Shown piece by piece: positions 1 to 64,000 of a stretch of 64,000 nucleotides of DNA. The translations under genes and the position numbers were made by a program. The notes below the pieces were generated by a model. The model did no database searches and was not told the origin of the DNA. It saw only the letters and a program-made list of their open reading frames with translations. The stretch spans positions 55,163,249 to 55,227,248 of the forward strand of contig NC_088295.1 of assembly GCF_032854445.1 (NCBI RefSeq), given 5' to 3'. This DNA comes from Liolophura sinensis. Taxonomy: Eukaryota; Mollusca; Polyplacophora; Chitonida; Chitonidae. The first letter of the stretch is position 1, and each line of letters opens with the position of its first letter.

Positions 1-235
1 CTTCTGTCTTGCTTGTCCTCAAGTCTCCCATGGAAGTATTCCTGATTTACATGGCATAAACCCGGATCAAGCAGAGAAATTTAGACACTGATGGGATAGA
101 TCTGTCTGTTAAGATTTGCGTAAATCTTTCAGGCTCTAGTTGGATCTCATTGCGGAATGGTTGCGTATTTAGTGTGCAGCAGATGTCTAGGATAAATATA
201 ATGGTGCAAATTTATCTTTTCTTTCTCATATTCAG

Positions 236-3200
236 TTAATGCTTGACAGTTGGAACCAGAGCATATTCTCCAACATTAAACAAAGGTTACAAGACAGTGC
301 AATGAAACTGGTCCATGCGGAGAGGAATGGAGAAGCTTTTGACGCACAGCTTGTCATAGGTGTTAGAGAATCTTATGGTGAGTTAGTCACCCTTCTAACA
401 TCCGCAGAATCGGTAAAATCATTTCTGCTCCATGTCATTAGCACATAAATTGAAATTTAATAGCTTTTGATTGAGCTTTAATAGTTTAATGGCTTTTGAT
501 TGAGAAATAAGTATTTTGTGTATACTAGAAAATATGTATTATTTTAGTTTACAGTTTAGCTAATGTATGCTTTGTAATTTTTACAGCTGTAGATGAAATA
601 ACATTTTTTTTTTTTTTTGTTTGGTGTTTTATGCCGTACTCAAGAATATTTCACTTATACGATGGCGGCCAGCATTATGGTGGGCGGAAACCGGGCAGAG
701 CCCGGGGGAACCCCAAATAAATCTTTTTTAGAAAAAGGAGTATCAATTAGTTTTTAAATACCTTTGAAAAGAAAAGAAAATAACAAGTGAAAGTAAATCT
801 GTCAGTGATCACTCAAAGTCTTTGAGTTGAATGATTATCCATCATCAGTTGCCATTTTGAATATACAGGTTGTTTAGAGAAAGAGGTGTGTAAAAAAAAA
901 AAAGCAAAAAAAAAACCAGCTATATGTTACATACCTTGTGTGTTTTTTTCCTTTGCAGTAAATCTTAGTTCAGATATAGATGACAAACTCAAAATCTACC
1001 GAGAAAATTTTGAACACGCCTACTTGATAGCCACAGAGAATTTTTACAAGACAAAAGCTCCGTTGTACCTAGCCCACAATGGCGTTCAGAACTACATGCG
1101 ATATGCAGATGCCAAACTAAAGGAAGAAGAGATTAGGGCCATACGATACCTGGAAACAGGGTACGGATGCAACTCGGTGGCAGCTGTGAGTAAATAATTC
1201 TTGCGTTCGGTTAAATCTGAACAGTTTTCTGTATTTACTATTTACAAGCAGAGTTTTAGACTACACCTTTGTCCCAGGACATTAAATGGGATGCCCAAAA
1301 TATAAAGCAAGCAAATTAGCAATCTGATATTTTCCACCCCATTGCATTTAAAAGACTAAAGGAGCAAAAATGTTTACCTTCAAACTTAGGATTTGCCCAA
1401 ATTAATGTTAAAAAAATCCAGTACATTGTTTGCCTAAATTAATGTAATAACCTCTGGGCCCACTTTCATAACACTTAATCAGTTTTTTTTTAACCTTCCT
1501 TGGAAATTACACAACTTTATGGAGGTGTAATCAATACAACATCTATCACAAAAAAAAAGTTATGAGGAGTATGGCTTATGAAGTTTTGTGAAAATGGGCC
1601 CTCTCTGAACTGATAGAAAATGACCAGTTTTCAATACAATAGTCAGTACCACTTAATTTGCATTCAGTACTTTGATATGTAAAAAGCCGTATATAAAACA
1701 AACCAGATTACCTTGATCCTGGTCATTTAACCTTTCTTTTAAAATGTCATGCCTTTTGGGATTGGGGTAGCATTTTAATACCTACATTGTAAAGGCTGCA
1801 ATTTTGTAGCCATCTTTAGAATTAAGGCTAATGAACTGTAACTTTGTCTTTGTTATCTGTTTGACAGCTGACGGAGTGCTGTGTTAATGTCCTGGTGACA
1901 GCTTTCAAAGAAACAATCTTACACGAGTGTGCTGCCATGATAAAAAATAATGAAACAGAAAGTAAGTTATCTTTGTCAGAAGTCTGTAAACTATTAATGC
2001 TCTTTTTAAGGTCGGTAGGTAAAGTACAGGTCAGTACATTGACTGCCTTGGTATAAAGTTTTGTCATCTACTTACCATGGTCTTCACTCGGACAGTTTGA
2101 CCACTCCAATCTAGCAATGTGGCTGACTGTTGTTTTATGAGTCAAGCAAGAAACATTCAAATAATGTCACATGGCAAACCGTAGTTCACTGACAGACCTA
2201 AAGAAAATATCAGAAAAATAACTCTAGGATAAATAATCAAACATGTTCTGCATTTGAATTTATGTAAGCTTTAAAAATATTTGTGAAATTTCTGCTGTAC
2301 GTGTACATGATGCAGATGCATGTATATATTCAGTTGACCTATATGATCATTGTTTTGCTATGTGTTCAACGATATGTTATGATGTGCAAAAGCTTGAACA
2401 GAGTCTTGAGGAATGGACGACTGACACAGCTGATGTGTTGATGTTGTTTGTATTTCAGAGTTACAGTTGATGTTCAGTCTAATGGACCGGGTGCCTGATG
2501 GCATCACCCCCATGTTACATGATCTCGAGGCACATATCGTCAGTCAGGGGCTCGCTGATATGATAGCTGCTGCAGAAAGTATTACACAAGTGAGTTATCT
2601 CCCCTTGGCTTGTCATCTTACCCTTTCTACACCCACGGCATACATATATGAAAAATTTTGTAGTCTGGGTCTTTCTGTGCTGTCTGAATACTTTATAGCA
2701 TTGCCTGTGCTGGAGGCTTCAATTTTTTTTTTTTTTTTCTTAATTACTTTATACTGTAATTCCTGGAAAAAAACCTCTTAATTTTCTTTGTGTACATGTA
2801 CACTGGAGTGTGTTTCTGTGTTTTTCATTGATCAAATCTAGAGTCATCATGGAAAAATGCAAAAAGAGAGAAATCAGATGCTATGAATTTGTGGTTTGAA
2901 AATAGCTTACAAATGGTTATTATAAAAGGTTAGTCGTGGCATTCACCTCATTTCTGTGGTCGCCTCGCTATGGCAGCAGTACTGTTTTAAACGGCATTAA
3001 GCCAAAATCATTCATTCAGTTGTTCGTTTATTGAGGTTAGAGCAAGAAAACTGGACTGGTTGACTCGATCTCGGTGTAGTATAAATGGTTGGGGTGTCAT
3101 GTGTGGTGTTTTCGCACTTTGGTGCCATGGACAAAGAATACATACACACCCCAAATGACCCTTATTGTTATATAACTGAAATGTTGTGAAGTATCACATA

Positions 3201-6200
3201 AAAATCAAAGCTAACATACATACATATTTATTGATTCATTCATATTTGTGGTGACATACCGTAGTTGAGTAAACCTGCCGTGTACACATGCACTAACAAC
3301 AATTGCTTGGGTGTGTCTGTTTCAGGATTCAGAGAAGTATGTAGAACAGCTACTAGAGTTGTTTAATAGATTCAGCGCCTTGGTTCGTGAAGCCTTTAGT
3401 GATGACCCCAGATTTTTAACCTCTAGGGATAAGGTGAGTACAGTCTTTCTAAGTTTTTACTCAGTAGGGGTTTGATTTGCTGTCTTATCTACTTAAAACT
3501 GTTAAATGTCACACTTATGATCAAGCGATTTTGGCCCTGCTATTACGGAAATGGTGTGCTGCAGTGTCTGGTATCTTTGACGTGGTGTTTTAATGAGGTA
3601 AGAACATTAATTAATAACTTTTGCCTTTGTATCATGCCTGTATTGAAATCTTATTGCTTTTTGATTTCATGATGTGTTTGTTCATATCTTTTCAGGCGTA
3701 CAAAAGTGTGGTGAATGACACATCAGTATTTAAATTAGAAATTCCCATCAAAAATAAAAGGTATGTTTTTGTAAGGAGACTTTGCCATTGTGTCAGGATT
3801 GACCTTGTTAGAAATTTGTAATGGACAAAATATGTACTTGATCCAGATGTCCCGACTCGGTTCTGTGTTCTCTGGTTTTTCTACAACCACATGTTTAACC
3901 CTGGGAGCTGTCATAAGAGTTAATAATTCTTCGTTTTGAGTTTAAAACAGCAATGAAAAAATTACTGGTTTACAAATAAATCCCATAAATAAATATATAA
4001 AGAATTTATTTATTTATTTATTGGATTGGTGTTTTATGCCGTACTCAAGAATATTTCACTTAGACGACGGCGGCCAGCATTATGATGGGAGGAAACTGGG
4101 AAGAGCCCGGGGGAAACCCATGGTCTGTCAGCAGGTTGCTGACAGACCTTCCCACTTACGGCCGGAGAGGGAGCCAGCATAGTTAGTTTTAAAGGTACTA
4201 CCTTTATATGTTTATTTATTGTATTGATAGACTGACACTGCTACCTGCACTATATTGTCATTATGCCCAATAAATCTAAGTATCTTTCTCCATCTTCACG
4301 AATTTATGTGAATGAGTTAACATTGTGTGTCAACCTTACGTTTCACACAGCTTTTTGTACGTATCAGCTGATTTGTGAGAGTGTGCATTTTCTCTCAGTT
4401 TCAGCAGTGTAGGAGGTAAAACTCAGCCCGAGTCCAAGTGTCCGGAACTTCTGGCTAATTTCTGTGATATGCTTTTGAGAAAAACACCTCTTAGTAAAAA
4501 ACTTACCTCAGAAGAAGTAGAAAGGAAACTTAGGGATGTTGTAAGTATGAGTTTTTCTGTTATTAGCCATTGGTGGTGCTGCCTCAAATACACAGTAATA
4601 TTTCTACACAATGTTGGCTTTCATACCAATTTATCTGTTATTAATGAACTGTCTGTTATCACAAATAATTATTTCCTTCACAGAAAGTTGCATCCTCTGC
4701 AAAATAATCTGACTAAATACCTTTGCATAACATTCTAATTGTGCAAAGATTTAATAGTTCACCAGGTATGGTCCTGCAGGAGTATCATGAAAGTATATGA
4801 AAGAGGGTTGCAAAGTGTGCAGTGGGATTTTCATGCTTAAACAGGAATATTCTTGGATCTTTGCTTTTAAGCTTTTGCAACTGGTTTTTAAGATAAATGT
4901 TTTCAGAAAACTGTAGGAGCCTTTACCATTATGAAATTTGACTTGTTTTCAGCTATTAGTGTTGAAGTATGTGCAGAACAAGGATGTGTTCATGAGATAC
5001 CACAAGGCTCACCTGACACGCAGACTTATCCTGGACACGTCGGCAGATAATGAGAAGGAGGAGAATATGGTGGAATGGCTGAGGGTAATGTCTCTTATCC
5101 AAGTCAAGTCCTTCAGATTCCCTAATTATTTTATCTTCATCTGGTCTTCTCTGATTATCCAGTATATATGTAATTGTATTAACAAAAATACACAGTTTAT
5201 CTTTTCTCACAGTATTGAATCCCTACAATGGACAATGTCCTTGTCTCTATTTCTGTGAAAACCGAGAGAGAAATGTAAATTTTTGATATGTAAAATATCT
5301 GTCCTGATAATTAGAAGAATTACAGTAATCACTTACTGCCTTCAGATATCCTGTCCCCAGTCAGGTAATGAGCTCAGTCACTTGGTTCGTTTACTCAACT
5401 GTCCCCTGTCGGTACTGGTGTTCCAAGTTTTAAATGCAATATGGAACATAAGTGGCACTCAGTGATTGATTGAGCAAAGAAGTACATCCTCACTTGATTG
5501 GGCATTTTATTTGTTCTCATCTCATTCTGTTATTGTATTAGTGACTTATTAAAAATACCGGAATATGATCATTATCTAGATCCTTCTGGATTTGCATATT
5601 CTAGAATGTACTGATTGAGGTGATTAAGGGATTAGGGAAAATAGTTCTGTCAAAAGGCATCACTGAAGCCAGAGTTACTTGTACGTGTGCGTGAAGATAG
5701 CCAATGGTGTGTTTTTCTTACAGGAAGTTGGAATGCCAGCAGATTACGTCAACAAGCTAGCCCGCATGTTTCAGGACACAAAAGTCAGCGATGATTTGAA
5801 CGTAGAGTTCAAGGATGCACACAGGAATAATAATGAGGGATTAGCAGGTGAGTTGTGCGTCTGAAGGACTAGCACGAGACTAGACTTAAGTACTCTTAAA
5901 GGGATACAAAATAGATGCTGATTGGCTGATAGTGGACATAGGATTTCCTGCGTTAAACCCTGCAGCCTTGGTCACACTGAGGCTAGGCATAGCCTGGACT
6001 TGTCTACCTCTCACCAGCCAATCAGAATTGGTTCTGTTTCCCTTTAACTTTATTATTCGTTTTTGTTATTATTCCTGAATATCTTTTGAACTTTAAGTAT
6101 TAAAATAGAAAAAATTAAGGTGAGTCCCAATTTTACCCGCAGTAAAACTGTCTCAAAGATAAAACTGAGTCTGGATTAAGTCTACAACCTGGCATGCACG

Positions 6201-9200
6201 ACAGCTTAAGACCCAACTCCGCTTGATCCGACTGTTACACCCGGTCGTAGGCGTTTGTGGGTGTGAAATATCTGGAGTTGTATTCAAGTTGCTACGTATA
6301 TGCCAGTTCAGTCCAATGTCATATGGTCCTCCGTGAGTGGGAGTATTTGTGTATGACCAGTTGAGTTAAGTTGGATCTTATGCTCTGATGTATGCCAAGC
6401 TTACGACAGCTTCATGATCCTGATATATAATATATAGGAGATGTAGGTCATGTACATGTAGGACTGTCACTTCTAGATTCATAGGTGAATCAGAGTTAAT
6501 GGATGAACTTCTGTAATTTAAAAGTTACTCCAGTCTGTGTGTCAGCAATTTCAGCAGTTTTGTCTCTCAGACTGAAAGGTTAATAGATGAACTAGTTCTC
6601 ACTTTGCTACAGTGTTGATTTGCCAAAGATTCCTTTTTCAGGTTGGTGATTGTGTCTTTTCATTTGTTGTAATCAAATTAGGTGGAGAAACCTTTTAAAG
6701 TTACTCAGTTTGCTTGAGTTCTTTTGATGATAGATATCCTTCTTACTGGGAAAACATTTCAACATCAAAAGGGGTACTTTAGGACCTACTGTTGCAAAAT
6801 TTTAGGTGACATACTGTATCTTCTTACAAAGGTCAATAGCTTACCTTGGCCACTCCATTTTCCACCGCCCATAAACCAGGCTGTTGCCGTATAAATTTAA
6901 AGTTCTTGAATGCAGCATTGTACTCCAGTAAATTTCTGTGTTAATCCCAATCAGTGACAGTTGTTTTAACCCTTTAATTCAGATTCCATCAACATTAAGA
7001 TCCTGAACGCTGGGGCGTGGGCGAGAACGAGTGACCGGGTGTCGGTGTCGTTACCCATGGAGCTGGAGGATTACATTCCTCAGGTGGAGGAGTTCTACAA
7101 GCTCAAACACAGTGGCAGGAAGCTACAGTGGCATCATCTCATGTCTAATGGAATTGTATGTATCGTTTTAGGCTTACAGTCTTGTTAGGCTTACAGTCTT
7201 GTTAGGCTTACAGTCTTGTTAGGCTTACAGTCTTGTTAGGCTTGCAGTCTTGCCACATGGTAGTAGACGAGTCCATTTAGAACAACATTTTGGGGGCCTC
7301 CGTGGCTCAGGCGGTTAGCGCGCCATGGCAGCGTAATGACCCAGAAGCCTCTCATCAATGCGGTGGCTGTGAGTTCAAGTCCAGCTCTTGCTGGCTTCCT
7401 CTCCGGCCGTACATGGGAAGGTCTGTCATCAACCTGCGGATGGTCGTGGGTTTCCCCCGGGCTCTGCTCAGTTTCCTCCCACCATAATGCTGGCTGCCGT
7501 GGCGTAAGTGAAATATTCTTGAGTACGGCGTAAAACACCAATCAAATAAATCAATGAATAAAACAACATTTTGGGACTGTTGCTAGGTCAGCAGTCATAT
7601 TTGTACTTAGTTACATTTGATAAGTAAAGATATTTTATTAAATGCATGCATAAAAAACAAACAGCGAGGACAGTCTTGCTGTCTTTTGCCTGCACAGCCT
7701 TCAAAACAAAATACAAATGATTTCTGCCACACTCATTGAGGATAATGCTTGTAATTGTCTAAAAACTTTTGCCAGTCTGTATGTTGGTTAAGATGCAGTT
7801 TAAAATTTTATCCCTGCAGTGTGGTTATATTGACCTGTGACTATTGTGGTGTACTAAAATAAACATTAAAACTGACAGAGGCATTACTTATGGATAACAA
7901 CTCATGGATTTACTGTGTTGGTAACAACTCCTGGATTTATTGTGTTGGTAACAACTCCTGGATTTATTGTGTTGTTATCTATAAGTAATGCCTCTGTCAA
8001 TCTTTACCATCCCAATTCCTAAATGTCTCTGAAAGAAGAAGAAAACATTAAAACTGTCAGAATTGTGGAGGTAAACACAGATTGTTTTAATGAAATACTG
8101 AACGGTCAATAATTGATTCTGTGTATATCATAGGCTTAGGATGTGTTCCAGGTCTGCCTGAAAACTCCTTTTTTCATTCTCAGTATTTTTCACTTGTGCT
8201 TTGTAATGTAAAATAATCATTTGTTTCACCTGTTGCAGATAACATTCTGCAATGATGTAGGTAAATTTGATCTGGAGGTGACAACATTTCAAATGGCTGT
8301 GTTATTTGCCTGGAACCAGAGGCCGAAGGACAGAATCTCTTATGAGAGTTTACGCTTAGCCACGGAACTGCCTGATGCTGAACTCCGCAGGACACTTTGG
8401 GTATGTGGCTGATAACTGCGGTAATGTCATTGTTAAGGCCTATATCAGACTCTCTACATGTAAGTTCCAATCACCTAGCCAGATTTGAACTTTGATAATG
8501 ATGCAAGTATAGAAAAAGCATAGAAAAATTCTGTAAAGTAAAACGTAGGTAATACCCATAAATCATTACATTGTTCTAATTTGACACATAAAGTTAATGT
8601 TGGAAGAGCTGCAGCTGTTTGTCAGGAGGTTTGCGAAATACCTCATTAGGTGCAGCAGTTTCTTCAGAACTTAGCTCAGGTTCCTTAACTTGTCCTAAAA
8701 GATTTGTTGCATAGAGTGTTAAATGTCATTCTTTTTGAAAAAAAAATTAATCGAAATGAAAACTTCACAGTTGAAGTTAGCATCGTCCGTTAAAAAGCGT
8801 ATGTGAAATAAACCCTGAAAAGATTTTGCCTAAATTTTTTAGTAATTATTGTAATATCTGTGTCTTTCCTGTCTTGTTGCAGTCATTAGTGTGTTTCCCT
8901 AAGATTAAGCGCCAGGTTTTATGCTGTGGACCAGACTGTAAATCACCCAAGGAATTCACGGACAGCACCCAATTCTGGGCCAATCAGGAATTTGCTCTCA
9001 TGTAAGTATTATATAAATGCTATGTCCTACAGGCTTGGTGTTCAGCTCATTTTTAGTTACAGTAGGTAACTGATTAGTAGATTCACTGACAGAGGAGTAT
9101 AGAATCCTCAGCCCTCTCTCAATTTACGGGGCCTTGGTGACAATAAGTTGTCTAACTTTTGTCGAATATCACTTGTGTTCCTCCAATACAGTGGCACAGT

Positions 9201-10334
9201 TGGTAGAGCGGTAGATCCAGGGTTAATCCTGGGTCGAGTCACTCCTAAGATTTTAATAGAGGAAGTTGCAGCTTCCTCGCTTGGCGTTTAGCATGAAGGG
9301 GATAGTGCAACTACTGGTTGACCCATATCAGTATAATGGCTCAGGCACGTCGGCTTACTTGCCTTGGGTAAGGCATCTCAGTGAAGCAGCACTAGATAAA
9401 AGAGCAGTGGAAATCCGTCCAGCAACAAGAAGGCACATTACATGCATTCTAAGGATTCCTTCATCGTCATATGACTGAAAAATTGTTAAGAACGACACTA
9501 CACAACAAGCACTCACTCACTCCAATACATTGAGCATTTCTGTATGTCACACATGGGAAAGGTTGTCTTTAACATGACAAATCATGGTAATATACTCCAC
9601 TCATAAAACTGACCCATAAAACTTTTCATGTCAGTGAAAAATTCTTGATTATAATGTTAAAGAGCAATCAAGTAAATATATAAATAAAAAAATTTCAGGT
9701 ACTCTGATTATAGTGTAAAATTGGATGAAATGAATGAATTATTATCCAAATTTTGGATGTTAGCTCAGTCTGATATTCATATTCACAGTAAAAATGGCCG
9801 TCTACAGAAGCGTGGTAAAATCAATCTGATTGGTCGACTGCAGCTGTCAACAGAGAGAAGTCGAGAGGAGGATAATGAGGGTATAATGCAGCTGAGAATT
9901 CTCAGAGTGCAGGTAAACTGACAACCAGACCATTTACAAAGTTTGTTTCTTGTACTTTTAACAAGATAATCTGGCAAAGCGTGTTCAAGTAAACTCAAAA
10001 CCAGACAATTCACAAAATTTGTTTCTTATACCTTTAACAATCCAATCTGCCAAAACTGTTTCACCTATAAAACCTGACCATCATCATATGAGCAGAGCGT
10101 TAAACAAATAAATAAATAAAATGACATTTTCTTTTTCAGGAGGCGATTGTAAAGATTATGAAGATGAGGAAGAGGATAACTAATGCGGCTCTTCAGACAG
10201 AACTTGTAGAAATTCTCAAAAACATGTTTTTGCCTTCAAAGAAACTGATCAAGGAGCAGATAGAGTGGCTTATTGAGCACAAGTACATGCGGAGGGATGA
10301 AGAAAACATTAATATGTTTATTTATATGGCATAA
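236..10334 (+). CDS. CUL5: Cullin-5, 14 exons, 5' part outside window
   Basis: Scaffold of CRL5 ubiquitin ligases; the N-terminal cullin repeats bind the Elongin BC/SOCS-box side and the C-terminal domain binds the RING protein RBX2. Exons by reading-frame continuity and GT-AG borders: 236-377, 959-1185, 1868-1961, 2459-2589, 3326-3433, 3696-3760, 4405(or 4408)-4540, 4953-5084, 5724-5847, 6983-7155, 8239-8400, 8883-9001, 9789-9912, 10140-10334. The joined frame stays open and gives about 643 residues, matching human CUL5 from about residue 138 to its end. Diagnostic stretches are SMKLVHAER-like 'AMKLVHAER', 'FMRYHKAHLTRRLIL', 'GMPADYVNKLARMFQD', 'QKRGKINLIGRLQ' and the end 'FIYMA'. The NEDD8-acceptor lysine of the IMKMRK motif is at 10161-10163. 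Bases 1-235 are intron. Two acceptor ambiguities (4398-4407 and 9698/9788) are described in the findings. Identity is secure from sequence; function is known for the family. Confidence 0.97.
605..714 (-). mobile_element. SINE family A, 3' half only, reversed
   Basis: In a CUL5 intron. A T-run followed by 'TTTGGTGTTTTATGCCGTAC', then the GC-rich core with 'GGGCAGAGCCCGGGGG'. This is the reverse complement of the 3' half of the full-length copies at 7295 and 44118. The tRNA-like head is missing, which is typical of a 5'-truncated SINE. Confidence 0.85.
2930..3200 (+). mobile_element. Degraded SINE family B fragments
   Basis: CUL5 intron. A SINE-like tail (AACGGCATTAAGCC followed by ATTCATTCA) ends near 3020. 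It is followed by a body segment (GGTTAGAGCAAGAAAACTGG, then a GTCAGTATAATG-like stretch and 'GGTGCCATGG') that matches the better preserved copies at 30065 and 58766. The ends are eroded and no target duplication is obvious. Confidence 0.55.
4005..4180 (-). mobile_element. SINE family A, 5'-truncated, reversed
   Basis: CUL5 intron between the exons ending at 3760 and starting at 4405. It runs from a TTTATTTATTTA tail through 'GCCGTACTCAAGAATATTTC' and the core to 'GGAGAGGGAGCCAGCAT', where the tRNA-like head would follow but is absent. Confidence 0.85.
7168..7252 (+). repeat. 17-bp tandem repeat, five copies
   Basis: Five head-to-tail copies of TTAGGCTTACAGTCTTG begin 12 bases after the CUL5 donor at 7155/7156. 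Each copy contains TTACAG, an acceptor-like hexamer. No coding meaning is seen. Confidence 0.9.
7295..7561 (+). mobile_element. Full-length SINE family A with target duplication
   Basis: The best-bounded copy of the main SINE in this window. It has a tRNA-like head (A-box-like TGGCTCAGGCGGTTAGCGCG, B-box-like GAGTTCAAGTCC), a GC-rich core with 'CCCGGGCTCTGC', the 3' segment 'ATATTCTTGAGTACGGCG' and a tail of (A)AATAAATCAATGAATAAA. A perfect 14-bp target duplication, AACAACATTTTGGG, lies at 7281-7294 and 7562-7575. The core resembles the 'Meta' SINE domain as I recall it; this is not verified. Confidence 0.93.
7871..8000. repeat. Foldback with 30-bp inverted ends and internal repeats
   Basis: CUL5 intron. 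CTGACAGAGGCATTACTTAT at 7871 is the near-exact inverse of the stretch ending at 8000, giving about 30-bp inverted ends. Between them lie three copies of a 27-bp unit containing AACAACTCCTGGATTTATTG. It could be a small non-autonomous DNA element or a simple hairpin. Confidence 0.75.
9186..9517 (+). mobile_element. SINE family B, near full length
   Basis: CUL5 intron. A tRNA-like head has the A-box-like TGGCACAGTTGGTAGAGCGG and the B-box-like GGGTCGAGTCACTCC. A unique body follows, then the 3' segment 'CATATGACTGAAAAATTGTT' and a short CACTCACTCACTCC tail. The 3' segment recurs at 30369 and 59036. A 70-codon open frame inside it is incidental. Confidence 0.75.
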
Positions 10335-11031
10335 GGTTTATCTCTTGAGATTCGTGGTGTGGGCAGATTCGGTAGAAAACTCACCTCAGTAATCGCTGGT
10401 TATACAAAGCAGCCTACACAGACCAGCTCATCCAAACACTGGCATTTCTACAGCAGAACCGTGCAATGCCTCTGGGGATAGAAACTTATCAGCAAAACTG
10501 AACTTAATTGTCACTGTAAAGCAGACAGCTTTTTAAAGATTGCACTGAAATAATTTACACGTATACCCAGGAATTTTATGCTGTCTTTATTCTGGATATT
10601 CACTTTTTGTTACATGCAGAAACTTACAGCACTAAATCATATGTCAAACATCATCTTGTATACTGGTGTATGTTATTTTACTTTCTGTTTTTATCCACAT
10701 GACTGTACTAAGCACTTGGCATTAAATCAAAACACATCAAGGTAGGCTACTGTAAGGTCTGAATGGTTAACTCTCTACCTAGAAGTCAAAAGTGATAAAA
10801 ATATCACAAAACAATACTTCTTCCTGGGATTCTACATTAGAAGTATCTTTCATCTTTGTTGGACTTGTTGTAGTTTGAAAATGTCACTTTTCTAAACATT
10901 TGAGTATTGCTGCTTGGGTAGTTTCTTTAGTAAGCACAGTGTGTAATTTTCATCAAGATGATTTCAGCTTAAGATTCTTACAGCCATACATGTGACGTGT
11001 GATGTGGTTGTTTATGGTGAATTGAAGGGTA
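10335..11031 (+). other. CUL5 3' flank, probable 3' UTR
   Basis: No coding signal follows the CUL5 stop. The DNA is AT-rich and single-copy in appearance. I infer 3' UTR from its position only. No canonical AATAAA is convincing in this stretch. Confidence 0.4.
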
Positions 11032-11766
11032 AGAACCAGAGGTCTTCCTCATGTGATGTGACCAACCAATACATGGTCTTCTCCATGTGATGTGACCAAC
11101 CAATACATGGTCTTCTCCATGTGACGTGACCAACCAGTACATGGTCCTCTCCATGTGATGTTACCAACCAGTATATGGTCTTCCCATTGTGGTGTGACCA
11201 ACCAGTACATGGTCCTCTCCATTTCATTTGACCAACCAGTACATGGTCTTCCTCATGTGATGTGACCAACCAGTACATGGTTTTCTACATGTGATGTGAC
11301 CAACCAGTACATGGTCTTCCCAATGTTATGTGACCAACCAGTACATGGTCTTCTACATGTGATGTGACCAAGCAGTACAAGGTCCTCTCCATTTGATTCA
11401 ACCAAGCAGTACATGGTCTTCTACATGTGATGTGACTAACCAGTACGGGGCCTTCTACAAGTGGTGTGAAAAACCAGTACATGGTCTTCTATATGTGGTG
11501 TGACCAACCAGTATATGGTCTTCTCCATGTGCTGTTACCAAGAAGCACATGGTCATCTACATGTGGTGTGACCAACCAGTACATGGTCCTCACCATGTGA
11601 TGTGACCAACCAGTACATGGTCTTCCCATTGTGGTGTGACCATGCAATACATGGTCCTCTCCATGTGGTGTGACCAACCAGTACATGGTCTTCCCATTGT
11701 GGTGTGACCATGCAGTACATGGTCCTCTCCATGTGATGTGACCAACCAGTACATGGTCTTACCCAC
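11032..11766 (+). repeat. 34-bp minisatellite, about 21 copies
   Basis: Diverged units of the type CATGTGATGTGACCAACCAG plus TACATGGTCTTCTC repeat head to tail. Because 34 is not a multiple of three, three units make a 34-codon cycle, and overlapping open frames of 65-88 codons appear on the minus strand. They are repeat artefacts. Position suggests the array is in the CUL5 3' UTR or just beyond it. Confidence 0.93.
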
Positions 11767-12247
11767 ATAGTTGAGTAGTGTACCTGTTTTCACGTACTAG
11801 GTTTCCCCGTGTTTGAAAGTTGAAAATGTGGCATTAGTACACACGGTCTGAAGTTATCACCACAATCACTTTTTTTTTTTTTTCGCAACCGAAAGTAGCG
11901 TATGATTAATTCTTTTTGTAGAAAAAATCCAACAACTTCATGGTTAATAAGCTTATTTGTGAAAGAAGAGGAGTAGTAATTTGACTTTCATCCTATCAGT
12001 GAAATAGGCTAGATGCAGTGAACTTTAGATGCATTTTCAGAAAACAGTATGACTGAATTTTCTTATCTTCAGCAAAAACAGAGAGGACATACAGGTATAA
12101 GAAATGCCAAATATTAATAAACAAGGACTAACTAGGTTTAATTTCTTCTTGAATTAAACCATTTCACGAAATCGTCTGTGTTTTCATACAGCTGATATAA
12201 CTGTTTTTAACTTTTCACTGAGGAACTGAGAATGGGTTATTAAGTTA

Positions 12248-12248
12248 T

Positions 12249-12285
<37 letters not shown>
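12248..12285. repeat. (ATT)n microsatellite
   Basis: About 12 uninterrupted ATT units downstream of CUL5. Confidence 0.95.
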
Positions 12286-12421
12286 CAAATTTACCACAGG
12301 ACAAGTAGGGAGCATGTAAATGTATTACAGAACAATATTCATTTAGTGCTTGTTTTGTCTCAAGTCGTATTCAATCTAGATCACACCAGCAGTACTAATG
12401 ATGAAGATTGTAGAATGACTG

Positions 12422-12427
12422 AATAAA
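12422..12427 (+). terminator. Candidate CUL5 polyadenylation signal
   Basis: AATAAA in the context GACTGAATAAAGGATTATGG, about 2.1 kb after the CUL5 stop. It is one of several AATAAA hexamers downstream (others near 13757 and 14266), so the choice is uncertain. Confidence 0.25.
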
Positions 12428-12429
12428 GG

Positions 12430-15400
12430 ATTATGGCTTATCGCCACATTGGCAAGTTTCCAGCCATATTGTGGCAATGATTGTTCTAGACAATCACTGC
12501 TATTTATTTATTAGCCGAATTAAATCGTGTGAAGTTTGTCATTTTCTAGTCCATTGTAGTTTATACATTCGACCAGTCAGGAGGATTTGTGAACTGATAT
12601 TACATGTAGCAAACCAAAGTCACTTAATGCCTTGCCGAAGATCTTCACCATCACATTGTGGTGTGATTTTTTGATCAGTCACTAAAAGATCTTCGCCAGA
12701 CACTCCCGATTCCTGTTCAGTGGGAATCCAGATGTTCAGATTTACCGAACTGATATAGACTGGCAAATCTTACTGAGGTAACTGGTAACTGAGATGTGGT
12801 GGCTATGAATTCAACATTGTAGTGATACCACAGCTATAATATGTGCAGAACCCAGACAAGTAATAGCCACTTCATAACATGCTCGTCGCTTCAGTTCTGA
12901 CCAATTGTGTGCTGACCCTCTGTGATACACGTAGTTGTACTTCAGGGGTACTGTTTATGGGCATGTCCTTGCTTGCATCACTGAGATACTCAATAAGAAA
13001 ACAGTTGTTAATCATAAAGTTGTGAAGGAAATGGGGTACCTTTTCCCATGCTATGGTAATTCAGGTCCAGGCTGGATTGACCAGTGTTTTCTTGTAACAG
13101 TGCCCCCAAATGACTCCAACGACCCCGGAAATCGAAGCTGTCTCACACTTAAAATCAGTTTACTGTTCTAAAATTGACACTTAAATACTTTAATTAAACT
13201 ACGTTATCAGTTTTCCCTCAAATCGTCATCTCAAAGGCAGGGATAGAGAATAGACTACACAGCTTGGACCAGAATTGCTTACAGCAGGAAAGATTCCCCA
13301 CGGTGGGAATCTGATTGAAAAGAAACATTTTCAGGCCTTGACTTAAGGAGTTTAACTTTGTCCCACGTCTAGTTTCAGCTGAGTTTTGTCAATATTGCTA
13401 TTAATTTTCCTTTGTGCCAGCTGAGTCCACATTGCCAGAATAGTTAATTTTCTCCCTGAACAAGATGTTTTCTGGCCTCTGCAAACTGAGGACATCCTAA
13501 CCAGTAGAATTACATTGGAGAAGCAAGTGCAAGGATTCATAGGATATGGTTAATAATTACTGATAAATTATATCCTTGCTCAGAAATGCACATATAAATT
13601 CTTTGGTGACATAAGTTTTAATTGTATTATAAGAAGAACATATTGCCGAGGGTTACTGTAGTTAAGCCCTAGATTTTTTCTAGTGTCTACCATTTTGACA
13701 GTCAAAGGTATTGTTAATTGCAACTCGGAATCATGGTGCTGACCATATGTGGTATTAAATAAAGAACCACAGAGAAATGCCACATCTGACACCAAACACC
13801 TACATGTTAAATCACTATTCACATGTAACCCATGTATAATCACCAATACTTGTATAATAAGTCCAAATTTGTCAGCAGGAAAACTTGCAGTCGGTCAGTC
13901 AGATTAGGGTGGGCGGGTGGGATGCATGGGACATTTTCATTTAATTTTTGCAATTTCACTATTTAAACGAAAGGAAATGCATTACCTGTAGCTGTCTAGG
14001 TGTTCTATGTAAGGTTTTGATTTTGCTCACCTAGCTGTTGACCCAGAGAGTCATGAAGTGGTGTAAAATAGGGAATATCCCATGTAGCTGGACTGAACAT
14101 GAGGAATGTGGCTTGTATATGCATGTTGTGAATGTTGTAGATTTGACCTTCATGTTCCCTTGTGTATAAAGTTTGTTCATACGTTCAATAACAATGAAGT
14201 GTATATATGTATGGTGTAGATGTGAAATTACAGGACTGTATGCCAATCAAACTGAATGAATATCAACGGAATAAATAACTTATTTTGTACTAATGACAAG
14301 ATGTATTCTCTTGGACTCCTTCACTTGGTATGTTTTTTTCTGGTTCACGTCATCAAACTAAGCTGGAGTAGACACACATATCGAGGCACTCCAAATCCTC
14401 AAACAAATTCAACCAGTATAGTATAACTTTAGGTGGCATTTATAGAAAACATGATTCCTATGATGTTGAGACTAAAATGTATTGTTTGGGTATGCATGAA
14501 TTGCTTCACAGAAATCCTAAATAGATGTGACCTGTCCACATCAATTAACATTCCTCTCAGTATGAAAAATAAACACTAGGTACATGGTCGAGTTTTTCAA
14601 GGATTTAGCGTACACCCTCCAATAACCCGGTCACTTCTTTCTCCACTAGAAACAAAATTTTTGTGGAAATTAGCTTGCTTTCACCTCTACTATCGTCAAC
14701 ACTCAAAATGGTGACATGGATCATGATTGGTTCAACAGTAAGTCAACTTTATATTGGTCAGTTTACCGACAGTCTCTTTGCCACGGGACCCCACAATCAA
14801 CTTTCTGTGATTCACCTGTCTAGAAGAATGCAACTAAAGAAACACTGTCAAATCCTCATCTGTTTTCCAGGCTTTCCAGCATTTCTCTCGTTTGCTTTTC
14901 AGAGAAAGATGAATTCCTATGGCATCCTTTTAAAGTATGAAGGATTTTTGCAGTTTGTAGTGTTTTGGTTGGAATATACTAATATTCACTAATATGTACA
15001 GTTAGTGAACTTTCCAGTTATTCTTTATGAACGATCTGTGTGATCATACCCATGTGTTTCATCGTCCGTACCTGATCTAGCTCAAGACCATAACAAAGTT
15101 CGTCTTTTCATTTTATAAATCGTAACTCTGTGATCAGGCAGTTTGAAAATGAGAGTTTTGAACCCATTCTAAAACTTCATTCAGTTACTAGAGAACACCT
15201 TTTGGGTCCGAAGTTTTCAAATTTTGTTGCCCATGGCCTTGAATGACGCATAGTAAATGGACCCCATTACTATGACAACCTGTGTTCAAGTTCCCAAGGT
15301 TGCACAAATTGATATGGCTGTGCATAGCAATATAAGAAGCCAGTATACTATTCCCTCATGCCTGTTATACACGTAACAACCAATCCATACCAGACTGGAC

Positions 15401-15560
15401 ACAGGCACATGGGACTGGGGAGGTGCGTAATCTTTTAGCCAAAGACTCAAAGTTTGTCTTTCAATCCTGAGCCTTGAACAATAAACAGCTATATAACATG
15501 CTTCCTCCTCCTCACTTGGGGGAAATTTATGCGATTGATTCTTGTACAACCCCTTACAAC
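12430..15560. other. Intergenic DNA, no gene recognised
   Basis: Between the convergent genes CUL5 and POLR2F. Open frames here (for example 14663-14992, 109 codons) have no recognisable domain, no splice-linked partner and ordinary AT-rich composition. I read the stretch as non-coding. Confidence 0.6.
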
Positions 15561-15577
15561 AACAGGTCAGGTTTATA

Positions 15578-15794
15578 TTTATTTATTTATTAGATTGGTG
15601 CTTTACGCCGGACTCGAGAGTGTTTCACTGGGGAAACCCATGACCATCTGCAGGTTGCTGGAAGGTCTTCCCGCTTACAGCCGCAGAAGAAGCCAGCATG
15701 AGCTGGACTTGAACTCCCAGGGACCGCATTGGTGAGAGGCGCCTGGTCATTGCGTCATGCTGGCGTGCTAACCCCCTCGGCCAAGGAGGCCCCT
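15578..15794 (-). mobile_element. SINE family A, reversed, internal deletion
   Basis: A TTTATTTATTTATTA tail, the 3' segment, then a jump of roughly 45 bases in the core, then the tRNA-like head ending GGCCAAGGAGGCCCC. The 13-bp target duplication GGTCAGGTTTATA is at 15565-15577 and 15795-15807. Confidence 0.9.
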
Positions 15795-15807
15795 GGTCAG
15801 GTTTATA

Positions 15808-17460
15808 GGCTGAGGAAACCAGAGAAAATCACTAACCTACAGTGTATTGCAAGTTATGCTGGTTGAAGGCAAGGGCTCTCCAGTGAAATTCATGTAAGAC
15901 CAAACACTAGAACCATACCACTGTTCACAACTAGGCGCCTATCTCAGTGAGCAATTAAAGCCAGGGAATCATCCCTGTCCTAGACTGGGATTGACCTAAT
16001 GTTAGGGGACCTAGTGACCAATAGATTGCTGTATTGAACACCAGGCTCAAGACTTTTTCACTTGTATAGCTGTGATTAGGTTTTGAGGTGGATTAAAAGT
16101 GAGGTACCCAGACAAATCTTCACCAGGTGCCATTACTGGAATGCCACAGGGAAGACAGCAAGACCTGGATTGAAACATGTGGCATCACTGGTCTTGACAG
16201 CTTTGAAAGGTGATTTCAAGGCAATTGAAAAGTGAGCGCATTTACACCTCTCACACTCAGGGGTTGGCAGGGATCACCTCCAGTAAAATTCCTGCATAAC
16301 CTGGGATTCTGCGGGTAGAGTAAGCATCCCTGAGGCCTAGTCCCTTTGCATCATTTTGATGTATTTGTATACTGAATGTCATCACAGTAAAGCATTTTAA
16401 GTAATTCCAGACCAGTAATATCTAATATAATGTAATTAACATCACTGCATATAATTTTGTACCTAATTCTGCTTTTTGCCATTTTGCCACTGAGCATGTA
16501 ACTTGCTACTATATGAACATTTGCATCAACAGTTAGAATAACCCTTTCTGAGGTAAATTTTGACCAGAGGCTGCATTTCCCTGGCAACGAGTGACCATTT
16601 GTCAACTATCACATTGTCGTCTCTGGTTTTGCTCTGTATGCTAAATATATGCTTTTAAATCAAAATGAAGACCAAAGTGGATACAAATTATGAAATTTCA
16701 TTAGGTCACAAAGCTGCACTTGAATCAGGTAAGGGCCTTTTTACAATATACCTGTTTTCCTCTGTCCTTAACCCTTGTAGAGGTAAAATAGTCTGGCCAA
16801 AGCATGACACACTAATTACATGAATAAAATTGGAATCCAGTTTGCACACAGTGTGTGCACTGTAATATGGCAATATGTCACATCTGCAATGAGTTTAATC
16901 ACTCTAAATTTCATGGCTATACAAGCCAGTTTCAGGACCATTACAAACACATCGTTCTCTGCTATTCAGCCTGTTTTACAAGCATAACTGTAGTATACAG
17001 AAATATTGACGAATTACAGAGAAGAACAAAAGAGTAAACTGTTGGGATTGTCTTGTTTTAAGCAGGTAATGTTCACCATTTGGGAGTTCACAACTGACCC
17101 AGGTCATCCCATACACTCTCACTGCTGAACAGAACATCACATTATAAGTGCTGTTGCTGTCAGCCATGATTAATATACAAACACATTTCTCACACAAGTT
17201 GAGTTTGAGGGGTGAAGTTTTACTAAAACCAGTGTAAAGAGAAATCCAAGCAATAAAACATCTCTCCAACAGTAGCTTCTGTAATAACATGATCATCCAT
17301 TCTAAAAATGACAAAAATTATGAGATCTAAATGACATGTGAATAATGGTGATGAAAACAGATGATACTGTGATACAAACAAATGATACTGTGATACAAAC
17401 AAATGATAATGTGATGAAAACAGATGATATACAGAGTTACAAATGAATGATACATGAGAG
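15808..17460. other. Intergenic DNA downstream of POLR2F
   Basis: No conserved coding sequence seen. Around 16590-16650 is a fragment of an interspersed sequence (CTATCACATTGTCGTCTCTG) that recurs near 34355, 49675 and 50045. The end next to 17461 should contain the POLR2F 3' UTR. Confidence 0.5.
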
Positions 17461-21110
<3,650 letters not shown>

Positions 21111-21469
21111 GCTTAAGTTTTACTGAAGATCAGTTCATTCAGGGGGAATAACTGATACTCCCGGTTCACGAATTTGCATAAAACATGGAATTGCATTGAA
21201 AACGGAGGCCTTTTTTAATACGTTAGAAGTCAGGCCTTGTTAGGCATTGTGTTAGACCAGTCTCAAGATTTAAATAAACCTAGTGAGACAAATGTATGCA
21301 CTTTGGAACTCGACATTTTATGAAATTGAAGGCCTACAACAAAAGATATCTAGATAAAGAGAAATTATTTTATTAGAAACTAGCCAGTCTTAACGGGATT
21401 TCGGCCTACACGATTGTTACACCGTGTTATGTAATAAACTTATACACAAGTAATGCAACACCCATTGTG

Positions 21470-21541
21470 TGACGTCATAAAAATTTCCGAGTAAAGTAAT
21501 ATCACCGACTAAAACGTAATAAAATCGTATATTTGACGTCA
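21470..21541. promoter_or_regulatory. Two palindromic CRE-type octamers upstream of POLR2F
   Basis: TGACGTCA occurs at 21470-21477 and again at 21534-21541, 64 bp apart, about 360-430 bp upstream of the POLR2F start codon. The octamer is the classic CREB/ATF site. Promoter function is inferred from position only; I cannot place the transcription start. Confidence 0.4.
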
Positions 21542-22316
21542 GTAAAGACAGAACTATGGCGCTTACGTCGTGCTCGGCAGATAACCGACCAATGAAAAGT
21601 CAGGACATAGATAGGCCCTGTAGAGATTACTTGTCATAATGCAAGACATACATCGATACTCTTTTATTGAGGGGTATTTTGCTCTTGTCCTATGTATGAA
21701 GAATGTTGGTTGGATATTTCAGTAAGAGAGATAACGCTTGTAAAATAGCCAGAGGTGTAGGCCTATACCGGTACGCGAAACCTTAAAAGTTGTGTTATAT
21801 TTTATATACATTTCAAATATTTTGTTTGCCTTGTTACTTTTACGGCTCCGTCCCAATCCCCTCGTTTTGTTATAAGAATTTATTATTATTTTTCAAACGA
21901 GTAGTGCAATGTAAAAATTTACGTATTATGTAGGTATATATACAGACCTATTCTATGGTTATTCAAGTGCTTGTGGGTCTCTTAAAGGTATCTCGAATAG
22001 GAAACCGGATATTGCCCAATGGGAACCCTATATACAAACCATAAGTTGCTTTCGGACATTGAAACATACTGCATCGCACGGCCGTGTTCACAGAGATGCA
22101 GCAAGTCGCTTTCAACTTCACTTTAGCCGGGACTGTCTTGGTAACAAGCCGATCATATGGCTGGCATTCAGGGTTGATTGTCCTTATGTTACGCGGCAAT
22201 ATTAAATGCCGGTAAGACGGGAATGTTTATTACGTTACACTGTATGGGTATATTAGTGTATTATTATTACATAAGACAATGTAACAATCGATATAGAAAC
22301 AGTCATAGTTCATTCC
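21542..22316. other. Intergenic DNA beyond the POLR2F promoter
   Basis: AT-rich sequence without recognisable coding or repeat signal, apart from possible distal promoter elements of POLR2F. Confidence 0.45.
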
Positions 22317-22328
22317 TATTTTCAATAC

Positions 22329-22592
22329 GGGGGGCCTCCTTGGCTCAGATGCTTAGAGCGCTAGCGCAGCGTAATGACCCAGGAGCCTCTCAACAATGCG
22401 GTCGCTGTGAGTTCAAGTCCACCTCATGCTAGCTTCCTCTCCGGCCTTACGTGGGAAGGTCTGACAGCAACCTGCGGATGGTCGTGGGTTCCCCCGGGCC
22501 CTCCCCGGGTTCCTCCCACCATAATGCTGGCCGCCGTCGTATACGTGAAATATTCTTGAGTACGGCGTACACCAATCAAAGAAATAAATAAA
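22329..22592 (+). mobile_element. Full-length SINE family A
   Basis: Complete from GGGGGGCCTCCTTGGCTCAG to the AAATAAATAA tail, with the B-box-like GAGTTCAAGTCC. A 12-bp target duplication with one mismatch: TATTTTCAATAC at 22317-22328 and TATTTTCAGTAC at 22593-22604. Confidence 0.92.
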
Positions 22593-22939
22593 TATTTTCA
22601 GTACTCAGTATTCATGTTATATCGTTAACCACATATTCCCCCCTCTCCGCGACAATCACGTTTGAACATATATATTTTAATACTCATTGTTGATTCTTTA
22701 TTTGAATAACACGTGTTTGGTACACAAGTAGGCACAATTTGATTGTACGATTAAGTGCTCTACGTCTCAAGCCTCCGTCTCAAACAGGGGTTTTCATGAC
22801 GAAACTCATGTCCCAATTAGACTTGTCCCATACTAATCATACTCTGTATAGGCTTATATTCTGTTTGCTTGATTTGTACGCTGTGACGAGCTTTCCCACA
22901 TGTGATAGATGTAGTATGCACTTCTTATAAGTTTGATAA

Positions 22940-23325
22940 AGTGGAGCGGGCTGTGGTATAGTTGCCGGTACTAGTTAAAAGCATTTGTCTCTCCGTCACT
23001 GGGACACACGATAGAGGTTCGGGTTCCAAACCAGCCTTGGATAGGTAATTTGTAGAGTTCCTCGATCACACAGCTAATGGCAATAAGCCGTCGATGACGC
23101 TTGTGTCGTCGTTTACGCAGTCTAACGTTCACTGAAGTGTACACGTTATGTGTGAATGCCACATATGGGAATTTTTCGTCAGTAACTTGCCAAAGGTAGA
23201 TGGTTTACGCTGGGCACTCTTCGGTTTCCTCTATTCATAAAACCAACAGCTGTATCGTATATCAGTAAACAATTCTCGAAAGTGACGTACGTTAAGTAAC
23301 AGTTAAATAGATAAATAAATAAATA
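22940..23325 (+). mobile_element. Putative third tRNA-derived SINE (family C)
   Basis: A head with GTGGTATAGTTGCCGGTACT and the B-box-like AGGTTCGGGTTCCAAACC, a body containing GACGCTTGTGTCGTCGTTTA and GTCAGTAACTTGCCAAAGGT, and a tail of TAAATAGATAAATAAATAAA. Body segments recur around 37850-38010, just before peptidase exon 6. A tRNA-like head plus recurrence supports a SINE; boundaries are approximate. Confidence 0.6.
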
Positions 23326-23766
23326 TAGCATGGTGGACGGCAAACGCATGGTCTTCAACGAGTGGCACCATAATTGTTAGTACCGGTACCAAAAGTCTAT
23401 CAATGGACTTCTGTTAGTAATAAATGCATGGTGTCTGTTACCCGTGCGTTACCAAGGTCTGTGGTTTTCTGGGCAATACGGCTTCCCTCATTCATAAACC
23501 AGGTGGCAAGTTTGTAAGGGAAATGTTCTTGATAACACCTATAATTTTCCACCAATAAATATATGAATGCAATGTACTGCATATCAATAAAATTGACATT
23601 TGCATGCCTGCAGATTGGGCTATTTTCGGTCGTTATATAATGGAACGGGTTGTAATTCGCTAAAATAAAATCGTGCTAAACAAGAGCTACAGTTTTCAGC
23701 ATGCAGCCAGCCACCTGTCCAGTCATGTATATTGATCTACAGTGATTAGAACGCTCATAGAACTTT

Positions 23767-23888
23767 AACTGGGATGGCCGTAGGATTCCTCAGCCCGGTT
23801 TCTCCCACTATAATTCTGACCACCGTCGTATAAGTGAAATATTCCTGAGTACTGCATTAAAACACCAATGAAATATATAAATAAATAG
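23767..23888 (+). mobile_element. SINE family A, 3' fragment, diverged
   Basis: Contains CCCACTATAATTCTGACCAC, 'GTCGTATAAGTGAAATATTC' and the tail AAATATATAAATAAATA. The head is missing. Confidence 0.75.
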
Positions 23889-23889
23889 A

Positions 23890-26800
23890 ACTCTCATTCT
23901 CGGTCGATCGAGAGGTGAGGTTGTATATTTACATGGAACAAGGGAGATCACTCTGTGGGGTTAGGTAACAGATGCCTGGTTGTAGTTATAACCGACTCGT
24001 CCCGTGACTGGTACAGTGGCGATCGATTTGGTCAAGTTAGTCTAAACACTGATGAATCATAAAAAAACAGAGTTGATAGCAATTTAACTTCAATAGTGTG
24101 AGACGCTTTGATAGTAATACCACAATCGGCGAGGCAACTGGGCTGATTTGTAGCCTTAGTCCGTGAGAAGGTAGGCCCATTTATCAAGCACGGTAGGCCA
24201 TCATATCATATCTGTAGGTCTATCGGATCAGTACAAACTGATTCATTTCATTGTTATATTCCTTGGTAACTTGCACACAGGGTGTGAGTGTATGAGGGCT
24301 CAGTCATCTTACGTGTATGCCATTAATCTTTAATACCAAAACCATTGTGGATTAGCCAACAAACACCAATGTACCTTACTGCTTCCGAATCACGGCTTTG
24401 TTTTTACCAACACCAGGGGGAGCCACTGTACAGAGCCTGGCATAGGCCTACCGCGTATTAACCTGCTGGAATGACGTAACCTATGTAGATATAGGTATCA
24501 GTATAAGTAATTTATGATATAAAAAGAAGAACTTGAAGAACAGAAGAGCTATCTCACAATTCTTAGATTGTACTGTTACGGCTATTTAGCCTACATGTAT
24601 GTAGGCCTATAGGCCTGCGCATATGGCATGGCCACCTTTATACGGTATACACGTGTGTATATACACATGCATACATTCATCCATACAGGCATGTATATGT
24701 ATGTCTGTCAGTGAAACCTAGTGAAATGAATGTTTCGCGAATTTTAAGTTACTTTGAAAATTTTATGCAGACGAGATGATTATGCATATGGATCAATCAC
24801 CAGTGCTCAGTAGTACAGCCAACGACGGATTTAAGGCAAATAGGCCCAACGGCGTATATTAGCCTTCATAGTCCTTGTGTGATGTCCAGGGGCGCAAATA
24901 TAACATAGGCGACGTCTTTTATGAAAAACAAAACTTGCGAAGTTTTGTTGAACGGCCACTTGGCCGGTTCTTTTGGATCTCATGTATAGGCCTACAGCTT
25001 GCTTTAATGGAATTGTACCGATACAAATATTGGTATTTGATAACACTCAAACAAATAATAATATTTAAGATCTACCTTGCGGCTGGGAACAGCTGGGTGT
25101 TTGGCGACTGAAAGCAACTAGGAGCGTCTCGAAGCATATAGCTGTACGCAGTTCCGTCGATCTGCGCGTGCTTGCGTCCAGGTGGTCACATTTGATCACA
25201 ACTATGCATAACAAGCTTGATTTACACAATGGAAATGGGGACGACCGAGTGGGGTGATGAGGCGGAAAATATACTCATCCATATGTGGGCACTTAGCCCG
25301 TGCTTGTACGGCATCTCTTGCAAGGCACACGCAAATCATATGTGACGTACATGTGTAGTGCACCTTGAGAGAGGGCTATAATTAGAACAAATTATTAAAT
25401 TTGTCTCTCCTTTCACTAAGTGGGAATATAAAGCGAAAAGTTGGAATGAAAGGAAAAGAAAATTTTCTAAGAAACGTTAAAGTTTGAAGGGAAAGGCATC
25501 TTAAAGGCCTATTAGACAGTGTATCAATCAGGCTGCACCCACGCATGGTGTACAAGGTCAACACAACCATGAATAGGCCACATGACAGTCATGTTGCCAA
25601 GTATCTGCTCACAGTTACTGCCAGTCGTAGTCGACCTACGCGCACCGAAACTTGAATCTGTACAGACGCTGCCAGTTGATCACGATCGTAAGGATTTGTC
25701 AAACTTTTCGACATCAGCGCTACGCGTTGGTCAAGAGCGTCGAGTTGTACCCAGTTGCTTACGATCGCATGGCGACCTACGCCCTTCTTCACAATCAAGA
25801 TCAACTTGATCCTGTACGACCAATGCCTGGCCAAAACTATTGATATACATGTAGGACTAGCACAATTCTAGGTTTAGCTTTAAAAGGTGTAGGCTAGCCC
25901 TAGCATTTTTCTGCTATAGAACTGGAGTTTTTGTTTTTATTTGCACCCTTGTTTGCTACTTGATAGTATTGCTTGGTGCCTGTAAGAGAATGTGGTGGTG
26001 GTTGTGTGTGTGTTGGGGGGGGGGGCATTACATGGCATGGGACACAGTACATTGTCTCTGTTTTATCGGGGTTTTCTTCTGTAGCAGGACAGTTTATGAA
26101 AATGGCACAAAAGCTCATTAGAAAATCCACACAGGCATGCATTATGTATATTACCAGACTATATCACAGCAGTACGCCCCCAAGTTAATTTAGAGTTTCT
26201 GTATGCGTGTTTTGATGTTGTTTTATGTTTGATATGGTTCACTTCCAACGCTGATATCACCATAACCATATTCTTTTGAACACTTTTATGAATCGGTAAC
26301 CCTAAGAGTTTTTCTCCATGCAGGTTCTATCATATATAGGCTTACTGCATAGACTGTAGGTTTAGGCTGACAGTTCCTACCGTACAGAATTCCTACTTTC
26401 CGTCTCCTCGATAGATGTTAATTTCTATCATGCAAGCACGAAACTTAATACCATGGTTTCTTGAAATCATTTGTATGTCTTTATAATGTCGTGAACACAA
26501 AACAGAGTATGATAATTGAATTATGGGAAACAGACCTGTTTACATCAAATTAAAGTAATCTGCTGTTTAAAAATAAAGAAATGATTGACGTAAGAACAAA
26601 TACGTTCGTTTGTATTCTTAGTTAATTTCCGTTACCTGTACCTGAGAACAATTAAGAGAAAACTAATTAACAGATTTAATCATTAAGTAAATTGGCTTAA
26701 TTGTTCTCTCCCTGTGTACGCCAGACAGTGAGTTATGTTGCATTTGACCCCGCAGCCCTTCTTTATTTTCATTGGATAGCTTCTTGTATGTGGATGCTGC

Positions 26801-26990
26801 GAAGAAATAGACCTAATCGGGCCAAAGACTATGACGTGGTTAATGACGAAGATGAGCCTTTTCACAGGTGAGTTTGTAACCACCATCGTCAAAGGTGCGA
26901 ATTAAACGAGATTAACATTTATGCTATGTGCAATTATGTTGAAGTTGTATTTAAATACTGCGTACATAGTACAATTTGAAAAGTATATTT
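23890..26990. other. Intergenic DNA, no gene recognised
   Basis: Low-complexity patches (a G-run at about 26014-26026) and scattered short open frames without recognisable domains. Around 25580-25830 the sequence is locally richer in CpG, and frames of 60-80 codons overlap on both strands, but I recognise no protein. Confidence 0.5.
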
Positions 26991-26999
26991 ATTTTTACC

Positions 27000-27300
27000 G
27001 TATGGTCAAAATAGGCCAACGGATATTGTCATGGTTTTTATCACGTCCGTCCATCCGTCTGTCTGTCCATTTCTTTGTGCATCACTCTTGAACACTTTTA
27101 ACGGTTCTAAACTCATGCTACACGTACATTTAACTTGGGCAATTTGAGGATTTTTTTTCATTTTCTCTGAATTGTTCAGTGTCTTCATGGTCATTATTTT
27201 ATAGGGTCATTGATTCAAACTTTTGCCAAAGGTTTTCAAGATATTTCGTTAACTCTGATCTTCAAGCAGTTTTAATCAAATTCTGTCGCACAGTTTGAAT
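27000..27300. repeat. Interspersed repeat with CCGTC/CTGTC motif
   Basis: Contains GTCCGTCCATCCGTCTGTCT followed by CCATTTCTTTG, 'GAACACTTTTAACG' and 'GGGTCATTGATTCAAAC'. The same order of motifs recurs in three blocks at 45200-45760 (GTCCGTCTGTCCATTTTC, 'TTTTTCAAGGTCA'). Unclassified dispersed repeat. Confidence 0.55.
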
Positions 27301-28854
27301 TTGTTTTTTGTTTTTCGCCGATTTTTTGCAGGTTTCTTGGTTCTATAGCTCCCTTACACGACAAAACCTACAGTTACAGTTACATTTGTATGGCATGCAG
27401 CATAGACCTGTTTAGTGAAACGGCAGCGTAATGAACAAAGTAAAAGACTATAGCAAAGACTAATTCTCATATAATACGAATCACTGTAGAGCACACACGG
27501 GATGTTGGTATGCCTTTAATTCCATCACTAACACACTACACATGTGGGAAAATGTGTCAGTTACATGCCAAAGGTTGGTGGTTTACTGAAAGTTTCTAAC
27601 TACGACCAAACACATTTGCATTTCCTCGACATATCGATATATTTATATTTGCATAGTCGGGTTGGGTGGATGGGGGGGGGGGGATCGTCGTTCAAGATTT
27701 ATGGGGTTTGTCATCTCCAAAGTGCGGTGAATACAACAGGGACTTCTTCACACAATGCTGATATGATTCTTAACGCATGAGTGAATGTTTGCATGAAGGG
27801 GAATCCCTTTCTTTGCACAGAGGTGAATACATTTCAGCCTACCATATCTATACCGAAATTCTATGTACCCGCCTACATGGAACATTCATTGTCAGGATAT
27901 AATCTGAGTGCTATCGTCCCTTGTAGGTCTGAGAAATGTGAAACCTATCATACATGTGCAGGCCTAAACGTCACATTATGTATGTGGGTGGGATGCTTGC
28001 GGTTCCTAAACTGTGCCATGTTTACCGTCTCTCGTGCATGCTCTAGCTTCGGGGGCACATGTCATGCTCAGGTTTCTGATCTGTTGACATTCCTGCTTGT
28101 TTAAAATCCTTCTTCTTTTCTTGCGATGTAATAAGTTGAGGGATGTCGGTCGCGAGTTGCGCACTGTTGACACGTGTGTCGCTGAAGGTGTATATATCAT
28201 CCCTGCCCTGGTTTTAGGTATTTTTTGTGTGTCAGTAAATAGGTAAAACTATTATCTACGATAATAATCAGTTTAAGGTGAATAAAGCTAGTGGAACAAC
28301 CCTATCAGGAGGATATCTGCGCGCAGAAAAATGGACGGTAGTGAGCTTATTAGCCCTGGTCGGTAAGTACATAGGCATAGTCCGCTGTTCTTTCCATAGC
28401 AATGCAATATTGCGTTTGTGGGTACTCTTTTGTATGTATGCGTGGCTTCGTTTAAATTTTCGGCATGTTCCATATTGAAAAGATACAGAGAACGTCACCA
28501 TCCTATATAGCTCTATAAAATAGTTCCCAACCTAAAACTCTTGGCAAAAATGATTATGGACTACCGTGTATGTACAGTGCGTTTTATTTTCAGGTATGTT
28601 TAGAATGTTCATCGGTTTAAACACGGGGTCTGTCTGGGGACTTCTTGGTGTAAGATTTGTGAAAAAGATAAAGCGGAAAAACTAAAACTAAGCGGAAATG
28701 TTATCTCATCCTCAAGCAAATCTTGATAGTGTCAACTCGAGGAGCCACGGCCCTGACATGATAGCGTGTATTTATATCTGTTCGATGACTCCATCTGATT
28801 GGATACATTCGAGTGATGAGATCGAGTGGATCAGCCTCTATGAAATCGGCCCCT

Positions 28855-29125
28855 GTTGCAAACTCCTTGGAGTTTGTGTCAGTTGCAAGCTCCGTGAAGT
28901 GGGCGTCAGTTGCCGGCTTAATATAAAGTCGACGTCAGTTGGAAGCTGTATGGAGTTGGTGTTAGCTGGAAGTCCTTGAGGTTGGCGTCAGTTGCAAAGT
29001 CCCATGAATTGCGCGTCAGTTGCATCTTACATGAAGCTGGTATTATTGTCGTAGGCTCCATGAAGTCGACATCATTGGTATAGCTTCATGAAATTGTCGT
29101 CATTTGCAAGCTCCATTAAGTCACG
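28855..29125 (+). repeat. Degenerate minisatellite, period about 28-30 bp
   Basis: Loose copies of GTTGCAAGCTCCATGAAGT plus TGGCGTCA follow each other with many substitutions and small indels. An old, decaying array. Confidence 0.7.
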
Positions 29126-29595
29126 CAAGCTTTCTCTGAGTTTTCACAATGACCTCCGGTGCCATCCAACTTTTAGATTGTAAGTAAATAAACCTATAGA
29201 ATATCGATTTTAATGGCTTTCGACGTGGTGTAAATAAAGTGTGTTGTACCGATTATGGTTCTGTCGAAGTGAATTTTACTGCACTGGAGACTATTTGCGT
29301 GACACACAGTTACATGGGAATGTTAATAGGGTGTAAATTGTGTTTCGAAAAAAATATCTGTGACAAATGTACGCTACAATAATCAGGTTACCCGGCCAAA
29401 TGTAGGACAATATTGACTCACAGGGAGTGGTGTGTAGGCTTAGAGCTGAACAAACACAGCTGGTTTAAAAATGTAAATGATGCACGACAGACAAGAAGAA
29501 ATAAACACACAGGTGTGATTTGAAAATGTAAACAAGAACAGAAGATAGACCTGGTGCAGAAGTCGGGCAGAACGAAAAATGTGCTCATGAGCATG

Positions 29596-29596
<1 letters not shown>

Positions 29597-29657
<61 letters not shown>
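29597..29657. repeat. (TA)n microsatellite
   Basis: About 30 uninterrupted TA units. It produces tyrosine-isoleucine open frames that are meaningless. Confidence 0.97.
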
Positions 29658-29660
<3 letters not shown>

Positions 29661-29812
29661 GTTTTTCTCTTTGTTGGTACTTCATAAAAAAGGTTTAACT
29701 TAGAACGGAAAATACATATTTGTATGTGTCTTCCTCGGTATATTTCATATAAAAAAGAGATGCAGCGAATGGACAGTAAAACAGGCTATATGGATATCGT
29801 AAGGGACATATC

Positions 29813-30012
29813 NNNNNNNNNNNNNNNNNNNNNNNNNNNNNNNNNNNNNNNNNNNNNNNNNNNNNNNNNNNNNNNNNNNNNNNNNNNNNNNNNNNNNNNN
29901 NNNNNNNNNNNNNNNNNNNNNNNNNNNNNNNNNNNNNNNNNNNNNNNNNNNNNNNNNNNNNNNNNNNNNNNNNNNNNNNNNNNNNNNNNNNNNNNNNNNN
30001 NNNNNNNNNNNN
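29813..30012. other. Assembly gap of exactly 200 N
   Basis: Two hundred undetermined bases; a round size usually marks a scaffold join of unknown true length. It lies in intergenic DNA, 1.1 kb before the first peptidase exon. Order and distance across it are assumptions of the assembly. Confidence 0.99.
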
Positions 30013-30064
30013 TCGTTCCCCATCGGCCAATCGGTCGATGGTACGAAGCCATCGCACGATGGAA

Positions 30065-30415
30065 CGGAGCCGCTTCAGTGGCCTAATGATTATACAGCGT
30101 CCGCCTCGAAGTTGGGAGACTCGGTATCAAACCCATGTCGTGTTGTAACAAAGACTTGCTGCTGCAGCGCCTAGCGCTCAGCACTGATAGGTTAGAGCAA
30201 GGAAACTTGACTGGTTGGCTCGGTGTCAGTATAATGTGACTGGGTGGAGATGTCATATCTGGTGTCTTCGCCATGATACTTGAGTGGCAGGTTGCACCTT
30301 GGCGGCATGGACTCCGCCTTGCCACAAGAAGACACAGTGTATGTACACATATCTAATGATTCTCGTCGCTATGTGGACTGAAAAATTGTACGACGTTAAA
30401 CCCAAAGCATACATA
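30065..30415 (+). mobile_element. SINE family B, near full length
   Basis: A tRNA-like head (GCTTCAGTGGCCTAATGATT, B-box-like GGTATCAAACCC), then the body GGTTAGAGCAAGGAAACTTG and 'GTCAGTATAATGTGAC', then the 3' segment 'GTGGACTGAAAAATTGTACG' with ACGTTAAACCC. It matches 58766-59095 along most of its length. Confidence 0.85.
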
Positions 30416-31104
30416 AATACACGATAGAACGTAGGTGTTGCGAAGCGATGGAACGATGTTAGGGCGATGTTCAGGATGACCTTCTGTTATCAATACAGTC
30501 ACATCGACCGCACTCACATGCATGCCGTTGTATCTCGTGATACTTAAGTATCAGATAATCTGTTTCCAGAGCTTTCACGAAAGAATGTCTATTGAACTTG
30601 CTTCCTCTTTGAAATATTAAATCTGACCAGATAACCTTAAACACACCTTGAGCAATTTGTTGAGACATTCGCCACTAGGCGTTGTTAGGTGATACCATAG
30701 CGAAGATTAGCATTTGTTCAGTTTCGTCGCATTGCGATGGGCAAGCACGGAGAAAGGTTACAGCACAACACATGGCCCGACCATGTTTACGGTGGAGGAT
30801 AAAGCTTGCAGCGAGCCTATATAAAGTTAACTTTGACAAACTTACAGAATGAGATAACCTAATTTGTATATGAATAGCGTATGTGCAGTAATGAGGTGTG
30901 TGTGGACCACACAACGCTGAAGAGCCGTCATATTCTGTGGGATACGTATTGTAACGACGTGTTGAGTATTAGAGCGGGGGGGTTAAGACGCGAGGTACAA
31001 ACTACTGAAGAACCCGCGGGCTTATTAGGAGGACTACAAGTTCAGTAAGCGTGAGCAAACAAGTCCCACATACAAAACGATTCACAAAGGAACACATCGT
31101 CGCC
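30416..31104. other. Upstream region of the peptidase gene
   Basis: No coding signal. Expected to hold the promoter and 5' UTR of the gene starting at 31105. I see no clear TATA box or initiator. The sequence directly before the start codon (CGTCGCC) is a favourable initiation context. Confidence 0.4.
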
Positions 31105-34100
31105 ATGGCGAAAGGGTAAGACAAGATTGATCGTCTTCAACTGTACTTTGTAGATGTTTTGTTTATAATGCATTGGCTTACGTACGTTTAATTAAGTAGG
31201 GGATACATACTCTTGTGAGGTTCACCCCTACGAACTCTTTCTGCCTGTGGAGAAAGGAAAATCGGAGGGTAAAACAAAAGAAACCCCGAGGGTACCGCAA
31301 AGTAATTCGAAAGGGTACCTCACAAACTAAATCCGAGGTACCGCAAGGAAATGACCTCAGGTGATGTAAGGAGACTTCGTCATAAAGTTAGATCCTTAGA
31401 AAGATTGCTTTGTAATATCCGTGTTATATACGGTATTCGGTAGGCTTTAAATGCTGTTCGAGGTCATGGGACCTGAACAGCATTTCAAGCCTACTGAGTA
31501 CCGTATATGATACAGATATTACAAAGCTCAGCCACATTGTACACATGCAGCTATGTATAGCTACGCCGTATAGTCCTAGGTTTCGAAAATGTAAAAGATT
31601 CTGATAATGTGATGCATAGTAAGTATTTTTATCGGTACATTGCGGTAAGATTATATATGATGCAGAAGACTGCAAAATAAGGGAAATTCAGAATTGTCAA
31701 TGGGTTGTGTTCAACACCACAAGTCTGACTAAATCTGAGACTCCAGTGAAGCGTGGGAGTAATTCGATCGTTATGTGCGATAAGTTTACCACGGTGTCAT
31801 CAATGCTCTCTTTAACTACAGGCTTGAGTTATATTTCTCTGCATGATGTTTTCTAAATTTATCATGCAATCTGTCACTTGTACGTGGGTCGTTAGTCCCA
31901 GAGGCTTAACGTCTGTGTTGTATTTCGTCCTTGTTGTAATGGACTGGGAAGTCATCACACTATCGTCTCTAATACCATTTAACTCATATCACCTACACCT
32001 TATTCAGTGAACGATAACCGATATATGCTATAGAATATAAGAAACTGTTTTTTTGTTCACATCCGTGATGTGGTTAGGGTGTGTCTCAGGTAACCTGTTG
32101 GTGTCTCGTTGGGGTGAATGTGAGGGGTGATGGGGTAGTTTCTACAGGTTGATTTTGAATGGATAGATCTTACCATTCAGTGCTTTGGGTCCTACTGTTG
32201 TGGGTATTGTGCTGTTGTCAGATTTTATGTGCAGATTGACAAATGTCAGATGCACTAACGGTGATTCATAAGAGATAAATCTTGATATCTCGAGGCACAG
32301 TTCCATGAACAAACGAACTGTTAAGAGATAGGATTACCAGTATACCGATGACTTGTTGTCTCGCGGCGTGGATTCGTATAATTTAGAGTCATCTTTTACA
32401 TGTCCTGTGGTGTATTCACACGCTGTTCATCGTAACTATAGGGCGGAAATTACTTATATCTCTTACTGTTATCTTTATTGTAACCGGGAATATTTTTCAG
32501 GACATTTGAGTCATACTAACTAGTGATTATTTATATTCATTAATTGGCAGGCTAGGTTTCGTAATGTAAAATGAAAATAATGTCACTTCACAGCTAACTT
32601 TATTAAAATGAATATACCATACTGAAGTTTTATGTCGTGCTTAAAGGAAAAGGGTGCAAATAAAACGATACCTTAGTCCTATACCCCCAATAAGGCAATT
32701 AATTTGCACTTCTGAAAAAAAAATAAGACCTTCAGCGAGTTCAGGTATTGACAAAGATCTGTTATCATGTAACTGTTAGCAGATGTGCAGGACATATGTA
32801 CACGAAGCCCTCCTACAACGTTACGTACCCATAACTACCATGGCAGCCAACGTTGTAGGCATAACGTCGCCATGACACGCTGGTAACGTTGAGAGGGCTT
32901 CGTTTTATTAAAGATACCATATCATTCTCCGAAGAGAAAGTGACATATCCACTGCGTCAACTCACGTTAGTACGTGTGATAACGTGTGGACTTTTACCCT
33001 TTATTTATCTCTGAAATAAAACTTACAAAGGGCCCTCAGTTACAGCAGAGATTATTTTAGATTGGTTGATTGCTTTTCAAACGGCGCAGATATCTACCAT
33101 CCGAGAAACCAGCCGCCGTACATGAGAAGCTGCTGCCAAAAGATGTATTGGAAACAATCATGCGGTATGCTGTGTGTCTTGAACTTTACGATTTAGATTT
33201 CTCTTTAGCAGTCTTAAAACATAATTTCCGTGTTTGTCACAGATCGTTGATGCCGCCTCAGGATGTCCCGACGTGAAAAAAACATGATCTCAGCACACTG
33301 GTCACGAATGGGGTAAATGACAACTAGCATACTGCTGTGTGGTTTTCGAGTTTTAACTGATTTTTTCTGTGTTAGACAGTTTTCGAAAGCGTTTGATTTC
33401 TGTTTTGGATATCAAAGGCCACAACTGTTTTCTATATGGTTGTATAATGCCCCCTCAACCCCCCGATATGTCTAAAATACTGCCAATGTGACGTTAAGCG
33501 CTAATTGTTCATTCATTTATTCAGATCGTTGACGTTTGAGAGAGGAGAGGGCAGCAGGGACTATCTGGATACGTCCTACAAGTCAGGACAAAACTTCAGG
33601 TTCTATCTTCTCGTCGCCATGTTGGCTTGCTTTGTATGTCTTGCAGTAGGCTTTGTCATCGGTTGGTTTGCACATCCAGCCAAAAGCCAAAACCACACCA
33701 GGTTCGTCTGTTTTACACCAGTATGAATCCTTGAGAATTTTAAGTGACATAAAATCTTGACCACTTACAGCACAGTTGTTTTGCTTTACTAATAATCGAG
33801 TCAGTTGTAAAATATAAATTTTTTTAAAAGTTCGACAAGAATTTGGAACACTTTTAACTTTTTATTACTGACTAATTTGTGTAAAATTATACCATTTTGT
33901 TTTTATTCACTTTTTGACATCTTCAGCGACATTCCTACAACCACAGGCAAAATCCTCTCCGGTTTATCTCGAGATAAAATTAAAGAATATCACAAGTAAG
34001 TATTAATTTATTTTATTTATTTGATTGGTGTTTTACGCCGTACTCAAGAATATTTCACTTATGCGATGGCGGCCAGTATTATGGTGGAAGGTAACTAGGC

Positions 34101-37100
34101 AGATTCCGAGCGAAACCCACAACCATACACAGGCTGCTGGCAGACCATCACACAAGTAAGTATTCGCAATCGAACAATAAATAAACTAAAATAGAAACAC
34201 AACGAGATAAACTCTGTAGGCGTCTTCTGTTACGATGGAGTTTTGACTTCGACTTTCTGCTGGTGGACTCAGCGTTCTCAAAGCTTTTACATGAACAGTT
34301 ACAAAAATAATACCTTAACTGATGACGTATTTCACCGGTTACGTGTGACTGTTTGCCAGCTATCACACTGTTGTCGCTGCTCTGGTTTTACTTTGTATAT
34401 TGTAAGTCTTTATTGTATTCTATAGCGCTATGTCACTTTTTTTCACTTCGACTGATACAGGTATCGCCTATGATAGAAATCCACAGTATAACCACACAGG
34501 GCAAAAATCGTAGCTCCCCCATGAAGCTGTCACAGTGACGATCCACGGACAGTATTCACTTTAGACAATCTGTTCACTGTGGACAATGTTCTCGCTGTGG
34601 ACAATACCACTTGGAACAGTGTTTACTGCAGACAATCTGTTCTTTGTGCACAATGTTCACATTGTGGACAGTGTTCACTTGGGACAGTGTTTGTTGCAGA
34701 CAATCTGTTCGCTGTGAACCATGTTCACACTACAGACAATGTTCACTTGGGACAGTGTTCACTGCAGACAATCTGTTCAGTGTAGACAGTGTTGGGACAG
34801 TGTTTACTGCAGACAATCTGTTCACTGTGCACAATGCTCCGTTGGCCACGTCAATTTCCTCTTGGGTATGTGTTATACCAATTTAATGGCTATTGTATAT
34901 TGTTTACAGGTTTCTGACGAATAAACCTCGGTTAACAGCCACAGATGGAGAGTTCGAGGCCGTGGACTATATTGTCGCTCAAATGAGTTCACATGGACTT
35001 GACTCAGTGAAGGTGAAGTCCTACGACGTACTGATGTCATACCCCAACAGCTCCAACCCAAATAAGGTCAGATTTTTAGACTTAATGTCCGTAGAATTTG
35101 TGTCCGCTTCCAGGGGGGTTATTGCAAAAGGGAGATGGATTCTTAATTTATGACAAATGACTGCTAAAAAAAAGTTAATCTCTAATTTTTAACAGACACT
35201 CAATTGTTTGAGTGATGCTAGAATATATTCTGTTATTGTAACACAATATTCTGTTATATTCAACATAATATTCTGTTGGTGTAATAGAATATTGATGTTG
35301 AACTAATAGAGTATGTGTGTACGTCTATTATATTGTTGTATTTAACAGAATAATCTGCCGCAATAGCAGAATACATTCCAGGATCACTCAGACAATAGAC
35401 TTTCAGTGAGATATAACGAATTATTTTTTTGAGTGTAGCGCAATAAATTTGGGCCGTGGGATGATATAGGTCACTGTATACTTGACGACGGTGATAAATT
35501 CTCAAGCTAAACCTCCCATGGAAATAAAAGTCTACCATCAACTAGCTTGGTTTATTTATTTCAGGGATTTTTAAGGGCGTTCTCAAGAATTTATTCATCT
35601 ACTTAATGGCGATAGTGTGTATTTATAGAGTAAGAGATCATACATAACTTAACTATCATAACTATCATGTGAACTGTCTAACTGCAGACCACTTAATATG
35701 TTATCACGGACATATCACGGTCAGAAATTGTATTTATTGGTCGCTAAAGAGAGGCCAAAACCTTGGCATGTGGTACAGCTCCTTAAAGGGAATAGTATTT
35801 ATTTATTTATTTATTTGATTGGTGTTTTACGCCGTACTCAAGAATATTTCACTTAGACGACGGCGGCCAGCGTTATGGTGGGAGGAAACCGGGCAGAGCC
35901 CGGGGGAAACCCACGACCATCTGCAGGTTGCTGCAAGACCTTCCCACGTACGGCCGGAGAGGAAGCCAGCATGAGCTGGACTTAAACTCACAACGACGGC
36001 ATTGGTGAGAGACTCCTGGGTAATTATGCCGCGCGGACTTCCCCTCGGCCATTGAAGCCCCCCAAGGGAATAGTAATGCGACTCTGTGGTTAAGAAACGT
36101 GAATCTGTAAAGTCCGACATTCGTATACGTCTCGTAAACAATGAAGGAGCGTTCCATGTGGATAATAAAAACACCTACTCCAGAACAACTTAAAGCACCC
36201 TGCTTCAGCTAGTTGTTCGAATGTATATTAGCTAATAGTGGTATTAAGTCATTTTTTTTACATTTAGCCAACTTCTGCAGCCAGTGCAGTTTTCAGAAGT
36301 CAAAGTGTAACAGCAGAATATTTAGTTCATATATATTATACTATACCACAATTATTTTGGGGCTAAGTATTAAATTGAAGACTGGCTTTAAGTTAAATCT
36401 GGTATGAATTCTGAATACAACCGGGCCCTGTTCCCAAAGCAGTGTCTAAGATAAGTTATATAAAGTGTAAATAAAGCTGGTAACATGTAAGACGGAAGCA
36501 TTGATCAGTTGTTGTTTTTTTGAACAGGGAAGACATGTTCTGTAGATATTACATCACTTTATTTATTTATTTATCTATTTGAATGGCGTTTTACGCCGTA
36601 CTCAAATAAAATATTTCACTTATACGACGGCGGTCAGCACTATACGGTGGGGAGGGGGGGGGGAGCCTCCGTGGCTCAGTTGGTTAGAGCGCTAGCGCAG
36701 CGTAATGACCCAGGAGTCTCTCACCATTGCGGTCGCTGTGAGTTCAAGTCCAGCTTATGCTGGCTTCCTCTCCGGCTGTATGTGAGAAGGTCTGTCATCA
36801 GCCTGCGAATGGTCGTAGGTTTCTTCCGGGCTGTGCCCGGTTTCCGCCCACCATAACACTGGCCGCCGTCGTATAAGTGAAATATTCTTGAGTACAGCGT
36901 AAAACACCAATCAAAACAAAAAAAAAAAACAAAAAAACTATACGGTGGGGAGGAAACCGGGCAGAGCCCGGGGGAAACCCACGACCATTCGCAGGTTGAT
37001 GACAGACCTTCTCACATACGGCCGGAGAGGAAGCCAGCATGAGCTGGACTTGAACTCACAGCGACCGCATTGGTGAGAGAACCAATCCACGACAATCAGT

Positions 37101-40100
37101 AGGTTTACACCTCTTTAAATTTGTCGTAGTTGTCCGTGAATAATGTCCACGTGGAGTACAAATATAGGTATCTCTGTCAGGCTTTGATTGCAACTGTTCA
37201 TGTAATAACAGTCGACCGAGTCGATGTAATAAACATGGATGCTTCCGCTTTAACCCTGGGCTAATCCAGGGTTAATTAGATACCACTGTAATAACTATGA
37301 AAAAGTTAGCCAGATTCCTTGAACCCTCTGTACATAATTGTCAACAGTATCCTCGAAACAGTAGTTTATTATTCATTACCTTCTGACGTTGATTGAAATC
37401 ATCACATTGGATCTTTGAAACATGTTTTGGTTTGCTCCCCTTGCATTCTTTGAATGGTATTGTATGTCAGATGTGATTGCAAAACGGCATTTTGTCTCTG
37501 GATATCTACAGGTTCAAGTGCTCAGTGGAGGAACCGTGCTATTCCAGTCACAGCCCTATGAGAAAGGTTTATCAGGGGAAGATAACTCTAAAATTGTTCC
37601 GCCGTATAATTCGTTCGCACCTGCTGGGCAGGCTCAGGTAAGTCTTGGTGTGATTTGCTGAACATTTCCCGCCGTTACAAGTCGGTTCCAGGCTGTGTAA
37701 AAACACATCCTGCTCCGCTGTTACGTTGCTGTTGCAGTACTTGTGTGTAACCTCTTTGTTTACGTGCTGAATTATTCAGAAACAGTAACGTATAACAAAC
37801 GAGCACATAGCTTGGTATAAAACCACACAAGGCACCTGGCCTTGGGGACAATGACCGTCCAACGACGCTCGTGTGTCCGTTTGTGCAATCTAGCCTTCCT
37901 TGAAGATCACCTGTCTTCCACAAATATGATGTGCTTCTCTGGGGAAAGTTCGTCAGCAACCTGCCATAAGTAGGTGGTTTACTCCGGTAACTCTTGCCGT
38001 TAACCGTTGTTTGAACATATAAATGAAAGAATGTTTCTTCTGCTTATATTGTAGGGGAAGATTATTTACGTCAATTATGGTCGTATTGAGGATTTTCTGT
38101 TTTTTGCGTGACAACTTGTCAGTGGATTTTACGAATACGCTTGTCATCGCCCGGTATGGAAGAGTATTCCGTGGAGACAAGGTAAGGGTAAGATAAGGAT
38201 GGTAACACTATGATATGGTGATTCAGTGGAGACAAGGTAAGGGTAAGACAAGGATGGTAATACTGTGACATGGTGATTCCGTGGAGACAAGGTAAGGGTA
38301 AGATAAGGATGGTTACACTATGAGAGTAAGATAAGGATGGTAACACTATGATATGGTGATTCAGTGGAGACAAGGTAAGGGTAAGATAAGGATGGTTACA
38401 CTATGATATGGTGATTCCGTGGAGACAAGGTAAGGGTAAGACAAGGATGGTAACACTATGATATGGTGATTCCGTGGAGACAAGGTAAGGGTAAGATAAG
38501 GATGGTTACACTATGATATGGTGATTCCGTGGAGACAAGGTAAGGGTAAGACAAGGATGGTAACACTATGATATGGTGATTCCGTGGAGACAAGGTAAGA
38601 GTAAGATAATGACGGTAACGCTATTACATGGTGATTCCGCTCAGACAAGATATCAGGTGACGTGTTTCCGAAGAAGAAATTACAAAACGTTTAGGTATGC
38701 AATACGTGTCCGCTTCCAAAGAATCATTTTTAATTGTTTTTTGTGAATCTATGCGTCGAAACAGACATTTGTGCACAAGCTGTCAACCAGTGGTCGTTCA
38801 GGATCAATGATCGTAAGGCCAATTCCCAGAACGACGTTTAACAGAAACCACCAGGGAACCAAAGAAGCTGTATAAAGTTTACGAAATTAGGACGGAAGAC
38901 ATAAGCCATATCTTCTTTTGGTTATCAACCCGGTTAAGTTTCGGTGACATTGACCAAGTGTTTCTATGCCTGCGGGATCATATTCTGTGGCGATAGTCAT
39001 ATTTTGTTGCAAGCTTATGAAAAAGATTACCTTGTACCTCATGTACACCTAATCATGTACAAGATTCTGATGGTTTTTCAGTGCCCTTTTCCTTTGTCAG
39101 ATCTTAATTACCTCGTGAACACTCTTCCTTGTAACTGTGCGACTGTGGTATGGTGAATTGCATGGTTTGCTTTGTGTTTTAACTGGTTAATGCCATTACC
39201 TAGATTTGAAGTCTAATTTTGCTGTCAGATCCTAAAGTTACATTTGGATGTGTTTTCAGTTGAAGAATGCGTGGAAGTTCAATGCTTCTGGGTTGATTTT
39301 GTTTACCGACCCAGCTGACTTTAATGCAGATAACTCCTCCAAGACATACCCTGACTCCTGGTGGATGCCTCCCTCAGGGCTACAGAGAGGCACTGTGGGT
39401 GGGGATGGAGATTACCTCACACCCTTCTACCCCGCCACAGGTAACGTTTACAGATCTCCATTTCCTGGAGCTGGTGTTGAATATTTAGTATTGAGTAGTT
39501 TTAAATTTATCTCACTTCTGACACCAAAAACTGTAAAATGTGTGTGTGAACATTTATGCGACAAACGTGTGGTGTAAATGATATAATAAATAGTTATGTG
39601 TCTCATAATTATTATTTTGAATTGAGAAAGCGTGCAAATAATGGTGATATAACTGCAATGCAGGGAAGCTTTTGCACTGTCCTCAAAAGACAACGCTGTT
39701 TTCATATCAGGCCTTCATATATTCTAGGAAAAATCTATAAGAAGCCGATGATTACCGGCTAAATATTTAAGATTTCTAAATTTGGAGGGCTAACCTCAGA
39801 ACTTTCCAACACGTGTAATTTGAGTCCGTGTACGTTGCTTTTGCTTTCGCTTTCGCTTTTGCATGTGGTATGCAGATATTTGTTATCAGTGTTTTAATGA
39901 GTGAAAATAACGATTCGGACGTGTAATTGTCTCTTTTTTAACTTAACTGCACGCTAGATACCAGCCTTAAAGTGAATGTTTAAGGCTGAAAAATTTCAGG
40001 TTGAAATCATCTGAAAAATATTTTCATTTCAGACTACGCTTATCGCCTTGACGTCAGTGAGGTTGACCTCCCGAAGATTCCGTGTCAACCAATCGGCTAC

Positions 40101-43100
40101 GGTGACGCCTACCACATTTTGAGGTATATATTTGTTATATAATGAATGTGTATGGGCGTCGTAGTTGTATCAGGTATATACAATGACACTGAAACACGGA
40201 ATACTCTCCTAAATCAGTGGACTCGTACACTGAATTGTCGAAAATAATCAAATAAAGATCTTATAATTTACACACCATTGTCACACAAGTGAAAACTTCT
40301 TGAACAGAGCATTAAACAAAAATTAAATGAATATATAAATTCAGACAATCTTGTACAAGCTGTTTTGGTTCAATCCTGGTCAAAATAAAGAATTGTCGTG
40401 ATTCTTCTGGGCCTTGGTATACTCGTCAGCAATCGATAACGCTCGAACGGTGGTTTAGATAGTTTATTATGAAAATGTGTGGAACGATATGCCTTCTTCC
40501 AACCAATAAGGTATTAGCTCTGATCTCGATCTGGGAATTGAAATATTTATTTTATTTATCTATTTGATTGGTGTTTTACGCTGTACTCATGAATATTTCA
40601 CTTATACGACGGCGGCCAACATTATGGTGGGAGGAAACCGGGTGGAGCCTGGTGGAAACCCACGACCATCCGCAGGCTGCTGGCAGACCTTCCCACTTAC
40701 GGCCGGAGAGGAAGCCAGCATGAGCTGGGCTTGAACTCGCAGCGACCGCATTGGTGAGAGGGATTGAAATATGTGCGTCGCGTGTGAGAAAGGTCGTCAA
40801 TAATTAAGTTCTGGGGTTTGTTCTTGACACTCCATTTTCCTCCAGTCATGAAACTGACCGTCGTACAGTATAACCTACAGCTTGGACCATATTTCAAATA
40901 AATAAACAAATAATGCTTTCTGTCCTCTATTCATAGCTAGAAACGACCGTAAACTCTAAGTTAATGGCCATCCTTGGAAATATAACATATTTAAACAGCT
41001 TTAATGGGCATAGCCTTAAGTTTCAAGTTAAAAAATGGCGTATGTCGTAAGCTATTTATGGTGCATCGAAATGTAAGTAGCTAGCCGTAAGTTACTTATT
41101 ATGCCTGTAAATCTAAGATACTATAACCGTAAGTTACTGATTGTGTATGGAAATCTAAGGTATATGGCCAAGCACAAGATGCCACAATATTTCCTTCGCT
41201 GTGCGTGAATTAGCTAAGTTGTTTTTGTTGAAATCGTTTCCATGCAGTCGTATGGGTGGTCGCAAAGCACCGACAGCTTGGCAAGGCGGTCTCAACTTCA
41301 CCTATCACATTGGACCAGATATGGACGACCCATTAACGTGAGTTTGAGTTTAATATACTAGTATCTGGTATATTCTATATACACTGTTTCTTCTCTTTTA
41401 CTGTTGCTTCTCTTTTAACGGTGTCCTGGAGAGGTCTAAAAGGTAAACTGATGTATGATTGCACGATATACGTGCTAAACATTGTACAAAGGGTTATTAT
41501 GTACAGAGTTCTCGAAATAAAAGCGTGAGTGAGCATTCTGTGGAGACGATTAACCCACTACCGATGTTATCGTGTAATTGCCGCCGACAATATTAGCTCG
41601 CCTGTCTGCATACTGAAATAAGGAAAAATTACCTTTGGCAATGTGAAGCGTAGTTGTAACCCCAGGAGTAATGAGTGTAAAGACACGTATATGCATCAGT
41701 CACAGTTTTCTGCAGTGACGTTTCACTCTACGCCTACTACCTACATTCACAAAAAGTGTGACGTATACCACAGGGAAAGTTGGACCGCTTTGTTAAAGGC
41801 GGAAAGGCCCAGTTTCCTTCAACCATAATGCTGGCCGTCGTTGTAGAAGTGAAGTATTCTTGAGCACGGCGTAAAATACCAATAAAATAAATAAATAATA
41901 AATAAATAAAGGCGGAAAGAACTTCTACATTTTGTCATCATATGCAACGCCATATACTCAAACTGCAAGGTTTTAACACACAATTTTGAATATCTGTGTT
42001 ACTGAATAAAGAAAAAATTTGCTCCTGTTGTGGTAGGAAGGTACAGGTATGAAAAGAATTTCGTAACTGGGGGAGCCTTGTCGTGCCTAAGACTTTTAAT
42101 TGGCAGTTGGCAGTTGGCAGTTTTGGTTCTTCCCTCCCTCGTTCGTCGCTCAGCGTGAGGGTTCTTGTGGCTTTGTCTGGTTCACAAAAACCTACTCCCC
42201 TGCGTGAAAATCTCTAGTTACTGGTTTAAAAAGGCAAAAACCAAATAAACAAATTTAACGAAGCGTTACCTACACGTGGTGTATAGGTGTCGTATGTGTT
42301 ATTGTCCGCAGAACTAGATAAGTTATTGAATCTGTTCAAGTCATCAAAATATATATTGCAAAAAATCTAAAAGTAAATATGTAAATAGACCAGACGCATT
42401 GTAAACAAAAAACAAACAAACAATGTATAATGCATGAATAAAAGCGCTGATTTGACGGGCCACGATATCCGAAAGGAAAGTGACCCTAAAACCAGTATTT
42501 CAATAAAGTGTCCGGAGAATTATAGTGCTTCCTGACATGGAATGGCTGTATGGCGGTGTCCACGTTTAGGGAGTAGAATTATAACAGTTATTCTCGTGTT
42601 ATAAGTCATGTTTCCATCGAGAAACCTTGTAGAGAATAACATTGCTTACTGTCATTTTATGACAATAATGCGATGTCTATGCAGACAAGAAAGCATGTTT
42701 GCCTTATGTCTAGATATGGTTATATCCAGTGAAGTTTTTGGTCTCTTGCAGAGAGGTGCGATTGGAGGTAAATAACTACGTGAAGATCCGCCCCGTGAAG
42801 AATATTATAGCGACAATTAAGGGCAGTCTGGAACCAGGTGAGCCAAGGTGACAGTTTGTGATTAGAGCAACAGTAAAAGTGCAGTCTGAAAACATGTGAG
42901 CCAGGGCGACGGTCTGTGATTATAGCGACAGTATAAAGGGCAGTGTGGAAATATGTGAGCCAGGGTGAGGGAGGGTCTGTGATTATAGCGACAGTATGAA
43001 GGGCAGTGTGGAAACGTGTGAGCCAGGGCGACGGTCTGTGATTATAGCGACAGTATAAAGGGCAGTGTGGAAACATGTGAGCCAGGGTGAGGGTCTGTGA

Positions 43101-46100
43101 TTATAGCGACAGTATAAAGGGCAGTGTGGAAATATGTGAGCCAGGGTGAGGGTCTGTGATTATAACGACAGTATGAAGGGCAGTGTGGAAACGTGTGAGC
43201 CAAGGCGACGGTCTGTGATTATAGCGACAGTATAAAGGGCAGTGTGGAAACATGTGAGCCAAGGCGACGGTCTGTGATTATAGCGACAGCTTAAAGGGCA
43301 GTGTGGAAACATGTGAGCCAGGGCGACGGTCTGTGATTATAGCGACAATTAAGGGTAGTCTGGAACCAGGTGAGCCAAGGTGACGGTTTGTGATTAGAGC
43401 AACAGTAAAAGTGCAGTCTGAAAACATGTGAGCCAGGGCGACGGTCTGTGATTATAGCGACAGTGTAAAGGGTAGTGTGGAAATATGTGAGCCAGGGTGA
43501 GGTCTGTGATTATAGCGACAGTATGAAGGGCAGTGTGGAAACGTGTGAACCAGGGTGAGGGTCTGTGATTATACCGACAGTATAAAGGGCAGTGTGGAAA
43601 CATGTGAGCCAGGGTGACGGTCTGTGATTATATCGACAGTATAAAGGGCAGTGTGGAAATATGTGAGCCAGGGTGAGGGTTCTGTGATTATAGCGACAGT
43701 ATGAAGAGCAGTGTGGAAACATGTGAGCCAGGGTGAGGGTCTGTGATTATAGCGACAGTATAAAGAACAGTGTGGAACCAAGTAAGTGAGGATGATGATA
43801 AAGGTCAGCCTGGAACTAGGTGAGTCAGGATAATTTCATGTAGATAGATGTCGGACATGCGTAAACGAAGAACTCTTTGATTATACCGTTAGAAGTAGAA
43901 CAACAAAATGGGATGTTGTGCGATCGCTGAGGATGGTTTGATATACTGGTGGAGTAAATAACATTCAAATTTCGATTTGGTGCCTGACTCTGAGGCCTCT
44001 GGTTCGAAACCCGCAGTGGTCTCAGCCAAATTTCAGCACTAGAATCTGTGCTGTATTCAGAAAGTGTAATCTCTATTAACGATAATACTGTTACTTAATT
44101 CACTTTCCAAATGACATAGGGGCCTCCGTGGCTCAGTCGGTTAGCGCGCTAGCGCAGCGTAATGACCCAGGAGCCTCTCACCAATGCGGTCGCTGTGAGT
44201 TCAAGTCCAGCTCATGCTGGCTTCCTCTCCGGCCGTAAGTGGGAAGGTCTGTCAGCAACCTGCGGATGGTCGTGGGTTTCCCCCGGGCTGTGCCCGGTTT
44301 CCACCCACCATAATGCTGGTCGCCGTCGTATAAGTGAAATATTCTTGAGTACGGCGTAAAACACCAATCAAATAAATAAATAAATAAATCCAAATGGCAT
44401 CTATGCCTATCTGTAAACACCAATAAATAAAGTAATTTATGACACATGCAAGATAAATTGTAAATTCCAAACATGGTGCCTCTTTTTCGCTGACTAGATC
44501 TCCGGTCGTACGATGGTCCTGTGTTTCCTCGGCCCGATTTCCTCTGACCATAATACTGGCCACCGGAATAAAACAACAATTAAATAGATAAATAAATCGA
44601 TGTGTTTTCCCCACGGCTGTGAACTGTGATCTTTCCTTGTTGTATCGTAGGATTTAAAGCTACTTGCTATGACGGGTTAATAATTGCGTGAAAAATTCTT
44701 GAGTACGGCGTTAAACACTAATTAAATAAATAAATAAATTCTGTAAATCTTGGGAAAATGATATTTTGTGGTAACTACCTACTGGAAGACATTTACGGTT
44801 TGTGTAATTTGTTTATAAATGACGATGCACGGTATTCGGTTATCAGTTAAGCAACTCGCCATGGTAATCATGACTGCTTTGCCTGTTGATTTCAGACAGG
44901 TATGTTATACTGGGTAATCATCACGACACCTGGGTCTACGGTGCCATAGATCCTCTCTCTGGCTCGGCGGCGGCGCTGGAAATCAGCCGAGTCTTTGGCA
45001 ACATGCTGAAAACCGGTAAGACCGTATGCAATGAAGCCACATTTGCCCATGTATACTCGGTGTTTTACCTTTCCTTCCCCATGCATGTATAACCCCAGTG
45101 CCTATTCAGCTTCGTGCCAGACCAAGATATCAACTTGTGCTGGTTTGGTGGCCATGTTGGCGATATTTTCCACAAATGGATATTTTCGATAAATTTGGCC
45201 TGTAGAGGTATTGCCATATCGCTTGATATTTGTCCATTTCTTTGCAAACGCTCTATCTTTTGAATGCTTCTAGTCATTTTTAACAGACGTTTATGCCTGA
45301 GCATTGGGAAGAACACTGTTCCTTTTCTGTGACCTTAGTCACTTTTTTCAAGGTCAATAGCTTTATTTAAATGAAGTATATCTGTGAAGCACATAGATAT
45401 TTTCCATATTTGGGGGATAAGGGTATCATACCGGTTGGAATCAATTCGTCCGTCTGTCCATTTTCTTTTGATCTTTTGAACGCTTGTAGCCAAACATTTC
45501 AATTAAGGACTGGGAAGAACACTGATCATTTTCGTTGACTTTGGTTAGATTTTTCAAGGTCATTAGGGTCATTTAAATTATAGATCTTGAGAGTTTTATT
45601 AACACCTTATCTCTTGAACTCTTTCAGCAATTCTCATCAATCTGGTACCACACGTGCACTGTCATGTAGAAGAACCGTGTTGTTTATTATTAACCTTCGC
45701 CTATTTTCAGGGTCATTGATCCTGTATCTCCATTACCTAGTTAGTAAGCACTTTATCTCCATTGCAACTGTTGAAGAGTATTTAGTGCATGCTTGGTATA
45801 TTTTGATTTTGTGAGAAACCCAGATTATCTGACAAGCATTTATAGTCGTGAGATGTCGGAAATAATTTGATCGAAGCGTTGAAACCCTAAGTAAACAAAC
45901 ACTGGCGTGAGACATACTCTGTAATTATTCTAGTGGTTGCCATGTATTTCAGGATGGAGACCGCGTCGCACTATCGTCATTTGCTCATGGAGTGGGGAGG
46001 AAGAAGGTCTTCTGGGCTCCACGGAATGGGTGGAGGTGGGTTTCCATAAGACAATTGGCATAATTCCGATTAAATGTTTCAGTTGTTAGATATTCAGTGA

Positions 46101-49100
46101 AAGGTTCTCGCCATATGAATATTTCGAAAGAATTCGTCTTACATTGTTACTTAACAATCCTAAAAGTACAAAATGTACGTCTGAATATGAAAAGAAAAGC
46201 CATATGTATTTTTAAATATGCATGTACTCAGTGAATACAAATTTCTTTTACACTCAAAAAATAATGTGCTAAGTTTAGCAGAAAGTCTGTTGTCTGAGTG
46301 GTGGTAGAATGTATTCCGTTATTGCAGCAAATCGTTCTGTTAAATATAACACACATATTCTATTAATTCAACTTAAAGATTCTATTAGACTAACAAGATA
46401 TTGTGTTGAATATAACAGAACATTGTGTCATGATAACAGAATACATTCTAGCATCGCTCAGATGACATACTTTCTGTTAAAATCAGCAGATTCATTTTGT
46501 AGAGTATACTCCATCAAACAGAACAGCTAACGTATGGAGAAGTTTCCCACAAGCAAATGTCAAAAGATTTTCCCAAATTTCTTCTGGAAGAGTGTATAAT
46601 TTCATGAGTGTTAAAAATGGTTTTGCTAAATGTGATTTGTATATCTGTGTGACTTATAGGATCATATGAAGGTACTGTATGAACGAGCCGTGGCTTACCT
46701 GAACGTCGACTACACAGTAGACTTCACCTACGCTCTCGCCATCGGTACAAGCCCTCTCTTACAAGACTCAATTTTTGAGGCCACAAAAAAGGTACCCATA
46801 AGCTATTTATTGGCAAGTACAAAATGCATAATCATTCACTTTATGTAGTTCTGTACAAAGCGTTTTCTCCGCCAGTGAAGGGTATACATAACTGTGTTTT
46901 AACAGTGTGTAATGTACTTTTTTTAGGAGTCCATGTTATAGATTGTAAAACAATTCGTTGTCTTGTTGAAGGGACAGAACAGGGTAGTCAAGTATCATAC
47001 TTTATTGTTTTAATCAGATTTCACCGAATAACACGTGGAAAAAAATGACAATACTGCTCAAATGGCTGGTGCGAATCGAGGCAGCCATCTTTATTTTATC
47101 CAATCAAACACATGGCTATCAGGCTGCACGGCCTAAGCTGTGTCGTAGCCTTTACCCATTCACTCCATGAAGTGACACATGATAGCCCAGAACTACTGCC
47201 TAAAACATCATTTTGAGATCATTTACAACGATTCATTTACGTGTAGCCGAATGGTCATTTCACGCGGTGTTGTGAGACAGGTGTGTATAATTTACGAACC
47301 ACCACTGACGTAAAATCAGTTGATTTACAGGCCTTGCAATATTAAACGACGGTATCACAAATTATGTCAGACAGCAGCATACCGTCTCGGCCCAAACCGC
47401 ATACCTTCGACGTATGATCTGTAGAGAGCTGTCGACAATCGAGACGCGCTGAAGCTATGACAAGACGAAGTATCACTAAACTTTTATTGGGTTGAAAAAT
47501 TTTTTTAAAAATATTTAATGCCGGTTTAAGATACCTTGTATGCTAGTCTTTCAGTGGACATAAAAATTAGTCAAGTGCTGTCTTTCACTTTAATGGAGAA
47601 GAAAATTTACAAAAGGCACTATGGGCTGAAAAGAGCAAAATTTTTTCTAACTGATGGTGCCTGCTGCATAATTTTGCGATTTTTCCTCGCCACACACCTA
47701 AAGCCTGCAAACGGCAAGTTGGCATAAATCGCAGAATCCATGGCATCATCCATCTTTCAACACCCTGTAATTTATGCAGGGGGTGTGTTGCCTATCAGCC
47801 AATGAAAGTCGTTAAAACTGCCGGCTTGTTCGTGTAAACTCGGAACCTATGTCCAAGATTCCGGTTTCCCGATCGTCAAGCGGCAAGAAGAGTTCTACCG
47901 GAAATGTATGAACTACACTTCGTCGTTTTCCGACGGAAAATCTCCCCCTAATACAATCAGCCCACAGCGGATTTTGGCGCTCAATTTATTTATAATTTAT
48001 CAACTTGAGGTACATGGCATGAGGTTTTATGACATGCACATGCGAGGAAATGCATACTCTTTTCAATGGTATTTTTTATATGTAAGTTTTCTTCTCCTTT
48101 AAAGAAAATAAGGAAAAGTTCATAATCTTGTATTTGTATATATGTTTTGGTATGTTTATTTTTGTATCAGGTTTTTTAAAAGAAGATTTCACTAATTCGT
48201 TGTTTTGTTAAAGAAACTAATTAAAAGTTTGTAAATGTTGTGTCTGTATGTATGTTTTGGTATGTTTATTTCATCGGGGTTTTTAAAAGAAGACTTCACT
48301 AATACATTCCTGAAGTGCCTGAGAGATCTCCTGTGTGGGAGGTGGCAGAAGTCGAACGCACGACCTCACTGGTTAACAGCAAGAGCGGCGCAATAACATC
48401 GGCAATGATCTGGGGCCAACATAATGCCTGTATCAAGACACTTAACTTTATTTCTCCAGATACCTAACCCAACACCATCGAACAGCGAAAAGACTTTATA
48501 TGACATCTGGAAAAAACATTTACCGGCTGATAAATCCAACCCTGACACAGAGCCAGAGTAAGTGATTGAGTATTTAATAATCAATTGTGATTTTTTGGGT
48601 CTGTATGTCTGTTATTTCGCCCGTCAGTCGGTATCAAAGTGTGGGCTACAACAGTTATGCTTTGTATTTGCAGTTTTGAATTAGACAGAAGAATAGATGC
48701 ACAGGTGACAATGTACCGCACTTTACATTTGTCCATTTCAACAGTTGCTATGACAACCCAGATTGCCTATTTCCCTATATGTCTACGATGTAGATAGATA
48801 TGATTTCGTGAGTAAATAGATACAGAGATTGCAAATATTTACCGTATATAATATACGAGTAGGAATGTATTTGTTTGGTGTATTGGGTTCAAATGAATTC
48901 TTGTTGACCAAGCATGTGTACCAGTATGGGTCTTAAATCAGTCGCACTCCGAGTAGGGATCGAGCTGTTATAAGACTCCTGTCTCGTAATCTGAATATGG
49001 TCGTACATAAGTGGCACTCTTTGTACTTACATGCATCGGCGCTGGTCATTTAAAGGAGTACTGACTGTGGTTTGAATGAATTATCGGCAAAATATGGATG

Positions 49101-52100
49101 ATCTTTGGATTTTGACAGTAATCCTTTATTAGGGGATAACCCAAGTACTGCATACATGATGACCCGGTGCTTGGTACCATCTATTTCTGGCATCCCGGTG
49201 TCTTCGGCACAGTATAAGGCAGAACTATAAGTGTGTGGTACTAGATACCGGTTGTATGACAGTATGGACAAAACACATTTATCTTTAGTTTCCTTATTAT
49301 GAAGGCCAGTGTGAACCACCGTATATTCTATTGGATGGGGCGGCACACCGGAGTACTTATATACATAACCATGAGCATTTTGTTGTATGCTCATTGACTT
49401 GGAACGCCCCTTTATGGTTTACGAAGGCTATGCTAATGTAGGACTTGACGCTTAGACTATTTTAATTTCATTGATGTTTGGAGTAATTCTGGACTAACTA
49501 ACATCAGGGCATTTTTTTATACCTAATGTCGTTTAAGCCATGGTGCTTTGGGGCGGGCGTGCATATGTTAATACTTTTTAAGTATATACATGAAAAAGAT
49601 GTAATAAAACCTTAGCTTAGGCATGAAGGTAAACTGACAAGAGATCGGAGTTATACATGTAACCATATATGCCAATTATCACACTGTCATCACAGCTCTG
49701 TTTTTTTTCTGGAAAGTAGGTGTAACATCTTTTCATTTGTACCTATTTCTGCTTAAGCCATGCCGCTATGGGTCGTGTATGTTCCCACATTTTAATCATG
49801 TACAGGAGCAGTTGTAATGCGCGCGTGCATGAATGATGCCACTTTTTATGCATATACATGAACAGTTGTAATGCGTGCGTGTATGAATGATGCCACTTTT
49901 ATGCATATACATGAACAGTTGTAATGCGTGCGTGTATGAATGATGCCACTTTTATGCATATACATGAACAGTTGTAATAAAACCCTAACAGGTAGATTGA
50001 CAAGAGGCCGGATTTCAACTGTATTACGGTTGACCATATTTACCAACCATCAGTGTTATTACTGCTCTGATTTTATACGCTCTAAAATAGTTCTATTCGA
50101 CGATGGTCAGGTTTATGAATAAAGAACACTGCCCTTAGTGGCGAAAAGTTTTAAGCACGAAAAGACATTCTTCAAAATCTACACTTAAAAATTTACTGAT
50201 GGTTCTGAGCAGAAGAGGGCAGCCTGATTAAATAAACAAGAGACGATAGGACTAAGTAAGGTCATTTATTTAAAATCTTTTTAATAGATGCTGTCATGCA
50301 CGCGAGCAAAGTGCTCTTAAAGAATAAATAAAACTAAGTAAATATAAGCTGGTGCCTTGGTGATGAAGTGTTTGTTTGTTTCAGAGTCTACTATTCACTA
50401 GGGTCAGGCAGTGACATGGCCACCTTTTATCAAAGAGCAGGTGTTCCATCCACGGATATGTATTACACTTACGATCAGGTATGCACTATTTGAACGTGAT
50501 GTCACGAAGCAGCTGTAACGGTACAGGTCATATTCTACTGAGCGACGGTCGGCCTGAATTGAAATTTTAACACATGGCACAATTTTCGTACTGAATTCAT
50601 GCTGTTAGCCACGGTAACGCCGTTATAGATGGTTGCTCTGTAGATGTGCAAGGGCTCTGATGAATAATAGTTGCTGCTGAAAGTCTACTAGCCCTTGAGT
50701 GTGCAGCCACAGGTTCGAATCCAACACTCGCCGTTTTGGTTATGATTTTTTCAGGAGATGTTGCAAGATGTTTGAAGCGGTACAGTATTTACGCGAGCTA
50801 CACAAACATATGTGAACTAACTTGTACAACTGCCATTTTTCGAAGACCGTCTGATTAGTGGATTTGTGTTTCAGAACAGATGGCCAATCCTGTCCTACCC
50901 ACTATACCACTCAGCCTACGAGACGTACCACATGTACTCGGCCTATATTGACCCATCCTACAACTACACATTAGCTATGGCCCAGCTATGGGCAATACTA
51001 GCCTGGTAAGTTATCCACCTGGTATACCACTCAGCTTCCGAGACATACTACATGTACTCGGCCTATATGGACCCATCCTACAACTATACACGTTAGCTAT
51101 GGCCCAGTTATGGGGCGATATTCGCCTGGTAAGTTATCCACCTACTATACCACTCAGCCTACGAGATATACCACATGTACTCGGCCTATATGGACCCATC
51201 CTACAACTATACACTTTAGCTATGGCCCAGTTATGGGGCGATATTCGCCTTGTAAGTTATCCACCTACTATACCACTTAGCCTACGAGATGTACCACATG
51301 TACTCGACCTATATTGACCCATCCTACATCTATACACTTTAGCTATGGCCCAGTTATGGGACGATATTCACCTTGTAAGTTATCCACCTGCTATACCACT
51401 CAGCCTACGAGATGTACCACATGTACTCGGCCTATATTGACCCATCCTACATCTATACACGTCAGCTATGGCCCAGTTATGGGGCGATATTCGCCTTGTA
51501 AGTTATCCACCTACTATACCACTCAGCTTCCAAGACATACTACATGTACTCGTCCTATATTGACCCATCCTATAACTACACCCGTTAGCTATGGCTCAGA
51601 TATAGACAATATTAGCCTGGTAAGTTGTCCACCTGCTATACCACTCAGCCTTCGAGACATACCACGTGTACTAGGCCTATATGGACAAATCCTGCAAGTA
51701 TACACGTTAGCTGTGGCCCAGCTATGGGCAATATTAGCCTGGTAAGTTATCCACGTGCTGTGCCTCCCAGCCTACGAAGCTTACCACATGTACTCGGCCT
51801 GTATTGATCCATCTAATAACTACACGTTGGCTATGTTCCCACGATATGGCTGCAGCATTGAAAGTGGCAAAACCACCCAGATTTGCCATATGAACCCGGT
51901 CTACATTAACCCATTTTACAACTACACGTTATGTGTAGCTTAATACTTCGTGGAAGCGAATCTTTCTCCCACTTAAACGGTTGCATTAATGTTACATTAT
52001 AAATGATTTCTGTGTTCAGCGCTGGGAGGAAGTGATGATACAAAGTGTGCATATAGCACAAGGGTGGGGGGGGGGGCTGTGTTTTGTTCTGATTCTTTAT

Positions 52101-55100
52101 GTACGGCGACATGACCAAGATATACTTGGCTGGACATGATGCAGAAGCTTAAAAATATTCCAGGACCGCTAGGCGTGTGGCTCTTGTATCTGTCGCTGAG
52201 TGAGAAATTACGGTCTCTGAATTGAGTGACGTCACTCTAGCGTTCAACATGTGTGACGTGCGGAACATGCATACAATATTCGTGGAATTTAACGAGCGGT
52301 CTCCAATAAACATTACACTGCGCAAACGACCACTTATTGTTACTAAGGTCCCACGAGTAGTAAGACCGGTTTGTAGGCCTATATGATTTGCATTTATGTA
52401 GAAATATACACAACTATTGATGCTCATATGTTTTATTTTCCTTTCAGTGATATCGCAGAAGCAAATATTTTGCCGTTCAACGCAAAACGCTATTCTACAG
52501 CCATTGAAAAATTTGTCACCGAGAAAGAAGAGTTATTTGGACAAAGCTGGAAGTTAAATAACGTTAACTTGAGTAAGTGCTTGTCTTCATTCTTCGGTCA
52601 GGATAGGCATGACTATATTGATTTTTAATTACGCTCTGCTCCCCACCGACGTGGTTATTCCTTTTACACATGTCATATATACAATACGATGTGGGAAGGT
52701 CTTCCAGCAACCTGCGGATGGTCGTGGGTTTCTCCCGGGCTCTGCCCGGTTTCCTCCCACCATAATGTTGGCCGCCATCGTATAAGTGAAATATTCTTGA
52801 GTACGGCGTAAAACACCAATCAAATAAATAAATAAATATATACAATACGAAACCAAAAACGGAATATTATCCCCATGCATATAACATATTATGTTTTACA
52901 GAGTAAGGAAAGGTTTAGTGACACCTTTATTGACACAGCTATTACGCTTTGTACAAGTGTTGCTTGGGAACGAATGATAATCCGGGTTAATGCATTGCTA
53001 AATAAACCCTTACGAGATGTACACATAGAATGGATGGCTATTTTGATGAGAAGGGCAGTTTTTCGTGATTTCAGAGGGAATGCGTTTCTCTCTTTGTAAA
53101 CCCACTGATTCTGTGCCAAGTTATATCAGTCTTTTACTTATTTCTTTCCAGAGTCATTAAAATCAGCGGCGAAAAACTTCTCCCAAGCTACAGCAAAGTT
53201 TCACGAAATGATCAAAGATCTTGATTCACCAAGGTATTATTGTGATTTGAGATGCAGAAGGAGCGTTTGTCAAATGTAGTAGGGTATAGTCATGTTGTTG
53301 TTAGAAACATTTATGTGACTATACATGGAGTTCGAGTGTTACTGTCAGCCATTACGTGGACAAGCGAGACGATTTACCTATGTATGCTGTTTAACATGTT
53401 TTTTGCTCTTTGGGCTGTTTTAGGCGTTTCGTGTATTTATGCTGTTTACCTTATTTATGGCTTTCACACTATTTATGCCGTTTGAGCTGTTTTTGGCGCT
53501 TCGCCTGTTTATGCCGTTTGGGCTGTTTTTGGCGTTTCACCTGTTTATGCCGTTTACACTATTTATGCCGTTTGGGCTGTTTTGGGCGCTTCACCTGTTT
53601 ATGCTATTTACAATATTTATACCGTTTACACTCTTTATGCCGTTTGGGCTGTTTTTAGCGTTTCACCTATTTAGGCTGTTTACACTATTTATGCCGTTTG
53701 GGCTGTTTTTGGCCTTGCACCTTTTTATGCCCTTTACACTACATATACCGTCTACACTGTATATGCCGTTTGGGCTGTTTTTTGCGTCTCACCTATTTAT
53801 GCCGTTTACACTATTTATGCCGTTTACACTGTTTATGCCGTTGGGGCTGTTTTGGCGTTTCGCCTGTTTATTCTGTTTGGGGTGTTTGTTGGCCTTTCGC
53901 CTATTTATGCCGTTTACACTGTTTATGCCGTTTGGGCTGTTTTGGCGTTTCGCCTGTTTATTCCGTTTGGGCTGTTTTTTGGTCTTTCGCCTATTTATGC
54001 CGTTTACACTATTTATGCCATTTGGGCTGTTTTTGCATTTCGCCTGTTTATAACGTTTGGTCTGTTTTTGGCGTTGCACCTATTTATGCCGTTGCAGCTA
54101 TTTATCTCGTTTCAACTATGTATACCGTTGTAACCATTTCTGTCTACAAACAATGCTTTAATGACCCTACCTTACATTTCCTCGCCTTATATGACACTAG
54201 TTAATGTGTTGAAAGCATTGAAATACGGGTATTGTACAAAAATTAGTAAACTCACAATTTTTACAGTTGTCAGATGTAAACGTTTGGTTTCAACTCTACG
54301 AACAGCTGAATCGAACAGCTGAAGCTTTTAATGCAAAATGTCAAATTACAGTTATTGATAAGTTATTTATTTATTTATTTATTTGATTGGTTTTTTACGC
54401 CGTACTCAAGAATATTTCACTTATACGACGGCGGCCAGCATTATGGTGGGTGGAAACCGGCAGAGCCCGGGGGAAACGCACGACCATCTGCAGGTAGCTG
54501 CAAGACCTTCCCACGTACGGCCGGAGAGGAAGCCAGCATGAGCTTGACTTGAACTCACAGCGACCGCATTGGTGAGAGACTTCTGGGTCATTACGCTGCG
54601 CTAGCGCCCTAACCAACTGAGCCACGGAGGCCCCTAAGTATTAATAAGTAGATCATGACATTTTGATGTATACACAAATATTGATCACAATAGCAAATGG
54701 CATGATTGTTGTTACGAAACTACTGATAAGCTGATCTCGTAGATACAAATGTGCTCAGTAAGCGTAACAGTCTAGGAGTTAGAAAGCACCGCAAATGCCA
54801 TTGAAGTTTATAAGAAGCCTAAAGTTATTTACGCCCACAAAAATCTTGTCTGGGAAGTATGGAACGGATAAGACTATATCAGGTTTCTGTTTCGGGATAT
54901 AAATAATATCGCTGTGAGTCTGTAGAACACACTTGAAAGGTTAATGTTTAGGACTCAGCGTGTAATGCAGTGACTGAGTGAAGGAACCTTTGCAAGATTA
55001 GTTAGCTGCATTTACTCATTTCGTGACTTGTCAAGCGATGTTGTCGGAAATGTGTGCTGCGAACATTTTTCGCAAAACACTATTGAGGTTTTGACAATAT

Positions 55101-55844
55101 ATTTACGATAGAATCCTAGTGGAAAGCCCGAATCTGTCAAGAAAAGGCTCTTTGCAAATGTGTTCTAGGCCCATAGTATACAGATTTTCCCCTCTGAACA
55201 CCGAACTTGCCAAGAATTTCTCGTTATCGTTTTGTTTTCTTGTTTTCTTATTTTTCAGTGAGCTCAAAGTGCGGCAGATCAACGACAGATTGATGAACCT
55301 GGAGAGAGCGTTCATTGACCCTGAAGGGCTACCAGGTCGACGGATATACAAGTGAGATTATTGCGTAATGATTGGTTCGGTGATTTGCCCATCCAGAAAT
55401 CTAAATTTAATGTTTATTACAATATATGAAATCACGGGTGCTCAAACGTTGCCCGAATTAGGCGTTTTCTGTATATAAAAGAAAGTTTTTCAGATTGTCA
55501 GATATTATTTGTAAAGCACTAGAATTCCAGCACTAGAATCTGTGCTCTATACCTAGAAAGTTTAAATCCTTATATCGATAATACTGTTAGGAAAGTTTTT
55601 TATTTGACAATTTCAGTCGTCGATTGCGTGAAGTAATGGCGTTCTGTTTGTTCTCAGGCATGTCGTGTTTGCACCCAGCAAATATGACTCGTATTCTGAC
55701 AATAGCTTCCCCGGTATCGTGGACACGATGGTTGACATCGAACAGAACAATTTAGACAAATGGGATCTTCTCAAACAGCAGGTGTTTGTAGCGACACATT
55801 CTGTAGCAATGGCCACCAACACATTGGACGACGTCGGATTATGA
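31105..55844 (+). CDS. Glutamate carboxypeptidase II-like M28 peptidase, 20 exons, frameshift in exon 6
   Basis: Type II membrane zinc peptidase of the FOLH1/NAALAD2/NAALADL1 family. Exons: 31105-31115, 33525-33701, 33927-33995, 34910-35066, 37512-37637, 38055-38181, 39260-39440, 40033-40123, 41248-41337, 42752-42837, 44896-45015, 45953-46035, 46660-46791, 48460-48557, 50385-50478, 50875-51005, 52448-52572, 53152-53233, 55259-55351, 55658-55844. All phases fit except exon 6 (127 nt where 126 fits), where an extra T in the run 38100-38105 brings a stop at 38109-38111. Without that base the product is 752 residues (human GCPII 750). A membrane segment lies at residues 31-52. Zinc and catalytic residues are present: H380 and D390 ([14 protein letters not shown]), E427/E428 (SWSGEEEG), D456 and H559 ([11 protein letters not shown]). 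Residues equivalent to the GCPII arginine patch are not arginine, and several positions look more like NAALADL1. Either the extra base is an assembly error or this allele is broken. Confidence 0.93.
31407..31527. repeat. Near-perfect hairpin, about 58-bp arms
   Basis: Peptidase intron 1. The arm starting GCTTTGTAATATCCGTG and the arm ending ACAGATATTACAAAGC pair almost throughout around a 4-base loop near 31467. A foldback element or an RNA hairpin are both possible. Confidence 0.85.
32801..32905. repeat. Palindromic element, about 23-bp ends
   Basis: Peptidase intron 1. ACGAAGCCCTCCTACAACG at the left mirrors GTAACGTTGAGAGGGCTTCG at the right, and the inner AACGTTGTAGG is a further inverse copy of CCTACAACGTT. 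It resembles a tiny foldback transposon. Confidence 0.7.
34005..34150 (-). mobile_element. SINE family A inserted at a splice donor
   Basis: A reversed, 5'-truncated copy with the TTTATTTATTTGATTGGTG tail, flanked by a perfect 14-bp target duplication CACAAGTAAGTATT at 33991-34004 and 34151-34164. The duplicated bases are the end of peptidase exon 3 plus its donor (CACAA then GTAAGTATT), so the intron carries two identical donors, at 33996 and 34156. Confidence 0.93.
34545..34850 (+). repeat. Irregular minisatellite in peptidase intron 3
   Basis: Mixed units built from GCAGACAATCTGTTCACTGT and GGACAATGTTCACTTGGGAC. Open frames of 67-91 codons arise from the repeat only. Not related to the neighbouring exons by eye. 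Confidence 0.85.
35161..35442. mobile_element. Palindromic MITE-like element, copy 1
   Basis: Peptidase intron 4. The outer parts (GTTTGAGTGATGCTAGAAT and, at the other side, ATACATTCCAGGATCACTCA) are inverse copies, and the interior repeats the ATTCTGTTAT/ATAACAGAAT theme on both strands. The right end is TTTTTTTGAGTGTA. Related copies: 46251, 57504, 62706. No protein is encoded; a non-autonomous DNA transposon is the natural reading. Confidence 0.75.
35798..36063 (-). mobile_element. Full-length SINE family A, reversed
   Basis: Peptidase intron 4. Complete from the TTTATTTATTTATTTATTTG tail to the head near 36060. The 12-bp target duplication AAGGGAATAGTA is at 35786-35797 and 36064-36075. 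Confidence 0.92.
36558..37080 (-). mobile_element. SINE family A, reversed, split by a younger SINE
   Basis: The older element runs 36558-36655 and continues at 36954-37080, where it ends near GCATTGGTGAGAGA. It is interrupted by a plus-strand copy (next entry). The host halves join cleanly across the target duplication. Confidence 0.9.
36656..36936 (+). mobile_element. SINE family A nested inside another SINE A
   Basis: A full copy (A-box-like TGGCTCAGTTGGTTAGAGCG) with an A-rich tail. The 17-bp target duplication ACTATACGGTGGGGAGG lies at 36639-36655 and 36937-36953, inside the core of the older SINE. Confidence 0.92.
37830..38030 (+). mobile_element. Putative SINE family C fragment before exon 6
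   Basis: ACGACGCTCGTGTGTCCGTT and GTTCGTCAGCAACCTGCCAT match, with substitutions, the body of the element at 22940-23325. It ends about 25 bp before the acceptor of peptidase exon 6. Confidence 0.5.
38165..38640 (+). repeat. 55-bp minisatellite that includes the end of peptidase exon 6
   Basis: The unit is ATTCCGTGGAGACAAG (the last 16 coding bases of exon 6) plus GTAAGGGTAAG (its donor) plus about 28 intron bases (ATAAGGATGGTAACACTATG and so on). Copy 1 straddles the real exon end at 38181; about seven intact donor-bearing copies follow in the intron, then a decayed one near 38640. The repeated donor is GACAAG|GTAAGG. A partial unit occurs near 38325. Confidence 0.93.
40547..40762 (-). mobile_element. 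SINE family A, reversed, head truncated
   Basis: Peptidase intron 8. From the TTTATTTTATTTATC tail to CGCATTGGTGAGAG. The 10-bp target duplication ATTGAAATAT is at 40537-40546 and 40763-40772. Confidence 0.88.
41807..41907 (+). mobile_element. SINE family A, short 3' fragment
   Basis: Only the last 100 bases of the element plus the AAATAAATAATAAATAAATA tail. The perfect 12-bp target duplication AAAGGCGGAAAG at 41795-41806 and 41908-41919 shows it inserted in this truncated form. Confidence 0.9.
42805..43790 (+). repeat. 59-bp minisatellite that includes the end of peptidase exon 10
   Basis: The unit is ATTATAGCGACAATTAAGGG plus CAGTCTGGAACCAG (the last 34 coding bases of exon 10) plus its donor GTGAGCC and about 20 intron bases. 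About 16 copies follow the exon. Most read GTGTGGAAACATGTGAGCC in place of CTGGAACCAGGTGAGCC, but one at 43337-43376 is almost identical to the exon end, so the first half of the array has itself been duplicated. Each unit keeps a GTGAGC donor-like site. Confidence 0.93.
44118..44388 (+). mobile_element. Full-length SINE family A
   Basis: Peptidase intron 10. A complete and well preserved copy: A-box-like TGGCTCAGTCGGTTAGCGCG, B-box-like GAGTTCAAGTCC, tail AAATAAATAAATAAATAAAT. Target duplication with one mismatch: TCCAAATGACAT at 44106-44117 and TCCAAATGGCAT at 44389-44400. Confidence 0.93.
44500..44740 (+). mobile_element. Two SINE family A 3' fragments
   Basis: A fragment at 44500-44598 (CCTCTGACCATAATACTGGC, tail TAAATAGATAAATAAAT) and a shorter one at 44688-44740 (AAATTCTTGAGTACGGCGTT, tail AATAAATAAATAAAT). 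Both lack the head. Confidence 0.75.
45200..45760. repeat. Interspersed repeat with CCGTC/CTGTC motif, three blocks
   Basis: Peptidase intron 11. Successive blocks share TTGTCCATTTCTTTG or CTGTCCATTTTCTTTTG, then 'GGGAAGAACACTG', then TTTTTCAAGGTCA. Related to 27000-27300. Unclassified. Confidence 0.6.
46251..46506. mobile_element. Palindromic MITE-like element, copy 2
   Basis: Peptidase intron 12. Starts CACTCAAAAAATAATGTG. The left part has CTGAGTGGTGGTAGAATGTA and the right part the inverse ATACATTCTAGCATCGCTCA. Best-ordered copy of the family. Confidence 0.8.
46870..48440. other. Peptidase intron 13, nothing conserved seen
   Basis: No exon or known element, except a direct duplication at about 48130-48305: two copies of TATGTTTTGGTATGTTTATT followed by TTTTTAAAAGAAGA and TTCACTAAT, roughly 110 bp apart. 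Confidence 0.55.
49799..49977 (+). repeat. 53-bp tandem repeat, three copies
   Basis: Peptidase intron 14. Units contain CAGTTGTAATGCGTGCGTGT and GATGCCACTTTTATGCATAT. They lie inside a larger diverged duplication (compare AATAAAACCTTAGC near 49603 with AATAAAACCCTAAC near 49977). Confidence 0.85.
50893..51945 (+). repeat. 123-bp minisatellite that includes peptidase exon 16
   Basis: The unit is about 110 bases of exon 16 (containing CTATACCACTCAGCCTACGA and TACTCGGCCTATATTGACCC) plus its donor. The real exon, which codes for the zinc ligand H559, is the first copy and ends at 51005. Seven further copies plus a partial one follow in the intron. Most keep a strong donor (CCTG|GTAAGTTA or CTT|GTAAGTTA), at about 51129, 51251, 51374, 51497, 51619 and 51741. 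Intron copies differ from the exon by indels (TACACGTTAGC for TACACATTAGC), so they are frameshifted. Confidence 0.94.
52690..52836 (+). mobile_element. SINE family A, 5'-truncated
   Basis: Peptidase intron 17. Begins in the core at TGTGGGAAGGTCTTCCAGC and ends with AAATAAATAAATAAA. The perfect 14-bp target duplication TATATACAATACGA is at 52676-52689 and 52837-52850, so truncation happened at insertion. Confidence 0.93.
53410..54130 (+). repeat. 18/36-bp minisatellite in peptidase intron 18
   Basis: Built from GCCGTTTACACTATTTAT (18 bp) and GCCGTTTGGGCTGTTTTTGG plus CGTTTCACCTGTTTAT (36 bp). All periods are multiples of three, so frames of up to 204 codons stay open; the longest reads as LFMPF-type repeats. 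Lying between exons of a defined gene, it is not coding. Confidence 0.93.
54362..54632 (-). mobile_element. Full-length SINE family A, reversed
   Basis: Peptidase intron 18. From the TTTATTTATTTATTTATTTG tail to CAACTGAGCCACGGAGGCCC. An imperfect flanking duplication (ATTGATAAGTTA and ATTAATAAGTAG). Confidence 0.9.
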
Positions 55845-57500
55845 AACTGAAACGGGAAACCGAAAGTAACAGCTTTCAGAGGCGTTTAATAATTGAGCTC
55901 AATAGAGCAGGGGCACATGCCATTTTCCTGTTACTTCACAATGAACATTTGTGTATGTCTTGCCTCACCTGCATTGAGATCGTGTAGAGAACAGAAAACG
56001 GAAAATGGACAGTGTGATCAAGTAAACCCCAGCTGGAACATGCGCCGCAGGCTTTGGGTCACTTCCGATTCTGTTAATTGACTATTTATTTACACCAGAC
56101 TAATCACTGCTACCACTAGACAAGTTTGACCTTTTGACGCAAGCTGGCTTGTTTGGTAGGCTTAGTCTCACCACTTGTGTCCTCGCGCGGTACTAATTAA
56201 TCAGTATTCAGCAATAAAATTGTTTCAGCTTTTACATATAATCATGTACATACTTCAGATAAAAAGAATGCATTTGTATAAAGTAGAATTAGAAACAAAG
56301 GTTGACGGATTGTTTGTGAACTCTGACATTTCTTCCTGCCTGATCACAGTGACCCAAGTGACCTGGACGTTGTTCAAGATTTCTCTACAAAATTTGCTAG
56401 TGGTGGCATTGATGTAAAGCGAATGTAGAGAGCGACTCATGCGCTGTTAGGAGTATATACTAAACGGATATTCCACTTACATAAAGTATGCAATGTTTTG
56501 GAGTACAGTAAAATGGACAAAGCCTTGAAGAAACTCTACCACCTAACTAGGCACTTGAGAAACTTCCTGGTGGTAAGCTAACACTGGGTGGAGGAAAATG
56601 GACACAGTCGAGAAGGAACCCTATACTATCTACCCAGGTATGCCTGAGAAACATTCTGGGGTTAAGTCATCTGGGGCTGGAGAAAAATGGACATACACCC
56701 GTTTCGAAACAGTAAACTAACTCGTCAGCTCACTGTGTTTGGCTTAACAACATGAGTGATCGTGACCTGAGAGGGCTCTTCCGAGATACGGTCTTGGCAA
56801 TCTATACTAGTATATGGTAGAAATATGGTGCAGTATTATTGTGTGAGAGAATGATCGGGATTCGCGTTCGTTAAACCACGTTGAATTGTGAGATGGGATT
56901 GTAATATACCAAAGTTGTATATAGTTGCCTTTATCTTTTTAATACCACCTTTCACATTTTTCTTCGTGGAAGATGCAAAATTTTGATCTGTAAATTTAAA
57001 AAAGAAGTTTTAGGATTTTATAGTTTTTCTATGTTTTTAATGTGGGATAAGGGTTATTTTTTCACCTGTGTATATATTTTACAGTATTTTACCGTGTCTT
57101 TGACAGTTTTGCACTATGTTGAAAATGGTTTTATGTATAATAACTATATGCTTTAACGAAGAAGACAAACATTAGTAATTTTATGATCTTAGTCAGTGTC
57201 GAATTAATCATTATCTATGCAATCTCACCCGTACATTTGTTTTAGAATATTAAGCACTTACCCATGCGAAGCCCTCCATGTTGTATATGCTATATGTAAA
57301 CAAGTGAAGCTTGTGTCATCTTCCGATGTATCAGTGAAGATTTTTCATTAAAATTTACGATCGGAAGTGGCCGACCTTAATTGCTTTATCACGCCTTTAC
57401 TGCCGTGGGGCACTTTTTACTAGTATCCTACCTTAACGTTTTTTAATCCTGGTTTTTAATCGGTTCGAGTAATGTAAGAAACATCAAAAACTAATACTTC
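55845..57500 (+). other. 3' flank of the peptidase gene
   Basis: No coding sequence recognised after the stop at 55844. AATAAA at 56213-56218 is a plausible polyadenylation signal, about 370 bp after the stop; ATTAAA near 57350 is another. Extent of the UTR is unknown. Confidence 0.4.
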
Positions 57501-57503
57501 ATA

Positions 57504-57825
57504 CACTCAGAAAATGAATATGTTAATTTTAACAGTTCATTTATTTACGCACTCCAACCACACAGGGTGGTATGGGAGGTACAATATCATGTATATTTAC
57601 ACAACGGAAAGTCAGTTGTCTGAGTGATGCTAGAATGTATTTTTATAACCTAATGTTCTGTCATATTCAACATAATATCGTATTAGTCTGATAAAATCTT
57701 TGTGTTGAATTAATAGAATATGTGTGTTATACTTAGCAGAACAATGTGCTGCAGTAGAAGAATACATTTTAGTATCAATCAGACGCCACAGTTTCTGTTG
57801 AAAGTAAGATTCATTTTTTTAGTGA
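57504..57825. mobile_element. Palindromic MITE-like element, copy 3
   Basis: Starts CACTCAGAAAATGAATATG and ends GATTCATTTTTTTAGTG, which are inverse copies of each other. The interior has TCTGAGTGATGCTAGAATGT. About 70 bases at 57537-57608 are not found in the other copies, so this one carries an insertion. Confidence 0.8.
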
Positions 57826-58765
57826 TAAATAATGTTCCCAAACTGGAGTCCAGAGAATCAGTCAAGCATGAAAACCAGTATAGCGGAGAGATCTGAATAT
57901 CAAAATTTAAACGTAGGGAAATATTTTTGGTGTAAATCAAAGTTATAAACATCTTGCTATGTTTCCATAAGAAAGGCCATTGTCTCAATGTCTCAGCCGG
58001 CTTGTATGCTAAATACATAAGATCTTGCATTGAATAGTTTAGAAAGTCTTTCTGTCTCATTTGTCTAAGAATCGCTGGCATAACAAACACCTAAAAGCAA
58101 ACTTATTCAACACGCTTGGAAATATGAATTTCTCAGATCATTATAAGAGCTTTTGAAAACATCTGATTTCAAAGTACGCTTACGTATGATCTTGGATGTG
58201 TTTATTCTGCTGGTTATTCTTAAAAATTAAGACTTTATCTTTCAAATATTTACCGGTACTTGTCCGATTCATTATTTACTTTACTGCGCATGTACGAACG
58301 AATGTTGTTGAGGAAACAACTTAAAGTGTTACAATCGTCTGGCTTAGACTCGCCAATATGCTGATGCAGTGACGCGTAAACTCGCCATGATACAGTTTTG
58401 CAAACAGTACCCATGAAAGGCTGTTCCATAAAGGGCACCAAACTGTGTGTTTTATTTCGTCGTGACGCTGGCCTAATTGGGATATGAGCGCCACTAGTTA
58501 TAATCTAAACCACAACTGCATGATCAAGAGCCATTTTTATGAATCTCCTTACTTAGATTTTATTTCCGTACACGTCAGGTTTGTTGTTTCATATATGGCG
58601 TGTTGCTGGGAGATTTCTGTATGCGAACTTTTGAAATGGTATATATATATGTACATGTATCCAGTGCTGAAGGAACCTTGGGACTTTCGGTGGGCATTGC
58701 CTATAGAAAAGTATTTCCCCAAAGGGATGTAGACATAACGATGTTGTCATACCAAAATAATTCAA

Positions 58766-59095
58766 ATTTTTTTCAAGATCGGGATCAAACCCGGGGTGGT
58801 TATACCAAAGATTTGAACAAATTGTACTTGTTACTGTCTTGCTTGGCACACGGCACTGAGAGGTAAGAGCAAGGAAACGGAACTGGTTGGCCCAGTGCCA
58901 GTATAATGTGACAGGGTGGGATGTCATGTCTGGAGTTATTGGCATAATACATCAGGGGCGGCAGCACTGGCGGCAAGGACTTGCACGGCCATAAGAAGAC
59001 AGAGTATTTGTACACACACCTAATGACTCTACGTGGTCATACGACTGGAAAACAGTTAAGTACGACCTTAAAACACGATCGTTCATTCATTCATA
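58766..59095 (+). mobile_element. SINE family B
   Basis: B-box-like GGGATCAAACCC, body AGAGCAAGGAAACGGAACTG and 'GCCAGTATAATGTGACAG', 3' segment CATACGACTGGAAAACAGTT and an ATTCATTCATAC tail. Aligned by eye to 30065-30415. Confidence 0.85.
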
Positions 59096-59149
59096 CTCAT
59101 TCCATTATTTCCTGTCGGTTTGCGTTTAAAGAAATTGCATGAAGAAAAT

Positions 59150-60470
59150 GTTGTACCCAACTTACAGAAGCCAAGCAAGCGCTTAAATATATGAAATGGA
59201 AGAAATTCAACATACTTTGTATACAAGTACTGCTATCGAAGATCGAAAGTGTTTCCAGATTGATATATCGGGATAGTGTGTTACCTGTTAATCGAGGTTA
59301 CTGTGATCAAATCAGTCAAAAGCTGTTTAAGTTTTATATGGGGTAACAAGTAGGAACAAAAAGAATAACTATGATAAATAAGTTGTCAGCAGGAGGTGTC
59401 AGTGCAGTAGATTTTAGTATTATGAATAAGGTGTTTAAAGTTCTTGTGGATAAGGCGTTTTTGGGGGGGGGGGGGGGAGGGGGCGAACCTGGTTACTGAA
59501 ATTGATGATGAAGGATGTGTTTAACCAGATTGGATCTTTGGGATTCCTTCTTTACTGTAACCATAGTTCATCCAAATTAAATATAGAGTTACCAGAATTC
59601 TACAAACAAATGCTAGATGCTTGAAAGGAAATTAGTAATGAAGATGACGAACCAGCTAACAAAATCCTTTTGGAATAATAAAAATGTCGTTGTAGTTTGA
59701 TGCTTGCAAATCAGCAGGTACTGTGTTTATCGGAGATGTTCTGAACAACGAAGGCAAATTTTATCGCTAAGAGACATACTGAATGAATTTAAAGTCGGTC
59801 TTGATTATGACAATTATATTGTAAGGAATAAGCTGGACAAAGCATTGAGCTCTTTCTTAGCGAATATAAACGTAAACTTAAGTACCATAAGGCCAAAGCA
59901 TAAGGTTGAAATTCCAGCTGTTGGAAGATTATCAGTAAATGACCCCAAAGTCAGTACAGACTATTTTTATTCAATATTAAAGAGAAAAACGGCAATTATT
60001 AAAACTATAGCTGACGTTCGAGTGGAGAACTATGGAATGGCGAGTCAATATGGCTTCTTCAACACGAGACCGTGGCAGAAAACAAAGTGAAACAGTTAAA
60101 ATTCAAAATTCTACACAATATATTCCCATCAAGACAGTTATTGTGTAAATATGGTTTTTGTGAAAGTGCTTCATGCTCTGCATGAGGCAAAGAAATTGAT
60201 ACAATAAAACACCATTTTTTGTCGAGAGTAAATCTTCAATCCTTTTGACTGTTGTTTTCTAATTGGATGACTTTCTAAACACGGAGATAACTCTTAACTC
60301 TGACCATGTCAAATTCGGTTATTTTGTTGAAGGAAATAGTAATAATAAAATTTTGAACTTTTGTATTTCCTTTCATGAGATAACACGGCGGAACCTTAGT
60401 ATATTTTACAGATTTCAGGAGCTACGCACAGAATGTAGCAAATATGGTACAATTCTTTAAACCCCATATT
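59150..60470 (+). pseudogene. Decayed 3' end of a LINE reverse-transcriptase ORF
   Basis: Translation in shifting frames gives text typical of the region after the RT domain of CR1/L2/Jockey-like LINEs: LPVNRGYCDQISQKLFKFYM, 'ITMINKLSAGGVSAVDF', 'LPEFYKQMLDA' and, near the end, KFKILHNIFPSRQLLCKYGF with the cysteine pattern GFC...CSAC. Several stops and frame changes separate these pieces, and a run of 15 G interrupts it at 59463-59477. The open frame 59704-60090 is one surviving piece. Not functional. The clade is inferred from memory of such ORFs. Confidence 0.7.
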
Positions 60471-60479
60471 ATAACATTG

Positions 60480-60960
60480 TTTTTTTTTTCTTTTCTTTTT
60501 TTTTTTCTTGCATTCTCGTCCATTCTGCTTATGAATGCCTGACCTTTCAAAGTGGTGCGTGTTGTCGGGGAGGGGAGGAGGGTCATCGTGTTATATCATT
60601 GTAGTGTGAGTTATTCTGACTGGGTTCATGTTGTGTTAGCTTGTGTTTTGCTGTTTTGGTGATAGCAGAATGTTTTAAGAAGAGTTAGTGTGAATACATT
60701 TTGGAGTGAGAAAAAGACAAAAAACAAAAAAAAAATAAAAAAATAAATCCTGTACTGTCGGATCAGTTTACCATACATCTAATCAGGGTTATGTTAAGAA
60801 ATCTATACATGTAAGCATGCAAATGAAAATGTATAAAGCCACGCCCTCTGTGCCTTTAGGCCACGTGACATTGTACGGGGCAGTGTAAAAGCGTGGTCAC
60901 AAATATGAATAAATGGCCAGTGGTCAGTCCAGGGCTAAAAAAGATTTTAAAAAATGTGTG
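60480..60960. other. Low-complexity intergenic DNA
   Basis: T-rich runs at 60480-60510 and A-rich runs at 60716-60745. No gene seen. Confidence 0.6.
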
Positions 60961-60989
60961 TTTACATATAGCACGCACTGCGTGCGTTA

Positions 60990-62710
60990 CTGTGTGTTCT
61001 GGAAGATGCTAGAATAGATCATGTCACTGCCTCACAGTACTGTGTGTTCTGGGGGATGCTAGAATACATCATGTCATTACAGCACGATATAACGTGTCCT
61101 GGAAGATGCTAGAATAGATCATGTCACTGCAGCACGATATTACGTGTCCTGGAAGATGCTAGAATAGATCATGTCACTGCAGCACGATATTACGTGTCCT
61201 GGGAGATGCTACAATAAATCATGTCACTGCAGCACGATATTACGTGTCCTGGGAGATGCTACAATAGATCATGTCACTGCAGCACGATATTACGTGTCCT
61301 GGAAGATGCTAGAATAGATCACGTCAGTGCAGCACAGTATTATGCTAGAATAGATTATGTCACTGCAGCACAGCACTGTGTTCTGAGAGGTGCTAGAATA
61401 GATCATGTCACTGCAGCACAATATGACGTGTCCTGGGAGATGCTAGAATAGATCATGTCACTGCAGCATAGTACTATGTGTCCTGGGAGATGCTAGAATA
61501 GATCATGTCACTGCAGCATAGTACTATGTGTCCTGGGAGATGCTAGAATAGATCATGTCACTGCAGCATAGTACTATGTGTCCTGGGAGATGCTAGAATA
61601 CATCATGTCACTGCAGCACAGTACTATGTGTTTTGAGAGATGCTAGAATAGATCATGTCACTGCAGCACGATACTATGTGTTCAGGGAGATGCTAGAATA
61701 GATCGTGTCACTGCAGCACAGTACTGTGTGTTCAGGGAGATGCTAGAATACATCATGTCACTGCAGCACGATACTATGTGTTCAGGGAGATGCTAGAATA
61801 CATCATGTCACTGCAGCACGATACTATGTGTTCAGGGAGATGCTAGAATAGATCATGTCACTGCAGCATAGTACTATGTGTCCTGGGAGATGCTAGAATA
61901 CATCATGTCACTGCAGCACAGTACTGTGTGTTCTGGGAGATGCTAGAATAGATCATGTCACTGCAGCATAGTACTATGTGTCCTGGGAGATGCTGGAATA
62001 CATCATGTCACTGCAGCACAGTACTATGTGTTTTGAGAGATGCTAGAATAGATCATGTCACTGCAGCACGATACTATGTGTTCAGGGAGATGCTAGAATA
62101 GATCATGTCACTGCAGCACAGTACTGTGTGTTCTGAGAGATACTAGAATAGATCATGTCACTGCAGCACAGTACTATGTGTTCAGGGAGATGCTAGAATA
62201 GATCATGTCACTGCAGCACGATACTATGTGTCCTGGGAGATGCTAGAATAGATCATGTCTCTGCAGCATAGTACTATGTGTCCTGGGAGATGCTAGAATA
62301 GATCATGTCACTGCAGCACAGTACTGTGTGTTCTGAGAGATACTAGAATAGATCATGTCACTGCAGCACAGTACTATGTGTTCAGGGAGATGCTAGAATA
62401 GATCATGTCACTGCAGCACGATACTATGTGTCCTGGGAGATGCTAGAATAGATCATGTCTCTGCAGCATAGTACTATGTGTCCTGGGAGATGCTAGAATA
62501 GATCATGTCACTGCAGCACAGTACTGTGTGTTCAGGGAGATGCTAGAATAGATCATGTCACTGCAGCACGATACCATGTGTTCAGGGAGATGCTAGAATA
62601 GATCATGTCACTGCAGCATAGTACTATGTGTCCTGGGAGATGCTAGAATAGATCATGTCACTGCAGCACAGTACTGTGTGTTCTGGGAGATGTTAGAATA
62701 GATCATGTTA
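60990..62710 (+). repeat. 50-bp minisatellite, about 34 copies
   Basis: The unit is GGGAGATGCTAGAATAGATC plus ATGTCACTGCAGCA plus a variable CAGTACTATGTGTTCT part. Copies fall into subtypes (CACGATACTATG, CATAGTACTATG, CACAGTACTGTG; ending TCCT or TTCA), and blocks of several units are themselves repeated (compare 62041-62230 with 62230-62420). The array abuts MITE-like copy 4. Confidence 0.96.
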
Positions 62711-62985
62711 TGGATATGTTAATAATCTGTTAAATTTAACACAAAGTCTGTTGTTAGACTGATGCTAGAAATTAGAATGTATTCTGTTATTCCAGCAGAT
62801 TATTCCATTAAACAGATCACACCTATTCTATTAATTCAGCATAAAGATTGTATTAGGCTAAGTACTAGGTTATTAGACAGGATACAGTGTTAAATATCAG
62901 ACATTGTTATGTTATAATAAAACATTCCTGCATCACTCGGACTTTCTGTTAAAATTAACAGATTTTTTTTTTCACAGAGCACATT
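62711..62985. mobile_element. Palindromic MITE-like element, copy 4
   Basis: Contains GACTGATGCTAGAAATTAGA and, inverted at the right side, ACATTCCTGCATCACTCGGA, ending AAATTAACAGATTTTTTTTT. The left end merges into the 50-bp minisatellite. Confidence 0.75.
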
Positions 62986-62989
62986 TGTC

Positions 62990-64000
62990 ATACATAAAGT
63001 AATGACTAGTACCATCCATAACAATTTATTCTGCTGTCACTCAAAAAACTGTTTCTTCAGTTGAACAGGTTACCTTTTAGAGAGATATTCTATATGAATC
63101 TCTCCAACAAGACACAAATTTGTGAGAGAAAACGTGTTTGAAATGTTGTTTTATTATCTTTAGCGAATCATGGACAGATTACAGGCACGCGTGGATTAAT
63201 GCTTCAACAGACCAAGTCTTCAAAACAAACAATACGAAACGAACATACAAGGAGCAACAAAATATAGGCTGATCAATAGACATCAATAACTAATATCGCT
63301 AAGAGTTGAATGGACGTCAGAAGCTGGGCTGAAAATGTAACGCGAAATGGTACGAAACATACCTTAATTCAAGACTCCCACAAAATACTGTAATCAACGT
63401 GAAAGCTTAAATATTACGAGACATATGACTTTTTTATTTTACAAATTCATATCATTGTCTATCATGAGTAACAAGCTTGGCCAGCTGACAATACAAATAT
63501 TCACATGACAATCTCACGGACGGCATAAGTATCGACTCGGCAGAACTGACGCGAGTGGTGGGTGGCACTAACTACGAGCTGAGACAACGTGCCAAATGAT
63601 CTAAAGCATAGTTCAATAAAACTTTAGCATAGCATACGTCGGCCGAGGACAAAAATACGCCATTATAGGACCTGGGGCGTTTTCGCTCTACCTCAACAGT
63701 ATTTTCCCCATAAATACAAGAAAGGCAAACTATGTAGGTGACATTTCACCCTTTATGACTTACTCATGTGCACACTAAGCTTCAATTTTAACTGATTTTG
63801 TAACGTCCCAGGAATACTAGATAAAAATACAATCTTAAAGTGCATTTCTAGAATGTATGACTGGTATTGAGAAAGTTTCCCATCCACTGTTTGAGCATAA
63901 TAACTTACTAAAAAAGAAATTAGCGAATAACTGTTAAAACTTTTCAAACAATGACAAATTTTGTCGTTGTGTACCTATACGCCGAATATACCTAAGTTAG
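62990..64000. other. Intergenic DNA, no feature recognised
   Basis: AT-rich. No conserved exon, repeat family or RNA gene that I can identify. Confidence 0.5.

What the first reader, a model, noticed from the sequence alone, without database searches (positions are those of the whole stretch)
38165..51945. Three exons of one gene have had their 3' end plus splice donor amplified into intron minisatellites
In the peptidase gene, exons 6, 10 and 16 each form the first unit of a minisatellite continuing into the following intron (38165-38640, 42805-43790, 50893-51945). Periods differ (55, 59, 123 bp) and sequences are unrelated, so these are three independent events, yet each spans an exon-intron border and multiplies the 5' splice site. 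Other minisatellites here (11032, 18605, 34545, 53410, 60990) do not include exon sequence. I know of no named process for this. One speculation is that R-loops or replication stalling at splice-donor-rich borders start the slippage; another is that the decoy donors affect U1 recruitment.
Basis: partly seen in the sequence, partly recalled or inferred. Interest (0 to 1): 0.85.

Follow-up and report, generated by a model that had tools for sequence, protein, structure and literature searches.

The report
Exon-end minisatellites ("mirages") in a chiton
In a chiton gene for a glutamate-carboxypeptidase-like enzyme, three exon ends with their splice signal have been copied many times into the next intron; this is a named but little-studied kind of repeat known from amphioxus, and here it also turns up in several other genes, in the sample always on the same side of the exon.

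Summary
In a GCPII/NAALADase-like gene on the + strand, three unrelated minisatellites (units 55, 59, 123 bp; about 9, 16 and 8 units) start 16, 34 and 109 nt inside an exon and carry its 5' splice site into the intron. That no name exists is wrong: amphioxus papers call such arrays "mirages". Assembly statistics match the chiton Liolophura japonica, so this is a mollusc case. A symmetric BLAST test on 109 exons (window gene, paralogs, and 36 helicase and ABC exons fetched without regard to repeats) left exon-end copies downstream in 10 and exon-start copies upstream in 0. Further cases include DDX41-like and SMARCAD1-like exons and a two-copy duplication in an ABC exon. Against a donor-driven birth process: donor words are hardly over-represented in arrays genome-wide, one array has the opposite GC skew, and 4 of 5 units tested lack unusual hairpins. 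The best explanation is ordinary tandem duplication filtered by selection. The 5'-most donor stays authentic and is transcribed first, so exon-end duplications are tolerated. Of 46 downstream donor-like sites, 45 would add a stop codon. Splicing itself was not measured; no RNA data were available.

The parts
33526..55843 (+). GCPII/NAALADase II-like peptidase gene, 19 exons mapped (first exon(s) not mapped)
   Evidence: exon map; colinear PDB alignment of exons 6-19 to GCPII/GCPIII, best E 5.3e-141
38166..38639 (+). array 1, 55 bp unit = 16 nt exon end + 39 nt intron with GTAAGG donor; 9 full or partial units; 17 GTRAG sites from the true donor on
42804..43777 (+). array 2, 59 bp unit = 34 nt exon end + 25 nt intron with GTGAGC donor, 16.5 copies; unit at 43336 is a near copy of unit 1 (97.96 percent over 49 nt)
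50897..51835 (+). array 3, 123 bp unit = 109 nt exon + 14 nt intron with GTAAGT donor, 7.7 copies; degenerate copies by eye to about 51935
53409..54139 (+). ordinary intronic minisatellite 176 bp after a donor, without exon sequence (comparison)

Best explanation
These are mirage-type arrays. Shown: a stretch of about 20-125 bp at an exon's 3' edge (mean of the 8 units measured: 46 nt exon, 16 nt intron) is repeated head to tail into the following intron, and the 5'-most copy is the conserved exon end. Inferred: the first duplication arises by ordinary slippage or microhomology error, and slippage or unequal exchange then adds units. It is tolerated because the acceptor-to-first-donor exon stays intact and the extra copies become intron. 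The authentic donor is transcribed first and lies nearest its acceptor, so it wins; downstream donors would nearly all add a stop codon, so nonsense decay or selection keeps them silent. Duplications at exon starts put decoy acceptors ahead of the true one and are removed more often, which gives the one-sided pattern. No function is required.
For: Unit anatomy and exon homology up to the donor. All GTRAG sites in the three arrays translated in the homology frame: array 1, 15 of 16 downstream sites give a stop (the one at +6 stays open); array 2, 24 of 24; array 3, 6 of 6. Symmetric test: 10 of 109 exon ends v 0 of 109 exon starts (sign test 0.002, or 0.008 with the three paralogous exon-8 arrays counted once). 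A wider query on the 36 family loci gave the same downstream loci, and one upstream hit (L029) that is an interspersed repeat in the intron, not exon sequence. A two-copy stage exists (L043) beside arrays of about 3 to 26 copies. Introns 5 and 15 are present in four paralogs, and intron 9 in one where it was mapped, without such copies, so these introns are older than the arrays. Amphioxus mirages were reported not to disturb splicing (PMC3087553 passages).
Against: No RNA data: use of the first donor is inferred from protein homology. Amphioxus has exon-start mirages too, so exon starts are not forbidden. In the unselected loci alone the one-sidedness is 4 v 0, P 0.125. Exclusion of the first unit from homogenisation is clear only in array 2 (identity 0.818 to the others v 0.881 among them); array 1 shows the reverse (0.938 v 0.891) and array 3 no difference (0.854 v 0.857). 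For family loci the test regions sit at match or open-frame edges, so boundaries far from the match are missed on either side.
Confidence: 0.7

Rival explanations
1. 5' splice sites are real mutational hot spots: something coupled to transcription or splicing at exon ends (R-loop, stalled polymerase, bound U1) starts the duplications.
For: Exon-end overlap in the 36 unselected exons is above a uniform expectation (3 TRF arrays v 0.95 expected, P 0.07); three paralogs have an exon-8 array with, by eye, nearly the same breakpoints although one of them differs from the other two at 0.71-0.74 of 4-fold sites, which could be recurrence.
Against: Donor words are barely enriched in arrays genome-wide; third array has opposite GC skew; no unusual hairpins in 4 of 5 units tested (the L022 unit has z -2.47).
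Confidence: 0.17
2. Pure chance: the genome is rich in minisatellites and some must overlap exon ends.
For: 7.4 percent of the 350,585 bases examined lie in TRF arrays of any period; three of seven in one gene has P 0.009-0.026 before allowing for post-hoc choice.
Against: Copies at 10 of 109 exon ends and none at exon starts (corrected).
Confidence: 0.1
3. The decoy donors are functional: they recruit U1 or allow regulated alternative 5' splice sites or nonsense-coupled control.
For: Most copies in arrays 1 and 3 keep a GTAAG donor.
Against: 45 of 46 downstream GTRAG sites give stops; in array 2, 14 of 16 unit donors have lost the exonic AG before GT; arrays sit in unrelated genes.
Confidence: 0.02
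4. Assembly artefact.
For: Tandem arrays can be misassembled; coverage of the published assembly is 14X.
Against: Inner units differ from each other by about 11-14 percent on average, the three arrays are under 1 kb, and the reported mean HiFi read is 8.3 kb; the same pattern recurs in unrelated loci.
Confidence: 0.01

Closest known systems
Amphioxus 'mirages' (Adh3; globins BflGb6 and BflGb9; PGBD5; troponin C)
   Different: amphioxus shows both exon-start and exon-end arrays; here only exon-end ones were found; a mollusc rather than a cephalochordate; length differences, somatic instability and RT-PCR were reported there, not tested here
Intron gain by tandem genomic duplication (AG/GT proto-splice model; potato RdRp case PMC4974935; human repeats in segmental duplications PMC2812944)
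   Same: tandem duplication that creates extra splice signals (PMC2812944 passages; PMC4974935 start of abstract in the listing)
   Different: here introns 5 and 15 already exist in paralogs without arrays; no new intron is made
Ordinary intronic minisatellites
   Same: period, divergence and length are in the same range as neighbouring arrays
   Different: the first unit is constrained coding sequence

Membership tests
mirage | tandem repeat whose unit spans an exon-intron boundary | tested here: met
   for three window arrays; elsewhere
mirage | splice signal multiplied in the copies | tested here: met
   17, 25 and 7 GTRAG sites across the three arrays (not all lie at unit donors)
mirage | regular splicing not disturbed | not testable with these tools
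   no RNA data; only indirect support from colinear homology
mirage | copy-number polymorphism or somatic instability | not testable with these tools
   one assembly, no reads
mirage | inner units homogenised, boundary unit excluded | tested here: inconclusive
   met in array 2, not in arrays 1 and 3
mirage | both exon starts and exon ends affected (as in amphioxus globins) | tested here: not met
   0 of 109 exon starts; small sample, and not a strict requirement of the term
intron gain by tandem duplication | intron absent in relatives without the duplication | tested here: not met
   introns 5 and 15 are present in four paralogs without the arrays; intron 9 could be checked in one paralog only

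The most novel reading that the evidence does not exclude
In chitons, 5' splice sites are preferred birthplaces of minisatellites: roughly a tenth of internal exons (4 of 36 unselected, 95 percent interval 3-26 percent) have had their 3' end and donor copied into the next intron, rarely or never their start, and some such arrays (exon 8 of three GCPII paralogs) may have been kept and co-evolved with their exon since before synonymous sites saturated.
Probability: 0.25. Interest if true: 0.75.

Novelty: new member of a known kind. Interest (0 to 1): 0.45.

Why it matters
Under the name mirage, the papers found here describe such arrays in amphioxus only. Finding them in a mollusc, in five unrelated gene families of a small sample and on one side of the exon only, makes them a countable trait. 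That gives a natural test of how cells choose the first of many near-identical 5' splice sites, and of whether minisatellite birth or survival depends on gene structure. They may also mislead gene predictors into calling the copies exons.

Tried and rejected
R-loop or G-rich origin: GC skew is +0.19, +0.32 and -0.12 in the 2-kb windows of the three arrays, so not a common cause. Hairpin-driven slippage: DNA folding z-scores -0.35, 0.16 and -1.15 for the three window units, -2.47 for L022, 0.83 for L021; six other window units -0.19 to 1.07; no consistent signal.

Donor words as array seeds genome-wide: nearly null (against background: AGGTAAGT 14 v TGAATGGA 19; GGTRAGT 87 v 91; acceptor-like TTTTNCAG 145 v 86 outside arrays, and 1852 v 926 in triplets). 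These counts are matches, several per array; only the 14 v 12 comparison is of distinct arrays, grouped by eye.

Rows dropped: 66 family loci were fetched (25 of 76 listed Helicase_C matches, 19 of 19 ABC_tran, 22 of 138 Pkinase), and the BLAST test used 36. I dropped 8 helicase/ABC loci with long open frames or many stops, after their arrays had been seen; one of these, L018, has a two-copy repeat at a CDS end. I also dropped all 22 kinase loci because the top matches are mostly long open frames; TRF showed arrays (score 80 or more, period 15 or more) in 6 of the 22, none touching the matched frame. One of 11 donor-side BLAST hits (L045) was removed as an artefact: its exon ends at 1659 and the array starts 12 nt inside the intron. 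A wider query on the 36 loci gave downstream hits in L021, L022, L028, L043 and L045 and one upstream hit, in L029, which is an interspersed repeat copy in the intron. A degenerate exon-6 array in the first paralog was seen by eye, fell below the BLAST threshold and is not counted. Terminal exons are in the 109 although they lack one boundary; paralog and locus exon ends are approximate (tblastn or Pfam match ends). The stop count used a wrong frame for array 1 (the exon-5 frameshift) and printed part of the sites; redid it for all sites.

Papers: searches (19 and 55 show 15 of 19 and 15 of 23 papers; one found none) list no title or abstract opening that reports such arrays in a mollusc. Two mollusc gene-structure papers from the listings were searched inside for tandem repeats and minisatellites, and the passages shown do not describe them (PMC7931591; PMC3862624). 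The library is open-access only, and the original 2002 Adh paper is not held.

Full report
What is there. The gene is a glutamate carboxypeptidase II (NAALADase II)-like peptidase on the + strand. Nineteen exons were mapped between 33526 and 55843, and the product of exons 6-19 aligns over residues 2-528 of 530 with GCPIII (E 5.3e-141) and GCPII structures. Tandem Repeats Finder places three arrays at 38166-38639, 42804-43777 and 50897-51835. Each unit therefore holds an exon end, the GT donor and 39, 25 or 14 nt of intron. The units show no match to one another.

Whose genome. The assembly holding the window has 609,464,459 bases in 632 contigs. The chiton Liolophura japonica assembly has 609,495,693 bases in 632 scaffolds (PMC11068029, passages). 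Of ten large contigs whose length I saw, seven (C1, C3, C7, C8, C9, C11, C12) equal its scaffolds 1, 11, 3, 4, 5, 7 and 8 to the base; C6, C10 and C13 are 3-6 kb shorter than scaffolds 2, 6 and 9. The organism is inferred from this and from nothing else.

What it does to the gene. I took all GTRAG sites across each array and translated from the exon end to each in the homology frame. In array 1 the first donor and one 6 nt on leave the frame open and 15 others give a stop; in array 2 only the first is open, of 25; in array 3 only the first, of 7. The first donors join exon 9 to 10 and exon 15 to 16 with no insert relative to the PDB relatives. So a working protein needs the 5'-most donor (or the +6 one in exon 5); that cells use it is inferred.

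How the arrays evolve. In array 2 the first unit is the outlier (mean identity to others 0.818, others among themselves 0.881), yet the unit at 43336 is almost identical to it (97.96 percent over 49 nt), so the exon end has been copied into the array again. Arrays 1 and 3 do not show such an outlier. Four paralogs were examined (three in a cluster on C6, one 13 Mb away). They have introns 5 and 15, and one has a mapped intron 9, but no exon-5, 15 or 9 copies there, so the window arrays appear to have arisen in existing introns after the paralogs split. The three clustered paralogs instead have exon 8 amplified with units of about 66 bp and, by eye, nearly the same breakpoints. Two of them differ at 0.40 of 4-fold sites, but the third differs from these at 0.71 and 0.74, so this array is either old and co-evolving with its exon, or recurrent.

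Is it common. Helicase and ABC exons were fetched without regard to repeats. By TRF, three of 25 helicase loci have the exon end amplified: a DDX41-like exon ending ENY (39 bp x 22), a DEAD-box exon ending HRIG (22 bp x 26; DDX52 by recall) and an exon ending VGQTR (69 bp x 11) whose best PDB match is a SWI/SNF-related helicase, SMARCAD1 by recall of the truncated name. PDB matches confirm homology up to the donor. A symmetric BLAST test then asked, for 109 exons, whether the exon end recurs downstream or the exon start upstream: 11 v 0, of which one (L045) is an artefact, leaving 10 v 0. A wider query on the 36 loci changed nothing once one upstream hit proved to be an intronic interspersed repeat. 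One of the ten (L043, an ABC exon ending FFDEPTR) is a bare two-copy duplication, the likely starting stage. By sample: 3 of 19 window exons, 3 of 44 cluster exons, 0 of 10 in the fourth paralog, 4 of 36 unselected exons. The sign test gives 0.002 for 10:0, 0.008 for 8:0 with exon 8 counted once, and 0.125 for the unselected 4:0.

What argues against a special birth process. Placing the seven in-gene arrays at random gives P 0.009-0.026 for three exon-end overlaps. Genome-wide, triple occurrences of AGGTAAGT at 38-68 bp spacing number 808 v 643 for the reversed word; GGTRAGT 6970 v 6025; acceptor-like TTTTNCAG 1852 v 926, where single occurrences outside arrays in my sample are already 145 v 86. 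Distinct arrays on the first 40.5 Mb of C1, grouped by eye from the listings, are 14 v 12. GC skew and folding give no common cause. Exon-end arrays are thus one class within a repeat-rich genome (7.4 percent of the 350,585 bases examined lie in TRF arrays of any period).

Prior knowledge. Tandem repeats spanning exon-intron boundaries were named mirages in amphioxus Adh (2002 paper not held; cited in PMC3087553). They were found in amphioxus globins at an exon start (BflGb6) and an exon end (BflGb9), with units of 150-160 bp, different copy numbers in two BflGb6 haplotypes and RT-PCR suggesting regular splicing (PMC3087553 passages), and in PGBD5 and troponin C (PMC3902484 passages). Human repeats at exon-intron boundaries have been linked to new introns (PMC2812944 passages). 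Paper searches list no mollusc case, within capped listings of an open-access library. I therefore call this a new member of a known kind; the donor-only pattern and its frequency are the new part and need the full genome.

Judgement. The likeliest account is neutral tandem duplication plus a one-sided selective filter set by splicing order; a donor hot spot remains possible. The decisive count needs the gene annotation, which I did not have.

Noticed in passing
38090-38125: Exon 5 has an apparent +1 frameshift in a run of six T: homology continues in another frame on either side. Assembly error, polymorphism or a damaged allele; the other mapped exons are open in the homology frame.
   Followed up: partly
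L043 1700-1780 (oriented with the match): Bare two-copy duplication of an ABC exon end plus donor (FFDEPTR), the likely starting stage of such an array.
   Followed up: yes
L014 2424-3189 and L018 1964-2047 (oriented with the match): Repeats that start in the last codons of a helicase reading frame, include its stop codon and run into the 3' flank (41 bp x 19 and 42 bp x 2): the same logic at a CDS end without a splice site. Gene names DDX23-like and TTF2-like are recalled.
   Followed up: partly
G000 C6:17706001-17756000 (L001-L005): Cluster of three GCPII-like paralogs, each with exon 8 end and donor amplified, unit about 66 bp.
   Followed up: yes
L021 1633-2212: The repeat unit is the last 22 nt of the exon, which itself begins GTCAGT, so the present donor looks like a copy of exon sequence; a possible case of a donor made by duplication.
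   Followed up: no
about 44110-44390, 36660-36930, 54370-54640, 35810-36060: Several copies of an interspersed SINE-like element with a tRNA-like head (by eye); another copy pair lies in L029.
   Followed up: no
29813-30012: Run of 200 N, probably a scaffold gap.
   Followed up: no
191-5258: Open frames that resemble cullin-5 exons on the + strand (by recall); the gene's full extent and its relation to the arrays at 7168, 11041 and 18611 were not mapped.
   Followed up: no
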